Of a DNA stretch of 64,000 bases, positions 1 through 64,000 are shown in pieces. Source of the stretch: Rhodobacter sp. NTK016B (lineage in GTDB: Bacteria; Pseudomonadota; Alphaproteobacteria; Rhodobacterales; Rhodobacteraceae); the NCBI RefSeq assembly GCF_017303295.1, contig NZ_JAFKOK010000002.1, positions 310,001 through 374,000 of the forward strand, written 5' to 3'. Below the pieces are notes generated by a model. That model saw only the letters and a list, made by a program, of their open reading frames with translations. It did not search any database and was not told the DNA's origin. Made by a program: the position numbers and the translations under genes. Numbering within the stretch: position 1 is the first letter of the stretch; every line of letters starts with the position of its first letter.

Positions 1-331
1 CGGTAAAATCCGAGCCGTCATGCCATTTGACGCCCTCGCGGACATCCATCCAGACCTGCGTGCGGTCCTCGTTCCAGCCCCAGTCGGTCAACAGGCCGGG
101 CGCGGGCGACAGGTCGGGCTCCTGCAGGATGAACTGATCGAAGACCGACTGATAGATGCCCTGAATCGTCGGGTTGACGGCCGAAGGGCCCACGGTCGGG
201 TCCCAGCTGGGCAGGTTGACGTTATAGGCGATCACCAGCTCGTCGATGGCCTGCGCAAAGCTGGGCATCGCGACGCTCAGCGTCACGCTGGCGGCGGTCA
301 TCTTCAAAAGACTGCGGCGTGAGAAGGTCAT
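1..331 (-). CDS. ABC transporter substrate-binding protein, family 5 (N-terminal part)
   Basis: Only the first 110 codons are inside the window; the gene runs off the left edge. The protein starts with a twin-arginine signal peptide (S-R-R-S-L-L-K at residues 4-10, then a hydrophobic stretch ending in FAQA), so it is probably exported folded by the Tat system. The mature part has the N-terminal pattern of DppA/OppA-type proteins (WDPTVGPSAVNPT, IYQSVFD, GLLTDWGWNED, VREGVKWHDGSDFT), which capture peptides or other small organic solutes for an ABC importer. An AGGGA Shine-Dalgarno lies upstream of the ATG. It lies 58 bp downstream of the FAD oxidoreductase gene on the same strand, so the two are probably co-transcribed. 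The substrate cannot be told from this fragment. Confidence 0.85.
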   Translation of the reverse strand, partial: MTFSRRSLLKMTAASVTLSVAMPSFAQAIDELVIAYNVNLPSWDPTVGPSAVNPTIQGIYQSVFDQFILQEPDLSPAPGLLTDWGWNEDRTQVWMDVREGVKWHDGSDFT

Positions 332-389
332 TGTTTGTTTTCCCTGTTGTCGGTGGTTTTGATCGGTGCCCCGTTTGTCGGGGTCTGGT

Positions 390-1952
390 TCATGTCAGGC
401 GTTGCGCAAGCTGATAGCCCGGCCCCGCGCCCGTTCCGCCCCCCGGCCAGACGGCGGCGCCGGTCAGGTGCAGGTTGCGGATCGGCGTGCTGCCATCGGC
501 ATGGCCGGGGGCAGGACGGAAGAGGAAATGCTGCGCCAGATGGTGACTGCCGCAAACCTGATCGCCGCCCACCAGATTGGGGTTGTCGGCCTCCAGTTCG
601 GCGGGGGTGACAAGACGGCGGCCAAGGATCTTGGCCCGCGCGCCCGGCGCATAACGCTCGAGGATCTCGAGCGCGCGTTCGGCCATCGGTTCGGCGGCTT
701 CGGTCCAGTCGCGGGCGGTGATCTGGCCCGCCGCATCGCCCTCGATCGTGCCGGGGACCATGCGGACCTGCATCCACAGCACATGCTTGCCTTCGGGCGC
801 GCGCGACGGGTCGAACACGGTCGGCTGGCCCACGACGATGATCGGCTCGTCGGGCAGAAGACCGGCCTTGGCCTGCTGATAGGTGCGCGCCATCTGATCG
901 AGCGAGGGCGCCAGATGCACATAGGCGAAGCCCTTGAGCGCATCGCCCGCCGCCCAGTCCGGCAGGCTGTCCATCGCAAGGTGAATCATCATCGTGCCCG
1001 GCGCGTGGGCGTAGCGTTCCATCCGGCTGTCGAAGCCCGCATCCCCGGTGCCGCCGGTCAGCCGCACCAAGGCCTTCGGCGCCAGATTGGCGATCACCGC
1101 TTTCTTCGCCGCGATCCTCCGTCCATCGGCAAGGATCACGCCGCGGGCGGTGCCGTTCTCATGCTCGATGCGCGTGACCTCGGCCCCGCATTCGACGCGA
1201 CCGCCCCGGGCTTCGATGGCCCTGACCATCGCCTTCGTCACGGTGTCGGCGCCCCCCTGCCCCAGCGCCATGCCGAACGCCTGTCCTGCCATCCCTTCGA
1301 GATAGGGAAACAGCGCGCCGCCCGCGCTGTCGGGCGCGTAATCCAGATGCATCCCCCACGCGGCCAGCATCGCGCGCAGTTTGTCCGAAGCAAACGTCTC
1401 GGTCAGCCAAGCGCGCGGCGAGGCCAGCAAGAAGCGCGTCAGTTCGAGCGACCCATTCAGTCCCCGGCGCCGCCACAGGCCCCACAAGAAATATGCTAAT
1501 GCACGCATTTTCATCGGCGAGCCGAGCAGCGCGAACACGTCTTCGGCCCGCTCGCCAAAGCCTGCCGACAGCGCTTCCCAGGCTTTGGCATCGACCTCGG
1601 ACAGGGCCGCGATGCGCGCGCGGTTGGCGTCGGCATCCTGCTCTATTCCCAGCCATGTGCCATCGGGAAAGGCCGAAGCAAAGGGGCGATCCACCGGCGC
1701 GAAGGAAAGTCCGTGCCCGGCCAATTCTTCAGCGAATTGTTTATGAAACTGGCTTCCGGCGAACAACGACAGGTTCATTGCGCCCCAGTCGTGGCGAAAG
1801 CCCGGCAGGGTATACGCGCCGGATTTCACCGCGCCGCCGGGCTCTGCCGCCCGCTCGAACACCCCGACGCGCCAGCCCTTGGCGGCCAGCATCAATGCAC
1901 AGGCGAGAGAATTGTGTCCGGCGCCGATCAGCACCGCGTCAAGATCGTCCAA
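390..1952 (-). CDS. FAD-dependent oxidoreductase, phytoene-desaturase-like
   Basis: A 520-residue flavoprotein with an N-terminal dinucleotide-binding motif (AVLIGAGHNSLACALMLAAKG, within residues 7-27) followed by ERAAEPGGAV. The C-terminal FAD signature is HLTGAAVWPGGGTGAGPGYQ. This is the layout of phytoene-dehydrogenase and amine-oxidase-like proteins. The start is a TTG at 1952 behind GAGGGGG. A second enzyme of the same family and the same length lies across the divergent promoter at 2853-4415; shared segments include GQPTVFDPSRAPEGK versus GQPSRLDPTRCPEGK. The pair could be related subunits or enzymes acting on related intermediates. The substrate is unknown; carotenoid synthesis is unlikely because no other crt gene is present. 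Confidence 0.8.
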   Translation of the reverse strand: MDDLDAVLIGAGHNSLACALMLAAKGWRVGVFERAAEPGGAVKSGAYTLPGFRHDWGAMNLSLFAGSQFHKQFAEELAGHGLSFAPVDRPFASAFPDGTWLGIEQDADANRARIAALSEVDAKAWEALSAGFGERAEDVFALLGSPMKMRALAYFLWGLWRRRGLNGSLELTRFLLASPRAWLTETFASDKLRAMLAAWGMHLDYAPDSAGGALFPYLEGMAGQAFGMALGQGGADTVTKAMVRAIEARGGRVECGAEVTRIEHENGTARGVILADGRRIAAKKAVIANLAPKALVRLTGGTGDAGFDSRMERYAHAPGTMMIHLAMDSLPDWAAGDALKGFAYVHLAPSLDQMARTYQQAKAGLLPDEPIIVVGQPTVFDPSRAPEGKHVLWMQVRMVPGTIEGDAAGQITARDWTEAAEPMAERALEILERYAPGARAKILGRRLVTPAELEADNPNLVGGDQVCGSHHLAQHFLFRPAPGHADGSTPIRNLHLTGAAVWPGGGTGAGPGYQLAQRLT

Positions 1953-1969
1953 ATCGAAGCCCCCTCGAG

Positions 1970-1999
1970 TCGAAATGATATTTGCAAATGCATATAAAT
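1970..1999 (+). promoter_or_regulatory. Putative promoter and palindromes between divergent FAD gene and cyclase
   Basis: The AT-rich gap between the divergent genes has a TATAAA at 1993-1998 that could be a -10 box, with TCGAAA 17 bp upstream as a weak -35. It overlaps a perfect 10-bp palindrome ATTTGCAAAT (1980-1989) joined to ATGCAT (1988-1993). Palindromes of this kind suit a MarR-family operator, and a MarR gene lies in the operon driven from here. Function is inferred from position and symmetry only. Confidence 0.4.
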
Positions 2000-2055
2000 C
2001 TGTCTAGTCTGTTTTTGTGAAGGGCCGAGACAGGCCCAAGACAGGGAGAATCGCC

Positions 2056-2847
2056 ATGAGCGCAGCCAATCTTTTGACCCAACTAGCCGAGCATCTGACG
2101 TCGGGCGGAATCGAGGTGGTGGATTGCACCGGCACCCTGGGGCCGGACACGCCGATCCTGCAGCTGCCGGAAGATTTCGCGCGCAACACGCCGAAGGTCG
2201 AAATCCACAAGATCAGTGAATATGACGATGACGGCCCCTTTTTCGCGTGGAACTGGATGGTGCTGGGCGAGCATACCGGCACCCATTTCGACGCGCCGCA
2301 TCACTGGGTGACGGGCAAGGATTTCTCGGACGGCTATACCGACACGCTGGACATCAAGCGGGTCGTCGCGCCGGTGAACGTGCTGGATTTCAGCGCCGAA
2401 TGCTCGAAAGATCCCGACTTCCTGCTGACGATCGACCATGTGAAAGCGTGGGAAGCCGAGCATGGCGAGATCAAGGCGGGCGAATGGGTGGTGCTGCGGT
2501 CCGACTGGGACCAGCGCGCGCATGACGAGGCGCTGTTCCTCAATGCCAACGAAACCGGCCCGCACACGCCCGGACCGACCGCCGAGGTGATTCAGTACCT
2601 GATCGACAAAGGCATCGTCGGCTGGGGCAGTCAGTGCATCGGCACCGATGCGGGCCTTGCGGGCGGCATGACGCCCCCCTTCCCCGCGCATAACCTGCTG
2701 CACGCCAATAACCGCTTCGGCCTGGCCTCGCTCGCCAATCTCGACAAGCTGCCGGCCAAGGGCGCGATCCTGATCGCGGCGCCGCTGAAAATCGTGAAGG
2801 GCACCGGCTCGCCCATCCGCGCGCTGGCGCTGGTGCCGAAGGGCTGA
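2056..2847 (+). CDS. Cyclase family protein (kynurenine formamidase-like metal hydrolase)
   Basis: A 263-residue protein of the cyclase/KynB family (PF04199). The signature HTGTHFDAPHHW gives the His and Asp residues that bind the divalent metal in this family, which hydrolyses amides, formamides or cyclic ketones. The start at 2056 is preferred over the in-frame ATG at 2017 because AGGGAGA sits just upstream and the 13 extra residues do not look like family sequence. It is the first gene of a plus-strand run that continues into an FAD oxidoreductase five bases later. The neighbours (FAD oxidases, VOC, indolepyruvate-type oxidoreductase) suggest a catabolic step on an aromatic or N-containing compound. 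A role in tryptophan breakdown is possible but there is no kynureninase or tryptophan dioxygenase here. Confidence 0.82.
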   Translation: MSAANLLTQLAEHLTSGGIEVVDCTGTLGPDTPILQLPEDFARNTPKVEIHKISEYDDDGPFFAWNWMVLGEHTGTHFDAPHHWVTGKDFSDGYTDTLDIKRVVAPVNVLDFSAECSKDPDFLLTIDHVKAWEAEHGEIKAGEWVVLRSDWDQRAHDEALFLNANETGPHTPGPTAEVIQYLIDKGIVGWGSQCIGTDAGLAGGMTPPFPAHNLLHANNRFGLASLANLDKLPAKGAILIAAPLKIVKGTGSPIRALALVPKG

Positions 2848-2852
2848 CGCGC

Positions 2853-4415
2853 ATGGCGGCCGATCACGTCATCATCGGGTCCGGTATCAACGGGCTCGTC
2901 GCTGCGGCGCTGCTGGCGCTCAAGGGCCACAAGGTCACCGTTCTCGAACGCGAGGACCGGCTGGGTGGCTGTCTGATGACCGAGGCCGCGACGCTGCCCG
3001 GTTTTCAGCATGACGTGATGGCCGCGACATGGGTCTTGTTCATGACCTCGCCTGCAGGCGCGGCCTTGGGGCCGCATCTGGAGCGCCACGGGTTCGAATA
3101 TTGCCACAGCCCCCATCCCACCGCGGTGCTGCGCCCTGATGGCAGTGCGCTGGCGCTCAGCATGGACCCGGCGCGCAACCGCGCCGCGTTCAATGCGCTG
3201 GCCGAGGGCGACGGCGATCAGCACGCGGCGGATACCGGGCAGATCGGGGCCGATGCGCCCTTCCTGTTCGGGCTGCTGGGGGGCGAGCTGTGGTCATGGA
3301 GCACGGCGCGGCTGCTTTTCGGTCAGGTGCGCAAGCGCGGTCTGCGCGGGCTGGCCGCATGGATGGGGCAGGCGCTGGCCCCGGCGCGCGGCTGGCTGGA
3401 ATCGCGCTATCAGAGCCCTCTGGTGCAGGCCCTCTGGGCGCCATGGGTTCTGCATTGCGGGCTGACGCCCGAATCCACCTATTCGGCGCAGATGGGCAAG
3501 GTCATCGCCTTCGCGCTCGAGGCTGCGGGCGCGCCCGTGGTCAAGGGCGGCTCGGGCGCGGCGGTCGCGGCGTTCAAGTCGCTGATCGAAGCCCATGGCG
3601 GTACGTTCCGCACCGGCGCCGATGTCGCGAAGATCGAGGTCAGCGACAGCCGCGTGACCGGCGTGACGCTGACCAGCGGCGAGACGATCGCCGCGCGCTC
3701 GGTGCTGGCTTCGGTCGCGCCGGGGCAATTGTACGAGCGGCTTCTGCCCGATCAGCAACTGAGCCAAGAACGCGCCGCGCTGCCCGAATTCCGGCACGGG
3801 CGGGGCGATTTCCAACTTCATTTCGCGCTGGAACGCGCGCCGGAATGGCGCACCGAGGGGCTCGAAGACGTCGCACTCATCCACCTCTCGGACGGGATCG
3901 ACGCGGTGTCGAAATCCGCCAACGAGGCCGAGCGCGGGCTGTTCCCCGAAACGCCCACCATCTGCGTGGGTCAGCCCTCGCGCCTTGACCCGACGCGCTG
4001 CCCCGAGGGCAAGGCGATCCTGTGGCTGCAGATCCCCGATGCGCCGCGCACCATCAAGGGCGATGCCGCAGGCCAGATCGCGGGCACAGCGTGGGACGAA
4101 ACCACGCGCGAGGCCTTCGCGGACCGGATCGAAGGCATTCTTGCCCGCCACATCAAGGATTTCGACCAGATCAAGCTGGCCCGCCGCGCCTATTCGCCGG
4201 CGGATCTGGAAGCGCTCAATATCAACCTTGTGGGCGGCGATCCCTATGGCGGGCATTGCGGCATTGACCAATTCTTTATCTGGCGTCCCTTCGCGCATTC
4301 CACCAACGGGGTTGGTCCTGTTCGCGGCCTGATCCATATCGGCGCCTCGACGCATCCGGGGCCGGGCCTTGGCGGCGGATCGGGTTTCAACGCGGCGAAA
4401 AGGCTGGGGGCATGA
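2853..4415 (+). CDS. FAD-dependent oxidoreductase, phytoene-desaturase-like (second copy)
   Basis: A 520-residue flavoprotein. It opens with a dinucleotide-binding motif (HVIIGSGINGLVAAALL, residues 5-21), followed by LEREDRLGGCLMTEAATLPG, and ends with the FAD segment GASTHPGPGLGGGSGFNAAKR. It has the same length and the same block order as the divergent protein at 390-1952, so the two are paralogues. There is no strong ribosome-binding site; the start lies five bases after the cyclase stop, which suggests translational coupling. The stop overlaps the MarR start (ATGA). The reaction is probably oxidation or desaturation of an organic substrate; which one is unknown. Confidence 0.8.
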   Translation: MAADHVIIGSGINGLVAAALLALKGHKVTVLEREDRLGGCLMTEAATLPGFQHDVMAATWVLFMTSPAGAALGPHLERHGFEYCHSPHPTAVLRPDGSALALSMDPARNRAAFNALAEGDGDQHAADTGQIGADAPFLFGLLGGELWSWSTARLLFGQVRKRGLRGLAAWMGQALAPARGWLESRYQSPLVQALWAPWVLHCGLTPESTYSAQMGKVIAFALEAAGAPVVKGGSGAAVAAFKSLIEAHGGTFRTGADVAKIEVSDSRVTGVTLTSGETIAARSVLASVAPGQLYERLLPDQQLSQERAALPEFRHGRGDFQLHFALERAPEWRTEGLEDVALIHLSDGIDAVSKSANEAERGLFPETPTICVGQPSRLDPTRCPEGKAILWLQIPDAPRTIKGDAAGQIAGTAWDETTREAFADRIEGILARHIKDFDQIKLARRAYSPADLEALNINLVGGDPYGGHCGIDQFFIWRPFAHSTNGVGPVRGLIHIGASTHPGPGLGGGSGFNAAKRLGA

Positions 4416-4882
4416 GCGATCAAGGAAAACGACCAACGCGGCTGGGCGAAACGGGGCTGGAAGGCTTCGCGCCCTATCTGATGAACCGCATCATGGGCCG
4501 CTATAACGCCGAGGTGCGCGCGGCTCTGGGCCAGAACGGATTGTCCACGCCGAAGATGCGCGCGCTGGCGGTGCTGTCGGTGGTCCCCGCGCCGCTGATC
4601 CGCGAACTGGCGGTCTATGCCGTTACCGAACAATCGACGCTGAGCCGGGCGCTGGATCAGCTTGAGGCCGATGGCCTTGTGCGGCGCGAAGCCGATGCCA
4701 GCGACAGCCGCGCCACGCGCATCCATATCACTACTGCCGGTCTGGCCGTGTTCGAAGGCCTGTGGCCTCACATGACCGACGCGCAGGAAACCATGTTCCG
4801 GGACATCTCGGACGATGAGCGGCAGGCCTTTCTGGGCACGCTGCAGAAGATGCTGCGCAACATCCGCAAGCACGAGTTCTGA
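4412..4882 (+). CDS. MarR family transcriptional regulator
   Basis: A 156-residue winged-helix regulator. The DNA-binding core reads TEQSTLSRALDQLEADGLVRREADASDSRATRIHIT in pieces across residues ~70-108, the usual MarR recognition helix and wing. Such dimers normally repress catabolic operons and release DNA when a phenolic or other small ligand binds. It overlaps the preceding FAD gene by four bases and so belongs to that operon. The palindromes at 1980-1993 in the divergent promoter are a likely operator. The ligand is probably the substrate of the surrounding pathway (inference). Confidence 0.9.
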   Translation: MSDQGKRPTRLGETGLEGFAPYLMNRIMGRYNAEVRAALGQNGLSTPKMRALAVLSVVPAPLIRELAVYAVTEQSTLSRALDQLEADGLVRREADASDSRATRIHITTAGLAVFEGLWPHMTDAQETMFRDISDDERQAFLGTLQKMLRNIRKHEF

Positions 4883-4909
4883 CCCATCCAGCCCCGAAGG
4901 GACCCTGCC

Positions 4910-5497
4910 ATGAAGACCCTTGTAGCCACCGCTTGCCTGACGGCTCTGGCCCTGCCCGCCATCGCCGACCCGATGCCGGGGATGCGCGGGGTCAATCATA
5001 TCGGCCTGACAGTGCCGGATCTGGATCAGGCCGAGGGTTTCTTTTCCGAGGTTCTGGGCTGCGAGCGGGCGATGGCCTTCGGGCCGTTCCGCGACGACGA
5101 GGGAACCTTCATGCAGGACCTGCTGGGCGTCGATCCGCGCGCAGTGGTCAACCAGATCCGCATGCTGCGCTGTGGGTTTGGCAGCAATATCGAGCTGTTC
5201 AGCTATGACGCGCCCGATCAGACCGTGATCGAGCAACGCAACAGCGACATCGGCGCCTATCACATCGCCTTTTATGTCGACGATATCGATGCCGCCGCAG
5301 CCTATCTGCGCGACGCGGGCATACAGACGAATATGGGGCCGCTGCCGGTCACCGATGGTCCCGCTGCAGGGCAGAGCATCCTGTATTTCTCGGCGCCCTG
5401 GGGGTTGCAGTTCGAAGCGATCTCGTTCCCCGAGGGCATGGCATACGAACACGAGGGCGGCCCGATCCTGTGGTCGAACACCGCCCCCTCGGAATAA
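4910..5497 (+). CDS. Exported VOC (glyoxalase/dioxygenase fold) protein
   Basis: A 195-residue protein with a Sec-type signal peptide (MKTLVATACLTALALPAIA) followed by one VOC domain of two half-modules: GVNHIGLTVPDLDQAEGFF and AYHIAFYVDDIDAAAAYL. Candidate metal ligands are the His of NHIG, the Glu of NIELF, the His of AYHIA and the Glu of LQFEAIS, matching the usual H/E/H/E arrangement. VOC enzymes are normally cytoplasmic, so an exported one in a catabolic operon is unusual. It lies between the MarR gene and the indolepyruvate-type oxidoreductase genes on the same strand. It could be an extracytoplasmic isomerase, dioxygenase or binding protein. Confidence 0.82.
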   Translation: MKTLVATACLTALALPAIADPMPGMRGVNHIGLTVPDLDQAEGFFSEVLGCERAMAFGPFRDDEGTFMQDLLGVDPRAVVNQIRMLRCGFGSNIELFSYDAPDQTVIEQRNSDIGAYHIAFYVDDIDAAAAYLRDAGIQTNMGPLPVTDGPAAGQSILYFSAPWGLQFEAISFPEGMAYEHEGGPILWSNTAPSE

Positions 5498-5517
5498 GAC
5501 GGAACGGGTAGAACATC

Positions 5518-7680
5518 ATGGCGGAACGGTCCTTCAAAGCCGAAGTCCAGCATCTGCGGCTGGGCGCGGGTGAGACCTTCACCGGCGAGGGGATCCTTGC
5601 GATCACCAAGGCGCTGCTGGAAAACGGGGTCGGCTATGTCGGCGGCTATCAGGGGGCACCGATCAGCCACCTGATGGACGTTCTTGCCGATGCCGAGGAA
5701 TTGCTGGGCGAGCTGGATGTCCGCTTCGAGGCCAATGCCTCGGAAGCAGCAGCAGCGGCGATGCTGGCGGCCTCGGTGCATTATCCGATCCGGGGGGCCG
5801 TGACCTTCAAGGGGCCGGTGGGTGTGAACGTCGCCTCCGACGCGCTGGCCAACCTCGCCTCGTCGGGCGTGACCGGCGGCGCGCTTATCATCGTCGGCGA
5901 GGATTACGGCGAAGGCTCAAGCATCATGCAGGAACGCAGCCACGCCTTTGCGATGAAGTCGCAGTTCTGGCTGCTGGACCCGCGCCCCAACCTGCCCTCG
6001 ATCGTCAAGGCGGTGGGCGACGGGTTCGAACTGTCGGAAGCCTCCAACACCCCCGTCATGCTGATGGTGCGGATCCGCGCCTGCCACGTCACCGGCCAGT
6101 TCGAGACCAGCGACAACAAGCGCCCCACGCTCAGCGTGCGCGATGCGCTGGCGACACCGCAGCGCGATGTCTCGCGCATCGTGCTGCCGCCGATGAGCTA
6201 CGCGCAGGAACACGACAAGATCGACAACCGCTGGCCCGCCGCCGAGCGCTTCATCCGCGAACACAAGCTGAACGAGGTGTTCGGGCCAAGCACGGCGCCG
6301 GTCGGCATCGTCTGTCAGGGCGGCATGTATAACGGCGTGATCCGCGCGCTGCAGCGGATGGGGCTGGCCGATCTCTATGGCCAGACGCAGGTGCCGATCT
6401 ATTGCCTCAACGTGACCTACCCGCTGCTGCCCGACGAATTCGCCGAATTCTGCGAGGGCAAGGACGCGGTGCTGGTGGTCGAAGAGGGCCAGCCCGAATT
6501 CATCGAACAGGCCTATGCCACGATGATGCTGCGCTCGGGCTCGACCACGCGGCTGCACGGCAAGGACATCTTCCCGATGGTCGGCGAATATACCGGCGCG
6601 GTCATGAAAGAAGCGTTCGAGACCTTCCTTCGCCAGCACGCGCCCGACCTGCTGCCCGCGCAGGTTCTCGCGCCCAATACCGAAGCCCCGGCGATCCCGG
6701 ACCTGTCCAAGACCGTGCCGATCCGTCCGCCCGGCTTCTGCACCGGCTGCCCCGAACGCCCGATCTTCGCGGCGATGAAGCTGGTGCAGCAGGAGCTGGG
6801 CGAACACCAGATCAGCGCCGATATCGGCTGCCACCTGTTCGCCAGCCTGCCGCCGTTCAATATCGGCGGCGCGACGATGGGCTACGGTCTGGGCCCGGCC
6901 TCGAACGCGGCCTTCGACGGCGGCAAGAAAGGGGGCGCCGAGAAGCGCTCGATCGCGGTGATCGGCGATGGCGGGTTCTGGCATAACGGCCTGACCTCGA
7001 GCTTCGGTAACATGGCGTTCAACAAGTCCGACGGGGTCGCGGTGATCGTCGACAACTACTACTCAGCCGCGACCGGCGGGCAGGACATCCCCTCGTCCCG
7101 CGCCAAGAACCCGACCAAGGCCACCAATAACCCGATTTCGAAGGCCCTTAGGGGCATCGGCATCGACTGGGTGCGGCAGGTCGACCGGACCTATGACGTG
7201 GCCGGGATGCGCGACATCCTGCGCGACGCGCTGACCACAGAAAGCGAAGGGCCGAAAGTCATCGTCGCCTCGTCGGAATGCATGCTCAACAAGCAGCGCC
7301 GCGAAAAGCCCCTGCGGGCCGCCGCGATGCGCGAGGGGCGCCGTGTCGAGGTGCCGCGCTTCGGTGTCGATGAAAGCGTCTGTACGGGCGACCATGCCTG
7401 TATCCGGCTGTCCGGCTGCCCGTCGCTGTCGCTAAAACGGCTGGACGATCCGCTGCGCGACGATCCCGTCGCCTCGATCGACACGTCCTGCGTGGGCTGC
7501 GGCAATTGCGGCGAGGTGTCGGAAGCCGCCGTGCTCTGCCCGTCATTCTACGAGGCCCGCGTGGTCCATAATCCCGGCCCGTGGGAGCGCCGCCTGAACG
7601 GCTGGCGCCAAGGCCTGATCGGCTGGCTGGCCCGCCGCCGCCAGTCCCGCCAGCTCGGTTTCAGCGAGGTTCAGCCATGA
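5518..7680 (+). CDS. iorA: Indolepyruvate ferredoxin oxidoreductase-like alpha subunit
   Basis: A 720-residue thiamine-diphosphate enzyme. The N-terminal pyrimidine-binding part has GYVGGYQGAPISHLMD (~residue 45) and FKGPVGVNVASDALANLASSG in overlapping segments; the central part has RPPGFCTGCPERPIF; the diphosphate-binding motif is GDGGFWHNGLTSSFGNMAF followed by DNYYSAATGGQ. The C-terminus has a ferredoxin-like domain with CTGDHAC, SGCPS, CVGCGNCGEV and a final CPS. Family enzymes oxidatively decarboxylate aryl-2-oxo acids to acyl-CoA and pass electrons to ferredoxin. The first Fe-S motif is spaced unlike a standard CxxCxxCxxxC, which I understand also occurs in long IorA relatives. It overlaps iorB by ATGA. 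The actual oxo acid substrate is unknown. Confidence 0.88.
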   Translation: MAERSFKAEVQHLRLGAGETFTGEGILAITKALLENGVGYVGGYQGAPISHLMDVLADAEELLGELDVRFEANASEAAAAAMLAASVHYPIRGAVTFKGPVGVNVASDALANLASSGVTGGALIIVGEDYGEGSSIMQERSHAFAMKSQFWLLDPRPNLPSIVKAVGDGFELSEASNTPVMLMVRIRACHVTGQFETSDNKRPTLSVRDALATPQRDVSRIVLPPMSYAQEHDKIDNRWPAAERFIREHKLNEVFGPSTAPVGIVCQGGMYNGVIRALQRMGLADLYGQTQVPIYCLNVTYPLLPDEFAEFCEGKDAVLVVEEGQPEFIEQAYATMMLRSGSTTRLHGKDIFPMVGEYTGAVMKEAFETFLRQHAPDLLPAQVLAPNTEAPAIPDLSKTVPIRPPGFCTGCPERPIFAAMKLVQQELGEHQISADIGCHLFASLPPFNIGGATMGYGLGPASNAAFDGGKKGGAEKRSIAVIGDGGFWHNGLTSSFGNMAFNKSDGVAVIVDNYYSAATGGQDIPSSRAKNPTKATNNPISKALRGIGIDWVRQVDRTYDVAGMRDILRDALTTESEGPKVIVASSECMLNKQRREKPLRAAAMREGRRVEVPRFGVDESVCTGDHACIRLSGCPSLSLKRLDDPLRDDPVASIDTSCVGCGNCGEVSEAAVLCPSFYEARVVHNPGPWERRLNGWRQGLIGWLARRRQSRQLGFSEVQP

Positions 7681-9215
7681 CACTGCCCTTCACCCCGGAA
7701 CAGCCCCTCGCCTCGGCGGGGGACGTGATCAAGCTGGCCGTCATGGCGGTCGGCGGTCAGGGCGGCGGCGTCCTGACCGGCTGGATCGAGGCGCTGGCCC
7801 GCGCGCAGGGCTACGCGGTTCAGGCGACCTCGGTCGCGGGCGTGGCGCAGCGCACCGGCGCGACGATCTATTACATCGAGATGGCGCCCGCCGGGTCGTC
7901 GGCCCCGGTCTTTTCGCTGGCCCCGGCGGCGGGCGACGTGGACGTGGTGATCGCCGCCGAGATGATGGAGGCGGGCCGCGCGATCATGCGGGGCTTCGTT
8001 ACGCCCGACCGCACTACGCTGATCGGTTCGACCCACCGCGCGCTGGCGGTGAGCGAGAAGATGGCGCCGGGGGACGGCATCGCCGACGCGGACGAAGTTC
8101 GTGCGGCGGCCGAGGTCGCGGCGCGCGGGCTGGTGCTGGCGGACTTCGAGGCCGCAGCGCTCGATGTGGGCTCGGTCATCTCGGCCAGCCTGTTTGGCGC
8201 GCTGTCGGGATCGGGCGCCCTGCCCTTCCCGCCCGAGGCCTTCGAGGCCGCGATCCGCGCAGGCGGCAAGGGGGTCGATGCCTCGCTGCGCGCCTTTGCC
8301 GCCGGACGGCAGGCGGCCCTTGCCGGGGTTCAGCCCGCCACGCATCCGATGCCCGGCACTGCCGCTGCCGCTGCCCCAAGCGGCCCCGCCCGGCTGCGCA
8401 AGGCATGGGACGACCTGCAGGCGCGCATCGCGGCGCTTCCCGCCCCGGTGCAGCCGATGGCGCAGGCCGGTCTGCGCAAGGTGGTGGATTTCCAGCATCC
8501 GGCATACGGCGCCGAATATCTCGACCGTCTGGACAAGGCGCTGGCGGTCGACCGGGCCGAGCGGGACTGGACCCTGTCGGTGACGGCCGCGAAATACCTT
8601 GCCAATGCGATGGCCTATGACGACGTGATCCGCGTGGCCGATGCCAAGACCCGGCCCGAACGGCTGGACCGCATCCGCGCCGAGATGGGCGGGGCCGAGG
8701 TCATGCAGCTGACCGAATACACCCATCCCCGCGCCGAAGAGATCGTGAGCCTGCTGCCGCGAGCGCTGAGTCAGGCGATCACCGACCGGCCCCGGCTGAT
8801 GGGCTGGATCGACCGGCGCGTGAACAAGGGACGCAGGCTGCGCACCGACCGACTGCTGCCGTTCCTGCAATTGCACGCGCTGGCGTCGATGCGGCGCTTT
8901 CGTCCGATGAGCCTGCGCCACGCTGAAGAGCGCGCGCATCTGGAAACGTGGTATGCCAGCGCGCTTGCGCGGGCGGGGACGGATTACGATCTGGCCGTCG
9001 CCACACTACAGGCGCGGCGGCTGATCAAGGGTTATTCCGACACCCATGCGCGCGGTCTGGGCAAGTTCGACCGGGTGATGACCGGGATCGCGCGGGTCGA
9101 GGGGCGCGAGGATGCCGCCGACTGGGCGCGCCGCCTGATGACCGCCGCCCTGCAGGACGAAGAAGGCAGTGCGCTGGACGGGACGCTGAAGACCATCGAA
9201 AGCTTCGCCGCCTGA
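7677..9215 (+). CDS. iorB: Indolepyruvate oxidoreductase beta subunit, long form
   Basis: A 512-residue partner of the preceding alpha subunit. The start at 7677 overlaps the iorA stop by four bases; the in-frame ATG at 7581 lies deep inside iorA and is rejected. Residues ~15-190 form the pyruvate oxidoreductase gamma-type domain (KLAVMAVGGQGGGVLTGWI, then SVAGVAQRTGATIYYIEM). The remaining ~300 residues are the helical C-terminal extension typical of long IorB proteins, which classical archaeal IorB (~200 residues) lacks. Together the subunits should form a 2-oxoacid:ferredoxin oxidoreductase acting on an intermediate of the surrounding pathway. Confidence 0.87.
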   Translation: MTLPFTPEQPLASAGDVIKLAVMAVGGQGGGVLTGWIEALARAQGYAVQATSVAGVAQRTGATIYYIEMAPAGSSAPVFSLAPAAGDVDVVIAAEMMEAGRAIMRGFVTPDRTTLIGSTHRALAVSEKMAPGDGIADADEVRAAAEVAARGLVLADFEAAALDVGSVISASLFGALSGSGALPFPPEAFEAAIRAGGKGVDASLRAFAAGRQAALAGVQPATHPMPGTAAAAAPSGPARLRKAWDDLQARIAALPAPVQPMAQAGLRKVVDFQHPAYGAEYLDRLDKALAVDRAERDWTLSVTAAKYLANAMAYDDVIRVADAKTRPERLDRIRAEMGGAEVMQLTEYTHPRAEEIVSLLPRALSQAITDRPRLMGWIDRRVNKGRRLRTDRLLPFLQLHALASMRRFRPMSLRHAEERAHLETWYASALARAGTDYDLAVATLQARRLIKGYSDTHARGLGKFDRVMTGIARVEGREDAADWARRLMTAALQDEEGSALDGTLKTIESFAA

Positions 9216-9224
9216 GCGCCCGGC

Positions 9225-9986
9225 TCAGCGGCCGCCCCGCACCCGCCCGATGCTCAGCGCGCTCTGGCGCAGGATATCGAGCACCCGGTCCAGCCGCGCA
9301 GGGTCGTCGAAGGCGTTGACCGAAGCCGTGGTGGCCAGCACGAAGGGCGTCTGTCCCAGCGCGCCCACCGGCACCGCCACGCCCGCCGCGCCCAGCTCGA
9401 ACTCGTCGCGGGCGATGCAATAGCCCTGCTCGCGCGCGGCCTCAATGGCGGCGCGCAGACGCTCGGGGGCGGTTTCGGTCGCCTCGCTGTAGCGCGGGGC
9501 GGGCCGGGCGGCGAGGGCCGCGTCCAGCACCTCGGGTCCCGAGCGCGCCAGCAGCATCCGTCCGACCGCCGTATGCAGAAGCGGCAGCGTGCTGCCGATC
9601 CCGAAGCCCAGCGTGACACGGGCCGAGGCAGGGGCCGCGCGGTCGACATAGACCGCCTGCAGCCGGTCGCGGGTGGCCAGCGCCACTTCCATGTCCAGCT
9701 CTTCCGCCGCGTGGCGCAGGATGGGCTGCACGACGCGCCCGACCTCCAGCCCGCCCAGATAGCCGCCCGCCAGCGTCAGCACCCGGGGCGCAAGCCGCAG
9801 GCCCGTTTCGCCCTCTTCCAGATACCCACAGCGCGTCAGCGTCAGGCAGAGCCTGCGCACCACGGCGCGGTCCAGCCCGGAGCGCCGCGTGATCTCTGGC
9901 AGGGTCAGGTTCTGCGCGCTCTGCTCGAAACAGGCCAGCACGTCGAGCCCCTTGGCAAGGGTCGCGGCGAAATCGCGATCGCTCAT
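9225..9986 (-). CDS. IclR family transcriptional regulator
   Basis: A 253-residue regulator. Residues ~10-70 form the winged helix-turn-helix (KGLDVLACFEQSAQNLTLPE, then SGLDRAVVRRLCLTL) and the rest is the IclR ligand domain (GFGIGSTLPLLHTAVGRMLLA, in part; RDEFELGAAGVAVPV; ATTASVNAFDDP). It most resembles the PcaR/PobR branch that controls aromatic catabolism. The ATG at 9986 is preferred over an in-frame GTG at 10019 because GGGAG sits upstream of the ATG, and the GTG would place the start within the operator palindromes. It diverges from the Rieske oxygenase operon and probably controls it through the inverted repeats at 10017-10048. Confidence 0.9.
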   Translation of the reverse strand: MSDRDFAATLAKGLDVLACFEQSAQNLTLPEITRRSGLDRAVVRRLCLTLTRCGYLEEGETGLRLAPRVLTLAGGYLGGLEVGRVVQPILRHAAEELDMEVALATRDRLQAVYVDRAAPASARVTLGFGIGSTLPLLHTAVGRMLLARSGPEVLDAALAARPAPRYSEATETAPERLRAAIEAAREQGYCIARDEFELGAAGVAVPVGALGQTPFVLATTASVNAFDDPARLDRVLDILRQSALSIGRVRGGR

Positions 9987-10016
9987 TTGACAGGTCTCCC
10001 GCGCTCTGGCAAAGTT

Positions 10017-10048
10017 CACATATCGCCCACTATGTGCGATTATCGCAC
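10017..10048. promoter_or_regulatory. Overlapping inverted repeats, candidate IclR operator
   Basis: The 86-bp gap between the IclR start and the Rieske gene contains two inverted repeats. CACATA at 10017-10022 pairs with TATGTG at 10031-10036, and GTGCGAT (10034-10040) pairs with ATCGCAC (10042-10048) around a single T. The second is a perfect 15-bp palindrome. Their position between divergent regulator and target operon fits an autoregulated IclR operator. Confidence 0.55.
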
Positions 10049-10072
10049 TTTTCGCAAGGGGAGCCTGATCCT

Positions 10073-10474
10073 ATGCCACCCTCCGACACCGCCGCGGACG
10101 GTTGGGTCCAGATCGCCACCAGCGCCGATCTGGATCGCCCGCGCCCGCTGATCCCCCTGACGCTGCAAGGCCGCAGGCTCGTGCTGTTTCGCGATGAAGA
10201 GGGGCAGCTGGGCCTGATCGGCCGTCATTGTCCGCATCGCGGCGCGGACCTGTGCTATGGTCGGCTGGAAGATAACGGCCTGCGCTGTCCGTTCCACGGC
10301 TGGCATTTCGACCGGACCGGCCAATGCGTCGAACAACCGGCCGAACCCGAAGGCTCGCGCATGCACGAACAGATCCGCGTGCCGATGGTGCCGGTAAAAG
10401 AAGAGAATGGCGCGATCTGGGCGCAGGTGGGCGCGGAACTGGAACGGGCAGCAGCATCGGAGGCAAACGCATGA
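10073..10474 (+). CDS. Small Rieske [2Fe-2S] protein, split-off domain of a ring-hydroxylating oxygenase
   Basis: A 133-residue protein that is essentially one Rieske domain. The cluster ligands are visible as C53-P-H55 and C72-P-F-H75, separated by 16 residues as in Rieske oxygenases. The text around them (VLFRDEEGQLGLIGRHCPHR, YGRLEDNGLRCPFHGWHF, CVEQPAEPEGS) is that of the large subunit of phthalate-dioxygenase-type enzymes rather than of a typical stand-alone Rieske ferredoxin. The start is the ATG at 10073 behind GGGGAG; an in-frame GTG at 10034 falls in the operator. It overlaps the catalytic subunit gene (ATGA). It probably shuttles electrons to, or assembles with, that ligand-less subunit. 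Confidence 0.88.
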   Translation: MPPSDTAADGWVQIATSADLDRPRPLIPLTLQGRRLVLFRDEEGQLGLIGRHCPHRGADLCYGRLEDNGLRCPFHGWHFDRTGQCVEQPAEPEGSRMHEQIRVPMVPVKEENGAIWAQVGAELERAAASEANA

Positions 10475-11691
10475 TCAGCCAGCACCTGAACGACCGGATC
10501 ACCCGCATCGCGCCGGGCACGCCCGCAGGTACGGTGCTGCGCCAATACTGGCAGCCCGCCGCGCTGGTCGATGAACTGGCGCACGGCCCGCTTGTGCCCG
10601 TGAACCTGCTGGGCGAACGGCTGGTTCTGCGGCAGGGCGCGCAGGGGCTGGAGCTGGCGACGCGCGTGGCCTCGCCCGACGAAGCCCCCACGCATTACCC
10701 CGCCTCGGACGCGATCCAGATCGATCCCGATGGCCCGGTTTATCCGACCGAGACCCGCGCGGGCCTGATCTTTGCCTATCTGGGCGACGGGGCGCCGCCG
10801 CCCTTCCCCGCTTTCGACTGTTTCCGCGCGCCCGAAAGCCATGTCTTCGCCTTTAAGGGTCTGTGGGAATGCAACTGGCTGCAGGCGCTGGAAATCGGCA
10901 TCGACCCGGCGCATGCCTCGTTCCTGCACCGGTTTCTCGAAGACGAGGATCCCGCCGACAGCTATGGCAAACAGTTCCGCGACAAGGCGGGCGCGACCGA
11001 CATCCCGATGACGAAGCTGTTGCGCGACTATCCGCGCCCTGAGATCAAGGTCGATGAGACCGATTACGGCCTGAAGATCACCGCGCTCCGACACATGGAA
11101 AACGGTCATACCCATGTCCGTGTCACCAATCAGATCTTCCCCGAGGCGATCTGCATCCCCATGTCGCGCGAGATGACGATCACCCAGTGGCACGTCCCTG
11201 TCGATGACGAGACCTGTTACTGGGTCACCGTCTTTACCAGTTTCGACAAGCCCGTGAACAAGGAGGTCATGCGCGCGCAGCGGCTCAAAGAGCATCGGCT
11301 GCCCGATTACGCGCCGCTGAAGAACCGCCGCAACGATTACCATTACGACCCCGCCGAACAGGCCTCGCTGACCTATACGGGCATGGGGCTGGACATCAAC
11401 GTGCATGACCAGTGGGCGGTCGAGGGCATGGGGGCCATTCAGGACCGCACGCAGGAGCATCTGGGCCGCTCGGACGTGGCGATCATCCGCTATCGGCGGA
11501 TGTTGCGGCGGATGATGGATGCGGTGGAACAGGGCGATTTCTCGGCGCTGCCGATGCATGGCGACGGCGCTGCGGCGATCATGGGCCCCTTGTCGAACGA
11601 CGCCATTGCCGAAACAGCGGATTGGCAGGCCTCCAGCCGCGCCACCGACCGCGCGCGCCGCGTGGCCTGCCCCTGGAACGCGACGGTGTGA
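10471..11691 (+). CDS. Ring-hydroxylating oxygenase catalytic subunit lacking Rieske ligands
   Basis: A 406-residue protein. It begins like a phthalate-dioxygenase-type alpha subunit (residues ~1-50: RIAPGTPAGTVLRQYWQPAA, LLGERLVL). The segment that should hold the Rieske cluster (about residues 53-95) is short and has no CxH or CxxH. The catalytic domain is intact: E141, D145, H148 and H153 fit the E-x3-D-x2-H-x4-H mononuclear iron motif, and conserved blocks continue (VTNQIFPEAICIP, ITQWHVPVDDETCYWVTVF). Electrons must come from another protein, most plausibly the Rieske protein encoded immediately upstream with a four-base overlap. No reductase gene is nearby. Substrate unknown. Confidence 0.85.
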   Translation: MISQHLNDRITRIAPGTPAGTVLRQYWQPAALVDELAHGPLVPVNLLGERLVLRQGAQGLELATRVASPDEAPTHYPASDAIQIDPDGPVYPTETRAGLIFAYLGDGAPPPFPAFDCFRAPESHVFAFKGLWECNWLQALEIGIDPAHASFLHRFLEDEDPADSYGKQFRDKAGATDIPMTKLLRDYPRPEIKVDETDYGLKITALRHMENGHTHVRVTNQIFPEAICIPMSREMTITQWHVPVDDETCYWVTVFTSFDKPVNKEVMRAQRLKEHRLPDYAPLKNRRNDYHYDPAEQASLTYTGMGLDINVHDQWAVEGMGAIQDRTQEHLGRSDVAIIRYRRMLRRMMDAVEQGDFSALPMHGDGAAAIMGPLSNDAIAETADWQASSRATDRARRVACPWNATV

Positions 11692-11693
11692 GC

Positions 11694-13142
11694 ATGGACG
11701 GAGCGATCAAGGGCGCGCTGTTCGAGCGCGGATTGCTGAGCGAGAATCAGGCACGCGCGGGCGCGGAACTGGCCGCGCGCGTGGTCGCCGACGGGTTCGA
11801 AACCGTGCGCGTGCTGTTCGCCGATCAGCACGGCATCCTGCGCGGCAAGACGATTACCGCCCGGACGCTCGGCTCGGCGCTGGCTGCCGGGCTGTCGGTG
11901 CCCTCGACGCTGATCCTGAAGGACACCGCGCATCGCACCGTGTTCGACGTGTGGAAAAACGGCCTGACGCTGGACGGCGTGTCGCTGTCGGGCGCGGGCG
12001 ATCTGCTGCTGGTCCCCGATCCCGGCACCTTTACCCCGCTGCCATGGTCGCCGCATTCCGCCGTCATCCTGTGCGATCTGGCCTATCGCTCGGGCCAGCG
12101 CGTCTCGGTCTCGTCGCGCGGCGTGCTGCGGCGGGCGATGGACGGCCTTGCGCGCACCGGACATGACGCGGTGATGGGGCTGGAGGTCGAATTTCAGGTC
12201 TTCTCGGTCAGCGATGACGGGCTTGCCCACGATCAGGCCACCATGCCGCCCGCGGCGCTCACGACCCGCAACACCACGCAGGGCTGGGCCTTTCTGACCG
12301 AAACACGCTACGGCGCGGTCGAGCCACTGATGGACGAACTGCGCCGCGCGGCCGAGGCGATGGGCCTCGCGCCCCGTTCGATGGAAATCGAGATGGGGCC
12401 CAGCCAGTTCGAATTCACCTTCGATGCCTCGGACCCGATGGTTCAGGCCGACCGCTTCGTGCTGTTCCGCATGATGGTGAAAGAGATCTGCCAGAGGCAG
12501 GGCCTGCATGCCAGCTTCATGCCCAAGCCGCGCGTCGCGAATGCGGTGGCGAATGGCTGGCATATCCATCAATCGCTGGTCTCGCGCGAAACCGGGCACA
12601 ATGTCTTCACCCCGGGCGAAGACGGCACGCCCACGCTCGAAGCCGGGGCGTGGATCGCCGGTCTGCTCGACCACGCGCCTGCCACCTGCCTGCTGACCAA
12701 CCCTACGATCAACGGCTACAAGCGCTTCAGCGCCTTCCAGCTGGCGCCCAACCGCGTGCAATGGGGTACCGACAATCGCGGCGCCATGCTGCGCGCGCTG
12801 TTCCAGCCGGGCGACCCTGCCGCGCGGATCGAGAACCGCGTCGCCGATACCGCTGCCAACCCCTATTACGCGCTGGCCGGGCAGATCCTGTCGGGGCTCG
12901 ACGGTCTCAATCGCGGTGCCACGCCCCCGCCGCCCACGCTGACGCCCTATGCCGAGGATCAGACGCATCTTCCCGCCACGCTGGAGGCCGCCGTTCACGC
13001 ATTCGAGGCCAGCCCGCTTTATGCGCAGACCCTGGGCGAAGATTTCGTGCGATATCTTGCGCATCTCAAACGGGCGGAATGGGCGCGCTACCTGTCCACG
13101 GTGTCGGAATGGGAACAGGCCGAGTATTTCAACCTGTTCTGA
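11694..13142 (+). CDS. Glutamine synthetase-like gamma-glutamyl ligase
   Basis: A 482-residue type-I-like glutamine synthetase relative. Visible blocks are RVLFADQHGILRGK (N-terminal beta-grasp), GLEVEFQVF (metal/ATP site), MEIEMGPSQFEFTF, NGWHIHQS, NPTINGYKRF, NRVQWGTDNRGAMLR and ENRVADTAANPYYALAG. The sequence departs from GlnA in a way usual for ligases that join glutamate to amines rather than ammonia (PuuA, IpuC and aniline-type enzymes). The ATG at 11694 lies three bases after the oxygenase stop; a GTG at 11688 overlapping that stop is the alternative. Co-transcription with a Rieske oxygenase recalls aniline pathways, where the amine is glutamylated before oxygenation. The amine substrate is not identifiable. 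Confidence 0.85.
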   Translation: MDGAIKGALFERGLLSENQARAGAELAARVVADGFETVRVLFADQHGILRGKTITARTLGSALAAGLSVPSTLILKDTAHRTVFDVWKNGLTLDGVSLSGAGDLLLVPDPGTFTPLPWSPHSAVILCDLAYRSGQRVSVSSRGVLRRAMDGLARTGHDAVMGLEVEFQVFSVSDDGLAHDQATMPPAALTTRNTTQGWAFLTETRYGAVEPLMDELRRAAEAMGLAPRSMEIEMGPSQFEFTFDASDPMVQADRFVLFRMMVKEICQRQGLHASFMPKPRVANAVANGWHIHQSLVSRETGHNVFTPGEDGTPTLEAGAWIAGLLDHAPATCLLTNPTINGYKRFSAFQLAPNRVQWGTDNRGAMLRALFQPGDPAARIENRVADTAANPYYALAGQILSGLDGLNRGATPPPPTLTPYAEDQTHLPATLEAAVHAFEASPLYAQTLGEDFVRYLAHLKRAEWARYLSTVSEWEQAEYFNLF

Positions 13143-13152
13143 AAGGCCTGCA

Positions 13153-13809
13153 ATGACCGATCTGCGCATCGAAGGCCTTCCCGTCGCCGGGCGGTTTTTC
13201 GAGGATATCATCGACGGCTATTTCCCCCTGCGCGAAAGCCTGCGTCAGGGACTGCAACGCAATGGCTTCGGCGCAGCGCTGGTGGTGATGTCACATGCGC
13301 CGATCCTGCATCTGCCCGGGGATGACGGGCAGGGTCCGGTGCCGATGCGCTTGCAAGCGGCCCGTGCCGGCGTGTTGCGCTCGTTCCTCGGGCTGGCGGT
13401 GATCGCGGGCAACGACATGCGGCTGGTGGGCGCGGGCGACTGGGTCTGGCCCGGCGCAGCGCATGGCATGACCCCCGACACAAGGCTTGCCGAACCCGCC
13501 TTTCTGCGCGGGATCGGGCTGCTACCCGGGCCGGTGAACGGCGGAGTGTTCGGGCGGGTTCTGCGCGATGAAAGCTCGGGCCTGTCTCTGGGCGCGGGGA
13601 CCGGCTCAGCGGGTGAGCGCTGGGGCTTCACCCGTCTCCCCGGCGGAATCGAGCGGCACGAGGGCCTGCTGGTCGCGCCCGGTTACGCCGACGGAGGCGA
13701 TGGGCCGATGCTGTCGGTGGAAACGGGTATATCCGGGCACGGCTTGGCCTCAACCCTGATGGCGCGGGATCTGGCGGCGGGACGAAACTGGCGGGCGGCC
13801 CCGGCCTAG
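13153..13809 (+). CDS. Hypothetical protein, last gene of the Rieske/ligase operon
   Basis: A 218-residue protein I do not recognise. It has no signal peptide, transmembrane helix or obvious cofactor motif. It opens with RIEGLPVAGRFFEDIIDGYF and has blocks such as HAPILHLPGDDGQGPVPMRL and GIGLLPGPVNGGVFGRVLRD. It follows the ligase stop by ten bases with an AAAGG-type ribosome-binding site, so it belongs to that operon. Base composition matches its neighbours. The last bases of this gene and of mgdD overlap: one CTAG supplies both TAG stops. A role in the same pathway is likely from position; no reaction can be assigned. Confidence 0.75.
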   Translation: MTDLRIEGLPVAGRFFEDIIDGYFPLRESLRQGLQRNGFGAALVVMSHAPILHLPGDDGQGPVPMRLQAARAGVLRSFLGLAVIAGNDMRLVGAGDWVWPGAAHGMTPDTRLAEPAFLRGIGLLPGPVNGGVFGRVLRDESSGLSLGAGTGSAGERWGFTRLPGGIERHEGLLVAPGYADGGDGPMLSVETGISGHGLASTLMARDLAAGRNWRAAPA

Positions 13810-14351
13810 CCCTGCCGCCCGGCGATGGTCTCCAGCGCGTGCCACAGGCTTTCCGCAGCCGAGCGCATGCCCCAGATGCCCAGCCGATCCTCGGCCCGGC
13901 GCAGCACATAGGTGCCCAGATGCTCGATGGTGCTGCGCGTGGCATGGCCGGGGGCGAAGCGCGTCAGGTCGAGATTGACAGCACGTTCAAGGAAACGCTC
14001 AATCGGTTCAGCGCCGCCCGTCGAGCTGATCTCGAACAGCACCCAGCCATCCGTCTGTTCGGTGACCGAGGCACCGGGCGCGCGTTCGCCCAGCATCGCG
14101 GCGGCATCGACCTCGGCGCAGCCCGGCATTTCCACCAGCCATTGTCCCGGCCCCGTCCAGAACGCGGTCAGCCCGTCGGTTTCGTGCCATCTCCCCGGTT
14201 CCGGCAAGGGCAGCGACGGGGGCGGCGTGCCCGTGCGCAAAGCCAGCGAGGCAAGGCCGCAATCGGGCGTTTCGGCCAATGTCAGGGCGCCATGGGTCAC
14301 GCGGCGGGGCGCGGTGGCGCCCAGCGCGCAGAGGGGGGAAAGATCAGTCAC
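13806..14351 (-). CDS. mgdD: N-methylglutamate dehydrogenase, sarcosine oxidase gamma-like subunit
   Basis: A 181-residue SoxG-family protein. It starts with a GTG at 14351 that overlaps the mgdC stop by eight bases; a longer frame to 14672 exists only inside mgdC. Family blocks include FWTGPGQWLVEMPG, TEQTDGWVLFEISSTGG, ERFLERAVNLDL and RSTIEHLGTYVLRR. In heterotetrameric sarcosine oxidase the gamma subunit is structural and GcvT-like. Because it follows mgsABC-gmaS in order, I assign it to N-methylglutamate dehydrogenase, which splits N-methylglutamate into glutamate and a tetrahydrofolate-bound or free C1 unit. Confidence 0.85.
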   Translation of the reverse strand: MTDLSPLCALGATAPRRVTHGALTLAETPDCGLASLALRTGTPPPSLPLPEPGRWHETDGLTAFWTGPGQWLVEMPGCAEVDAAAMLGERAPGASVTEQTDGWVLFEISSTGGAEPIERFLERAVNLDLTRFAPGHATRSTIEHLGTYVLRRAEDRLGIWGMRSAAESLWHALETIAGRQG

Positions 14352-17283
14352 GCAGGCGCCCTCCTTCGGGATCGACGAAATGGCTGGGCACGACGCGCAA
14401 GGCGACCTCGCTGCCCTGAAGCGGGTTGGCGGCGGTGATGACCTCGCCCATGCGATCGGCCCCGTTTTGCAGGAAACCGAGCCCGATGGACGAGCCGACA
14501 TGCGGCGAATGGCAGGCCGAGGTGATCCAGCCCTGATCGTGGTCCAGATCGCGCGGCGCGCCCTCATCGAACAGATGCGAGCCGGGCACGACCACGTCCT
14601 TGGCATCGACCGGCTGCAGTCCGACAAGGATCCGCGTCTCGGCCGCCAGCCCGTCGCGCCGGGACATGACATTGCCGATCGCGTCTTTCTTCTTGGACAC
14701 CATCCGCCCCAGACCCAACATCTGCCCGGTGGTCTGGCCGTTCAGCTCGGCCCCGGCAGCGTGGCCCTTTTCGATCCGCATGACGCCCAGCGCCTCGGTC
14801 CCGTAAGGAGTGACGCCCATGTCCGCGCCCGCTTCCATAAGACGCGCCATCAGCGCATGGCCGTAGCGCGCAGGCACCGCCAGTTCGTAGGCCAGTTCGC
14901 CCGAGAACGAGATCCGGAACAGCCGCGCCCGCAGCCCGCCGCAGATCGTCAGCGGCGCGCAGGCCATAAAGGGAAAGGCCTCGTTCGACAGGTCGAAATC
15001 GTCGACCACACGGCTCAGCAAGTCGCGCGATTTCGGCCCCGCCACGGCGATCTGCGCCCAGGCGTCGGTGGTCGAGATCAGTTGCACATCCAGCTCGGGC
15101 CACAAGCATTGCCGGGCGAATTCCATGTTGCGATAGACCGGCCCCGCATTCGCGGTGGTGGTGGTGACGACGTAGTGATCCTCGGCCAGACGGGCGCAGG
15201 TGCCGTCGTCATAGGCGATGCCGTCCTCACGCAGCATGAGACCGTAGCGCACCATGCCGACCTTCAGGCTGGCCATCGCATTGGCATAGAGCCGGTCCAG
15301 AAAGACCCCGGCATCGGCGCCCTGCACATCGACCTTGCCCAAAGTAGTCACGTCGCACAGGCCCACGCCCGCGCGCACCGCCAGTACCTCGCGATCGACG
15401 GATTGGCGCCAATGCGTCTCGCCGGGGCGGGTGAAGTATTGCGCGCGCATCCACGGCCCGACCTCGACGAAGGTGGCGCCGTTCTCCTTGGCCCAGTGAT
15501 GCGTGGGGGTCAGGCGGCGGGGGCGGAAATGCGCGCCGGTATCGCCGCCACCCAGCACCCCCAGCGACACGCCGGTATAGGGCGGGCGGAAGATCGTCGT
15601 GCCGGTTTCGGGGATCGACTTGCCCGTCAGTTCCGCCATCACGGCCAGCGCGGTGACATTGGCCGTCTTGCCCTGATCGGTCGCCATGCCCAGCGTGGTC
15701 CAGCGCTTCAGATGCTCGACCGGGCGCATGTTTTCCTTGTGCGCCAAGGCGATGTCCTTGACCGTCACATCGTTCTGGAAATCGACCCAAGCGCGGCGCT
15801 TGCCGGGCACATGCCAGATCGGCGCGACGTTGTCGTGACGGGTCTCGGCCTGAGGCAGCGGAACAGTCGGCGCCGGAAGGCCCAGCTGCGCCAGCGCCTC
15901 GCCGGCGGCCCGCAAACCGTCGGCCAAAGCCTCGGCCGTGCTGCCCTGCCCGGCGCAGGCGCCTGCGGCGATCAGCCCCTCGGGTCCGCCCGCGCCCGGC
16001 ACGAAGGCCAGCTTGTCGGCATCCCAGACCGGCCGCCCGCGATGATGCGAGGCGAGATGGACATTCGGGTTCCAGCCGCCCGCGACGCCCAGCGCGCCCA
16101 CGGAAAGGGTCTCAGGGCCCGCCGACGTCTCGACGCTGATGGAATGCAGCCCCAGACGCCCCTTGGTGCCGACGAACTGCGCGCCCGCCATCAGCCGGTA
16201 TTCGCCCTGCGCCTGCACCCCGGCGCGTGCATCGATGACCGCAGCCACCGGCACGCCCCGCGCGATCAGGTCCGACGCAGTCCGGTGGCCGTCATCGTTA
16301 TTGGTGAAGATCGCCACCGGGGCCGCCGTACCCGGCGCCGCCGCCCAGCGATTGGCATAGGCCCGCATCGCGCCCGCCAGCATCACGCCGGGGCGGTCAT
16401 TGTCGGCAAAGGGGATGTGCCGCTCGGTCGCGCCGGCGGCAAGGATCGCGCGCTTGGCGGTGATCCGCCACAGCGTCTGGCGCACCGCACCGCCCGGCGT
16501 GGCAAGGTGATCCGACACCCGCTCGACCGCGCCGAACACGCCGTGATCGTAGACGCCGAACACCACCGTGCGGGGAAGGATGCGCACGTTCGGCAAGCTT
16601 TCCAGCTCAGCCCGGACCGTGTCGACCCATTCGACCGCCGGGGCGCCGTCGACTTGGTCGCTTTCGGCCAGCAGCCGCCCGCCCAGGCGAAAGTCCTCGT
16701 CCGCAAGGATCACCCGCGCGCCGGCCCGGCCTGCGGCCAGCGCCGCCATCAACCCGGCAGGACCGGCGCCGATGACCAAGAGATCCGCGTGAAGATAGCC
16801 GCGATCATAGGCATCGGGATCGGGAAGCTCGGACAGTTCCCCCAGCCCCGCCGCGCGACGAATAGCCGGCTCGTAGAGCTTTTCCCAGAAGGCGCGCGGC
16901 CACATGAAGGTCTTGTAATAGAACCCCGCCGCGAAGAAGGGCGACAGCAGATCGTTGACCGCCAGCAGATCGAAATTCAGCGGCCCCACATGGTTTTGCG
17001 AGCGCGCGACCAAACCGTCGTAAAGCTCGGCGACCGTGGCGCGCGTATTGGGTTCGGCGCGGGCGCCCTCGCGCAGGGTGACCAGCGCGTTGGGTTCCTC
17101 GGACCCCGCCGCAACGATCCCGCGCGGACGGTGATATTTGAAGCTACGACCTACCAGCCGCACGCCATTGGCCAGAAGCGCCGAGGCCAGCGTATCGCCG
17201 GGATGCCCCTGATAGCGCTTGCCGTCGAAGGTGAAGGACAGGGTGCGGCTGCGGTCGATCAGACCGCCGGGAAGCCGGGTCAT
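14344..17283 (-). CDS. mgdC: N-methylglutamate dehydrogenase, sarcosine oxidase alpha-like subunit
   Basis: A 979-residue SoxA-type protein, about the family's usual length. Residues ~15-90 form the N-terminal Fer2-like domain (GRSFKYHRPRGIVAAGSEEP). Residues ~165-500 are the FAD/NAD-binding domain (LLVIGAGPAGLMAALAAGRAG near 168). Residues ~580-970 are a GcvT-like folate-binding domain (GVGLCDVTTLGKVDVQG, GELAYELAVPARYGHALM, GYGTEALGVMRIEKGHA-like region). The stop overlaps mgdD and the start overlaps mgdB (ATGA). It should oxidise the N-methyl group with its partners and hand the C1 unit to tetrahydrofolate. Sarcosine oxidase proper is the alternative; gene context favours N-methylglutamate. 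Confidence 0.88.
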   Translation of the reverse strand: MTRLPGGLIDRSRTLSFTFDGKRYQGHPGDTLASALLANGVRLVGRSFKYHRPRGIVAAGSEEPNALVTLREGARAEPNTRATVAELYDGLVARSQNHVGPLNFDLLAVNDLLSPFFAAGFYYKTFMWPRAFWEKLYEPAIRRAAGLGELSELPDPDAYDRGYLHADLLVIGAGPAGLMAALAAGRAGARVILADEDFRLGGRLLAESDQVDGAPAVEWVDTVRAELESLPNVRILPRTVVFGVYDHGVFGAVERVSDHLATPGGAVRQTLWRITAKRAILAAGATERHIPFADNDRPGVMLAGAMRAYANRWAAAPGTAAPVAIFTNNDDGHRTASDLIARGVPVAAVIDARAGVQAQGEYRLMAGAQFVGTKGRLGLHSISVETSAGPETLSVGALGVAGGWNPNVHLASHHRGRPVWDADKLAFVPGAGGPEGLIAAGACAGQGSTAEALADGLRAAGEALAQLGLPAPTVPLPQAETRHDNVAPIWHVPGKRRAWVDFQNDVTVKDIALAHKENMRPVEHLKRWTTLGMATDQGKTANVTALAVMAELTGKSIPETGTTIFRPPYTGVSLGVLGGGDTGAHFRPRRLTPTHHWAKENGATFVEVGPWMRAQYFTRPGETHWRQSVDREVLAVRAGVGLCDVTTLGKVDVQGADAGVFLDRLYANAMASLKVGMVRYGLMLREDGIAYDDGTCARLAEDHYVVTTTTANAGPVYRNMEFARQCLWPELDVQLISTTDAWAQIAVAGPKSRDLLSRVVDDFDLSNEAFPFMACAPLTICGGLRARLFRISFSGELAYELAVPARYGHALMARLMEAGADMGVTPYGTEALGVMRIEKGHAAGAELNGQTTGQMLGLGRMVSKKKDAIGNVMSRRDGLAAETRILVGLQPVDAKDVVVPGSHLFDEGAPRDLDHDQGWITSACHSPHVGSSIGLGFLQNGADRMGEVITAANPLQGSEVALRVVPSHFVDPEGGRLRD

Positions 17284-17561
17284 GCCGTGCCCTCCTTGCG
17301 CGCCAGAGACACGTCGCGCGCCAGTTCGGCGCCGAGGATCTCATGCGTCAGCGTGTTGCGTGTCACCACCAGCCATGAGCGGTCGCCCTGTTCGTGGAAC
17401 CACAGCTCGCGGTGAAGGCCCGCCGGGTTGTCGCGCTGAAAGACATAGTCGGCCAGCTCTGCCTCGTCGCCGCTGGTCGGGCGTTCGATAAGCCGGGCAT
17501 CGCCGAGATAGGTGAATTCCTGCGCGTCGCGCAGACCGAGAAGAGGATGGGGGATCAGCAT
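17280..17561 (-). CDS. mgdB: N-methylglutamate dehydrogenase, sarcosine oxidase delta-like subunit
   Basis: A 93-residue SoxD-family protein starting at the ATG at 17561; upstream in-frame codons lie in mgdA. In true SoxD a zinc ion is held by a Cys-x2-Cys near the N-terminus and a His-x3-Cys later. Here the matching positions are H5 and L8 (MLIPHPLLGLRD), and H56 with D60 (WFHEQGDRSW), so three of four ligands are changed. The rest of the fold signature remains (EFTYLGDA, LVVTRNTLTHEI). It overlaps mgdC by four bases. The altered zinc site may mark the N-methylglutamate branch of the family. Confidence 0.87.
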   Translation of the reverse strand: MLIPHPLLGLRDAQEFTYLGDARLIERPTSGDEAELADYVFQRDNPAGLHRELWFHEQGDRSWLVVTRNTLTHEILGAELARDVSLARKEGTA

Positions 17562-17571
17562 GACGTCGCCC

Positions 17572-18822
17572 TCAATGCAGGTTGGGTTGGGCGCCGACGC
17601 CCTTTTCGTCAATGACGTGACCGCGCGCGAACCGGTCCAGCCGATAGGCAGTGGCGGTTTCGTGCGGGGTATCGGTGGCGAGGAGATGCGCGAAGGCATA
17701 GCCCGAGGCCGGCGTGGCCTTGAACCCGCCATAGCACCAGCCCGCATTCAGATAGAGCCCGTCGACCGGCGTGCGGTCGATGATCGGCGAGCCGTCCATC
17801 GACATATCCATCAGCCCCGCCCAACTGCGCAGCAGCCGCGCGCGACCGATCCGGGGCATCAGGGCCATGCCGCCCTCGACCACGTCCTCGACCACCGGCA
17901 GGTTGCCGCGCTGCGCGTAGGAATTGTAGCCGTCGATATCGCCGCCAAAGACCAGCCCGCCTTTGTCCGACTGGCTGACATAGAAATGCCCGGCGCCGAA
18001 GGTGATGACGCCGTCGATTGCGGGCTTCAGCCCTTCGGTCACGAAAGCCTGCAGCACATGGCTTTCGATGGGCAGCCGCAGCCCCGCCTGCGCCATCACG
18101 CGCGACGAGGACCCGGCAACCGCCACGCCCACCTTCTTCGCGCCGATGAAGCCACGGTTGGTTTCCACGCCCTGCACGCGGCCATGCTCAATCCGGAAGC
18201 CGGTCACTTCGCAATTCTGGATGATATCGACGCCGCGCAGATCGGCAGCGCGGGCATAACCCCACGCGACACCGTCATGGCGCGCGGTTCCCGCGCGGCG
18301 CTGCAAAAGCCCGCCCTTGATGGGAAAGCGCGCATTGTCGAAATTCAGCCACGGATACATCCGGCGCACCGCGTCCTGATCCAGCAATTCGGCCCCGGCG
18401 CCGGTCAGGTGCATCGCGTTGCCGCGCCGCCGATAGGCGTCGCGCTGGCCGTCGCTGTGATAGAGGTTCAGGATGCCGCGCTGGCTGACCATGGCGTTGA
18501 AATTGATCGCCTGTTCCAGCCCTTCCCACAATTTCATCGAGAATTCGTAGAATGGCTGGTTGCCCGGCAGCAGATAGTTCGAGCGGATGATCGTGGTGTT
18601 GCGACCGATATTGCCCGAGCCCAGCCACCCCTTTTCCAGAACCGCGACCTTGCGGATCCCGTGGACCTCGGCAAGGTAGAACGCGGTGGCCAGCCCGTGA
18701 CCGCCGCCACCAATGATGATGACATCGTACTCGGATTGCGGTGCGGGATCGCGCCACAGGGGCTTCCAGCCCTTATGGCCGCGCAGGGCCTCGGCGACGA
18801 CCCGAAAACCGGAGAATTTCAT
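17572..18822 (-). CDS. mgdA: N-methylglutamate dehydrogenase, sarcosine oxidase beta-like subunit
   Basis: A 416-residue SoxB-type flavoprotein of the DAO family. The FAD motif is DVIIIGGGGHGLATAFYLA (~residue 33), followed by LEKGWLGSGNIGRNTTIIRS. The segment GTARHDGVAWGYARAADL matches the region where SoxB carries a covalently bound flavin on histidine. Near the C-terminus is LNAGWCYGGFKATPASG. A good AAGGAG lies upstream of the ATG. It is the first gene of mgdABCD, which is separated from gmaS by a terminator and so probably has its own promoter. This subunit should carry out the amine oxidation; product assignment relies on the neighbouring mgs and gmaS genes. Confidence 0.88.
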   Translation of the reverse strand: MKFSGFRVVAEALRGHKGWKPLWRDPAPQSEYDVIIIGGGGHGLATAFYLAEVHGIRKVAVLEKGWLGSGNIGRNTTIIRSNYLLPGNQPFYEFSMKLWEGLEQAINFNAMVSQRGILNLYHSDGQRDAYRRRGNAMHLTGAGAELLDQDAVRRMYPWLNFDNARFPIKGGLLQRRAGTARHDGVAWGYARAADLRGVDIIQNCEVTGFRIEHGRVQGVETNRGFIGAKKVGVAVAGSSSRVMAQAGLRLPIESHVLQAFVTEGLKPAIDGVITFGAGHFYVSQSDKGGLVFGGDIDGYNSYAQRGNLPVVEDVVEGGMALMPRIGRARLLRSWAGLMDMSMDGSPIIDRTPVDGLYLNAGWCYGGFKATPASGYAFAHLLATDTPHETATAYRLDRFARGHVIDEKGVGAQPNLH

Positions 18823-19040
18823 CGGCGCTGCTCCTTGGTTGGCACCGTGGGGACAGGATCAGAGTAGAGCGGAGAGCGGGCCACTTCTTCCCGGAAACGG
18901 ACGTTCTGTTTCGGTTTTTGGTCATACAAAGCAGTGTATCCTAGCCTTCCGAATCACCCGCTCCGGGCGCCCGCCCGTGTCCATTAAGTTATTCGATTTC
19001 ATCAATATTCTGGCAGCGCCACCCTACGGTCTCGGCCATG
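18823..19040 (-). promoter_or_regulatory. Leader/promoter region of mgdABCD
   Basis: The gap between the gmaS terminator and mgdA must hold the mgd promoter if the terminator works. On the minus strand there is a run GGATACACTGC (around 18945) that could be a weak -10. Between it and mgdA lies an imperfect inverted repeat at about 18889-18912, with arms CCGGAAAC and GTTTCGG differing by one bulged base, which could be an operator. I see no open reading frame of note here. Confidence 0.3.
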
Positions 19041-19066
19041 AAAAAACGGGGACCAGAGGCCCCCGT
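19041..19066 (-). terminator. Intrinsic terminator downstream of gmaS
   Basis: Read on the minus strand, a 9-bp stem ACGGGGGCC/GGTCCCCGT with a TCT loop and one G-T wobble is followed directly by six T residues. It lies 55 bp after the gmaS stop and before mgdA. This is a textbook Rho-independent terminator and splits the pathway into two transcription units, or allows partial read-through. Confidence 0.8.
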
Positions 19067-19121
19067 CAGGTTCGGACCGGCGGGAGACGTCTCCGGGTCC
19101 GGTATCGCGTCGATACAGCGC

Positions 19122-20438
19122 TCAGATATCGAGCGTGTTGTCTTTCTCCCAGCGCGAGAAATGGTTGACGAAAGCGTTCCATTCCTGGTGCTTCATCTTG
19201 ATGTACGAGGCCGAGAACTTGTCCCCCAGCATCGCTTTCAGCTCGGTATCGGCATCGAGATTGCGGATCGCGTCGAGCATGTTGAGCGGCAGCTTCGGCG
19301 CGTCGGTAATCGACTGCCCTTCGGCATACATGTCGATGTCATAGCGCCGGCCCGGATCGGCTTTCGAGCGGATGCCCGACAGACCGGCGGCGATGATGAC
19401 GGCCTGCAGCAGATAGGGGTTCACCGCCCCGTCGGGCAGGCGCAGTTCGAACCGGCCGGGACCCGGCACGCGGACCATGTGGGTGCGGTTGTTGCCCGTC
19501 CATGTCACCGTGTTCGGCGCCCAGGTCGCGCCCGACATCGTGCGCGGCGCGTTGATGCGCTTGTAGCTGTTCACCGTCGGGTTGGTGATCGCCGCCAGCG
19601 CCTCGGCGTGTTTCATGATCCCGCCAAGGAAATGCCCGCCTTGTTCGGACAGCCCCACTTCGCCGATCTGGCCACCGGCATCGCCCGCGAAGGCATTGGT
19701 CTTGCCGTCGAGATCCCAGACCGAGATATGCGCGTGGCAGCCGTTGCCGGTCAGCCCTTCGATCGGCTTGGGCATGAAGGTCGCGCGCAGGCCGTGCTTT
19801 TCGGCCACCGACTTGACCATGAATTTGAAGAACGAATGCCGGTCCGCCGTAACCATCGCATCGGCGTAATCCCAGTTCATCTCGAACTGGCCATTCGCGT
19901 CCTCGTGGTCGTTCTGGTAGGGGCCCCAGCCCAGATCGAGCATGTAATCGCAGATCTCGGCGATCACGTCATAGCGCCGCATCACCGCCTGCTGGTCGTA
20001 GCAGGGTTTCTCGGCGGTATCGAACACGTCCGAGATCGCGTCGCCCTCGGGCGTCAGCAGGAAGAACTCGGCCTCGATTCCGGTCTTGACGCGCAGCCCT
20101 TCCTCGGCGGCTTCGGCCACCAGTTTCGCCAGCACGTTGCGCGGCGCCTGTTCGACATTCTCGCCTTCCATGATGCAGCGCGCGGGCACCCAGGCCACAT
20201 CAGGCTTCCACGGCAGCTGGATCACCGCATCGGCATCGGGCACGGCCAGCATGTCGGGATGCGCGGGCGTCATGTCGAACCATGTCGCGAAGCCCGCAAA
20301 GCCCGCGCCGTCCTCTTCCATCCCCGCAATCGCCTGCGCCGGAACCAGCTTGGCGCGCTGGCCACCGAACAGGTCGGTATACGAGATCATGAAGTACTTC
20401 ACGCCTTTCTCGGCGGCGAATTTGGCAAGTTTGCTCAT
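19122..20438 (-). CDS. gmaS: Gamma-glutamylmethylamide synthetase (type III glutamine synthetase-like)
   Basis: A 438-residue GlnT-type ligase. It makes gamma-glutamylmethylamide from glutamate, methylamine and ATP, the first step of the N-methylglutamate pathway. Blocks seen are KYFMISYTDLFGGQRAKLVP, GIEAEFFLLTP, NDHEDANGQFEMNWDYADA, NGCHAHISVWD, NPTVNSYKRINAPRT, WTGNNRTHMVRVPGPGRFE and GAVNPYLLQA. The ATG at 20438 has AGGGGAA upstream; a longer frame to 20594 runs back into mgsC. Its place between mgsABC and mgdABCD is the strongest argument for gmaS over an ordinary glutamine synthetase. A terminator follows the gene. Confidence 0.9.
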   Translation of the reverse strand: MSKLAKFAAEKGVKYFMISYTDLFGGQRAKLVPAQAIAGMEEDGAGFAGFATWFDMTPAHPDMLAVPDADAVIQLPWKPDVAWVPARCIMEGENVEQAPRNVLAKLVAEAAEEGLRVKTGIEAEFFLLTPEGDAISDVFDTAEKPCYDQQAVMRRYDVIAEICDYMLDLGWGPYQNDHEDANGQFEMNWDYADAMVTADRHSFFKFMVKSVAEKHGLRATFMPKPIEGLTGNGCHAHISVWDLDGKTNAFAGDAGGQIGEVGLSEQGGHFLGGIMKHAEALAAITNPTVNSYKRINAPRTMSGATWAPNTVTWTGNNRTHMVRVPGPGRFELRLPDGAVNPYLLQAVIIAAGLSGIRSKADPGRRYDIDMYAEGQSITDAPKLPLNMLDAIRNLDADTELKAMLGDKFSASYIKMKHQEWNAFVNHFSRWEKDNTLDI

Positions 20439-20474
20439 TCTCTTGTTCCCCTGTTGGTCGGTCGGGACCGCGTG

Positions 20475-20495
20475 AGGGGGGCCAGCGGCCCCCCT
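20475..20495. other. Perfect GC hairpin between mgsC and gmaS
   Basis: A perfect 9-bp inverted repeat, AGGGGGGCC/GGCCCCCCT around AGC, lies in the 71-bp gap between the mgsC stop and the gmaS start. There is no T-run after it on the minus strand, so it is not a standard terminator. It may stabilise or process the mRNA and set gmaS expression apart from mgsABC. Confidence 0.5.
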
Positions 20496-20509
20496 TCGGT
20501 CTCTCGTCG

Positions 20510-21835
20510 TCAGAATCCCGGCTTCCCCGGGTACCAGTTGGTTCCGGCCAGCGGCACCTGCGCCATGGCCGCGGCTTCCATCGTCAGCGCGCACAGATCC
20601 TCGGGTTCGAGGTTGTGAACGTGGTTATGCCCGCAGGCCCGCGCCAGCGTCTGGCATTCCAGCGTCAGCACGTTGAGATAGTTGCGCAGACGACGCCCCG
20701 CCATTTCCGGATCGAGCCGCTTCATCAGCTCGGGGTCCTGCGTGGTGATGCCCGCCGGGTCGCGGCCTTCGTGCCAGTCGTCATAGGCGCCGGTCGTCGT
20801 GCCCAGCTTCTGGTACTCGGATTCCCATTTCGGGTCGTTGTCGCCCAGTGCGATCAGCGCCGCCGTACCGATGGACACCGCATCCGCGCCCAGCGCCAGC
20901 GCCTTGGCCACGTCCGCGCCGGTGCGAATGCCGCCCGACACGACGAGCTGCACCTCACGGTGCATGCCCAGATCCTGCAGCGCTTGCACGGCGGGGCGAA
21001 TACAGGCCAGCGTGGGCTGGCCGACATGTTCGATGAACACGTCCTGCGTCGCGGCGGTGCCGCCCTGCATCCCGTCCAGCACCACCACGTCGGCGCCCGC
21101 CTTCACCGCCAGCGCGGTGTCGTAATAGGGGCGCGCGCCGCCGATCTTGATGTAGATCGGCTTTTCCCAGTTGGTGATCTCGCGCAATTCGAGGATCTTG
21201 ATTTCCAGATCGTCAGGCCCGGTCCAGTCGGGGTGACGGCAGGCCGAGCGCTGGTCGATGCCCACCGGCAGCGAGCGCATATCGGCCACGCGCTGGGTGA
21301 TCTTCTGACCCAGCAGCATCCCGCCGCCGCCCGGCTTCGCGCCCTGCCCCACCACGACCTCGATCGCGTCGGCGCGGCGGATGTCGTCGGGGTTCATCCC
21401 GTAGCGCGAGGGCAGATACTGATAGACCAGCTTTTCGGAATGTCCGCGCTCTTCCTCGGTCATGCCGCCGTCGCCGGTCGTCGTCGAGGTGCCCGCCATG
21501 GTCGCGCCGCGGCCCAGCGCCTCTTTGGCATTGGCCGAGAGCGAGCCGAAGGACATGCCAGCAATGGTGATCGGGATCTTCAGCTCGATCGGTTTCTTGG
21601 CAAAGCGCGTGCCCAGTGTGACCGAGGTCTCGCAGCGCTCGCGGTAGCCTTCGAGCGGATAGCGCGACATTGAGGCGCCGAGAAACAGCAGGTCGTCGAA
21701 ATGCGGCACCCGGCGCTTCGCGCCACCGCCGCGGATATCGTAGATGCCGGTCGCCGCGGCCCGACGAATCTCGGCATTCGCCTCGTTCGAGAAGGTCCAG
21801 GACTGGCGCGGCATCGTCTGCGGGGTCTTTTCCAT
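20510..21835 (-). CDS. mgsC: N-methylglutamate synthase, glutamate synthase FMN-domain subunit
   Basis: A 441-residue protein equal to the FMN/Fe-S central domain of glutamate synthase large subunit. Segments include GMSFGSLSANAKEALGRG, TTTGDGGMTEE, VVVGQGAKPGGGGMLLG, YIKIGGARPYYDTALAVKAG and VVLDGMQGGTAATQDVF. Cysteines in the C-terminal part (LTLECQTLARACGHNHVH) may hold an Fe-S cluster. The start at 21835 is preceded by GAGGAG; the longer frame overlaps mgsB. With MgsA and MgsB it should transfer methylamine from gamma-glutamylmethylamide to make N-methylglutamate. Split glutamate-synthase domains in this order next to gmaS are diagnostic of the pathway. Confidence 0.9.
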   Translation of the reverse strand: MEKTPQTMPRQSWTFSNEANAEIRRAAATGIYDIRGGGAKRRVPHFDDLLFLGASMSRYPLEGYRERCETSVTLGTRFAKKPIELKIPITIAGMSFGSLSANAKEALGRGATMAGTSTTTGDGGMTEEERGHSEKLVYQYLPSRYGMNPDDIRRADAIEVVVGQGAKPGGGGMLLGQKITQRVADMRSLPVGIDQRSACRHPDWTGPDDLEIKILELREITNWEKPIYIKIGGARPYYDTALAVKAGADVVVLDGMQGGTAATQDVFIEHVGQPTLACIRPAVQALQDLGMHREVQLVVSGGIRTGADVAKALALGADAVSIGTAALIALGDNDPKWESEYQKLGTTTGAYDDWHEGRDPAGITTQDPELMKRLDPEMAGRRLRNYLNVLTLECQTLARACGHNHVHNLEPEDLCALTMEAAAMAQVPLAGTNWYPGKPGF

Positions 21836-21845
21836 CACGCGCTCC

Positions 21846-22532
21846 TCAGTATTCGCCAGCGTGGTCGATATTGAAGTTGTAGAGCTTGCGCGCCGAACCG
21901 TAGCGCTTGAACTCTTCGGGTTTGGCATCCGCACCGGCGCGCTCAAGCAGCTCTTTGAGCACTTCGACATGCTCGGGGCGCATCTCTTTCTCGATGCAGT
22001 CGGCACCGAGGCTTTTTACCGAACCGCGCACGAAAAGCCGCGCCTCGTACAGGCTGTCGCCCAGCGCGTCGCCGGCATCGCCCAGAACGACAAGATTGCC
22101 CTTCTGCGCCATGAAGGCGGACATGTGGCCGATATTGCCATGCACGACGATGTCGATGCCCTTCATCGAGATCCCGCAGCGCGAGCTGGCATTGCCCTTG
22201 ATGTTCAGCAATCCGCCATGCCCGGTCGCGCCCGCATATTGCGAGGCATCGCCTTCGATGGTGACGACGCCGGACATCATGTTCTCGGCCACGCCCGGAC
22301 CGGCCGAGCCTTCGACCGTGACGGTGGCTTCCTTGTTCATGCCCGCGCAGTAATAGCCGGTCGAGCCCTTGACCGTGACATGCAGCGGGCCGTCGAGCCC
22401 CACCGCCATCGCGTGGCTGCCGCGCGCATTGACGATGACATGCGGCTCGTTCGACTGCGCTTTAGCCGCCGCCTGCAGGGTGGCATTCACCTCGCGCAGC
22501 GGGGTCTGGCTCATATCGAGGGTGACGCTCAT
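21846..22532 (-). CDS. mgsB: N-methylglutamate synthase, GXGXG-domain subunit
   Basis: A 228-residue protein matching the C-terminal GXGXG right-handed beta-helix of glutamate synthase. The repeats are visible as GYYCAGMNKEATVTVEGSAG, GVVTIEGDASQYAGATG, GLLNIKGNASSRCG and GNLVVLGDAGDALGDSLYE. This domain is structural and contacts the other two subunits. It lies three bases after mgsA and ten before mgsC, so the three are translated together. It has no catalytic residues of its own. Confidence 0.9.
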   Translation of the reverse strand: MSVTLDMSQTPLREVNATLQAAAKAQSNEPHVIVNARGSHAMAVGLDGPLHVTVKGSTGYYCAGMNKEATVTVEGSAGPGVAENMMSGVVTIEGDASQYAGATGHGGLLNIKGNASSRCGISMKGIDIVVHGNIGHMSAFMAQKGNLVVLGDAGDALGDSLYEARLFVRGSVKSLGADCIEKEMRPEHVEVLKELLERAGADAKPEEFKRYGSARKLYNFNIDHAGEY

Positions 22533-22535
22533 GGT

Positions 22536-23426
22536 TCAACGCTCCCAGAAATAGACGGTGGCGGGTTCGGGTTCCCAGACGCGGGCGTTTTCGATGCCCG
22601 GCAGGTCGGCAAAGGCGCGGTATTCGCTGGCGAAAGCGACGTAATCGTCGGTCTCGGCCATCACCGCGGGCTTGCAGGCGATCGGGTCGCGCACGACGCC
22701 GAAGCCGTTCTTGGTGCCGGTCACGAAGGTGAAGAAGCCGTCAAGATCCTCGAGAGTGCCTTCGAGCGCCTCGCGCAGCGACGCGCCGTCGGCCATCCGG
22801 CTGGAGATATAGGCCGCGCCCACTTCAGTGTCGTTCTCGGACCGGGTGAACACCCCCTTCTTCGCCAGCTTGCGGCGCATCTGGTTGTGGTTCGACAGCG
22901 AGCCATTGTGCACAAGGCACTGGTCATCCGCGGTCGAGAACGGATGCGCGCCCATCGTCGTCACCGCCGATTCCGTCGCCATCCGCGTGTGGCCGATGCC
23001 GTGGCTGCCGCCCATCGACCGCAGGTCGAAGCGCTCGGCCACGTCTTTGGGCAGGCCGACTTCCTTGAAGATCTCCATCGCCGCGCCCGCGCCCATGATC
23101 CGCAGACCGCGCGCTTCCAGAGCGGCAATCGCCGCGTCCTTGGACGCTGCCGGGACATTCACGACCGCATGCGTATCGATCACGCGGATCGTCACGGGAA
23201 CGCCGATCTCGTCCGAAAGCGCGGCCTCGAGCCCGCTGAACGCCGTGTCGGGGTCCTGCGACTGAACGGTGATCTTCACGCTGTCCGATTCCGCGTCACC
23301 ATAGATCGCGATCCCCGCACTGTCAGGGCCGCGGTCGGTCATGGTGATCAACATATCGGTCAGCAACTCACCCAAGCGGGGACGCAGCGCGTCCTGCTTA
23401 AGGAAAAGGCCAACAATGCCACACAT
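22536..23426 (-). CDS. mgsA: N-methylglutamate synthase, class II glutamine amidotransferase subunit
   Basis: A 296-residue class II (Ntn) amidotransferase. Cys2 (MCGIVGLF) becomes the N-terminal nucleophile after Met removal. Other signatures are GIGHTRMATESAVTTMGAHP, LVHNGSLSNHNQMRRKL, ENDTEVGAAYI and RDPIACKP. In glutamate synthase this domain releases ammonia from glutamine; in the Mgs complex it should release methylamine from gamma-glutamylmethylamide. A strong ribosome-binding site (ACGGAGGA) precedes the ATG. It is the first gene of the mgsABC-gmaS unit, with a candidate promoter/operator in the 193-bp AT-rich gap upstream. Confidence 0.9.
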   Translation of the reverse strand: MCGIVGLFLKQDALRPRLGELLTDMLITMTDRGPDSAGIAIYGDAESDSVKITVQSQDPDTAFSGLEAALSDEIGVPVTIRVIDTHAVVNVPAASKDAAIAALEARGLRIMGAGAAMEIFKEVGLPKDVAERFDLRSMGGSHGIGHTRMATESAVTTMGAHPFSTADDQCLVHNGSLSNHNQMRRKLAKKGVFTRSENDTEVGAAYISSRMADGASLREALEGTLEDLDGFFTFVTGTKNGFGVVRDPIACKPAVMAETDDYVAFASEYRAFADLPGIENARVWEPEPATVYFWER

Positions 23427-23475
23427 GGGGTCCTCCGTAGGGCTTTCCGATCCGGCAATCCGTGCCGTTACCCTC

Positions 23476-23509
23476 TTACTAATGAGAAACCTATTTTCTT
23501 TTCAAGAAA
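23476..23509 (-). promoter_or_regulatory. Candidate mgs promoter with palindromic operator
   Basis: This AT-rich stretch stands out in the high-GC window. On the minus strand TTGAAA (23505-23500) and TAGTAA (23481-23476) are 18 bp apart and could be -35 and -10. The -35 lies inside a perfect 15-bp palindrome, TTTCTT-TTC-AAGAAA (23495-23509 on the plus strand). A repressor bound there would block the promoter, and an XRE-cupin regulator gene lies just upstream. Confidence 0.45.
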
Positions 23510-23619
23510 TATATACGCCTGAGAGTGAAATGATTTCTCCCGTAGGAAATTGCGCGCAGATTGGCCGGACTGCCCGGTCGCAACCCGCCACTGCCTAAAA
23601 GAGCGGCAGCTTCGAAACC

Positions 23620-24255
23620 TCAACCGGCTTGCGGATAAGTGATGATCGACAGATACCGCACCGGCAACGCGACGATTCCTTCGGGGCCATGCGGCGCATC
23701 CGAATCGAACAGCAGCGAGTCGCCGGGCTCCAGCCGATAGATCCGCTCGCCGTGCCGGTAATCCACCACGCCCTCGATCATGTAGAGCAACTCCATCCCT
23801 TCGTGCTGGAAGGTCGGGAACCGGTGCGAGGCATCGTCGAGCGTGATGAAATACGGCTCGACCACCACGCCCGAGTTGTTCGAGCCAATGTGGCCCAGAA
23901 GCTGGTACTGATGCCCCGCACGGGTGCCTGCGCGTTCGATCTCAACGCCCTCGCCGGATTTCACATGCATGCAGCCGCGCTCTTCCTCGTAGCTTGAGAA
24001 AAGCTGCACCAGTGGCACGCGCAGCGCATGGGCAAGCGCCGAGATGGTGTTGAGCGATGGCGAAATCACCCCATTCTCGATCTTCGACAGCATCCCTGCC
24101 GACAGCCCGGTCTGCGCCGCCAGCTCGCCCCCGGTCATGCGCTGGCGCTTGCGCAGCTCGCGCACCTGTCGGCCGATCGCGACCTCGAGGTTTTTCTCAC
24201 GCTGGTCGCGAACCGCATGCGGGTTCTGCCACAAGGCATCATCTTTCGTCGTCAC
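23620..24255 (-). CDS. XRE family regulator with C-terminal cupin domain
   Basis: A 211-residue regulator. Residues ~30-85 are a Cro/C1-type helix-turn-helix (RKRQRMTGGELAAQTGLSAG, SKIENGVISPSLNTISALAH). Residues ~130-205 are a cupin sensor (FPTFQHEGMELLYMIEGVVD, YRLEPGDSLLFDSDAPHGPE). The family includes PuuR and similar regulators of amine and polyamine catabolism. The start is a GTG at 24255 with GGGAGAG upstream; an in-frame ATG at 24414 would add 53 arginine-rich, non-family residues. It sits directly upstream of mgsABC on the same strand and is the likely regulator of the methylamine genes, through the palindrome at 23495-23509. Confidence 0.88.
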   Translation of the reverse strand: MTTKDDALWQNPHAVRDQREKNLEVAIGRQVRELRKRQRMTGGELAAQTGLSAGMLSKIENGVISPSLNTISALAHALRVPLVQLFSSYEEERGCMHVKSGEGVEIERAGTRAGHQYQLLGHIGSNNSGVVVEPYFITLDDASHRFPTFQHEGMELLYMIEGVVDYRHGERIYRLEPGDSLLFDSDAPHGPEGIVALPVRYLSIITYPQAG

Positions 24256-24589
24256 ATATCTCTCCCTGCGCCGCCGCGGCGTTCGTATCCGGGCCCGCCC
24301 GGACCGGGCGCGGCGAAAGGGCGAGGATAGCGGCTCGGCCCCCTGCTGCGAACCGTTCGGATCGGGCCGGTGGTGACGGCAGTGTCGGCGCCACGGCGCG
24401 GGAAATCCAGCCAAAGGACCGGATGCTGCGTGACAGGGCGGTCAGAGCGCCTGCAAAGCGGGCAGAACGAGACCGGGCCGGGGCGGCGGAGCGGTCCGTG
24501 CCCCGCTTTCATCCCAGCGTCACATCCAGAGGCTAGGCCCGCCCCGGAACGCAACGACGGGCGGTTTGCCCGTAATCCTGAGGATCACC
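24256..24589. other. Divergent intergenic region between XRE-cupin regulator and ABC importer
   Basis: A 334-bp GC-rich gap with no convincing gene. It must hold promoters for both flanking genes, but no clear -10/-35 pair is visible. Close to the importer start is a 6-bp inverted repeat, ACGGGC/GCCCGT around a 5-base loop (24557-24573), just ahead of the GAGG ribosome-binding site at 24580. Confidence 0.5.
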
Positions 24590-25576
24590 ATGCAACGCAT
24601 CATCGCCGCGGCGCTTGCGGCCACGCTTTTCGCCAGTCCGGTCATCGCCCAGAACACCGATGTCTCGGGCCCGCTCGTTCTCTATACCTCGCAGCCCAAC
24701 GAGGACGCGCAGCGCACCGTCGACGCCTTCACCGCCGCCTATCCGAATGTCGAGGTGACGTGGATCCGTGACGGCACGACGCAGGTCATGGCGCGGCTGG
24801 AAGCCGAATACGCCGCCGGCGCGCCGCAGGCCGATGTGCTGCTGATCGCCGACATGGTCACGATGGAAGGGCTTGAAGCGCAGGACCGGCTGATGGCCTA
24901 TCCGGGCGCCGATATCTCGGCCTATGACCCGGCGCTGATGGATCCCGAGTACCATTATTTCTCGACCAAGCTGATCACCACCGGCATTATCTACAACACC
25001 AACGCGCCCTTCGTGCCCGAAAGCTGGACCGACCTGCTGCGCCCCGAGGCGCAGGGACAGATCGCCATGCCCTCGCCGCTGACCTCGGGCGCCGCGACGA
25101 TCCACATGGTGTCGCTGACCTCGAACCCCGATCTGGGCTGGGACTATTATCAAGGCCTCGCCGATCAGGGCACGAACCCGCAGGGCGGCAATGGCGGTGT
25201 CTACCGCGCCGTGGCCGGTGGCGAGCAGATGTATGGCATGGTCGTCGACTTCCTGCCGATCCGCGAAATCCCGAACGGCGCGCCCGTGGGCTTCGTCTTC
25301 CCGACCGAGGGCGTCAGCGCCGTGACCGAGCCGGTGGCGATCCTGTCCAGCGCGCAGAACGTCCCCGCCGCGCAGGCTTTCGTCGATTTCCTGATCTCGG
25401 AAGCGGGTCAGCAACTGGCCGCCGATATGGGCTATCTGCCCGCCCTGCCCGGCATCACCCCGCCCGAGGGCTTCCCGGCGCTCGAAGACATCCGGATGCT
25501 GGATTTTGACCCCGCCGCCGCGCTGGAAAGCGCGACTGACGACCGGATGCGCTTTGTCGAGATCTTCGGCGGCTGA
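24590..25576 (+). CDS. ABC transporter substrate-binding protein, iron/phosphonate/amine type
   Basis: A 328-residue periplasmic protein with a Sec signal peptide (MQRIIAAALAATLFASPVIA). The mature part has the fold signature of AfuA/FbpA-like proteins: LVLYTSQPNEDAQRTVDAF, ADVLLIADMVTMEGLEAQ, VPESWTDLLRPEAQGQIAMP and FVDFLISEAGQQLAADMGYL. The ATG at 24590 has GAGG upstream; a longer frame begins at 24566. The family binds ferric iron, phosphonates, thiamine or polyamines. I see no clear tyrosine pair that would point to iron. It is followed ten bases later by its permease. Confidence 0.82.
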   Translation: MQRIIAAALAATLFASPVIAQNTDVSGPLVLYTSQPNEDAQRTVDAFTAAYPNVEVTWIRDGTTQVMARLEAEYAAGAPQADVLLIADMVTMEGLEAQDRLMAYPGADISAYDPALMDPEYHYFSTKLITTGIIYNTNAPFVPESWTDLLRPEAQGQIAMPSPLTSGAATIHMVSLTSNPDLGWDYYQGLADQGTNPQGGNGGVYRAVAGGEQMYGMVVDFLPIREIPNGAPVGFVFPTEGVSAVTEPVAILSSAQNVPAAQAFVDFLISEAGQQLAADMGYLPALPGITPPEGFPALEDIRMLDFDPAAALESATDDRMRFVEIFGG

Positions 25577-25585
25577 TCCGCGCTC

Positions 25586-27292
25586 ATGCGTCTGAAAACA
25601 ACGCTCGGCGGCGAGGGGCTGACCCTCGCCGCGCTTCTTGTGTTCGCGGCGGCGCTGATGGTGACGCCGCTGGCGCTGTTGTTGCGCGCGGGGCTTCTGG
25701 CCGATGGTCTGCCCTCGCTTCAGCCGGTGCTGGAGGCGCTGAATTCCCGCTCGGTCCCGCGCGCGCTGTGGCATTCGCTGGAAAGCGCGGGGCTCTCTGC
25801 CGCGCTGGCGCTGTTCGTGGGGGTGACGGTCGCGCTGATCGTCGGGCTCACGGATCTGCGCGGCAAGGCGGTGTTCACCTTCCTGCTGCTGATCCCGATG
25901 ATGATCCCGCCGCATGTGACCGCGATTGCGTGGACGCAGGCGCTGGGACCGTCCTCGCCGCTCTTGGGCGCGCTGGGGCTGGCGCCGCCACCCGGCACGC
26001 CGCACCCGCTATACGGGCGCGGCGGGGTGATCGCTCTGCTGGCGGTGCAATCCATGCCGCTGGTCTTTCTGGTCACGCTGGCCGCGCTGCGCAGCCTTCC
26101 GCGCGAGATGGTCGAGGCCGCGCGCATCGCCGGCGCCCGCGCGCCACGGCTGCTGGGCCGCGTGATCCTGCCGTTGCTCGCGCCCAGCCTGCTGGCCGCC
26201 TATGCGCTGGCCTTCGTCTCAAGCCTCGGGAATTTCGGCATCCCGGCGCTCTTGGGCATTCCCGGGCGCTACATCACCCTGCCCGTGCTGATCTGGCAGC
26301 GACTGTCCAGCTTCGGGCCGTCGATGCTGGCTGATGTGGCAGTCCTGTCGGCGCTGATGGCGCTTCTGGCGATCGTTGTCGTCGCGGTGCAGATGACGCT
26401 GGCGCGCCGCTTTCGCGCGGCACTGATCGGCCCGGCACAGGCGCCGCTGTCGCTGCGTCTGGGACGCTGGCGCTGGGGGGCCGAGGGCGCGATGACGGCG
26501 CTGATATTGGTAACGCTGGCACTGCCGATGGCGGCCCTGTTCGGCACGGCGCTGGTGCCGACCTATGGCGTGGCGCTGAACTGGCAGACGCTGACCTTCG
26601 ACAATTTCGCCGAGGTGCTGTTTCGTCAGGGCGTCACGGCGCGGGCCTTCGTCAACTCGACCCTCGCCGCAAGCGCCGCCGCATTGATCCTGTCGGTGCT
26701 GGGCGCGCTGACCGCAAGGCTGATCGCCGGTCGCGCCAAGGCACCGCGCCGGGCGGGGCTGGCGATGTCGTCGCTGGCCGAGACGACCTATGCGATCCCC
26801 GGTCTGGTGATCTCGATCGCCTTCATCCTGACCTTTCTGCGCCCGCTGCCGGGGCTGGGCGTGTCGATCTACAACACGCTGTGGATCATCGTTCTGGCCT
26901 ATCTCTGCGCCTTTTTCGCCGTCGCGCTGAAGCCCGTGACAGCGGCTTGCCTGCAGCTCGACCCGGCGCTCGATGAGGCCGCGCGGGTCGCGGGCGCGGG
27001 CTGGGGGCGCAGACTGATACGGATCTTTCTGCCGCTGATCGCCCCGGCTGCGGCCTCGGGCGCGATCATGGTGTTCCTGACCGCGTATAACGAGGTGACG
27101 GTCTCGGCGCTGTTGTGGTCGACCGGGACCGAAACCATCGGCACGGCGATCTACAATTACGAAGACGGCGGCTACACGACGCTCGCCGCCGCGATGGCGG
27201 CGGTGACGGTCGTGGCGACGGTGGCGCTGATGGCGCTGCTTGATCTTCTGGGCCGCCGATTGCCGCCCGGCGTGGTGCCGTGGCGGATCTGA
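25586..27292 (+). CDS. ABC transporter permease, fused two-domain type
   Basis: A 568-residue membrane protein with two BPD-type permease halves in one chain, as in FbpB/AfuB. Hydrophobic segments alternate over the whole length. Two EAA loops are seen: REMVEAARIAGARAPRLLGR (first half) and DEAARVAGAGWGRRLIRIF (second half), where the ATPase docks. It follows the binding-protein gene by nine bases, so both form one operon. The matching ATPase gene is on the opposite strand four bases after the stop, an unusual convergent layout. Confidence 0.88.
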   Translation: MRLKTTLGGEGLTLAALLVFAAALMVTPLALLLRAGLLADGLPSLQPVLEALNSRSVPRALWHSLESAGLSAALALFVGVTVALIVGLTDLRGKAVFTFLLLIPMMIPPHVTAIAWTQALGPSSPLLGALGLAPPPGTPHPLYGRGGVIALLAVQSMPLVFLVTLAALRSLPREMVEAARIAGARAPRLLGRVILPLLAPSLLAAYALAFVSSLGNFGIPALLGIPGRYITLPVLIWQRLSSFGPSMLADVAVLSALMALLAIVVVAVQMTLARRFRAALIGPAQAPLSLRLGRWRWGAEGAMTALILVTLALPMAALFGTALVPTYGVALNWQTLTFDNFAEVLFRQGVTARAFVNSTLAASAAALILSVLGALTARLIAGRAKAPRRAGLAMSSLAETTYAIPGLVISIAFILTFLRPLPGLGVSIYNTLWIIVLAYLCAFFAVALKPVTAACLQLDPALDEAARVAGAGWGRRLIRIFLPLIAPAAASGAIMVFLTAYNEVTVSALLWSTGTETIGTAIYNYEDGGYTTLAAAMAAVTVVATVALMALLDLLGRRLPPGVVPWRI

Positions 27293-27296
27293 CGGG

Positions 27297-28331
27297 TCAG
27301 TCCGGCAACAGCCAGCCGCCGCGCACCGCCAGCGACAGGGCCTCGCCCGCGCGCACCTTTTGCAGCAGGTGCAGGGTCAGCGGCGGCTGGTCTTCGGCCA
27401 CGGCGACCTTGGCCTCCCAATGCCCGCCCCGGTACAGCGCCGACACGATCCGGCCGTCCAGACATTCGGGCAGCCCCTCGGCGCCGGGCACCAGATCGGC
27501 GGGACGGAACAGCGCCTCGCGCGGGCCTTCGGGCCCGCCGAGGCCCCGCATCGAAACCGGACGCCCCAGCAAAAAGACCCGGCCCTGCCGATACTCGACC
27601 GGCAGAACGGCGCCCTGCCCGATGAAGCGCGCCACGGCGGCGCTTTGCGGACGCTCGTAGATTTCGCCCGGCGTGCCCACCTGCAAGAACTGCCCGTCGC
27701 GCATCACCGCCATGCGATCGGCCACTGCCATCGCCTCGCGCTGATCATGCGTGATGTAGACCGTGGTCGCGCCCGACTGGCGGTGAAAGGCCACAAGCTC
27801 GTCCTCCATCACATGGCGCAGATGCGGGTCGAGATTGGCCAGCGGCTCGTCCATCAGGATCGTGCCCGCATCCTGCGCCAGACAGCGCGCAAGCGCCACG
27901 CGCTGACGTTGCCCGCCCGACAGGTCGGCGGGTTTGCGGGTTGCGTAGTCGCTCAGCGCGACGGTGGCGAGATGCCGGTCGGCATGGCGCGCGGCCTCGC
28001 CCCGCGACAGGCCCGCGGATTCCGCCGGGAAAGCCACGTTGCCGCGCACATCGAGATGCGGCCATAGCGCATAGGACTGGAACACGAACCCCACTTTCCG
28101 CGCTTCGGGCGGCACATGCACGCCGCGCCCGCTGACCTGCCGTGCGCCCAGATGGATCTCGCCGTCATCGGGCTCGTCCAGCCCGGCGATCAGACGCAGA
28201 AGCGTGGACTTGCCGCAGCCCGACGCGCCGACGATGGCAAAGAATTCGCCCGCCGCGATCTCGGCCGAGACACCGGCCAGGGCGGGCTTGCCGCCAAAGG
28301 ATTTCTGCAGATCGCAAAGAGAGATGGACAC
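27297..28331 (-). CDS. ABC transporter ATP-binding protein, FbpC/PotA-like
   Basis: A 344-residue ATPase. Walker A is GASGCGKSTLLRLIAG, the signature is LSGGQRQRVALARCLA, Walker B is GTILMDEPLANLDPHLR, and the switch His lies in TVYITHDQREA. After ~residue 235 there is a TOBE-like regulatory domain (LGRPVSMRGLGG and beyond). The GTG at 28331 is chosen; a TTG at 28364 has no ribosome-binding site. It converges on the permease gene with four bases between stops, so it is transcribed separately from its likely partners, and it diverges from the AraC gene. Confidence 0.86.
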   Translation of the reverse strand: MSISLCDLQKSFGGKPALAGVSAEIAAGEFFAIVGASGCGKSTLLRLIAGLDEPDDGEIHLGARQVSGRGVHVPPEARKVGFVFQSYALWPHLDVRGNVAFPAESAGLSRGEAARHADRHLATVALSDYATRKPADLSGGQRQRVALARCLAQDAGTILMDEPLANLDPHLRHVMEDELVAFHRQSGATTVYITHDQREAMAVADRMAVMRDGQFLQVGTPGEIYERPQSAAVARFIGQGAVLPVEYRQGRVFLLGRPVSMRGLGGPEGPREALFRPADLVPGAEGLPECLDGRIVSALYRGGHWEAKVAVAEDQPPLTLHLLQKVRAGEALSLAVRGGWLLPD

Positions 28332-28461
28332 GTTCGAATTCCGCTGCGTTTGGGGATCGCGCAAGGGCTAAAGCGCAACGGTAACAACGCCATGACGCGC
28401 GCTGTCTTCCGGTTGGGCGGAAAGCTGGATTAAGGTCGCGCGAACGGATCAAGGGGGTCTC

Positions 28462-29484
28462 ATGTCCCAGCCCATGATGGCGGCGGGTTTCGTCGCGGCG
28501 TTTGTGGACTACGCGGTCACGCAGGGGGCCGGGCGCGACGCGCTGCTGCGCGCCAGCGGCCTCACGCCCGCGCAACTGGCCGTTCAGGATGGCCGCGTTC
28601 CGGTCGCCGCCTACGAGGCGGTGATCGGCACGGCCATGGCGCTGACCGGCGATACCGCGCTTTTGCTGCGCCAGACGCTCGATACCCGGCTGGAAGAGAT
28701 GTCGGTCGTGGGTCAGATCGTGCATCACTCGGCCTCGCTCGAACATTCCATCGCCCAGCTCAACCGCTACCTGCGACTGATCGCCGATACCAACGCCATG
28801 CCCGGGCGCGACCGGTTCGAGATCCGGCGCAGCGGGGTCGAGGTCTGGATCGTCGACCACCTGCCGGTTGCGGATGCCGATTACCTCATGCTTGAGGCGT
28901 CTTTTGCCCGCTTCATCAGCGAGTTTCGCCGCGCCTTTCCCGATCAGGTCTTCGCGCTGGCGCTCGATGTCAGCTGGCCGCCGCCGCCCCATGCCGCGGC
29001 CTATCCCGAGCTTTTGCAGATCCCCGTCCGGTTCAGCGCCGGGCGCAACGCGCTTCGCATCGATCCCGTCTGGCTGACCGACCGCGCCGAATTCGAACCG
29101 GGCAGCCCCTATGTGTTCGGCATCTTCGCCCGGCATGCCGACGCGCTGCTGGCCGAGCTTTCGCAGACCGACACGATCCGCGCGCGGATCGAAGCGCGGC
29201 TGTTGCCAGATCTGCACAAGGGCGCCCCGTCGATGGACCGTCTGGCACGCGATCTGGGCATGAGCCGCCAGACCTTGTACCGGCGGCTCAAGGACGAAGG
29301 CGTCACCTTCGCGGGCCTGCACGATGCGCTGCGTCACCGGATGGCGGTGGATTACCTGCGCGCGCGCAAGGTCTCGGTCAACGAGACGGCCTATCTGCTG
29401 GGCTTCTCCGAGGCCTCATCCTTCGTGCGGGCCTTCCGCCGCTGGACCGGGCGCAGCCCGACGGCTTTTCTGGGCGCCGATTGA
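28462..29484 (+). CDS. AraC family transcriptional regulator
   Basis: A 340-residue regulator. The N-terminal ~200 residues are an arabinose-binding-like sensor of the OruR type (FVDYAVTQGAGRDALLRASG, VAAYEAVIGTAMALTG). The C-terminal ~100 residues carry the double helix-turn-helix (MDRLARDLGMSRQTLYRRLK and VNETAYLLGFSEASSFVRAF, then RRWTGRSPTAFL). An AAGGGGG precedes the ATG. It diverges from the ABC ATPase gene across 130 bp. Directly at its stop codon begin two 15-bp direct repeats 21 bp apart, a spacing typical of AraC-family sites, so it may control the lipoprotein gene downstream, itself, or both. Confidence 0.9.
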   Translation: MSQPMMAAGFVAAFVDYAVTQGAGRDALLRASGLTPAQLAVQDGRVPVAAYEAVIGTAMALTGDTALLLRQTLDTRLEEMSVVGQIVHHSASLEHSIAQLNRYLRLIADTNAMPGRDRFEIRRSGVEVWIVDHLPVADADYLMLEASFARFISEFRRAFPDQVFALALDVSWPPPPHAAAYPELLQIPVRFSAGRNALRIDPVWLTDRAEFEPGSPYVFGIFARHADALLAELSQTDTIRARIEARLLPDLHKGAPSMDRLARDLGMSRQTLYRRLKDEGVTFAGLHDALRHRMAVDYLRARKVSVNETAYLLGFSEASSFVRAFRRWTGRSPTAFLGAD

Positions 29485-29517
29485 TACCGGCGGTCAATCC
29501 TCTGATACCGGCGGTCA
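29482..29517 (+). promoter_or_regulatory. Two 15-bp direct repeats, candidate AraC-type binding site
   Basis: TGATACCGGCGGTCA occurs perfectly at 29482-29496 and again at 29503-29517, so the centres are 21 bp or two helical turns apart. The first copy includes the TGA stop of the AraC gene. A CATAAA at 29539 could be a -10 with the second repeat against its -35, as in activation by AraC-type proteins. The downstream target would be the lipoprotein gene. Confidence 0.55.
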
Positions 29518-29581
29518 TGCCGGGCGGCTCTTCGATCCCATAAATCCCCGTGCGTCACAAACATCGCACGAGGATATGACG

Positions 29582-29947
29582 ATGAAAGCCCCTCTTTCCC
29601 TTCTGCTCGGCACCGCTATGGCGCTGGGCGCCTGCGCCAATTCGGGCGCTGGCTACTCCCCCGTTCTGGACGGCGCGCCGACGCCTGCCTACCACGCCGA
29701 TCTGCGCGCCTGTCAGACGCTTGCGCGCGATCAGCGCCAGCTTGACCATGAAACGATGGGCGCGGCCCTTCTCGGAGCGGGCCTTGGTGCCGTGCTGGGC
29801 GATGCGGATGCGGGCGGCGACGCGCTGGGTGGCGCAATTGCCGGGGCCGTCGCGGGCGGCGCGGCAAGCGCGGTCGATGTGTCGGATCGGCGCGAGGCGA
29901 TGGTGATCCAGTGCCTGCGCGGTCGTGGTCACCGGGTGGTCGGTTGA
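29582..29947 (+). CDS. Small glycine-zipper lipoprotein
   Basis: A 121-residue protein with a lipoprotein signal (MKAPLSLLLGTAMALGACAN; lipobox LGAC, Cys18). The middle has a glycine-rich zipper (MGAALLGAGLGAVLGDADAG, LGGAIAGAVAGGAASAV) like that of outer-membrane-associated glycine-zipper proteins. The ATG at 29582 is preferred over 29576 because GAGG is at correct distance. It probably anchors in the outer membrane. It stands alone, downstream of the direct repeats that may bind the AraC regulator. Confidence 0.8.
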   Translation: MKAPLSLLLGTAMALGACANSGAGYSPVLDGAPTPAYHADLRACQTLARDQRQLDHETMGAALLGAGLGAVLGDADAGGDALGGAIAGAVAGGAASAVDVSDRREAMVIQCLRGRGHRVVG

Positions 29948-30286
29948 GCGCGCCATGCAGAGTCAAACGAACCCCTGCCATCACCGGATGGACGCGCTCT
30001 ACGCGCTGCTGACCGGGACGGGCACCCCCGTCCCCACCCGGCGGAGCGCGCATCCCGGCCCCGCGCGATTTCGTGCCCTGTGTCGCGCGGCACGGGGTCG
30101 GATGACAGAACCACCCTTGCACCTGCGCGGGTAGCGCAGGATACTAGGTGAAGCTTCAACCCGGGCCCGTCAAAGGGGCTTAATTCGCTGCCCTGCCGCC
30201 GGACGCGCCATTGACGGCAGAACGCGGCAAGGCCCCTCTGGGCGGCCCGGAAACAATTGACATCCAAGACAAATTCAAGGCTTCAC
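29948..30286. other. Intergenic region upstream of kdsA
   Basis: A 339-bp gap. A frame of about 60 codons from 29955 exists but has no ribosome-binding site and arginine/proline-rich noise, so I do not call it. A 7-bp inverted repeat CCTGCGC/GCGCAGG (30122-30140) lies inside a possible promoter (see 30117-30145). Nothing else is evident. Confidence 0.5.
30117..30145 (+). promoter_or_regulatory. Possible kdsA-kdsB promoter
   Basis: TTGCAC at 30117-30122 and GATACT at 30140-30145 are 17 bp apart, a fair match to a housekeeping promoter. The spacer holds a perfect 7-bp hairpin. It lies about 140 bp before the kdsA start. Support is sequence pattern only. Confidence 0.3.
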
Positions 30287-31114
30287 ATGACCGCCAAAAC
30301 GATAGAAATCGGCAACATCAAGGCTGGTGCCGGCTCGCCCATTTTCCTGATCGCCGGCCCCTGCCAGCTTGAAAGCCTGGACCATGCGCGCCTGATGGCC
30401 GAGAAGATCGCCGAAGCCTGCGCGCCTACGGGCACGCAATTCGTCTTCAAGGCGAGCTACGACAAGGCGAACCGCTCGTCGATCTCGACCCAGCGCGGGC
30501 TGGGAATCGAGAAAGGCCTCGAGATTCTCGGCAAGATCCGCGACGAATTCGGCGTGCCGGTACTGACCGACGTCCACGAGGCAAGCCAGTGCGCAACGGC
30601 CGCCGAAGTCTGCGACGTGCTGCAGATCCCCGCCTTCCTGTGCCGTCAGACCGACCTCTTGCTGGCCGCCGGGGCGACGGGCAAAGCCGTCAACGTCAAG
30701 AAAGGCCAGTTTCTGGCCCCTTGGGACATGGCCAATGTGGCCAAGAAGGTGGAATCGACGGGCAACACGCGGATCATGCTGTGCGACCGCGGCACTTCGT
30801 TTGGCTACAATACGCTGGTGACGGATTTCCGGGGCCTGCCAATTATGGCGCAGACCGGCTATCCGGTGATCTTCGACGCCACGCATTCGGTGCAGCAACC
30901 GGGCGGTCAGGGCACCACCTCGGGCGGGCAACGCGAATTCGTGCCGGTGCTGGCGCGGGCGGCCTGCGCGGTCGGGATCTCGGGTCTGTTCATCGAAACG
31001 CATGAAGACCCCGACAACGCCCCCTCGGACGGTCCCAACATGGTGCCGATCAATGAGCTGGGCGCGCTGATCGGTCAGCTTCGCGCCTTCGACGCGCTGG
31101 CAAAAGGGCTCTGA
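30287..31114 (+). CDS. kdsA: 3-deoxy-8-phosphooctulonate synthase (Kdo-8-phosphate synthase)
   Basis: A 275-residue enzyme that condenses arabinose-5-phosphate with phosphoenolpyruvate to Kdo-8-phosphate. Family blocks are [68 protein letters not shown] and [20 protein letters not shown]. The start is the ATG at 30287; the in-frame TTG at 30257 would add ten residues of no family likeness. It is followed one base later by kdsB. Kdo is needed for lipid A core and for many capsules, and this pair opens the surface-polysaccharide locus. Confidence 0.95.
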
Positions 31115-31115
31115 G

Positions 31116-31931
31116 ATGGCCGATACCGCGATCATCATTCCCGCGCGCTACGCCTCGACCCGCTACCCGGCCAAGCCGCTGGCCACGCTGAAAGGCGCCA
31201 ATGGTGTCGAACGGACGCTGCTGGAGCGTTCGGTCATCGCCGGACGCAACGCCGCCGAAGAACTGGGCGGCGACATACCCCTTTATGTCGCGACCGATGA
31301 CAGCCGCATCGCCGACGAGGCCGCGCGGATCGGCGTCGACGTGATCATGACCGCCGAAAGCTGCCGCAACGGGACCGAGCGCGTGGCCGAGGCGGTCAAG
31401 AATGCGAGCATCGAGGCCGAAATCGTTGTCAACCTGCAAGGCGACGCGCCGCTCACCCCCGCGCATTTCGTGACCGCGCTGGTACGCGCGATGCGCGAGA
31501 CGCCGGATTTGCAGGTCGCGACGCCCGTGCTGCGCTGCGACGAAGAGGCCGTGCAGAACTTCATCGCCGACCGCGCCGCCGGACGCGTGGGCGCGACCAC
31601 AGTGGTGTCGAACCAGCTGGGACAGGCGCTGTATTTCTCGAAAGAGGTCATCCCCTTCACCAATGGCAAGGGCGTGGTCAACGGGCAGGTGCCGGTCTTC
31701 CACCATGTCGGACTCTATGCGTACCGCCCGACGGCGCTGGCGCGCTACATCGCGTGGGAACCCGCGCCGCTGGAGACGCTCGAAGGCCTGGAACAGCTGC
31801 GCTTCCTTGAAAACGGCGCGCCGGTTCAGGCGGTCGAGGTCTCGGCCCCCGGCGCGGTGTTCTGGGAGTTGAACAACCCGTCCGACGTCCCGCTGATCGA
31901 AGGCTATCTGAAGAAGATGGGCTGGGACTAA
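31116..31931 (+). CDS. kdsB: 3-deoxy-manno-octulosonate cytidylyltransferase
   Basis: A 271-residue CMP-Kdo synthetase. The nucleotide-binding N-terminus reads IIIPARYASTRYPAKPLATL; later blocks are TAESCRNGTERVAEAV, IVVNLQGDAPLTPAHF and HVGLYAYRPTALARY. It activates Kdo with CTP for transfer to lipid A or capsule. Translation is coupled to kdsA, whose stop is one base upstream. A strong hairpin terminator follows at 31958. The protein is slightly longer than E. coli KdsB (248 residues). Confidence 0.94.
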   Translation: MADTAIIIPARYASTRYPAKPLATLKGANGVERTLLERSVIAGRNAAEELGGDIPLYVATDDSRIADEAARIGVDVIMTAESCRNGTERVAEAVKNASIEAEIVVNLQGDAPLTPAHFVTALVRAMRETPDLQVATPVLRCDEEAVQNFIADRAAGRVGATTVVSNQLGQALYFSKEVIPFTNGKGVVNGQVPVFHHVGLYAYRPTALARYIAWEPAPLETLEGLEQLRFLENGAPVQAVEVSAPGAVFWELNNPSDVPLIEGYLKKMGWD

Positions 31932-31957
31932 GAGCCAAGCCCCATGCCAGAACTGAA

Positions 31958-31987
31958 AGGAGCGCCCGCGGGCGCTCCTGTCGTTTT
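31958..31987 (+). terminator. Intrinsic terminator after kdsB
   Basis: A perfect 22-base palindrome (AGGAGCGCCC-GC-GGGCGCTCCT) at 31958-31979 is followed by TCGTTTT. It ends kdsAB transcription and, lying between convergent genes, could also act on the sulfotransferase transcript, though the T-run on that strand is poor. Confidence 0.8.
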
Positions 31988-32756
31988 AGGCTAGATGCTT
32001 CGCGTAACCGGCAGCCTCAAGCTGGTAGCCGCAGACATCCTCGAAATGCCGGATCTGGGCATCGGGTACGAGTTCAACGAAATTGTAGGACCGGCGCTTC
32101 CAGAAGAATTTGCCGTTGGCCTTGGTCTTTTCGTCGGAGGTTTCGAGCACTTTTCCGAGATCGATAGTCGAAGGGTCGGCGAACAGGAATTCCGCAATCT
32201 GCTTCGAGGCCGTTTCAGGATCGGCGAACATATCCTCGTACACCAGTTCGAGATAGGGCTTGCCCTGCATCCCTTCGCGCCACTTCTGCTGGTAAGTCGA
32301 AAACTCGCCCGACGGACCTGCGAACCATGGGAAACCGTCCGACTTCGCAAAGTCATCGATGTAATGGTCCAGTTCGCCACGCTCGATGATTTCCTCAACC
32401 GGACGCGCGACACCATCAATGAACAGCTCGTCCTTACCCTTGACCCGAGCGTAATTCAGGGACGACAGCAAGATATCGAAAGGATGACGCGTGATCGTGA
32501 TCGCCGCGCGCGTATCGACGTCGATCCGCGCCATGCGTGGATTGCCGGGGAACAGGTGAGTCTTCACAAGCGCGCACTCTCCCATTGCGAGCGGTCGCGC
32601 CACAAGATTGTCAGGCCATTCCTTCTGATAGGAAGGAATCGTGTCTTTACGGGTGCTGCTGTCCGGGTCGACCATGTTCGACACGATTTCACGCAACCAC
32701 GTGCTACCCGTTTTCGGGTATGAAGCGATCCAAACAATCGGCGTTGAATTGCTCAT
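31986..32756 (-). CDS. Sulfotransferase domain protein
   Basis: A 256-residue PAPS-dependent sulfotransferase. The 5'-phosphosulfate loop is IASYPKTGSTWLREIV (~residues 10-25), and the 3'-phosphate site is TITRHPFDILLSSLNYARVK (~residues 87-106). The C-terminal part ends with FWKRRSYNFVELVPDAQI. This is the classic small Sulfotransfer_1 type, which sulfates sugars or other hydroxyl groups. It starts at an ATG at 32756 and converges on kdsB. A second, quite different sulfotransferase lies at 46540-48561, so the polymer is probably sulfated. Its GC content looks lower than that of kdsAB. Confidence 0.88.
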   Translation of the reverse strand: MSNSTPIVWIASYPKTGSTWLREIVSNMVDPDSSTRKDTIPSYQKEWPDNLVARPLAMGECALVKTHLFPGNPRMARIDVDTRAAITITRHPFDILLSSLNYARVKGKDELFIDGVARPVEEIIERGELDHYIDDFAKSDGFPWFAGPSGEFSTYQQKWREGMQGKPYLELVYEDMFADPETASKQIAEFLFADPSTIDLGKVLETSDEKTKANGKFFWKRRSYNFVELVPDAQIRHFEDVCGYQLEAAGYAKHLA

Positions 32757-32861
32757 GTCACTCGATCCTTCCTGTCGATCGTGTTCTTGTAGCTATAGCC
32801 TGGTACGGGGCGCGGGCTTCGACTAGCCCGGCCATCCGAGCATTGGCAAGCGATTTGGTCC

Positions 32862-33995
32862 TCACCCCATCAGCCCCTTCTGCACCAGCTCGGCCTTGGC
32901 CTTTTCCAGCTGGTCCTCGGGCAGGGCCTGCGTGCCGACCCAGGCCGCGAAGCGCGAGAGGCCGGTATCCAGATCGACCTCGGGCGTGTGCCCCAGCAGG
33001 GTTTCCAGCCGCGTGACATCGGCGGCGTTGTGGCGGATGTCGCCCAGCCGGTACTCGCCGGTGACGCGCGTGTTCGGCTCGGCCCCGAAAGCGCGCGACA
33101 GGCTTGCCGCCACATCCAGCACCGAGGTCGCCTGCCCATAGCCCACATTGACGATCGTGTTGACAGGCTCTGGCGTGCCGAGTGCCTTGACGAAGCCCGC
33201 GACCACATCCGAGACATGCACGAAATCGCGGCTCTCCAGCCCGTCCTCGTAGATCGGCAGTTCCAGCCCGCGCCGGATCTTGGTCGAAAAGATCGACAGG
33301 ATGCCGGTATAGGGATTCTTCAGCGACTGGCCTTCGCCATAGACGTTCTGCAGCCGCAGGATGCCATAGCCGATGCCCATGCTGTCGCAGGTGATGCGCA
33401 GCAAATCTTCCTGCATGAGCTTCGTCGCCGCATAGATCGAAGACGGCGCGGTGCGGTCGTCTTCGCGCGTCGGGACCAGTTGCAGCGCCTCGCCGGTCTG
33501 GGCGCAGACGGGCTCCCATTGCCGCGCCTTCAAGGCGGCGGCAGTGCGCGGGGCGGGCGTCACCCGCGCCTGATCCGACGGGCGCAGGTAAGCCCCCTCT
33601 CCATAGACCGAGCGCGACGAGGACAGCAGCACGCGCTTGACGCCGTGGCCCTTGGTCGCGGCCAGCATCTGGCACAGCTCGGCGGTGCCCTGCACATTCT
33701 CGTGGCAATAGCGCGAGATCTCGTACATCGACTGGCCGGTGCCGGTTTCCGAGGCCAGATGCACGATCGCCTCGACCCCGTCGATGGCCTTCGCCAGTGC
33801 CTCACGGTCGGCCACCGATCCGCGCATGAACTCAAGGTTCGGCGTCTCGCGCAGCCACTCGGTGTTTTCCGGCACCTCGCCGTGGATCTGAGCGCTGAGC
33901 GTGTCGAGGATCCGTACGCTGTGCCCGGCTTCAAGCAGTTTGGCGGTCAGATGCGATCCGATAAATCCGGCGCCGCCGGTAACGAGAATGGTCAT
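32862..33995 (-). CDS. NAD-dependent epimerase/dehydratase (nucleotide-sugar type)
   Basis: A 377-residue short-chain dehydrogenase of the extended type. The NAD motif is [20 protein letters not shown] (residues 3-22). The catalytic YxxxK is in SSIYAATKLMQE, with LLSSSRSVYGEG before it and LRLQNVYGEGQSL after it. It probably changes a UDP-, GDP- or dTDP-hexose for the polysaccharide. The exact product is not decided by sequence. It lies about 100 bp upstream of the sulfotransferase on the same strand. A 13-bp palindrome GCTCAT-C-ATGAGC (34066-34078) lies in the gap upstream. Confidence 0.88.
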   Translation of the reverse strand: MTILVTGGAGFIGSHLTAKLLEAGHSVRILDTLSAQIHGEVPENTEWLRETPNLEFMRGSVADREALAKAIDGVEAIVHLASETGTGQSMYEISRYCHENVQGTAELCQMLAATKGHGVKRVLLSSSRSVYGEGAYLRPSDQARVTPAPRTAAALKARQWEPVCAQTGEALQLVPTREDDRTAPSSIYAATKLMQEDLLRITCDSMGIGYGILRLQNVYGEGQSLKNPYTGILSIFSTKIRRGLELPIYEDGLESRDFVHVSDVVAGFVKALGTPEPVNTIVNVGYGQATSVLDVAASLSRAFGAEPNTRVTGEYRLGDIRHNAADVTRLETLLGHTPEVDLDTGLSRFAAWVGTQALPEDQLEKAKAELVQKGLMG

Positions 33996-34137
33996 AAATG
34001 TCTCTTTGAAATCGTGTTCCAGAAGGCAACGAGCATCGTGGACCTGTCGAAAGATCGCACGAAGAGCTCATCATGAGCGTTAGTAGTTTCTTTCAGCGAT
34101 ACACACCATCATGATCGGTCAAACGAGAAAAAACATG

Positions 34138-35211
34138 TCAGACAGGCTGTGTGTTGCCGAAATCTGAACTGGGAGCAACCACCGCAGCATCTTTGTGCAA
34201 ACCGTAACCAAGCCGAGCCTGCACCAGTGCCTGTACCGACCGGAACACTTCTGGCCACGGGCGTCCCGATTTTCTGACCAACGTCACGGACGGATAGTAA
34301 CAAACCTCTGCCGAGTTCCGCGGCCAGATCAGGTGCTCCTTATCATCCAGAACGATGATGCATGGATGACCCAGCGCCCCGGCAAGATGGGCGGTCGTGT
34401 TGCTGATCGTGATCACAATGTCGGTGGCGGCAATCTGCGCCGCAAGGCCATCAACGTCATCGCGCGCGTCAATGTCGGGATCGACATTCATGATCTGCTG
34501 GCCTTCGGTCTCGAAATGGCGGAGCCCCGCAGCCTCGGGATGGTATTGCAGCGACAGGCCCCAGCATTCCAGCTCCTGCAAATGCACGCGCCAATCCCCG
34601 ACTTCCGGAAGCTGCTTGTCGGCGTTCGTGCTGTGCCACGATACACCGACGACCGGCCTTTGCCCCGCCGAACCTGCATAACGCGCACGCAAGGCATCTG
34701 TCTGTGCCGTGTCCGGACGAAGTGGATGAAAGGTGGCGGCGATCCGATCCTTCGAGGGCCAGACGTATTGCGCCACTTTCTCGTAAGACGCCCAGAAGTC
34801 AGAGGCCGCCAGCAGGTCGTGTTTCTCGTTTTCAGAACGAACAGTGATCTCAGGGAAGCTGCGGGCGAACAGCGCCACCAGACGGTCTTCGACGCACAGC
34901 GTGATCCGAAGCCCCGAGTCGCGCGCGAGCTGTGCCACGACACGTGCCATACGAATCTGACCCCCGACGTGACGAATGGCACGGATCACAACCAACGTAG
35001 CGCCCTCTTTGCGCTCGCCGTTCCACCTCCGGCATTTTGTCAGCGCGGGATCCTTTATCTCTGCGAAACCCATGCCCCCCACGCCCAAGGCCGCCCAAGC
35101 ATCGGCGTAAACACCGAGCATTTCCAGGCCGCCACCAGCACGTACGATCGCCTGATACGAGGCTTTGACCGCTCTTCTTGCACTCTTTGAAGCGTCTGGC
35201 GTCGCCGGCAT
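34138..35211 (-). CDS. Glycosyltransferase-like protein, heptosyltransferase-type C-terminus
   Basis: A 357-residue protein. The C-terminal half has the layout of GT9/GT41-type transferases: PVVGVSWHSTNADKQLPEVG, IVITISNTTAHLAGALGHPC and EVCYYPSVTLVRKSGRPWPE. The start lies at the methyltransferase stop: GTG at 35214 and ATG at 35211 are both possible, and I use the ATG. GC content and codon choice look less extreme than in the flanking catabolic genes, hinting at transfer. It probably adds a sugar in the polysaccharide; donor and acceptor are unknown. Confidence 0.68.
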   Translation of the reverse strand: MPATPDASKSARRAVKASYQAIVRAGGGLEMLGVYADAWAALGVGGMGFAEIKDPALTKCRRWNGERKEGATLVVIRAIRHVGGQIRMARVVAQLARDSGLRITLCVEDRLVALFARSFPEITVRSENEKHDLLAASDFWASYEKVAQYVWPSKDRIAATFHPLRPDTAQTDALRARYAGSAGQRPVVGVSWHSTNADKQLPEVGDWRVHLQELECWGLSLQYHPEAAGLRHFETEGQQIMNVDPDIDARDDVDGLAAQIAATDIVITISNTTAHLAGALGHPCIIVLDDKEHLIWPRNSAEVCYYPSVTLVRKSGRPWPEVFRSVQALVQARLGYGLHKDAAVVAPSSDFGNTQPV

Positions 35212-35738
35212 CACCCCTCCGTGGTTATTCCCGGGGTCAGCAACAACGCGAACTCGTCCCCCATTTCCTTCCGCTCAACGATCGTCATCGAGCGTGTGAA
35301 CAGTGGCAGCCAGTCTTCAAGCGGCTGGATGATGAGGTGGGCATTGCGTCCGTCCGCGAGTGTCTTGACCGCCGGTCGTGTCGAGACCACGACGAACAAC
35401 GCAACCCGAGCCAGCGCGGCAAGATCATCGATGACGGCGTTGATACATTCGGGCTCGATATGCTCCAGAACATCCGTGCAGACGACAAGGTCCGCAGGCT
35501 CTGGCCGCGCGCTCTTTTCCGGGATCGCCGGATCATACTCACTGAAGGTGCCGTCGAACTCGTCCTGCAACGCCCGCTTCAGAGCCCCCTTGCCGCAGCC
35601 GTAATCCAGGATGCTCTCAGGCTGGAACCTCTCGATATACAAGCGAACGCGCTTTGCCCATTTGTCCCCGCGTTCGCCGTAACGATGGGTGTTGTGCAAT
35701 TGCTCGTTCAGGGCACGGTAGGAGTCTGAAATCAGCAT
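35211..35738 (-). CDS. Class I SAM-dependent methyltransferase
   Basis: A 175-residue Rossmann methyltransferase. SAM-binding motif I is SILDYGCGKGALKRALQDEF in overlapping parts, the acidic loop is EYDPAIPEK, and motif IV is ADLVVCTDVLEHIEPEC. The ATG at 35738 is used; a TTG at 35747 would add three residues. It overlaps or abuts the glycosyltransferase that follows, so both are co-translated. It may O-methylate a sugar in the polysaccharide (inference from context). Confidence 0.85.
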   Translation of the reverse strand: MLISDSYRALNEQLHNTHRYGERGDKWAKRVRLYIERFQPESILDYGCGKGALKRALQDEFDGTFSEYDPAIPEKSARPEPADLVVCTDVLEHIEPECINAVIDDLAALARVALFVVVSTRPAVKTLADGRNAHLIIQPLEDWLPLFTRSMTIVERKEMGDEFALLLTPGITTEG

Positions 35739-36018
35739 TGTGTCCAAGGTGTTGTGAATAATTCGTGGCGCCGAAGGGGTCCGGCATCTGGAAGCGCGGC
35801 TTCGGGACGCAGGCCGTGAACAAGATATTAGAACTGCACGCGATCAATCCAACCCGCAGACAGCATAGACGAACTATCGTAACAGTGATCGGGGCATGCC
35901 ATCAATGCGGGTTCTTGCTTGCCTTGAGCGCGCCTTGCGCCAAGTCGGCCTGCAGTCCTTGCTGCATCCGTCGTGGGCTCGGGCCACAAAATCCCGTAGC
36001 ACGGGCGCCCAAGGCGGT

Positions 36019-36855
36019 TCAGGAGCGCTCGAAAAGCTCCTTGTAAACCGCGCGCACATGTCGGGGAGAGTAGCGCGGCGCAAGGCGCACGGCGTCTTTT
36101 TCGTTGTGAATCTGGTCCGCAGCGGCGGTCAGCTCGCGGATCAGATCGTCCTTCTGATCCGGTGTCAGCATATAGGTTGTCACCGCTCGCTGCTCGAGCC
36201 CTTCGGGCCAGTCGGTGTAATAGTAAACGGCAAGCGAACGCCGGCTCACACCCTCGGGCGCGGCCAGAGGTTTGGGGTGACCGTGCCAGGAGGTCTCGGA
36301 CGTGCGGAACAGGGCGGCGCGGTTCATCTGTGGGCTCACCTTTACAGGGGCGCCGGAGAAGTCTTCGGACCACAATTCAAGCTGGCCGTTCCACGCATCA
36401 TCCCAATCCGGGTTCAGATACACGATCAGATTGAGGCAGCGCAGATGCCCCATGGTGGGGTGGAAGTTGAAATCGGCATGGACGTTCAGAAAGCCCCCGG
36501 CATAGATCTCGTGCAGACCGCCGCCATTGAGATGAGGATCGGCATAAAGGGGCGAGATCCCCGTAAGCCGTTCCAGAAATTCGAGGAATTCCGGAGACTG
36601 AACCTGCTGGAAGAACTCCCGCTGGCTGTCGGACATCGCGTCCAGAAGCGGAACGCCGCGCTTCTGCTCAACGTCATGGTGGCTTTTGGGAAGCTTGTTG
36701 ATACGGCCCATCGTGGCCGGGAAATCGGACGCGATCCGCTCGGCCGTGGCAGGGTTCAGGAAACCGTCCATGACGCAAAAAGGGAACGGATCGGCTGCAT
36801 CCCAGCACTGTTTCGCCTCGGCGAATTGTGCCTCGAGGCGCTCGTAGTCAATCAT
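36019..36855 (-). CDS. 2OG-Fe(II) oxygenase family protein
   Basis: A 278-residue protein of the prolyl-4-hydroxylase-like fold. The iron triad is suggested by HADFNFHP (H-x-D, ~residue 150) and the later HGHPKPL, with SRRSLAVYYYT giving the Arg that would bind the 2-oxoglutarate carboxylate. The ATG at 36855 has GGGGGCAGG upstream; the frame open to 36933 lacks a ribosome-binding site. About 280 bp of gene-free DNA separate it from the methyltransferase gene downstream. Similar proteins sit in polysaccharide clusters and may hydroxylate a sugar or its substituent; the substrate is unknown. Confidence 0.8.
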   Translation of the reverse strand: MIDYERLEAQFAEAKQCWDAADPFPFCVMDGFLNPATAERIASDFPATMGRINKLPKSHHDVEQKRGVPLLDAMSDSQREFFQQVQSPEFLEFLERLTGISPLYADPHLNGGGLHEIYAGGFLNVHADFNFHPTMGHLRCLNLIVYLNPDWDDAWNGQLELWSEDFSGAPVKVSPQMNRAALFRTSETSWHGHPKPLAAPEGVSRRSLAVYYYTDWPEGLEQRAVTTYMLTPDQKDDLIRELTAAADQIHNEKDAVRLAPRYSPRHVRAVYKELFERS

Positions 36856-36949
36856 AGCCCTGCCCCCTTCTACCAACACCCGCTGAACCGGAAAATGCAG
36901 CGTCCTTTCGGACGCTGCGAGGGCGTGGGTCACGCCATCTTATGATGCC

Positions 36950-37654
36950 TCACTCGGCCGCCTGCGACCGGGCCGAGGCGAGGTAGAGATCACGCTCGGC
37001 GCGCCATTCGTCGCCGAAATCGACATCCTGCCAGTCGTCGAACCACGGGCCGCCATTGGTGTAGTGCACGCACATTGGCATCTGGTCGGGCTTTTCGTAT
37101 TCGCCCTCAAGGAAGTTCCACTCGCGGTCCAGCTCGCCAATCTCGGAATCGTCGAGCCAGCTGAAGCGGTGCAGATAGCCGGGACCCTCGGTGTTCACTA
37201 CCGACGGCGTCAGCGCCTTCACCTTGGGATGGGCGCCGTTGAAGGCCATGAAGGACGACCAGTTCTTGCGCGGATAGACGCTTTGCTGCTTGCCATCCAT
37301 CTTGATCATGTTGGCCGGCGTGTAATCGTGCTGAACGCAGTACAGCGCCTTGCTGTCATCGAGCAGATCGAAGATCTCGGTGATGTCGCGGCTCACGAGG
37401 AAGTCGCAATCCATGAAGATCGACCAGCCGTCATGCGCCGCCAGATAGGGCGTCAGGAAGCGCGTCAGCGAGAATTCGGTCGTCGCGTTGTCAGCGGGAC
37501 GAGTATAGAGACCCAGCTCGCGCAGGGTTGGCTGACGCAACGGATAGATCTCGACATCGCCCGAGGTGTGGCGCAACGTCGAGTGACGGGCTACCTGCCA
37601 CGCGATATCTTCGCGGGAATCGTAACCGACATAGATCTTAAGTTTCTTGCTCAT
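36950..37654 (-). CDS. Glycosyltransferase family 8-like protein
   Basis: A 234-residue GT-A-type protein. It begins IYVGYDSREDIAWQVARHST, has the metal-binding D-x-D in FMDCDFLVSRDI (~residues 80-91), and the block YPRKNWSSFMAFNGAHPKVK. The gene at 48776-49516 encodes a paralogue with FIGYDPREAVAYHVCANSL, FVDGDMLLRDD and NYPRKNWSSVVLWNCGHP. GGAG precedes the ATG. It likely transfers a sugar from a nucleotide donor; the acceptor is unknown. Confidence 0.82.
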   Translation of the reverse strand: MSKKLKIYVGYDSREDIAWQVARHSTLRHTSGDVEIYPLRQPTLRELGLYTRPADNATTEFSLTRFLTPYLAAHDGWSIFMDCDFLVSRDITEIFDLLDDSKALYCVQHDYTPANMIKMDGKQQSVYPRKNWSSFMAFNGAHPKVKALTPSVVNTEGPGYLHRFSWLDDSEIGELDREWNFLEGEYEKPDQMPMCVHYTNGGPWFDDWQDVDFGDEWRAERDLYLASARSQAAE

Positions 37655-37900
37655 TGTGAAATCTCCGTGTTTCCCGGATAGCCGCTAATCGAGGCTATTT
37701 GGTCCTCTTATCCGCGCAAAGTGTCGCTTCAGCAACCCGCTGCCCAAAGGCTCGGCATACACCTGCCACAAGATTGATCCAGACCGTAGACAAACGAAAA
37801 CCGAGAGTTTAGGCCACACCCTGTAAATTGCGTAGCGCCAATGTAAGCACCACGAACGCGCCCCTCTGTATAGCATTTCGTCTAAGATATAGGCATTTCC

Positions 37901-38893
37901 ATGTATCCGAAACCTATCTCTGCCCGTCAGAGCATCGACGCCGATCAGGTCCGTGCAGCCGCTTCTCGCGTGCTGACGGTCGAAGGTAACGCCGTCCTGC
38001 AGATGGCCGAGGCGTTGCCCAGCGACTTCATCGCCAGTGTCGAAACCATCCTTGACTGCAAGGGCCGCGTTATTCTCAGCGGCATCGGCAAATCGGGTCA
38101 CATCGCCCGCAAGATCGCCGCGACCTTCGCCTCGACCGGGACGCCGGCGCAATTTGTCCACCCGTCCGAGGCCAGCCATGGCGACCTTGGCATGGTGACG
38201 AACGATGATGTCTGCATCCTGATCTCGAATTCCGGCGAGACGACGGAGCTGGGCGATATCATCAGCCATACGCGCCGTTTCGCGATCCCGATGATTGCCA
38301 TCTCGCGCAAGGCCGACAGCACGCTGATGCGCGCCGCCGACCTGCGGCTGCTGTTGCCCGACGCGCCCGAGGCCTGCTCGATCGGCATGGCGCCCACCAC
38401 CTCGACGACGCTGACGCTGGCTCTGGGCGATGCGCTGGCCGTGGCGCTGATGCAGCAGCGCGGCTTCGTGCACGAGCATTTCCGCATCTTCCATCCCGGC
38501 GGCAAGCTCGGCTCGAAGCTGGCGCAGGTCCACCAGCTGATGCACAGCGTCGACGAGATCCCGATCGTGCCCGCCGATGCGCCGATGTCCGAGACGCTGA
38601 TCACCATGACCCGCGCCGGTTTCGGCATCGCCTGCGTGATCGACGACGAGGGCGGCCTGGCCGGGGTGATTTCGGATGGCGACATCCGCCGCAATATCGA
38701 CGGCCTGCTGGAAAAGAGCGCGGGCGACGTCGCCACGCGCTCGCCGCAGACCGCGCCGCCCGACATGCTCGCTGCCGAAGCGATGGCGATCATGAATGCG
38801 CGCAAGGTGAACGCGCTTGTTGTTCTGGACGAGTCCAAACGCCCCGTAGGCTTGCTTCGATTGCACGAATGTCTGCGTGCAGGCATCGCCTGA
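37901..38893 (+). CDS. kpsF: Arabinose-5-phosphate isomerase, KpsF/GutQ type
   Basis: A 330-residue isomerase that turns ribulose-5-phosphate into arabinose-5-phosphate, the KdsA substrate. The SIS domain spans about residues 30-180 (VILSGIGKSGHIARKIAATF, HPSEASHGDLGMV, LISNSGETTEL). Two CBS domains follow (HQLMHSVDEIPIVPADAP; GVISDGDIRRNIDGLLEK). It stands alone on the plus strand with an AT-rich 246-bp upstream gap. Together with kdsA and kdsB it completes Kdo synthesis except for the KdsC phosphatase, which is not in the window. kdsD is the alternative name for the LPS version. Confidence 0.92.
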   Translation: MYPKPISARQSIDADQVRAAASRVLTVEGNAVLQMAEALPSDFIASVETILDCKGRVILSGIGKSGHIARKIAATFASTGTPAQFVHPSEASHGDLGMVTNDDVCILISNSGETTELGDIISHTRRFAIPMIAISRKADSTLMRAADLRLLLPDAPEACSIGMAPTTSTTLTLALGDALAVALMQQRGFVHEHFRIFHPGGKLGSKLAQVHQLMHSVDEIPIVPADAPMSETLITMTRAGFGIACVIDDEGGLAGVISDGDIRRNIDGLLEKSAGDVATRSPQTAPPDMLAAEAMAIMNARKVNALVVLDESKRPVGLLRLHECLRAGIA

Positions 38894-39368
38894 GCGTAAT
38901 TCTCGGCGGATCGGGATCACAAAGGGGACAGAACCAGCCCCGATCCCGCCCCGCTTCTTGACAATGCTGCAATGCGGCGTGCCTTAATTGGGCGCCCGAC
39001 GGGATTTCGTGTAGAATGTCTGTGCAGATGCGTTCGCAACGTCCGACGCTATGACCGGAGACTGGAAAAGGATGGCTGCCATCTTCCATGAAGAAGCGGA
39101 TATCCGGATTTCGTACCCGGTCGCACTTTGCGCTCAGGCAAGACCGCGTCGAAGGGTATTTTTGTTCGTTTTCGGTGCCCGCCGTTTTTCCTACGTCACA
39201 TCCCCATGGCACGCCATGAACGGCCCTTTGCCAGACCTGAACCCATTCCCCGGGGTGCATGAGGGATAACAACCGGGTTTCAAAGCGGAATTTACCGCGC
39301 CCCGACCGAACTGAGGCCAAAGCAGACCCGCGCATCTCCTTGTGCGGCCCGATTTCAGGAATTGATTT
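38894..39368. other. Intergenic region between kpsF and the glycosyltransferase operon
   Basis: A 475-bp gap. Just after kpsF is an inverted repeat with arms GGCGGATCGGG (38905-38915) and CCCGATCCCGCC (38939-38950), one bulge and a long loop, without a T-run. TTGACA at 38958 is followed by CTTAAT 19 bp later, a possible promoter for the plus-strand operon. A 72-codon frame at 39051 has no ribosome-binding site and I do not call it. Confidence 0.45.
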
Positions 39369-41591
39369 ATGAGCACTGCCCTTCCCGCCGCGTTCGACCC
39401 CGAGTGGTATCTGGCCACCTATCCCGACGTGGCGCTGACGGGAATGGACCCGGTCGAGCATTACCAGCGTTTCGGCCGTATGCTGGGGCGCCAGCCCAGT
39501 GCGGATGCCCCGCGGTCCCGGCCGGTCTTGCCGCATCTGCAACCCGACACGGCGACCGCGAAACCTGTTACGCCAGCCACTGCCAGCGCCGCGCCGGAAC
39601 TCGCCATCCCGCGTCCCAGCCGGCCCGGCCCGATCATCGATCGCCCGGCGGGCTTCAACGCGGCGGCGTCGATCCCCGGTACGCTGCTGTCGAACGTTAC
39701 CGAGCGCACGAAGCCTTTGACGCTTGCCCACCTGGCTGACACCCCGCAGGCCGAGAGCGCGACGCCCGCCGCGCTCAACACCTATGCCAAGCTGTTCGGT
39801 CTGCCCGCGCCCGCCAAGAGTTCCGCTAGGGCCTCAGGCAACCTGACAGGTTTCGAGCCGTTCCAGACCGGGGCGCTGCGCATCGAAAGCCTGTGGTACG
39901 AGACCACCGGAACGCTCCGCCTGCGCATCGCCGGGGGCGAAGACAGTGCCGCCTGGGTGCTGAGCGCGTTCCAAGCCGTCCCCGACAGTCCCGATGTATT
40001 GCATCCGGCGGGCGAAAGTCTGGTACTGCCCGCCGAAGGCCCGGCGCTGTGGGACATCGCGCTGGTCCATCCGATGATGCCGGTGTTGGTGCAGGCGACA
40101 GGCCCGGACGGCATGGTGCAGGCGACCGCCCTGCTGGCCTTTCCGTCGCTGCTGCCCGGCGGGCTGCACGGGGCCGAGGGCAAGGCGCTGCAACGCACGT
40201 CCAACCCGATGGATTCGCTGTGGTCGCTGACCGAGATGCTGGTGCGCGAGAAGCTGGGAAAGACCGGCGCCAATGCCCCGTCGCTGGCGGGCATCCGCGT
40301 CTCGCTTCGCGGGGCGACCGGGGCCGAGCCGATCTTCGCCGCACCAACGCTCGATTGGCTGGATACGCTGTTCGGCCTGTCCGTGACGCCGATTGACGAC
40401 GCCGAGGACGCGCTGACGCAGGGCGAAGCCGCCCTGCGCGACCTGTTGGGCGAGCGGGCACCCGCGCGGCCCCAAGGGGATGCAGGCCTGATCCTGACCC
40501 TGCCGGGCGACGGGTTGCCGACGCTTTCGGCGCTGGTGTCGCGGCGGCTGGACAACGACCTGCCCGAGAACAGCGCCGCTCCCTATCTGGTTGCCGAAGA
40601 CGCCAATCTGCGCCCGCGCTGGATGGTCTCCCCGGCCGTTGGCCCGACCTCGGACCCGTCGCAGCCCTCGATCGGCACGCCGGGCCTGGCGGCCTCGGCC
40701 ACCGAAGCCGCCGCCCTGCCGGTCCCCGTGGCCGTCCTGTTCCGCCCGCGCAACCCGCCGCATCCCACGCGTCTGCTGCTGCCCGTCGCGCCGGATGCGC
40801 TCGCGCAGGATACGAAACCGAGCAAGATCGGCCCCCTGCTGGTTGTGCTGACCGCGCATGACCCCGCGCGGATGGAAGAGCTGTTACGCAGCGTCCAGAC
40901 CATGGCGCAGGCGGATTTCGTCGTGCGGCTCGCAGGCGTGGACAAGGCTGCGCTGCGCGCCTCACTCAATCGCATTCTGGGCAATGGCGGCTGGCGCGAG
41001 ACCGGGCTTGAGACCGATCTGCGCAGCCTTGCCGGCGAGGGCGATACCGAACTGCTGCTCACGCTCGACGATCGCGTGGTGTTGTACGATCCGCAAACGC
41101 TGGTGAGCCTGAAGGCGCTGATCGACCGGACGCCCGACACGGCATCGGCAAGCTGCCTGTTGCTGGCCGAACGCGTGGTCAAGAAGGCCGCCGTGCTAAG
41201 CCCTGCCGTGGGCGGGCTGTTTCCCGCGCGCGTCTCGTTTGCAACCTCACCTTCGCTCGGTTTCCACGAGCCCGACACGTTCCAGCCGCTGCCATCGGCC
41301 GATTACGCCGTGGTCGCCAATGCCCTGCCGCTGTCCCTGTGGCGGCGCGACGTGCTGGCTGCCCTGCCAACGCCCGACGGCCCGGTGCCCGATCATGCCG
41401 CCGATATCCATCTGGGTCTCGACGCACTGGATGCGGGCTATCGCCATCTGTGCAGCTCGAAGATCCGGGCCGGGTATCTGGGCGAGTATGTGCGCCGCGA
41501 CGAGATCGACCCGGTCGGCACGCAGTATTTGCGCCCGGCGCTGTGGGAGGCGATCTTTCGCCGTGTGACGGTGCTGCGGGAATTGTTCTGA
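39369..41591 (+). CDS. Large polysaccharide-locus protein with WYLxxYPDV motif
   Basis: A 740-residue protein. The N-terminus carries FDPEWYLATYPDVALTGMDP then EHYQRFGRMLGRQPS, a short module found in bacterial glycan-synthesis proteins. A Pro/Ala-rich linker follows (to ~residue 150). The last ~230 residues look like a reduced GT-A domain (PLLVVLTAHDPARMEELLRS, TELLLTLDDRVVLYDPQTL, PDHAADIHLGLDALDAGYRH). It is the first gene of a four-gene run and overlaps the next start by one base (TGATG). Probably a glycosyltransferase or scaffold for one; no donor can be named. Confidence 0.7.
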   Translation: MSTALPAAFDPEWYLATYPDVALTGMDPVEHYQRFGRMLGRQPSADAPRSRPVLPHLQPDTATAKPVTPATASAAPELAIPRPSRPGPIIDRPAGFNAAASIPGTLLSNVTERTKPLTLAHLADTPQAESATPAALNTYAKLFGLPAPAKSSARASGNLTGFEPFQTGALRIESLWYETTGTLRLRIAGGEDSAAWVLSAFQAVPDSPDVLHPAGESLVLPAEGPALWDIALVHPMMPVLVQATGPDGMVQATALLAFPSLLPGGLHGAEGKALQRTSNPMDSLWSLTEMLVREKLGKTGANAPSLAGIRVSLRGATGAEPIFAAPTLDWLDTLFGLSVTPIDDAEDALTQGEAALRDLLGERAPARPQGDAGLILTLPGDGLPTLSALVSRRLDNDLPENSAAPYLVAEDANLRPRWMVSPAVGPTSDPSQPSIGTPGLAASATEAAALPVPVAVLFRPRNPPHPTRLLLPVAPDALAQDTKPSKIGPLLVVLTAHDPARMEELLRSVQTMAQADFVVRLAGVDKAALRASLNRILGNGGWRETGLETDLRSLAGEGDTELLLTLDDRVVLYDPQTLVSLKALIDRTPDTASASCLLLAERVVKKAAVLSPAVGGLFPARVSFATSPSLGFHEPDTFQPLPSADYAVVANALPLSLWRRDVLAALPTPDGPVPDHAADIHLGLDALDAGYRHLCSSKIRAGYLGEYVRRDEIDPVGTQYLRPALWEAIFRRVTVLRELF

Positions 41592-43126
41592 TGCGGATCG
41601 TCGTCATCATTCCCAACGCCGAATGGCAAAGCACTGCAGGCGTGCGTATCCGATACGAACGCATCCGCCCGTGGATCGAGGCCGAGGGTCACAGTTTCAC
41701 CCTGCAGCCGATCGACGAGGCGATGGCGGCGTCCGAGCGGGCGGGCGACATTTACCTGATCAGCAAATGCCATGACGTGCGCTCCCAGCTGCTAACCCGG
41801 CAATTGCGTGCCGAGGGCTGCGCGGTCGGGATCGACTTTTTCGACGATTATTACAGCCAGAAACAGGATGCGGCCTTCATGCATCTGCGCGCGTGGTTCC
41901 GCATGATGACGGCGCAGGTCGATTTCGGCCTTTGCTCGACCCCGAACATGCGCGACCGGCTGGCGCGGCTGGTGCCCGATCTGCCGCTTCTGGTCATGAA
42001 CGACCCCGCCATCGGCTGGGACGACACGGCCTTGGCCGAAGGGCTGCGCGCGGTGGCGCAGCGCACACGTGCCAGCAAGGTGCTGGATATCGGTTGGTTC
42101 GGGATCGGCGACAACCCGTATTTCTCGCTCGGGCTTGAAGACCTGCACGCCTTTTCAGGCCAGCTGCTTCAGATCCGCGCGCGCGGATACCAGCCGCGCC
42201 TGCGTATCCTGACCAATCGCCGCGCGCTGGATACACGGCGGCTTGAGATGATCGCACGTCTGCCAGTTCCTTCGCTGGTCGAGGAATGGAGCGAAGAAGC
42301 CGAAACCGCGCTGATCGCGGACAGCCTGTTTTGTTTCCTTCCGGTCAATGGGCAGGAATTCAGCACGGTGAAATCGCTCAATCGCGCGGTGTCGGTGCTG
42401 GCTGGGGGCTCGCAGGTCCTGTCCACGGGCTTCCCGCTTTACGACACGCTCGCCCCCTTCATTTACCGCGATCTGGGCGAGTTACTGGATCATCTCGACG
42501 CCGACACCCTGCGCGTTCGCCCGCAGACCCTGCCCGATCTGGGGGCTCTGATGGAACAGATTGGTTCGGCGCAGGTCGAAGCGAAACGGCTGACGGCGTT
42601 CCTTGAGACGCTGCCGCGCCCCAGACCGCATGACTGGCCGGGCCAGAAGCCGGTCATCGTGTTGCAGGGCAGCCGCCCGCAGGGCGAGATCCACAAACAG
42701 GTGCAGCGCCAGGGCTACCTGTCTGCGGCCTCGCCGCGCACCACCGCGAAACTGGCGTTCGATCTGTCGGCGCGATCGGACCCCGATGGCCGGTTCGTGG
42801 ATGTCGTGCTGCGCGACCGCTCAGTCTCCAGGCTGGCCGAGAACTGGCGCGGCCGCGTGGCAAAGGTCAGCCCGCCTGCAGGCGGCGATCCGGCCCCGAC
42901 CCTGCGCCTGACTCAAGATGACCTGCCCGGTCTTCGCCCGATGCTGCGCGTCTCTGCGCCCCGGCGCGAGTTGGAAGAACAATCGCGCTACCGGCCGGAT
43001 ATGGCGCTGATGGCCGAGATCATCACGCTGATCTTCGACAGGCCACACCTGTTCTTGTCCGAAGCGAACTCGCCCTATTGGTCCCCTGAAATCGAAGCCC
43101 AGCGAAGCGATAGAGCCCATGTCTGA
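41591..43126 (+). CDS. Putative GT-B glycosyltransferase (tandem set, member 1)
   Basis: A 511-residue protein starting at the ATG that overlaps the previous stop; the longer frame to 41339 lies inside the upstream gene. It opens with RIVVIIPNAEWQSTAGVRIR and has IDFFDDYYSQ near residue 80 and VSVLAGGSQVLSTGFPLYDT near residue 275. These match in place the HVDDDLL and GMATIASRGLVYDE segments of the next two proteins, so the three seem to share a GT-B-like core. The C-terminal ~150 residues are unlike the others. It overlaps the next gene by eight bases. Confidence 0.65.
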   Translation: MRIVVIIPNAEWQSTAGVRIRYERIRPWIEAEGHSFTLQPIDEAMAASERAGDIYLISKCHDVRSQLLTRQLRAEGCAVGIDFFDDYYSQKQDAAFMHLRAWFRMMTAQVDFGLCSTPNMRDRLARLVPDLPLLVMNDPAIGWDDTALAEGLRAVAQRTRASKVLDIGWFGIGDNPYFSLGLEDLHAFSGQLLQIRARGYQPRLRILTNRRALDTRRLEMIARLPVPSLVEEWSEEAETALIADSLFCFLPVNGQEFSTVKSLNRAVSVLAGGSQVLSTGFPLYDTLAPFIYRDLGELLDHLDADTLRVRPQTLPDLGALMEQIGSAQVEAKRLTAFLETLPRPRPHDWPGQKPVIVLQGSRPQGEIHKQVQRQGYLSAASPRTTAKLAFDLSARSDPDGRFVDVVLRDRSVSRLAENWRGRVAKVSPPAGGDPAPTLRLTQDDLPGLRPMLRVSAPRRELEEQSRYRPDMALMAEIITLIFDRPHLFLSEANSPYWSPEIEAQRSDRAHV

Positions 43127-45446
43127 ACAACGAAAAACGGTCTATTTCATCATCAACCTGCTGCAGGATGTGAATGTCGTCCGCGGGCTGGTCTACCTGA
43201 CCGTACGTGAAACCGATGCGGCGGTCGGCTTCCTGATCAGCGACGCTTTCATCACTCGCGACGGGCAGAAGATCTGGCAGAAAGAACTGGCGCAGCTTGC
43301 CGCCGAAACCGGCGCCAGCCTGCACCGCTTCGGCGCGATCAGCGAGGCCTATGCCGTCCTGCAGGGCGGCAGCGGCATGATCTTCGCAGCAAGCGAATCC
43401 AACCTTAACGCGCACTGGCAGACCCATGACGTTCTGCGTGCCGCGCCACCGGGCTATCTGCGGGTCACGCTGCAGCACGGTTTCGAATGCGTAGGCTTCC
43501 GACAGAGCCGCGAGCATGTCGTCGCACATGGCCGCAACATCAACTTCGCTGCCGATGTCGTCTGCAGTTGGTTCGAACCCTCGGTCATGACCGCCTTGCC
43601 AGCAAGCGAGCGCGCCAAGCTCTATGTCTCGGGGCCGCCGATGCTGCTGCTGGCGCCCAATGCCAGCCATCCCGACCACCCGCCGCAGAATGGCGGCATG
43701 GTCTGCGAAAACCTGCACTCGGTCCGGCTGAGCGCTACGGGCGATCACAAGGCGTCCTTCATGGACATCTTCTTCGATTTCTGCGCCGAGATGCGCAAGC
43801 GCGACGCCGAGGTCACGCTGCGCCCGCATCCGGGGGGGCAATATGTCCTGCGCAACAATATAGAACTGCCGGCGAATGTGCGGCTCAACAACCTGCCGAT
43901 GTACCACGTCAATCTGCGCGGCTACGATTACGGTATCTCGGCCCCGTCGACGGTGGTGTTCGACATGGTGCTGGCCGGGATTCCGGTCGGTGTGTGGCGC
44001 GACTCTGGCGGGGTGATGGATGCGGGCAATTACGACGGGCTGGCCGAGATCAGCACGCTCGACGACTGGCTGGCTTTCGAGCGCGACGTTCGGCTGCGCC
44101 CCGATATGCTGATCGAGCGGCAGAACGCCTTCCTGCGCAGGCTACAGATGCCCAGCGATCCGGCAGAGGTTTATCGCCGCTTCGCCCGGCTTCTGGTTGC
44201 GGGCACAAGCGGCAGCGCACGACCTGTTCCGCCGCCCTTCCCGGTCGTCGGCGCAGGCCCCGCGACAAAGCCCGCCGAGCCCAAGCGCATCACGCCGAAA
44301 CGGCTGCTTTTCGTCGCCAACGCGCTGATCCCAACGCTGCAATTGTCGTTCCTCAAGCCGCTCAAGCCGCTGTTCGACGCGGGCGAGATCGAGCCGTTGA
44401 TGCTGACGGGCGACGATCTGAAGGACAAGTTCGGCAAGCATTCCACAAGCGCCGAGGGGCGGGCATGGTTCATTCAGCAGATCGCCGAGGCCAAGCCCGA
44501 TCTGATCGTCTGCTGCCGCTATAGCGCCGCTCATGCTGGCGCGGTGCTGGAATACGGGCGCAAGAACGACGTGCCGGTGATCTTCCATGTCGATGACGAT
44601 CTGCTGAACATCCCGCGCGAGATCGGCGAGAAGAAGTGGATCATGCACAACAACCCCGCGCGCATTCAGACGGTGACGACGCTGCTGAACAAGGCGGATC
44701 TGCGTTATTGCTCGACGCGCAAGCTGAAGGACCGCTTCCGCCAGCTCAATTTCTTCGGGCCCGCCGTAGCCGGACAGATCTATTGCGCCTCGACGGTGAT
44801 GCGGCCCGCCGAACGCGGCCCGGTGCGCAAGGTCGGCTATATGGGCTTCGACCACGCGCATGACTTCGAAATCGCCCTGCCCGCGCTGGTCCGGTATCTT
44901 CACCGCAACCCCGAGGTCACCTTCGAATTGTTCGGCTCGATCCCGCTGCCCGACCAGTTGCGCCCCTTCGGCGACCGGGTGGTCGAAGTCGCACCCGTGC
45001 GCGATTACGCTGCCTTCCTGCAAACACTTGCCGACCGCAAATGGGATATCGGTATCTGCCCCTTGGCGCAGACCGCGTTCAACGAGGTCAAAGCCAACAC
45101 CAAATGGGTCGAATACACCGCCTGCGGCATGGCCACGATTGCCAGCCGGGGGTTGGTCTATGACGAATGCGCGGCCGGGGGCCGCGGCCGCTTGATCGGC
45201 GACGACGCATGGGAAGAGGCGTTGCAGGAACTGACCGACAATCCCGACGAGCGCTATGCCACCGCCCTGCGTGCGCAGCAGCATCTGGAAACCGTCTATT
45301 CCAGCGAACGGCTGAAAGAGCAGGTTCTCGATGTCTTCGATACTGCTGCGCGGCTGGTCGAAAAACGCAAGGGCACCGCTCAGCCCGCCCCGATGGCGGC
45401 GCTGCGGCGGACGCTGACGCCCGAAGATCTCGGGCTGGCGGGCTGA
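43119..45446 (+). CDS. Two-domain putative glycosyltransferase (tandem set, member 2)
   Basis: A 775-residue protein of two parts. Residues ~1-360 resemble capsule or glycerophosphate transferase-like GT-B proteins (RVTLQHGFECVGFRQSREH, EVTLRPHPGGQYVLRNN, GISAPSTVVFDMVLAGIPVG). Residues ~390-760 are a second GT-B unit (VIFHVDDDLLNIPREIGEKK, KVGYMGFDHAHDFEIALPAL, NTKWVEYTACGMATIASRGL). The second half is closely matched by the whole of the next protein. A double transferase could add two residues of a repeat unit. Donors are unknown. Confidence 0.72.
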   Translation: MSEQRKTVYFIINLLQDVNVVRGLVYLTVRETDAAVGFLISDAFITRDGQKIWQKELAQLAAETGASLHRFGAISEAYAVLQGGSGMIFAASESNLNAHWQTHDVLRAAPPGYLRVTLQHGFECVGFRQSREHVVAHGRNINFAADVVCSWFEPSVMTALPASERAKLYVSGPPMLLLAPNASHPDHPPQNGGMVCENLHSVRLSATGDHKASFMDIFFDFCAEMRKRDAEVTLRPHPGGQYVLRNNIELPANVRLNNLPMYHVNLRGYDYGISAPSTVVFDMVLAGIPVGVWRDSGGVMDAGNYDGLAEISTLDDWLAFERDVRLRPDMLIERQNAFLRRLQMPSDPAEVYRRFARLLVAGTSGSARPVPPPFPVVGAGPATKPAEPKRITPKRLLFVANALIPTLQLSFLKPLKPLFDAGEIEPLMLTGDDLKDKFGKHSTSAEGRAWFIQQIAEAKPDLIVCCRYSAAHAGAVLEYGRKNDVPVIFHVDDDLLNIPREIGEKKWIMHNNPARIQTVTTLLNKADLRYCSTRKLKDRFRQLNFFGPAVAGQIYCASTVMRPAERGPVRKVGYMGFDHAHDFEIALPALVRYLHRNPEVTFELFGSIPLPDQLRPFGDRVVEVAPVRDYAAFLQTLADRKWDIGICPLAQTAFNEVKANTKWVEYTACGMATIASRGLVYDECAAGGRGRLIGDDAWEEALQELTDNPDERYATALRAQQHLETVYSSERLKEQVLDVFDTAARLVEKRKGTAQPAPMAALRRTLTPEDLGLAG

Positions 45447-45450
45447 GATC

Positions 45451-46536
45451 ATGCCAGCGCCCCTGAAGGTTCTTGTCGTCGGTGACGAAGAACGCGGCGC
45501 TGCGGCGACGCAGGTGATCAGTTTCGGCCAGCCTCTGGCCGGGGCGCCGGGGATCGAGGTCACGCTCGATCCCCATCGCGGCGAACGCAGTGCTATCGCC
45601 GCACGCATCCGGGACACCGCGCCCGATATCATCGTGCTGTCACGCTACACATGGGAGCAGGGCAAGATCTGGGCCGACTATGCGCACGCGAAGGACATCG
45701 CGCTGCTGTTCCATCTCGACGACGATCTGCTGGCGGTTCCCGAAAGCCTCGGGGCGCATAAATTCGCGATCTACAACGACCCCGAACGTCTTGCGGTGCT
45801 GCGCGCGAGTATCGAAAGCGCCGATCTGGTCTATGCCTCGACCCCGGCACTGGCCGAGCGGCTGGCCGGTCACGGGGTCGAAACGCCGATCATCGCGGGC
45901 GATATCTATTGCTCGGTCGCGCCTGACGATATCGGCGCGCTGCTGCCGCCCGCGCAAGGGCCGGTCATGGGATATATGGGCACCGGCGGGCATTCGGCGG
46001 ATCTGGCGATGGTGCTGCCCGCGATCTGTGCGCTGCTCGACCGCTTGCCGACGCTGCATTTCGAGCTGTTCGGCACCATCCAGATGCCGGGTGAGCTGAA
46101 GCGTTTCGGGCACCGCGTGCGGCATTTGCCCTTTGTCGTGGGATACGACGCGTTCATGCCGCAACTGCGTACGCTCGGCTGGTGGGTCGGACTGGCGCCG
46201 CTGGAAGACAACAGCTTCAACCGCTGCAAGGCCGATACCAAATGGGTGGAATACACCACAGCCAGCATCGCCACCGTGGCCTCGGACCTGCCGGTGTACG
46301 CAAAAGCGTGCTCCGACGGCTGCGGGCTACTGGCGCGCGGGACCGAGGAATGGATCGCCGCGATGGAGACGCTGCTTGTGAACCCCGCCCAGCGTCAGGC
46401 GATGATCGGCGCGGCGCAGGACAAGCTGCGGGCCGAGTACAGCCATGCGCGGCTGCGCGAACAGGTGCTTCGCGTGCTTGACGCGGTGCAGCACACTGCA
46501 CGCGCTCGCGTCGCCGGGGCCGAGGCGGCGGGCTAA
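45451..46536 (+). CDS. Putative GT-B glycosyltransferase (tandem set, member 3)
   Basis: A 361-residue protein paralogous to the C-terminal half of the preceding one: LLFHLDDDLLAVPESLGAHK, GPVMGYMGTGGHSADLAMVL, HFELFGTIQMPGELKRFGHR and DTKWVEYTTASIATVASDLP line up with its matching blocks. It starts four bases after the previous stop and ends three bases before the convergent sulfotransferase gene. It probably transfers one sugar in the same polymer. The shared blocks point to a local duplication. Confidence 0.75.
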   Translation: MPAPLKVLVVGDEERGAAATQVISFGQPLAGAPGIEVTLDPHRGERSAIAARIRDTAPDIIVLSRYTWEQGKIWADYAHAKDIALLFHLDDDLLAVPESLGAHKFAIYNDPERLAVLRASIESADLVYASTPALAERLAGHGVETPIIAGDIYCSVAPDDIGALLPPAQGPVMGYMGTGGHSADLAMVLPAICALLDRLPTLHFELFGTIQMPGELKRFGHRVRHLPFVVGYDAFMPQLRTLGWWVGLAPLEDNSFNRCKADTKWVEYTTASIATVASDLPVYAKACSDGCGLLARGTEEWIAAMETLLVNPAQRQAMIGAAQDKLRAEYSHARLREQVLRVLDAVQHTARARVAGAEAAG

Positions 46537-46539
46537 GCG

Positions 46540-48561
46540 TCAGCCGCCGCGCCTGACCAGCCGGATCATGCGGCGCAGTGGGCCGGTAATCCGCCATGAG
46601 GTACTGCTACGAAGTGCCGCCACCTCGCGTTCCAGCGCGTCGCGCTCTTGCCGAGCGGTCGACAGATCGTAACGCAGGCTCGACAGGTCGACATGCAGCG
46701 CGGCGATTTCGCTTACCCGCTGCGCGCTGTCGCGATTGAGCACCGCGTTCGCGTTTTCACTGTCGGCCACCTTGTCGCCCAGCGAGGTGACCTGGGAATG
46801 CAGCGTGTCGATCTCGCCCTGCTGCTTCATCGCATATTGCGTGAGCGTCGCGACCTCGCGGAAGCGGTCCTGCAGGTGGTCCTGCATTTCCCTGCCTGCC
46901 TTGCGCGCGGTCTCGAGATCAGTGCGCAGACGCTCTGCCGCCTCGGCCTCGCGCGCCAGTTCGGCCTTGGCCTCGGACAATTCGGCGGCGGTGGTCTCGG
47001 TTTCGTGTTGGCGCTGGGTCAGCGCGCTTCGCACTTGCGACAGCTCGTCCGTCAGCGCGTCGAACTCGGCCTTGCGCGCCTCGGCCTGCGCCTCGGCCTC
47101 GGTCAGTTCCTTGCCCAGACGAGAAATCTCGCGGTCGTTTTCCGTGATGACCATCGTGAGCTGCGCAAGCTCCTGATCGCGCGCCGAAGCCGCTTCCTTC
47201 AGCGTGCCGACCTGCGCGCGCTGCGCTTCGAATTCCTCGGCCAGGGTCTTGTGCTGCGCCTCGAGGATCGCGCGTTCGCGCTCGCTCGCGGTCGCGCGCT
47301 CGCTCTTGATGGCAAGTGCCGCTTCAAGGCGATGGATCTCCTGCGCGCGGGCCTCGCTATCGGCCATCGCGTCGGCCAGTTTCTGCGCGGCGGCGGCGGC
47401 CTCGTCGCGGGCCGCCAAGAGCTTCTTGGTCAGCGCGTCCTTGTCTTTCTGGCGCCCGGTCCGCTCGTCCTCAAGCTGCTCTTGCCGCGCGGCGAGCGCG
47501 CTTTCAAGCCGCGCCACATCCTCGGTCCGTTTCGCCAGTTGCGCATTAGCGTCAGACAGCTTCTTCGCCTCGGCCTGCTGCTTCGTGAGTGCGTCGTCGG
47601 CCCGTTTCTGCTGCGTTTCGCGCGCCGTCTCAAGCGTGGTGATCTGCTCACCAAGCGAGCGGGTCTGCTCACGCTCGGCCTTGACCACCCGTCCGAAAGC
47701 GCGGGCGGCATCGTTGAACGAGGCGCGGATCGCGTCGAGCGTCTCGTAATCGGCGCTGTCTTCGCCTTGCTCGGCCCAACGGGTGAAGATCGCGTAAGTA
47801 TCGCGCAGCCAATTGACCAGAAGCGGGTTATCGCTCTGTTCGTCGGGCCGTTCCTGATGGTGACGCAGGTCGGTGGACAGGAAGTCTTCGACTATTGTTT
47901 CGACCTGATCGAGCCCGCGAGGCCAGCGCAGGCCCAGCGCTTTCTCTGCCTCTGACACGACCCGGGGCCAGCGACGGATCAGCATGTCGTAGCTGGTCGC
48001 GTAGCGCACCGTGCCACGCGTCTGAACCTCGGCCTCGAGCACGTAATGCAGCCAGATCATGTGGCTCAGCGCCCGGCTGAATTTCTTCTTCGTGCGCAGC
48101 GAGCGCGCGACCTCTTCCGGATGGCGTACAGTCAGGATCGGCAGAACGCGCCGGCCAGCCTGTTCCAGAACGCGGGTCCAGAACGGCACCAGACGGCATA
48201 TGCGCGGATCTTTCAGAACGATAAGCGGGCTGTCCCCGAAATCCGCGTGCACGAGATCCACCGCGCGCTGAAAATACGTCGCGGCCACCGGCGACTCGTG
48301 CCAATGGGGATTGAAAACGAGGAAATCATCCCACGCGGTTCCGGCCGAGGCGAGAATCTCGTCGTTGAGATCGCGAACGGCGGTGGATTCGAAAAAGCCC
48401 TTCGCGTTGCTTTGCGAAGGCTCCATGATCGCCTGAGGCAATTCACACCCGAGCTTGCTGAGCACTCCGGCCAGAGCGGACGTTCCCGAGCGGTGCATCC
48501 CCAGAACCAAGACGGCGGCCTTCGCGGGCTTCGCAGCAGGCGACTTCGTCTTCTTACTCAT
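46540..48561 (-). CDS. Sulfotransferase fused to a long coiled coil
   Basis: A 673-residue protein. Residues 1-~280 are a sulfotransferase: VLVLGMHRSGTSALAGVLSK (residues 17-36) is the 5'-phosphosulfate loop and LTVRHPEEVARSLRTKKK the 3'-phosphate site. Residues ~285-640 are an almost unbroken Glu/Ala/Lys/Arg-rich coiled coil. The last residues read SSTSWRITGPLRRMIRLVRR, a tail often seen at the ends of O-antigen glycosyltransferases and likely to contact the membrane or a partner. GGGAG precedes the ATG at 48561. The coiled coil may set the length of the chain or tether the enzyme to the polysaccharide machinery. Confidence 0.85.
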   Translation of the reverse strand: MSKKTKSPAAKPAKAAVLVLGMHRSGTSALAGVLSKLGCELPQAIMEPSQSNAKGFFESTAVRDLNDEILASAGTAWDDFLVFNPHWHESPVAATYFQRAVDLVHADFGDSPLIVLKDPRICRLVPFWTRVLEQAGRRVLPILTVRHPEEVARSLRTKKKFSRALSHMIWLHYVLEAEVQTRGTVRYATSYDMLIRRWPRVVSEAEKALGLRWPRGLDQVETIVEDFLSTDLRHHQERPDEQSDNPLLVNWLRDTYAIFTRWAEQGEDSADYETLDAIRASFNDAARAFGRVVKAEREQTRSLGEQITTLETARETQQKRADDALTKQQAEAKKLSDANAQLAKRTEDVARLESALAARQEQLEDERTGRQKDKDALTKKLLAARDEAAAAAQKLADAMADSEARAQEIHRLEAALAIKSERATASERERAILEAQHKTLAEEFEAQRAQVGTLKEAASARDQELAQLTMVITENDREISRLGKELTEAEAQAEARKAEFDALTDELSQVRSALTQRQHETETTAAELSEAKAELAREAEAAERLRTDLETARKAGREMQDHLQDRFREVATLTQYAMKQQGEIDTLHSQVTSLGDKVADSENANAVLNRDSAQRVSEIAALHVDLSSLRYDLSTARQERDALEREVAALRSSTSWRITGPLRRMIRLVRRGG

Positions 48562-48728
48562 ACGTGTCCGCTCCCAACGGCCTTACTGCATCCGATCTCG
48601 TGTTCGGAATTCCGGTTCACCCTAAAGCTATAGGCGCAGGAATAACCAGAGCAAACCCGAAAAAGGGGGCGGGAATTCGGGACTTGCGACGCGTTCTTGC
48701 GAAATGGCCACAAGCCCCGGACTGCCGT

Positions 48729-48785
48729 CGATCACCCAGCCATCACTCGGCGATCACCCGTCGATCACTCGGCGATCACTCGGCG
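48729..48785. repeat. Short tandem repeat at the end of a GT8-like gene
   Basis: About five imperfect copies of a 10-12 bp unit, consensus CGATCACTCGG, run from 48729 to the stop codon of the gene at 48776-49516. The last copy contains the TCA stop complement and the final Ala-Glu codons, so the array seems to have grown from the gene's own 3' end by slippage. Copy number may vary between strains. Confidence 0.6.
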
Positions 48786-49516
48786 GCTTGCGCCGTTTTC
48801 TGCGCGTCTTCGTAGCCCTCTTCGCCCTCGAACGGGCCGTCGATGACACGCTGCAGCGAGTAATCGGTCAGCAATTTCTCGCGGTGCCATTCGGACGCCA
48901 TCGGCACATGCGCGAATTCGTGGAAGCAGGGCGTGCCGAGCGTCCAGTGCAGCAGCTTGGCCTCGGGGTTCTCGCCGAATTCGTCGGGCAGCCAGTTCCA
49001 GACCTTCGGGATCTCGCCGATCAGGTCGTCTTCCAGCCAGGTGAAGCGGTGAAGCTGCGCGCCGGTGGCGTTCATCACGAAGTCGGGCGTGACGACGGCA
49101 TTGGCCGGGTGGCCGCAATTCCAAAGCACCACCGAGGACCAGTTCTTGCGCGGATAGTTCTGGTTCTTCGCGCCCAGATACTTGGTTTCCATCTTTGTCT
49201 TGTAATCGTGATGCACGCACATCACCGCCTTGCTCTCATCGCGCAGGGCCCAGAGCTTGGCGACATCGTCGCGCAGCAGCATGTCGCCGTCGACGAACAG
49301 CGCCCAGCCCTTGTATTCCATCAGATGCGGCAACAGGAAACGGCTGTAGATGAACTGGTTCGAGCCGTCGTTATGGGTTTCGGCATAGCCTTTGAGCCCT
49401 TTCAGGGCGAGCGGCGTCAGCGCGAGCGGCTGCGAGGCATGACGGATCAGGCTGTTGGCACAGACATGATACGCCACGGCCTCGCGCGGGTCGTAGCCGA
49501 TAAAGACATTGATCAC
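48776..49516 (-). CDS. Glycosyltransferase family 8-like protein (second copy)
   Basis: A 246-residue GT-A protein starting with a GTG at 49516 behind GGAG. Seen are NVFIGYDPREAVAYHVCANS, the D-x-D in ALFVDGDMLLRDDVAKL (~residue 90), and NYPRKNWSSVVLWNCGHP. It shares these blocks and the Ala-Ala-Glu C-terminus with the protein at 36950-37654. The C-terminal LLHWTLGTPCFHEFA may form part of the acceptor site. It probably adds a sugar in the same glycan; specificity is unknown. The stop codon lies in a tandem repeat. Confidence 0.82.
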   Translation of the reverse strand: MINVFIGYDPREAVAYHVCANSLIRHASQPLALTPLALKGLKGYAETHNDGSNQFIYSRFLLPHLMEYKGWALFVDGDMLLRDDVAKLWALRDESKAVMCVHHDYKTKMETKYLGAKNQNYPRKNWSSVVLWNCGHPANAVVTPDFVMNATGAQLHRFTWLEDDLIGEIPKVWNWLPDEFGENPEAKLLHWTLGTPCFHEFAHVPMASEWHREKLLTDYSLQRVIDGPFEGEEGYEDAQKTAQAAE

Positions 49517-49621
49517 GGGAAAACTCCGTCAAAGCGAAAGTGTGAAGGACACCATCGCCCTGGACCGCTTTCGCGGCCTTGATCCATGTCAAAACTCCCG
49601 GACGGACCGGCGCCCCTGCGC

Positions 49622-50749
49622 TTACGAGCGGTCGAGCGCCGCCTCGTCGCATTCCACCTCGACAAAGGCTCGGGCCGCAGCAAGGCTGGCATCGTCGGCT
49701 TCTTCCGCCTCGGGCGCGACTTCAGACTGGGACGTGCTCTTGGCCGGTTTCGCCTTGGGTGCTTCATCGTCTTCGGGCGCCTCGACGATGGTGCCCGTCG
49801 CGTGTTTCAGCAACAGCCGCATCACGTGGTTGACCCCAGCCTCTGTCACGTTGCGCAGATCATCGGCGTAATAGGCGCCGCGCGCATGCGGGCCGGTAAT
49901 GATCTCGAACGATGGGAAGTAATGCACGAAGTCGTGCTGTTGCGTCAGCATATCGGCGGCGACACGCAGGACAGATTTGGAATAGGTCGTCGCCGAAAGC
50001 ACGTGCGCGCCCTCGGTCGCGGTTGCCATCAGCGGGACGGGGCTGACCGTGACAATCATCTGCGCCGTGGGATTGACCGCGCGCAGGGCCTCGATGAAGG
50101 CATTCATATCCTCGACGATCTCGGCCACGCCCTGATTGCGGAAGGCGTATTTCTCGGAATCGAAGTCGCCGCCCTCGACCCCAGGGCAGAGCGGGAAGAC
50201 CGCGCCGTCTTCAAGGCTTTCCCAGCATTCGGTTAGGCCGAGCGTGAAGACGAAGACATCGAGTTCCTCGAACATCCGGCGCACGGCGGCGAAATGCTGT
50301 TCGCGATCGACCTCCATCTCGGCGACCGAGGCGAAATTGCCGGGCTGGATGGTCGGGCGGAACGGGTCACGCACCGTGCCGTCGGCGTCGGTCCACGGAG
50401 CCTCAGCCGGCGAAAAGCGACCATAGGCACGATCCATCAGCTGGCGCAGCTGACGCGCGGTATAGATGTTGCCATAGCGCGCCGAGAACGTGCCGTAGTT
50501 ATGCGCGGCCCGGACCGGCCCCCGCAGGATCGGATGCCCCTCTTCGGCCACGAAATAGTTGAAGCCGGACTGCGCCAGATGGCGAGCGACGTGCTGGGCG
50601 AAGCAGGACCCGGCCGTGGCGACCTTGGTGTCCTTCTCGATCGTCAGTGAGAACTCTCCCACTGGATCAACTGCCGAGAATTTCGGCCGCGCCACTGACC
50701 GCCGCCAGAACGCCTTGTCGGGAAGGGATTTATAGGGATGGTCAGTCAT
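49622..50749 (-). CDS. GSCFA domain protein
   Basis: A 375-residue protein with the GSCFA signature VATAGSCFAQHVARHLAQSG near residue 43, then YGNIYTARQLRQLMDRAYGR and VFTLGLTECWESLEDG. The family is related to SGNH hydrolases and is found in polysaccharide loci, with little biochemistry known. The C-terminal ~50 residues are acidic and low-complexity (VEAPEDDEAPKAKPAKSTSQ), which is unusual. The ATG at 50749 is used, with GAGGTCC upstream; the longer frame to 50824 is not supported. It may act as an esterase on the glycan together with the next gene. Confidence 0.85.
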   Translation of the reverse strand: MTDHPYKSLPDKAFWRRSVARPKFSAVDPVGEFSLTIEKDTKVATAGSCFAQHVARHLAQSGFNYFVAEEGHPILRGPVRAAHNYGTFSARYGNIYTARQLRQLMDRAYGRFSPAEAPWTDADGTVRDPFRPTIQPGNFASVAEMEVDREQHFAAVRRMFEELDVFVFTLGLTECWESLEDGAVFPLCPGVEGGDFDSEKYAFRNQGVAEIVEDMNAFIEALRAVNPTAQMIVTVSPVPLMATATEGAHVLSATTYSKSVLRVAADMLTQQHDFVHYFPSFEIITGPHARGAYYADDLRNVTEAGVNHVMRLLLKHATGTIVEAPEDDEAPKAKPAKSTSQSEVAPEAEEADDASLAAARAFVEVECDEAALDRS

Positions 50750-50873
50750 TTCAGGACCTCGAATATGTTGTGCTTGCACCAGCTTTCGCGTGGTGCACTT
50801 ATCCTGCTTGCTTCCAACAACCATAGGCCCCCGGATGCCGTTTCGGCATCACAACCGGGATAACAACCCCGGA

Positions 50874-51635
50874 TCAGGCTGGATTGGCCGCCGATTGCCG
50901 GGCTTTGATCCAGGCAACGGCCTGCTCGATCAAAAGCGCGCCATAGGCCGGATTGGCATGAGTCGCGTCGTTGGCGTAGAATGCCGGCTCGAGAAATCCG
51001 CTTTCCGTGACGGTCTCTGCCGGGGGCATCAAAAGCTCAATGTCGTCTTCGCTCAGGATCTTACGCAGGGCATCGTTCTGAATGCGCCACAGCTTGCGCC
51101 GCAGCGGCTTGGGAGAAAGACCGCGCTCGGCCAGACCCATTTCGATGAACTTCGTCTCGAAACGCTTCATGATATGCGCGTCGTCTTCCTTCGGCGGCGG
51201 CGCGGCCATGTGGACGGTCTGCTGTGGTCCCGCTTTGGCAAGCTGAAGGATCCGTTGGCAATCATTGCTGCGCAGACCGCGCTCGAACGTGGCGAACACA
51301 CTGCTACGCGGAACGTAAGTCACGCCCGAAGCATCCGTCGGCGCCGGCTCATCCGGCTCGAGAATATCGAACGGAACATCGTGCTGCACCAACCCGGTAA
51401 CGCTGTGCTGGTTTCCACCGATGACTGAAACAAGCAGGTCGTCCGGCGTCAGGTCTTTACAGGCCTCGATAATCTCGTTCAACGAACGGTCACCGATGAC
51501 CTTGCCGTTCTTGACGCTTTGGATCCTGTCCACGCTCACCGTGCAGCCCTGCGTGTCGGCGAGTCCCTGCGCGAGGGCATCCCTGATGCAATGGCTATGA
51601 CTATCGCCAAGGAATAGAATTTTGTGTTCGGCCAA
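50874..51635 (-). CDS. SGNH-like hydrolase
   Basis: A 253-residue protein. SGNH blocks are visible: LFLGDSHSHC (block I, Ser nucleophile ~residue 12), SVIGGNQHSVTG (block III, Gly-x-Asn) and YANDATHANPAYGALL (block V, Asp-x-x-His). Such enzymes add or remove acyl groups on sugars. There is no signal peptide, so it acts in the cytoplasm. The start is a TTG at 51635 behind AGGAT. It lies next to the GSCFA gene on the same strand, suggesting a joint role in polysaccharide acyl modification. Confidence 0.8.
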   Translation of the reverse strand: MAEHKILFLGDSHSHCIRDALAQGLADTQGCTVSVDRIQSVKNGKVIGDRSLNEIIEACKDLTPDDLLVSVIGGNQHSVTGLVQHDVPFDILEPDEPAPTDASGVTYVPRSSVFATFERGLRSNDCQRILQLAKAGPQQTVHMAAPPPKEDDAHIMKRFETKFIEMGLAERGLSPKPLRRKLWRIQNDALRKILSEDDIELLMPPAETVTESGFLEPAFYANDATHANPAYGALLIEQAVAWIKARQSAANPA

Positions 51636-51826
51636 AGTGTAATCCTATGACTAGCCTTCAAATTCGCTATCGCGACTCCCTGCATATGTCGCGATGCTGA
51701 ACTCCCGCAACGTCTGGATATCGACCTTCCGGAATGCAGGCAGGAATTGTCTCAGACCGTAGGCATTGCCGGGCCAGCGCGCAAGCCAATGCTGCCCAAT
51801 CGCGCAGTGGTCGAAGCCCTAAATGC

Positions 51827-53578
51827 TCACCGTAGGACCGCGCTCCCGGTCAGATCGCACAGCGCCACGCCTTTGCCGCCGGGAAAGCGCGGCAGTGTCA
51901 GGGGGGTGGGGAACGGGCTGAGCCACAGGCGGCGCGTCGGGCGGCCGTCGAGGCACAGAAGCGCGGGACAGGGCTGGTCGGAGAGGGCTTCGAACCGACC
52001 GGGCGTCTTTGTTGCCCGGACCTGCGCGCGGACGGTACCCGCGCGCAAGATCGGCACGCGGTGCTCGCCTGCGACCAGATCCACACAGGACGCGCCCGGC
52101 GGAATGCGCGTCTGTCGCCATGTTCCGGGTGCCACGGCATCCGGCGCGGTCACGACCAGCGGCGTTTCGGGCGCCTCGGCCAGCGGGGTGGGCATCAGCA
52201 GCGGTGCGGTCACGAAGTAGACCAGCGGGTCTCTGGGCGCGGGATTGACCGGCCAGACGCACAGCGTCAGCGACATGAGCCGCGCCCCGCCCGAGGCCGG
52301 GATACGCAGGCTGACCGCCTGATAATCGCCCCTGTCGCGGGTGCCCGAAAAGACCGGGTCGAGTTTAACGAAGTGCCGTGTGGCGGCCCCGGGGTCGTCG
52401 AGATCGTGCCACTCGACCTGCAGATCGCCGAAGCCGCGATGCACCCCCAGACCCAACAGCAGCGTCACATCCCCCGCGCCGGGCGGGATCGTCACCGGCG
52501 CACAAAGCGGCACGCGTACCGGACCGGTTGTGGGCGGACAGGTCAGGCTCCATGTGGCCTGCCCCGGACAGCTCCAGCGCTGGCCCGTGACATTGCGGCA
52601 GACCACCCCCGAGGGAACCGAGGGCGCGAGCGGCACCACGACCGGCACGGCGGCTGCGGCGACCGGGGCAAGCGGCAGGGGTTCGCCATCGACCTCAACC
52701 ATCAGGGGCGCTTGGGCCGGGTCGCGCGGCGCGACCATCAGATTGCCCGCGACCAGTTGCAGCCCGGCGACGGTCTCGGCCAGCCGCGCCAGATCGACAG
52801 CGTCGGTATCGTCCGCGTCGTGCCGATAGGCCGAGACGAGCATATGGACATTGCCGCTGCGCTCTTTCCCCGCCAGCGTCAGATCGCGCTGCACGCGGTC
52901 GCGGATCCCGGCCTCGGACGGGGTGAGCTGGGTCAGGAAGGCGTTCATCTGACGGCCCGCCGCGTCGCCCTCATACCCGCGCGAAGGGGGATGCGAGACC
53001 TGAACGCGGGTATCGCCCACCACCGACAACCCGGCCGTGGCGCAAAACGACATTGCCGCCCAGTCGATGCCCCAGCCGAGATTGTTCTCGCCGTAATCGA
53101 GCCCGCGCAGCCGGTCGAGTACCCGAGGCGCAAGGCCCAGCACGATCCCGTCGGTCTGAGCGACGTCGAAAAGCCCGTCTTCGTCCCATGCGCCGCGCGC
53201 GGTCAGGGAGAAGGGATAGGCGGTATTGTCGATTTCGGGTGTCCAGACGCCGATCGACGGATGGCGCCCCAGCAGATCGGCCCAGCGCCGCGCAAGGGCG
53301 GGCCAGTCGTCGCAGCCCGCATCGGCCTGAATGAGCAGCATCGAGGCGCCCGGCGGGATCTCAGCGGCAAGCCGCTGGAACTTGCGCCCGAAGAAATCGG
53401 CCTCGTCGGCGCGGATCCACTGGCCCGCGCCGGTTTCCTCGGCTCCTTCGGGGTTCGAATAGATGACCAGCACCCCATCCAGCACGCCGTCCAGCGCCGA
53501 GGCGATCGCGGCGGCAGCGTCATGCATGCCCCGCCACGATACCACCGCGCAGATGACCGGGACGTGCTCGCCGGGCAT
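51827..53578 (-). CDS. Hypothetical polysaccharide-locus protein, GT-A-like N-terminus
   Basis: A 583-residue protein encoded at the end of the rhamnose operon; its start overlaps the rmlA stop by four bases. Residues 1-~250 look like a degenerate GT-A/family 2 transferase (PVICAVVSWRGMHDAAAAIA, GVWTPEIDNTAYPF, TDGIVLGLAPRVLDRLRGLD, GWGIDWAAMSFCATAGLSVV). The rest is probably beta-rich and I do not recognise it (for example RVPLCAPVTIPPGAGDVTLL). Coupling to rmlA suggests a transferase or modifying protein that deals with rhamnose. The assignment is weak. Confidence 0.6.
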   Translation of the reverse strand: MPGEHVPVICAVVSWRGMHDAAAAIASALDGVLDGVLVIYSNPEGAEETGAGQWIRADEADFFGRKFQRLAAEIPPGASMLLIQADAGCDDWPALARRWADLLGRHPSIGVWTPEIDNTAYPFSLTARGAWDEDGLFDVAQTDGIVLGLAPRVLDRLRGLDYGENNLGWGIDWAAMSFCATAGLSVVGDTRVQVSHPPSRGYEGDAAGRQMNAFLTQLTPSEAGIRDRVQRDLTLAGKERSGNVHMLVSAYRHDADDTDAVDLARLAETVAGLQLVAGNLMVAPRDPAQAPLMVEVDGEPLPLAPVAAAAVPVVVPLAPSVPSGVVCRNVTGQRWSCPGQATWSLTCPPTTGPVRVPLCAPVTIPPGAGDVTLLLGLGVHRGFGDLQVEWHDLDDPGAATRHFVKLDPVFSGTRDRGDYQAVSLRIPASGGARLMSLTLCVWPVNPAPRDPLVYFVTAPLLMPTPLAEAPETPLVVTAPDAVAPGTWRQTRIPPGASCVDLVAGEHRVPILRAGTVRAQVRATKTPGRFEALSDQPCPALLCLDGRPTRRLWLSPFPTPLTLPRFPGGKGVALCDLTGSAVLR

Positions 53579-54468
53579 CAGGATCTTGAGCGATGCTCTT
53601 CGGCGATGGCCAGCAGGTGCCGGCCATACTCGCCCTTGGCCAGTGGCCGCGCCAGATTGGCAAGGTGGTCGGCCGAGATCCAGCCTTTGGAAAACGAGAT
53701 CTCTTCGGGGCAGCCGGTCTGCAGACCCTGACGGCTTTGCAGCGTGCGCACGAAGTTGCCCGCATCCAGCAGGCTACCATGCGTGCCGGTATCGAGCCAC
53801 GCATAGCCGCGCCCCATCAGTTCGACGGTCAGCGCGCCTTCGTCCAGATACCCCTGCAGCAGGTCGACGATCTCGACCTCGCCGCGTGGCGAGGGCTTGA
53901 TGCGTTTCGCGCGTTCGGGCGCGTCGCCATCGACGAAGTAAAGCCCGGTCACTGCGTAGTTCGACGGCGCCTGTTTGGGCTTTTCGACGATCTGGCTGAC
54001 CTTCCGGTCGTTGTCGAAGGCAACCACGCCGTACCGTTCCGGGTCGCTGACGCGGTAGGCAAAGACCGTCGCGCCGCTTTCCTTCTTGTCGGCCGAGGCC
54101 AGAAGCTCGGGCAGGCCGTGACCGAAGAAGATGTTGTCGCCCAGAACCAGAACCGAGGGCGCGCCATCGAGGAAATCCTCGGCCAGGATAAAGGCCTGCG
54201 CCAGCCCGTCGGGCGAGGGCTGGGTGATGAAGGTCAGCGACATCCCCCATTGCGAGCCATCGCCCAGCGCGCGCACGAATTGTTCCTGATCCTGCGGCGT
54301 GGTGATGATCGCCACTTCGCGGATGCCCGAGAGCATCAGCACCGAAAGCGGGTAATAGATCATCGGCTTGTCATAGACCGGCAGAAGCTGCTTCGAGACG
54401 CCGATAGTGATCGGGTAAAGACGGGTCCCCGAGCCACCGGCCAGAATAATACCCTTGCGCTGGGTCAT
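53578..54468 (-). CDS. rmlA: Glucose-1-phosphate thymidylyltransferase
   Basis: A 296-residue enzyme making dTDP-glucose from dTTP and glucose-1-phosphate, the first step of dTDP-rhamnose synthesis. The motifs are IILAGGSGTRLYPITIGVSK, LLPVYDKPMIYYPLSVLML, VLVLGDNIFFGHGLPELL and RGYAWLDTGTHGSLLDAG. The ATG at 54468 overlaps the rmlD stop; a frame open to 54555 lies inside rmlD. Product feedback by dTDP-rhamnose is usual for the family. Confidence 0.95.
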   Translation of the reverse strand: MTQRKGIILAGGSGTRLYPITIGVSKQLLPVYDKPMIYYPLSVLMLSGIREVAIITTPQDQEQFVRALGDGSQWGMSLTFITQPSPDGLAQAFILAEDFLDGAPSVLVLGDNIFFGHGLPELLASADKKESGATVFAYRVSDPERYGVVAFDNDRKVSQIVEKPKQAPSNYAVTGLYFVDGDAPERAKRIKPSPRGEVEIVDLLQGYLDEGALTVELMGRGYAWLDTGTHGSLLDAGNFVRTLQSRQGLQTGCPEEISFSKGWISADHLANLARPLAKGEYGRHLLAIAEEHRSRS

Positions 54469-55316
54469 GTGATCGCTCCGAGGTCCTTGAGGGCTTGGGT
54501 CGTCGCGGCCTTCCAGTCGGGCCGTGACAGGCCGAAAACGGCCAGCGTCTCGCACGCCATGCGCGAATTGGCGGGGCGTTTCGCGGGGGTTGGGAATTGC
54601 GAACTGGGAATGTCCGTGATCGTGCAGTCGAGCGCCGCCTGCTCCATGATCTCGCGCGCGAAATCGGCCCAGCTTGCATCGGGCGCGCCCGAAAAGTGGT
54701 AGGTGCCCGATTTCGACGCATCGACGCTCAGTTGCGCAGCGATGGCAAGGCAGGCTTCGGCAATCGCCGAAGCCGGGGTCGGGCCGCCGATCTGGTCGGC
54801 AACGACGGTCAGCCCGTCGCGCTCGGCCCCCAGTCGAAGCATGGTCTTGAGGAAATTGTTACCATGGGCCGAGAATACCCAGCTTGTGCGCAGGATCGCA
54901 TGGATGCCGCCCGCCGCGCGGACGCCCTCTTCGCCCTTCAGCTTGGTGCGCCCGTAGGCGCCCAGCGGTGCGGTCGGGTGATCGGGCGTGAAGGGCGCCT
55001 CGCCCGAGCCGTCAAAGACGTAATCGGTCGAGATATGGACGAAGGGAATGCCCAGCTCGGCGCAGGCCTGCGCCATGGCAGTCGGCGCGTCGCCGTTGAC
55101 AACCTCAGCCGCCGGTTCTTCGGATTCCGCCTTGTCGACGGCGGTCCATGCGGCGGCGTTGATCACCGCTTCAGGCCGGGCGGCACGGATCGCGGCGGCG
55201 CAGGCATCGGGGTCCGACAGGTCGGCTTGCGCGCGGCCCAGAAAGGTCGCGTCCGGTGCAAGACGCTTGAGTTCCGTGGCGACCTGTCCGGTCGATCCAA
55301 AGACGAGAATGCTCAT
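54465..55316 (-). CDS. rmlD: dTDP-4-dehydrorhamnose reductase
   Basis: A 283-residue reductase for the last step to dTDP-L-rhamnose. The NADPH motif is [17 protein letters not shown], followed by [34 protein letters not shown] and the catalytic YGRTKLKGE. The ATG at 55316 overlaps the rmlB stop (ATGA); the extension to 55394 lies inside rmlB. It overlaps rmlA by four bases at its end. The whole operon is translationally coupled. Confidence 0.95.
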
Positions 55317-56362
55317 GCCTTGACCCCCAGACGTTCGCCGACGCCGTGGCGCTCTTGCAGCGGGCGCCACCATGCTTCGTTGTCGAGATACCATTGCACG
55401 GTCCGCTCAAGCCCCTCTTCCACCGTGACCGAGGGGCGCCAGCCCAGTTCTTCACGGATGCGCGACGGGTCGATGGCATAACGCGCATCGTGGCCCGGCC
55501 GGTCGGTCACATAGGTGATCTGATCGGCATACGAGCCCTGCGCCTTGGGTTTCTTGGCATCAAGAATGGCGCACAGCGTCTTGACCAGTTCCAGATTGGT
55601 CCGCTCGTTCTCGCCGCCGATATTGTAGCTGCGGCCAAGCGCGCCCTTTTCCAGCACCAGCAGCAGCGCGTCGGCGTGATCTTCGACAAACAGCCAGTCG
55701 CGGATATTCGAGCCGTCGCCATAGATCGGCAGCGGCTTGCCCGCGAGCGCGTTCAGGATCACCACGGGGATCAGCTTTTCGGGGAAGTGGAACGGCCCGT
55801 AATTGTTCGAACAATTGGTCAGCACCACCGGCAGGCCATAGGTCTCATGCCACGCGCGGACCAGATGGTCGGACGCCGCCTTGGACGACGAATACGGGCT
55901 GCGCGGATCGTAGGGCGTGTCTTCGGTGAACTTGACCGAGGGATCGGCGGGCAGCGAGCCGAACACTTCGTCGGTCGAGATATGGTGAAAGCGGAAGCTC
56001 TCGGGCTTGCCCTGCCGCGTCCAGTAGGCGCGCGCGGCTTCCAGCATGTTGTAGGTGCCGGTAATGTTGGTCTCGACGAAATCGCCGGGGCCATCGATCG
56101 AGCGGTCGACATGGCTTTCCGCCGCCAGATGCATCACCGCGTCGGGTTCATGCGCAGCAAAGATCCGGTCCAGTGCAGCGCGGTCGCGGATATCGGCATG
56201 CTCGAACGCATAGCCTGGCGCGTTCGAGACGCCCGCCACGTTTTCAAGGCAGGCGGCATAGGTCAGGGCGTCCAGATTGACGACCGAATGGCCATCGCGG
56301 ATGGCCTGGCGCACAACGGCAGAGCCGATAAACCCGGCCCCACCGGTTACGAGAATCTTCAT
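55313..56362 (-). CDS. rmlB: dTDP-glucose 4,6-dehydratase
   Basis: A 349-residue enzyme turning dTDP-glucose into dTDP-4-keto-6-deoxyglucose. It has the NAD motif [36 protein letters not shown], the active-site [16 protein letters not shown] and [20 protein letters not shown] (YxxxK), and [20 protein letters not shown]. Length and order are those of typical RmlB. It overlaps rmlC and rmlD by four bases each. Confidence 0.96.
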
Positions 56363-56925
56363 CCGTCATTCCATTCGAAAGGGGATTGCCAGTCGGCGAA
56401 AGGAGTGGCGGCGGCGTCCTTGTCAGACAGCACGGCCGTTTCGGCATCAAAGCCCCAGTCGATCCCGACCGTGTCGAACCGCACCGCGCCATCGCATTCG
56501 GGCGCGTAATGATCGGTGCATTTGTAGATGATCTCGGTATCGGGTTCGAGCGTGACGAAGCCATGCAGGAAACCCGCCGGGATCCAGAGCTGACGCCCGT
56601 TCTCGTAGCTCAGCTCCTCGGCCACCCATTGTCCGTAGGTCGGCGAGCCCTTGCGCCCGTCCACCGCAACATCAAGCAGGCTGCCGCGCCCGCAGCGCAC
56701 AAGCTTGCCCTGCGCATGGGGGGGCGACTGATAATGCAGGCCGCGTAGCGTACCCTTGGCGGTGCTGAAGGAATGGTTGTCCTGCACGAATTCGGGCAAG
56801 GTCACCCCCGCGCCCTCAAGCGCCTTGCGGTTCCAGGTTTCGGAAAAGAAGCCCCGGGCATCGCCGAACCGTCGCGGCGTGACGACAAGGACGCCGGGCA
56901 ATTTTGTAGAGTCAATCTGGACCAT
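56359..56925 (-). CDS. rmlC: dTDP-4-dehydrorhamnose 3,5-epimerase
   Basis: A 188-residue cupin epimerase. Blocks are [40 protein letters not shown] (catalytic His region), [20 protein letters not shown] and [20 protein letters not shown]. It is the first gene of rmlCBDA and reads away from manC across a 447-bp gap. The order C-B-D-A differs from the classical E. coli rmlBDAC. Confidence 0.95.
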
Positions 56926-57372
56926 TATTCGCTATGCTTTCGCCGCTAAAACGAGCGGCATGATGAGAAAAGAAGGCACGTCAAATGTGCCCGGTTTGCA
57001 TATCAGTCAGCCGATTTTCTGTCTAGGCTCGCCCCCATGCTATTTCGCACCTGCAGCAAGACCTCGCCCACCGTCAAATGGCATCGCAAAGATCCACTGA
57101 GACATGAAAAACGTAACGATTCCGCGTCTGGTTCCACTCTGTCCTAATCGCCAGGGCGCCGACGCCCGACCGGCCCGGCGCGCCAGCGGATGGCGGCACA
57201 ACAAAGCCCTGTCGCGGCGGTTCCGGAATTGTCGGAAACTTTGGCGGGAATGTGGGTTACTGAACAATTTGTTGCCAGAAATCCCGTTCACATTGCGGGG
57301 CCATACCTCCGTTTCACGGTCCGAATCCCCGGTGCCGGTCCTGCTATTCATACGAGTTCTCGGAATCCCCGA
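56926..57372. other. Divergent promoter region between rmlC and manC
   Basis: A 447-bp gap, poorer in GC than its flanks. It must carry promoters for both nucleotide-sugar units. For manC, TTGCAT at about 56996 with TGTCTA 18 bp later is a weak candidate. A 91-codon frame (57104-57379) overlaps the manC start, lacks a good ribosome-binding site and is not called. Confidence 0.4.
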
Positions 57373-58806
57373 ATGCTGATCCATCCTGTTCTTCTCTGTG
57401 GCGGCTCCGGCACGCGCCTTTGGCCCCTCTCGCGCAAGTCCTACCCGAAACAATTCGCGCCCCTGACGGGCGAGAACAGCCTGTTCCAGACCTCGGCGCA
57501 GCGGCTGTCGGGGTCGGGCTTCGCCGCGCCGGTGGTGGTGACGGGGGGCGATTTCCGTTTCATTGTCACCGAACAGCTCTCGCAGGTCGGTATCGAGGCC
57601 GGCGCGATCCTGATCGAACCTTCAGCGCGCAACACCGCGCCCGCCATCCTTGCCGCCGCGCTGCAGGTGGGCGGCGATGCGCTGGTGCTGGTGGCGCCCT
57701 CGGATCATGTGATCCCCGATGCCGCGCGGTTCCGCGATGTGGTCTCGGCGGCGACCGGTGCGGCGATGGCGGGCCAGATCGTGACCTTCGGCATCCGCCC
57801 GGACCGCCCCGAGACGGGCTATGGCTGGCTTGAGCTCAGCGCCCGCCCGGATGCGGGCTTCAGCCCCGAGGCGATGCCGCTCTCGCGCTTCGTCGAAAAG
57901 CCCGACCTTGCCACCGCACAGGTCATGCTTGATGGCGGCAGGCACCTGTGGAACGCGGGCATCTTCCTGTTCCGAGCCGATGTGCTGATCGAGGCATTCG
58001 AAACCTATCAGCCCGAGATCCTGACGCAGGTGCGCGCCGCGCTTGACGCCGCGCAGGAAGACCTGTCCTTTACCCGGCTCGACCCCACGGCGTGGGGCGG
58101 GATCGAGGATATCTCGATCGATTACGCGGTGATGGAAAAGGCCGATAACCTGAGCGTCGTGCCCTATGGCGGGGTGTGGTCCGATCTTGGCGGCTGGGAA
58201 GCCGTCTGGCGCGAGGGCGAGAGCGACGCGACCGGCGTCGTCACCTCGGGCGAGGCGCTGTCGATCGATTGCGAAAACACGCTCTTGCGGTCGGAAAATG
58301 ACGCGCTGCAGGTCGTGGGGATCGGGCTGAAGGACATGGTGGTCGTGGCGATGCCCGACGCGGTTCTCGTCGCCCACAAGGACCGCGCACAGGATGTGAA
58401 GAACGCGGTGAGCGCGCTCAAGGCACGACAGGTACCGCAGGCCGAAACGCTGCCGCGCGATTTCCGGCCATGGGGCTGGTATGAAAGCCTCGTCGTGGGC
58501 GGACGGTTTCAAGTCAAGCGCATCCATGTCCATCCGGGCGCCGCTTTGAGCCTGCAAAGCCACCACCACCGGGCCGAACACTGGATCGTTGTCGAGGGCA
58601 CCGCGAAGGTGACCATCGACGACGAGGTGAAGCTCGTTTCGGAAAACCAGTCGGTCTATATCCCGCTGGGTGCCAAGCACCGGATGGAGAATCCCGGCAA
58701 GCTGCCGATGGTCCTGATCGAGGTGCAGACCGGCGCCTATCTGGGCGAGGACGACATCATCCGCTACGAGGATGTCTATGCCCGCGGACAGGGCGCGAAG
58801 GGGTAA
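57373..58806 (+). CDS. manC: Mannose-1-phosphate guanylyltransferase / mannose-6-phosphate isomerase
   Basis: A 477-residue bifunctional type II enzyme making GDP-mannose. The N-terminal nucleotidyltransferase has LLCGGSGTRLWPLSRKSYPK, LVLVAPSDHVIPD, GIRPDRPETGYGWLEL, FVEKPDLATAQVML and ALDPTAWG-like DISIDYAVMEK. The C-terminal cupin isomerase has FRPWGWYESLVVGGRFQVKR and LSLQSHHHRAEHWIVVEG. The ATG at 57373 gives the family's normal length; the frame back to 57190 is rejected. It is followed four bases later by manB. GDP-mannose feeds the polysaccharide locus. Confidence 0.95.
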   Translation: MLIHPVLLCGGSGTRLWPLSRKSYPKQFAPLTGENSLFQTSAQRLSGSGFAAPVVVTGGDFRFIVTEQLSQVGIEAGAILIEPSARNTAPAILAAALQVGGDALVLVAPSDHVIPDAARFRDVVSAATGAAMAGQIVTFGIRPDRPETGYGWLELSARPDAGFSPEAMPLSRFVEKPDLATAQVMLDGGRHLWNAGIFLFRADVLIEAFETYQPEILTQVRAALDAAQEDLSFTRLDPTAWGGIEDISIDYAVMEKADNLSVVPYGGVWSDLGGWEAVWREGESDATGVVTSGEALSIDCENTLLRSENDALQVVGIGLKDMVVVAMPDAVLVAHKDRAQDVKNAVSALKARQVPQAETLPRDFRPWGWYESLVVGGRFQVKRIHVHPGAALSLQSHHHRAEHWIVVEGTAKVTIDDEVKLVSENQSVYIPLGAKHRMENPGKLPMVLIEVQTGAYLGEDDIIRYEDVYARGQGAKG

Positions 58807-58810
58807 GGCT

Positions 58811-60184
58811 ATGGCGCCGAAATTCGGAACCTCGGGCCTGCGCGGGCTGGTCGTCGAGCTGACGCCCGACCTGATCGGCGCGCATGTCGCGGCCTTCCTG
58901 CGCGCCTGTCCGGTCGGGACGGGTCTGTTCGTGGGGCGCGATTTGCGCGACAGCTCGCCCCGCATCGCCGGCGACGTGATCGCGGCGGCGCGGGGGGCGG
59001 GCGTCGATGTCACCGATTGCGGCGCGGTGCCGACCCCGGCGCTGGCGCTGGCGGCGATGGGCGCAGGGGCGGCGGCGGTGATGGTCACCGGCAGCCACAT
59101 TCCCGCCGATCGCAACGGGCTGAAATTCTACACGCCTGGGGGAGAGATCACCAAGGCGCACGAGGCGGCGATCCTGGCCGCGCTGGATGCCACGGCTCCC
59201 ACTGGCCCCAAGGGCGCCTTGGCGCAGGCCGATCCCGGCCCGGCTTTCGTTGCGCGCTATGTCACTGCCTTGGGCGCGCAGGCGTTGGCGGGCAAGCGCG
59301 TCGGTGTGTGGTCGCACAGCGCCGTAGGCCGCGACCTGCTGATCGACACGCTGCAGTCGCTCGGCGCCGATGTCGTTGAGGTCGCGCGGTCCGATACCTT
59401 CATCCCGGTCGATACCGAAGCGGTCCCCGAGGCTGTGCGCGCCTTCCTGCGCGATACCGCCGCTGCGCAGGGACTGGATGCCATCGTCTCGACCGACGGC
59501 GATGGCGACCGCCCGCTGGTGACGGATGAAACCGGGCAGGTGGTGCCGGGTGACGTTTTGGGTCAGATCACCGCGCAATTGCTGGGCGCCGAGATTGCCG
59601 TGACGCCGGTTTCGTCGAATACCGGCATCGATACGCTGGGACTACGGGTGATCCGAACGAAGATCGGCTCGCCCTTTGTCATCGCCGGGATGGAGCGCGT
59701 GCCGGGCACCAAGGTTGTGGGCTATGAGGCAAATGGCGGCTTTCTGCTGGGCTTTGAGGCCAAAGTCCCCACTGGCCCCCTGCCCGCGCTGATGACCCGC
59801 GACAGCCATCTGCCGATCATCGCCCCGCTCGTCGCAGCCGGAGCCGGGCCGTTGAGTGCCCGCGTGGCGGCCGAGCCCGCACGCTTCACCGCCGCCGACA
59901 GGCTGCAAGAGGTTCCGACCGAAGCCTCGGCCGCGCTGGTGGCCGCGCTCAGCACCGATGCGGCGGCGCAGGCCGGGTTCCTTGCGGAATTCGGCGATGA
60001 AAGCCTTGCCGGGACCGATACGACCGACGGGCTGCGGCTGACGCTGGCCTCGGGCCGTATCGTGCATCTGCGCCCCTCGGGCAACGCGCCCGAACTGCGC
60101 TTCTATGCCGAGGCCGAAAGCCCCGACGCCGCACTGGCCCTGCTGGGCAAGGGGCTGGAAACCCTGCGCGCGCGACTGGGATAG
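58811..60184 (+). CDS. manB: Phosphomannomutase
   Basis: A 457-residue phosphohexomutase giving mannose-1-phosphate for ManC. The phosphoserine loop reads VMVTGSHIPADRNGLK with Ser95, a variant of TASHNP. The metal loop is STDGDGDRPLVTDE, the sugar loop is VGYEANGGFLLG, and the phosphate-binding end is LRPSGNAPELRFYAEAE. The ATG at 58811 is preferred over 58772, which lies inside manC. It is shorter in name than typical AlgC but within family range. Glucose-1-phosphate could be an extra product. Confidence 0.92.
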   Translation: MAPKFGTSGLRGLVVELTPDLIGAHVAAFLRACPVGTGLFVGRDLRDSSPRIAGDVIAAARGAGVDVTDCGAVPTPALALAAMGAGAAAVMVTGSHIPADRNGLKFYTPGGEITKAHEAAILAALDATAPTGPKGALAQADPGPAFVARYVTALGAQALAGKRVGVWSHSAVGRDLLIDTLQSLGADVVEVARSDTFIPVDTEAVPEAVRAFLRDTAAAQGLDAIVSTDGDGDRPLVTDETGQVVPGDVLGQITAQLLGAEIAVTPVSSNTGIDTLGLRVIRTKIGSPFVIAGMERVPGTKVVGYEANGGFLLGFEAKVPTGPLPALMTRDSHLPIIAPLVAAGAGPLSARVAAEPARFTAADRLQEVPTEASAALVAALSTDAAAQAGFLAEFGDESLAGTDTTDGLRLTLASGRIVHLRPSGNAPELRFYAEAESPDAALALLGKGLETLRARLG

Positions 60185-60290
60185 AGCCCCGCCCCGTTGC
60201 ACCGCGCCGGGGTTAACGCCCCGCCGCTGTCACCTCGCACCGTCTTAGCACTTGCCCGCCATTGTCCGGCCCCGACCAGGAGGCCCACCG

Positions 60291-61862
60291 ATGGACGAGA
60301 CATCCACCAACCTGACACTGCCCTATCTGCAGGCGTCTCAGGCACAAAAGCACGTCACCCATAATGCCGCGCTCGAGGCGCTGGACCTGATCGTCCAGCT
60401 TGTGCTGCAATCCTTTTCTCAGACCACGCCACCGCTTGCCCCCGATGACGGGCAGGTCTGGGCGGTGGGCAATGGTGCGGTCAATGACTGGGTCGGCCAT
60501 GACGGCGAACTTGCGGCGTGGTCGAATGGCGGCTGGCTGTTCATCACCCCGCGCCCCGGCTGGCGCGGCGCGATGGGCAGCGAGGTGCGGGTCTGGAACG
60601 GAACAGCTTGGATCGCGTCCGGCCTGCCCGACTTGCAGAACCTGCCGGGCCTTGGCGTCAATACGAGTTACGACGCGACCAACAAGCTGTCGGTGAAGGC
60701 CGAGGCGACATTGCTCGACAATGCGGGCAGCGACCACCAGCTGAAGCTGAACAAGGATGCCAGCGGCGACACCGCGTCGCTCATGTTCCAGACCGGCTAT
60801 TCCGGCCGGGCCGAGATGGGCACGACGGGGGACGACGACTTCGCCATCAAGGTCTCGCCCGATGGCAGCGGCTGGACCACCGCGCTGGGGATCGATGCCG
60901 CGACCGGTGCGGCCACGATAGGCCAGCTCTCTCTGGACGCGCCGCTGCCGCCGTCGTCCGGTGGCACCGGGACGGCCAATCCGGCGGGCGCAACGCTGGC
61001 GCGCTCGGGCGCCCATGCGCTGACGCTGACCACCTCAGCGCCCAGCGCGCTGACCCTGCCGACCACCGGCACGCTGGCCACGCTGGCGGGGACCGAGACA
61101 CTGACCAACAAGACCCTTGCCGCGCCTGCGCTCACCGGTCTTGCCAGCGGCAGCGCGATCACCCAAAGCGCCACCGACGCCACCCCCGGACGGCTGTTGA
61201 AGGTCGGCGACACACGCATTTCAGCAGGCAGCGGAACCACCGAGAACACCGATCTCGACGCGATCGAGGGGCTGGGTTTCTGGGCCTTCGGGGGCGCGAC
61301 GGCCAATACCCCCGGCTTTCTCGGCGGCGCGGGCGCGCTGCTCGCGTTCCAGCGCAGCAGCACCCGGCGCGCACAGATCGCGTCGAATGGCGGGTTGGGT
61401 AATCGCTGGGGCGTGCGGTCGCAGAACGACAGCGGCGTCTGGCATCCCTGGGCGCAGCTGGTGCATTCGCACAATCTGGTGGGTCCGGTCGGCCAGTCGG
61501 CGGGCGTTCCCACCGGCGCGGTTATCGAGCGCGGCGCGAACACGAATGGCAGCTATGTCCGGCTGGCCGACGGCACACAGATCTGCTGGCACGCCATCGA
61601 TGATACGGCGACCGCCTGGAGCACTGCCCAAGGCGCCCTGTTTCGCCGCGCCTCGGCTGCGACATGGACCTATGCCGCAGTCTTTTCCGCCCCGCCCTGC
61701 GTCACAGCCACCGCGCATATCGGCAATGACTGGATCACCGGCTGCCGCCCGCGCGGCCTGCCCGACAACAATGCTGTACTGTTGATGCCGTGGTCGTCCT
61801 CGGCCGCCGGCGCGACCACCGGCAAAACGATTTTCGCCTGCGCAATCGGTCGCTGGTTCTGA
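60291..61862 (+). CDS. DUF2793 tail-fibre-like protein
   Basis: A 523-residue protein behind a strong AGGAGG. The N-terminal DUF2793 domain is clear: LTLPYLQASQAQKHVTHNAA, LEALDLIVQLVLQS, PGWRGAMGSEVRVWNGTAWI. The middle has the tail-fibre repeat LPTTGTLATLAGTETLTNKT and LSLDAPLPPSSGGTGTANPA. The C-terminal part looks like a receptor-binding head (NRWGVRSQNDSGVWHPWAQL). Such proteins occur in phages and in gene transfer agents of this bacterial group. No capsid, portal or terminase gene is near. It lies 106 bp after manB with two small genes behind it. Confidence 0.85.
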   Translation: MDETSTNLTLPYLQASQAQKHVTHNAALEALDLIVQLVLQSFSQTTPPLAPDDGQVWAVGNGAVNDWVGHDGELAAWSNGGWLFITPRPGWRGAMGSEVRVWNGTAWIASGLPDLQNLPGLGVNTSYDATNKLSVKAEATLLDNAGSDHQLKLNKDASGDTASLMFQTGYSGRAEMGTTGDDDFAIKVSPDGSGWTTALGIDAATGAATIGQLSLDAPLPPSSGGTGTANPAGATLARSGAHALTLTTSAPSALTLPTTGTLATLAGTETLTNKTLAAPALTGLASGSAITQSATDATPGRLLKVGDTRISAGSGTTENTDLDAIEGLGFWAFGGATANTPGFLGGAGALLAFQRSSTRRAQIASNGGLGNRWGVRSQNDSGVWHPWAQLVHSHNLVGPVGQSAGVPTGAVIERGANTNGSYVRLADGTQICWHAIDDTATAWSTAQGALFRRASAATWTYAAVFSAPPCVTATAHIGNDWITGCRPRGLPDNNAVLLMPWSSSAAGATTGKTIFACAIGRWF

Positions 61863-61873
61863 CGAGGTTTCCC

Positions 61874-62197
61874 ATGCAACTGACACTTTCCCCCATTCGC
61901 GGCCTGCCCGGCAGCGCGGCGACGACGATTTCGGTCGATGGCGACACCCTGATCGTCGATGGCCAGAGCTATAACCTGTCCCCGGTGCCCGAGGGCGGCG
62001 AGGCGATTGCCGAAGGCACGGATCACCCGTTCATCGCGCCGATCACACGCACCGCCGGCGAGATTCACGCGGCGCTGCGCGTCACGCTCGACGACAGCGC
62101 GGCGCCCCTGCAACCCGACAGCCCGTGGCTGGTCAGCGCAAGCGGGGGCCCGGTTTCCATTCCTGCCAGCCGTCAGAACAGTGAGGCCCCGCAATGA
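61874..62197 (+). CDS. Hypothetical small protein, companion of the tail-fibre-like gene
   Basis: A 107-residue protein I do not recognise. It starts MQLTLSPIRGLPGSAATTIS and looks beta-rich (VDGDTLIVDGQSYNLSPVP). The start at 61874 has GAGG upstream, eleven bases after the tail-fibre stop, and the end overlaps the next start (ATGA). This tight coupling suggests a chaperone or adaptor for the fibre protein. No homology is claimed. Confidence 0.7.
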   Translation: MQLTLSPIRGLPGSAATTISVDGDTLIVDGQSYNLSPVPEGGEAIAEGTDHPFIAPITRTAGEIHAALRVTLDDSAAPLQPDSPWLVSASGGPVSIPASRQNSEAPQ

Positions 62198-62514
62198 CCT
62201 TCCAGCTTCAGATTCGCACCGCGCAAGAGATCGCCGAGACGGCAAGCGCCGCGCATCGTGCGCGGATCGTCGCCCTTGTCGACGATCATATCGAGGCCCG
62301 CGCGCGCAGCCTTGGCTACAACAACGCCGTCAGTTGCGTGAGCTACCGCAATTCGATGGTGCAAAGCTGGGTGGACGAGGCCGAGACCTTCAGCGCGTGG
62401 CGCGACTCGGTCTGGCAGACGCTGATCGCCTTGTGTGAGGCTGCGGGCGACACCGACACCCCTCTGCCCGACGCCGAAACCGTGATCGCCTCCCTGCCCG
62501 CTTGGCCGGATTGA
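62194..62514 (+). CDS. Hypothetical small protein, possibly tail-associated
   Basis: A 106-residue, probably helical protein (TAQEIAETASAAHRARIVAL; NSMVQSWVDEAETFSAWRDS, VWQTLIALCEA). Similar short helical proteins follow tail-fibre genes in phages and help assembly, but I cannot claim a family. It overlaps the previous gene by four bases and ends the three-gene unit. Confidence 0.7.
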   Translation: MTFQLQIRTAQEIAETASAAHRARIVALVDDHIEARARSLGYNNAVSCVSYRNSMVQSWVDEAETFSAWRDSVWQTLIALCEAAGDTDTPLPDAETVIASLPAWPD

Positions 62515-62665
62515 GGGCACGCAAAACGGCGGGCGTCCAGAGAGCCGCCCGGTTCACGCGATAGCGGTTTGCCACGCTCGACAAACCCGAAAGCCGCACC
62601 ATAAGATAGGCGAGTCGTGTATTCAGGGCCCTGTGTTCCGGTCCGTTACCCATAATAGGCAGCTT

Positions 62666-63226
62666 GTGACCAATCCGATTGAACTGACCGCCTCTGCGCT
62701 TATCCACCATCTTCGTTTCGAACATCTTCCTTCGGTCGAACGCGGCAAGCTGACGCTGCGCGACGGGGCCTATTTCAGCTGGGATGCCGATCAGGGCGAT
62801 GTCACGCTGCGCGTCCGGCCTGAACTGGGAAACCTTTTCAAACTCGATGCCAAGGTGGGCGGCAAACCGCGCTGGATGAACTTCAACCTCTCGCTCGGCG
62901 CGGGTCAGGTTCCCGCAGGCTCGACGCTGGGTCTGGTGTTCGAACTGAACGGCTGTGACGGTCAGGAACTTCCGGTCTTCATCCGTGCGCTCAAGGACGG
63001 TGAACTGGTCGATACGCCGCTGAACACCCCGCTGAAAGGCTCTGCCGAGCTCTGCCAGCGCACGCTGATCGTACCGGTCGGCGACGGCGATCCGCTGGCG
63101 GAACCGTCGAGCTTTCTGACGCTGGTGGTGCAGCTTCCGCGCAAGGACTTCACGCTGGAACTTCGCAACCTGACGCTGTTCGTGCTCGAACCCGACAGCG
63201 CCAAGGCGCTCGCACTCGCCGGCTGA
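62666..63226 (+). CDS. Hypothetical protein
   Basis: A 186-residue protein from the GTG at 62666 (AGG upstream); a GTG at 62633 would add 11 residues and is also possible. No signal peptide or membrane segment. It seems beta-rich with regular strands (KLTLRDGAYFSWDADQGDVT, RWMNFNLSLGAGQVPAGSTL, FTLELRNLTLFVLEPDS), perhaps a carbohydrate-binding-like sandwich, but I do not recognise the family. It is followed by a strong terminator and so is probably transcribed alone. Confidence 0.7.
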   Translation: MTNPIELTASALIHHLRFEHLPSVERGKLTLRDGAYFSWDADQGDVTLRVRPELGNLFKLDAKVGGKPRWMNFNLSLGAGQVPAGSTLGLVFELNGCDGQELPVFIRALKDGELVDTPLNTPLKGSAELCQRTLIVPVGDGDPLAEPSSFLTLVVQLPRKDFTLELRNLTLFVLEPDSAKALALAG

Positions 63227-63253
63227 CGCCACCGTTTCAGTGCGCCCCTCAAT

Positions 63254-63284
63254 GGCCATGCCGCTCCCTGCGGCGTGGCCTTTT
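63254..63284 (+). terminator. Intrinsic terminator
   Basis: An 11-bp stem (GGCCATGCCGC/GCGGCGTGGCC, one wobble) around TCCCT is followed by TTTT and then GCGTTT. It lies 27 bp after the hypothetical gene's stop. Confidence 0.85.
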
Positions 63285-63455
63285 GCGTTTCTCTGCCTTG
63301 CCGTCTTCGCGCGCCCCGACATGGCCCGCAATCTTTCGTTGACACAACAGCAGACTCGCTTTAGCATTTTTGAACGAGTTGTTCATTATTGAACAAAGCA
63401 GAATTCGGCGGGAAACAGCGTCTCGCCAACGGCTGGGAAAGGGCAGTTCGGCGCC

Positions 63456-64000
63456 ATGGTTCGGCAAGAACGGAATGCAGGGATCGAATGGATCGGCCGC
63501 GATGGCCGGGACCCGACACGGGACCCGGCCATCGTCTTCCTGCATGGTATCGGCTCGAACGCGGCGTCGTTTCGCGACCTGCTGGACCTGATCCCCGAAG
63601 GCCCGCGCCTGATCGCGTGGAACGCGCCGGGCTATGGCGGCTCGGACAGGTTGACCAAGGACCGACCGACCGACTGCGACTATGCCGACGCGCTGGCGCG
63701 CTTTCTCGATGCGCTGGATTGCCAGCGGGTGATCGTGCTTGGCCATTCGCTGGGCACGCTGATGGGCAGCGCCTATGCTCGCGCCCATCCCGACCGGGTG
63801 CAGCACCTGATCCTTGCCGCCAGCGCCTGTGGCTATGCCGTCGCGCCCGGCGCCGAGCTGCCGCCCAAGGTTGCGGCGCGGATCACCGATCTCAAGGCTC
63901 TCGGCCCGGCGGAATTCGCCCGCACCCGCGCGCCGCGCCTGATCTTCGACCCCGCGGCCAATCCCGCGATTGTCGCCCGCGTCGAAGCGGGCATGGCGCG
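63456..64000 (+). CDS. Alpha/beta hydrolase (N-terminal part)
   Basis: The first 181 codons of an alpha/beta-fold hydrolase, cut by the window end. The oxyanion segment is IVFLHGIGSNAASFRDLLDL, the next is AWNAPGYGGSD, and the nucleophile elbow is VIVLGHSLGTLMGSAYARAH with the Ser of GHSLG. The catalytic Asp and His lie beyond the window. There is no signal peptide. Upstream is a terminator, so it has its own promoter. The substrate is unknown; acyl-ester or aromatic ring-cleavage product hydrolases are similar. Confidence 0.88.
   Translation, partial: MVRQERNAGIEWIGRDGRDPTRDPAIVFLHGIGSNAASFRDLLDLIPEGPRLIAWNAPGYGGSDRLTKDRPTDCDYADALARFLDALDCQRVIVLGHSLGTLMGSAYARAHPDRVQHLILAASACGYAVAPGAELPPKVAARITDLKALGPAEFARTRAPRLIFDPAANPAIVARVEAGMA

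Follow-up and report, generated by a model that had tools for sequence, protein, structure and literature searches.

Two adjoining genes in the window, i.e., the whole 64,000-nucleotide stretch of Rhodobacter sp. NTK016B DNA analyzed here, are best explained as encoding a divided Rieske oxygenase with a small electron-carrying protein (RieskeS) and a separate catalytic subunit (CatL), and we put the probability of this reading as a whole at roughly two in three. Ordinary Rieske oxygenases have the Rieske cluster and the mononuclear iron in one chain, and the coupling of the two centers is therefore hard to vary. The split pair would amount to a natural experiment on the passage of electrons between subunits in which evolution uncoupled cluster from iron and left close one-chain relatives as controls, and it would make docking, electron-transfer gating, and reductase choice separately testable by mixing purified parts.

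RieskeS (133 aa) is encoded at 10073..10474 on the forward strand with an ATG at 10073, and its stop overlaps the start of CatL (406 aa; 10471..11691, forward strand) by four bases, ATGA. The cluster motifs that a preliminary description had read from the small protein are present in its translation as C53-P-H55 and C72-P-F-H75, and residues 11-93 match the Pfam Rieske family PF00355 with 73.0 bits (cut-off 20.3). CatL matches LigXa_C (PF19301) over residues 110-357 with 99.7 bits (cut-off 27) and, again as described before, keeps E141, D145, H148, and H153. Aligned with phthalate-dioxygenase-type enzymes, as had been suggested, RieskeS matches with its residues 11-126 the Rieske domain of 7fhr from Cupriavidus metallidurans, a one-chain oxygenase and its best PDB sequence match, while residues 3-59 and 91-358 of CatL align to its best PDB relative (9ina) and the skipped stretch is the cluster-binding tip. 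Together, the two proteins make up one ordinary alpha subunit in which the Rieske scaffold is present twice. The AF2 model of CatL (pLDDT 87.2) has the alpha-subunit fold of the phthalate and isophthalate dioxygenases of Comamonas testosteroni KF1 (7fjl/7v25 and 9ina/9ioy; Z 35.3-37.8 over 360-374 residues), e.g., with Z 37.8 over 374 residues for isophthalate dioxygenase 9ioy and Z 37.3 for 7v25. These enzymes and 7fhr carry both centers in one chain, unlike the split pair: CatL lacks the combination of cluster ligands and iron site that marks a one-chain alpha subunit, the ligands are found only in RieskeS, and the window sequence places two centers on two polypeptides as in the split chlorophyllide a oxygenase (CAO) of the Micromonas type. 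Sequence comparison marks CatL as closely related to one-chain oxygenases of the LigXa/phthalate-dioxygenase type, with the cluster tip lost and the iron motif kept, and places RieskeS among the Rieske domains of that family.

Three further genes belong to this setting. A glutamine-synthetase family ligase (11694..13142, forward strand; Gln-synt_C in Pfam, 264.8 bits) is a pathway neighbor of one-chain and split forms alike, and a divergent IclR/PcaR-type regulator (9225..10019, reverse strand; IclR_C in Pfam, 86.3 bits) is a possible local regulator. The third gene of the system (13153..13809, forward strand; 218 aa) is unclassified, and we propose it as a third subunit because of its co-occurrence with the split pair.

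In the following, "split" denotes RieskeS plus a tipless CatL and "one-chain" an orthologue with intact Rieske domain. The genome survey that the preliminary description had called for yielded 45 split rows with 38 distinct large proteins, mostly from Rhodobacteraceae. Among 292 genomes of the order, 38 had a CatL relative, comprising six of full split length, 30 of one-chain type (with the match beginning around residue 88 of CatL), and two distant ones. The family sample (394 genomes; the best few first-look candidates scored, up to four per genome) gave 62 matches, i.e., 10 split, 36 of one-chain type with 61-79% identity, and 16 distant, whereas the split form by match range was confined to the window's own genome among the 49 matches in 385 genomes of the class. 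Architecture in all three samples was read from the match range and checked on DNA in 45 split and 106 one-chain rows, with 1.5 kb of flank per side for loci from genome searches. None of the 10 split-form family genomes had a second CatL match at E 1e-20 among the up to four candidates scored in each.

RieskeS overlaps CatL or ends at most 67 nt before it in every one of the 45 split rows, 30 of which share the four-base ATGA overlap, and its ligand pattern C-x-H ... C-x2-H is always intact. Conversely, the lack of Rieske ligands in the large protein that had been noted for the window is general, and a hidden ligand set, which would have overturned the first interpretation, did not turn up: no C-x-H occurs within the first 130 residues of CatL in any of the 45 rows, and a lone C-x2-H in one of them (L105) is unrelated. 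A scan of 101 one-chain rows revealed no such small Rieske gene next to them; at least 600 nt of upstream sequence was available for 105 of the 106 one-chain rows.

For comparisons of neighborhoods, we used the best 80 of 568 confirmed matches (32 split and 48 one-chain; hereafter named loci), a choice that biases them to close relatives. Among these best 80, the split form is found in Pararhodobacter, Maritimibacter, Thalassobius, Roseobacter sp. GAI101, Shimia, Thalassovita, and Pseudooceanicola as well as in Mesorhizobium xinjiangense, Jiella pelagia, and metagenome-assembled genomes (MAGs) labelled SAR116 or Granulosicoccaceae, though such labels may be wrong. Two further split loci lie on plasmids, and in one of these (L207) the Rieske gene is missing from the gene table and readable in the DNA. 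A glutamine-synthetase gene is near 29 of the 32 split and 47 of the 48 one-chain named loci and a homologue of the IclR/PcaR-type regulator near 21 and 31, respectively (best 80 of 568). The one-chain relatives, which come from Rhodobacteraceae and other Alphaproteobacteria (e.g., Mameliella, L112, or Phaeobacter, L138), thus share the glutamine-synthetase neighbor with the split form, and differ from it by an intact Rieske domain and by having no small Rieske gene or third gene seen adjacent. The split pair is a conserved, general architecture and not a product of decay. Two split loci (L117 and L121) carry extra Rieske-like genes with 31-42% identity to RieskeS.

In a tree of the catalytic domain, one branch (SH-aLRT 99) sets off all 38 split rows from the 86 one-chain rows among which they are nested. 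This tree was built by a quick method from 124 rows with identical stretches merged, the region that differs between the forms omitted, and four rows (L055, L069, L071, and L156) excluded for too short a catalytic stretch. It is midpoint-rooted, with several long-branched one-chain rows, and since distant alphaproteobacterial one-chain rows sit across the midpoint root, the one-chain form is most simply ancestral; a single split event would be all that the tree needs. The corresponding Rieske tree, to which we added four Rieske proteins of the window's own genome, likewise unites the 38 RieskeS rows in one group (support 99) within the one-chain Rieske domains, though on few columns and with the own-genome rows on long branches. 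At the site of the old first ligand pair, the CatL of Tateyamaria sp. Alg231-49 (L014 and L093) has R-H-C-P, a leftover of the lost tip, and tandem duplication followed by complementary loss would be the simplest route to the pair. Estimates of dN/dS for 13 chosen pairs range from 0.04 to 0.22 in the tipless N-terminal part of CatL, from 0.04 to 0.15 in its catalytic part, and from 0.05 to 0.32 in RieskeS. In the third gene, of which the first 130 aligned codons were used, they range from 0.17 to 0.39 (11 pairs, with two values not computable). These ratios indicate purifying selection on all three genes.

How the separated parts might work together is suggested by the pattern of their conservation, which we compared in the 32 split and 43 of the 48 one-chain named loci, selected by length from the best 80 of 568 matches. 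Mean identity in the cluster-binding tip is 86% between RieskeS and one-chain proteins and 88% among the latter, while for the Rieske scaffold the corresponding values are 42-43% and 72-77%. Occupancy of the tip region is 39% in the split large proteins and 100% in the one-chain proteins of this set, and the catalytic part has a mean identity of 76% within each group and 72% between them. Mere cluster binding can be rejected as the reason for the conserved tip because four other Rieske domains of the same genome, used as a control, have a tip identity of only 27-52% to a one-chain member. E141, D145, H148, and H153 are invariant in all 75 of these rows together with N135 and Q138, and the iron motif E-x3-D-x2-H-x4-H with its bridging Asp is complete in all 32 split rows of the best 80. 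We take D145 to be the bridge from the cluster of the neighboring subunit to the iron ligand and D325 to be the third iron ligand of CatL; the latter is replaced by Asn in two of the 32 split proteins among the best 80 of 568 matches, i.e., those of a Planktomarina MAG (L105) and a Granulosicoccaceae MAG (L108). This pattern suggests most simply that the RieskeS tip continues to meet the same catalytic surface while the scaffold was freed from its old contacts.

In Rieske oxygenases, according to the available text of PMC12445004, electrons cross between neighboring subunits and insertion of the Rieske domain makes the contact. By analogy, the conserved tip of RieskeS would insert into the site vacated in the CatL assembly and one of its cluster histidines (H55 or H75) would reach D145/H148 and pass electrons on to the mononuclear iron, mimicking the Rieske domain of the neighboring subunit in an ordinary trimer. 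RieskeS cannot occupy the exact place of the old domain since CatL keeps its own Rieske scaffold. The earlier idea that the step from Rieske cluster to iron takes place between two gene products is still the best reading, which we infer from co-occurrence, from the conserved tip, and from the invariance of the bridging Asp. The third protein would most likely be a structural subunit that holds or caps the assembly and replaces the lost covalent link, and electrons would reach RieskeS from lineage-specific donors.

This third protein has no Pfam or NCBIfam match, its homologues likewise lack Pfam matches, its best hit among PDB sequences is not significant (E 1.6), and on two plasmids it is annotated as "hypothetical protein". 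Its tie to the split form is strict throughout the material surveyed, and a protein without a family thereby gains a likely role. Both tblastn and HMM searches found homologues in all 32 split named loci, directly after CatL in 14 and after glutamine synthetase in the other 18, and in none of the 48 one-chain ones (best 80 of 568). For 39 of these 48, the downstream sequence covered at least 2.5 kb; absence of the gene is less telling for the nine with less. Both plasmid loci carry the gene as well (HMM E 3e-60 and 7e-51). A 33-row profile, with up to seven candidates scored per genome, detected it in 10 of the 394 family genomes, which are the same 10 that have the split CatL and on the same contigs, and in one of the 385 class genomes, i.e., the window's own. 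Genomes with the third gene share ancestry and are not independent events, and the one-chain genomes of the same family serve as a matched control. Because the third gene was seen in none of the 48 one-chain named loci, 47 of which have the glutamine-synthetase neighbor and 39 of which cover at least 2.5 kb downstream, it tracks the split architecture and not the pathway.

The AF2 model of the third protein (pLDDT 90.9, pTM 0.88) shows a weak likeness to the PPC fold over about residues 11-124. Its best seven VIA matches, i.e., the PPC protein 2dt4 and six others, reach Z 5.0-5.8 with an rmsd of 3.0-3.6 over 93-100 residues, which the tool rates as "middling" and which is lower than models lacking a true match usually score; we take 2h6l, 2hx0, 2nmu, 3hwu, 3htn, and 2p6y to have the PPC/DUF296 fold. 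Foldseek gave E-values of about 1.0e-3 to 2.6e-2 (none at or below 0.001) and TM-scores of 0.20-0.36 by model length. There is no detectable sequence relation to go with this likeness: none of the 33 members of the third-protein family matches PF03479 (DUF296), HHalign against 23 DUF296 rows returned a probability of 0.04%, and we therefore rejected membership in DUF296 by sequence. A remnant of a Rieske or catalytic domain was also discarded because HHalign found no similarity, and the Pfam beta-subunit family of Rieske oxygenases matched none of the 33 members. Invariant residues of the family are G22, F24, R36, P50, V63, G73, W97, R111, L112, E114, P115, and G120, with no His or Cys conserved at 85%, which makes a metal or cluster in this protein unlikely. 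Crystal structures suggest that prokaryotic PPC proteins are trimers, according to the available text of PMC4209074. Rieske oxygenases form trimers as well, and a symmetric scaffold is thus attractive as a proposal. A literature search found no PPC protein tied to a split Rieske oxygenase.

With regard to electron supply, the preliminary description had stated that no reductase gene is near. This holds for reductases of the PF00970 kind, of which the genome has seven and the 64-kb window none, but not for the split form in general. The two plasmid loci (Pseudooceanicola algae and Palleronia) have, upstream of the Rieske gene of the split oxygenase and divergent from it, genes for an FAD oxidoreductase and a flavodoxin (L207:5009-6627 and L208:5671-7312); on the Palleronia plasmid, a regulator gene lies in between. 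Homologues of the FAD protein are near 7 of 32 split and 0 of 48 one-chain named loci and those of the flavodoxin near 8 and 0, respectively; the available flanks of the remaining 25 split loci contain no FAD-protein homologue, with at least 2 kb of upstream sequence in 29 of the 32 split and 46 of the 48 one-chain loci (best 80 of 568). The seven loci with both genes fall into a single supported subclade, whose ten rows include L100 and L104 with neither gene, and the eighth flavodoxin belongs to a SAR116 locus (L114). Nearest PDB relatives are adrenodoxin reductase/FprA for the FAD protein and cindoxin, a partner of P450 enzymes, for the flavodoxin. Searched for reductases of other kinds with one FAD protein and one flavodoxin as queries, the window's own genome gave nothing beyond weak matches (27%, 38%, and 32% identity), and we rejected a flavodoxin chain for it on these grounds. 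Given the patchy FAD/flavodoxin pair, these weak matches, and the seven PF00970 genes, the donor probably differs between lineages: in part of one subclade, RieskeS would probably be fed by a flavoprotein resembling adrenodoxin reductase together with a cindoxin-like flavodoxin, and in the window's organism by some other reductase. A flavodoxin as natural donor would be unusual. Typical partners of Rieske oxygenases are a reductase or ferredoxin (available text of PMC12445004), and when E. coli flavodoxin and its reductase were supplied to CAO in vitro, no product could be detected (available text of PMC9615114).

Not all of these data demand a stable complex. RieskeS could be a mobile Rieske ferredoxin in transient contact with CatL, comparable to the Rieske ferredoxin that serves the diiron oxygenase of toluene 4-monooxygenase, and its being small and free, the divergence of its scaffold around a conserved tip, and the occurrence of donor genes near some split loci and not others speak for such a carrier; a fixed complex agrees better with the four-base gene overlap and with the constancy of the third gene, although neither is decisive, and on balance we regard the mobile carrier as rather unlikely. 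Similarly, the third gene might encode a pathway enzyme outside the oxygenase, given that acetolactate decarboxylases are among the weaker fold matches of its product (Z 3.1-3.6) and that more than half of the split named loci have it after glutamine synthetase instead of directly after CatL. It was however seen in none of the 48 one-chain named loci (39 of them with at least 2.5 kb downstream) in spite of their nearly universal glutamine-synthetase gene, directly follows CatL in the other split loci, and encodes no conserved His or Cys, so that we consider such an enzyme unlikely.

Far less probable is that CatL has become a cluster-independent iron enzyme that is no longer an oxygenase, with RieskeS serving another enzyme. 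The lack of cluster ligands and the two D325 replacements would be in line with this, but RieskeS adjoins CatL in all 45 split rows, D145 is invariant, and the catalytic part is as conserved among split as among one-chain proteins. As for a frameshift, deletion, assembly artefact, or decay in one strain, the R-H-C-P remnant in Tateyamaria sp. Alg231-49 is what one could cite in its favor. The pair recurs across genomes with 38 distinct large sequences, is found on a complete chromosome (L100) and on complete plasmids, and has dN/dS far below 1 in the chosen pairs, and this explanation, which the preliminary description had named as its possible undoing, is effectively ruled out. Within the preferred reading of a divided oxygenase, a bolder version is tentative and on the doubtful side: a new heteromeric class with three CatL, three RieskeS, and a PPC-like trimer of the third protein in one particle. 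There, the third protein would act as scaffold that positions the detached Rieske subunits over the catalytic sites, and the freed Rieske module would have let lineages swap donors, some of them taking up a P450-type reductase and flavodoxin.

The alga Micromonas already provides a two-chain Rieske oxygenase, to which the bacterial case adds an unclassified protein and, for some members of one subclade, a flavodoxin chain. In the chlorophyllide a oxygenase of Micromonas pusilla (MpCAO), the cluster reportedly lies in one chain and the iron in the other (said to be from work by Kunugi in 2013). Toluene 4-monooxygenase has a small Rieske ferredoxin that hands electrons directly to a non-heme diiron oxygenase; this enzyme is a diiron hydroxylase, and RieskeS instead derives from an oxygenase domain. 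According to the available text of PMC9615114, MpCAO consists of two polypeptide chains, which had earlier been suggested to form a heterodimer, and is active in vitro with electrons from the reductase VanB. It is thus like the window pair in having two chains and unlike it in being eukaryotic, in acting on another substrate, and in that the available text of its description names no third protein (PMC9615114). The window pair also belongs to another subfamily, the nearest relatives that we found being one-chain enzymes of the LigXa type. Our literature search found no description of a bacterial split Rieske oxygenase.

Neighborhoods of the oxygenase vary by lineage and include an auxin-locus-like block or genes for ureidoglycolate lyase or hydantoinase. 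The first of these lies in the window at 2017-9215 and comprises a cyclase-like hydrolase, which we take to be isatin-hydrolase-like, an FAD oxidoreductase, MarR, a VOC protein, and indolepyruvate oxidoreductase alpha/beta. It resembles the iad (auxin) loci as far as these are described in the available text of PMC9613470, and IadD/IadE are an oxygenase (available text of PMC10374108). We rejected an auxin (IAA) pathway for the oxygenase, and assign it to no pathway, since homologues of the genes in this upstream block were seen close to no more than 1-3 of the 32 split and 0-1 of the 48 one-chain named loci (best 80 of 568). Part of a related auxin-locus-like block adjoins the oxygenase in the one-chain locus L137. 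Seven of the 48 one-chain loci among the best 80 of 568 (L122, L127, L134, L138, L143, L147, and L148) have a ureidoglycolate-lyase-like gene (27-33% identity) some 4-7 kb upstream, and hydantoinase-like genes are near the split loci L087 and L208. As a lead, these neighbors hint at an N-heterocyclic substrate, e.g., in purine or hydantoin catabolism. On the reverse strand of the window, genes for sarcosine-oxidase-like subunits occupy 13806-18822, with gamma recognized by match and alpha and beta by eye. Elsewhere in the same genome (contig C75, 230782-231969; L006 and L009) there is a second, clearly different LigXa-type oxygenase (420 bits) with an in-frame Rieske domain.
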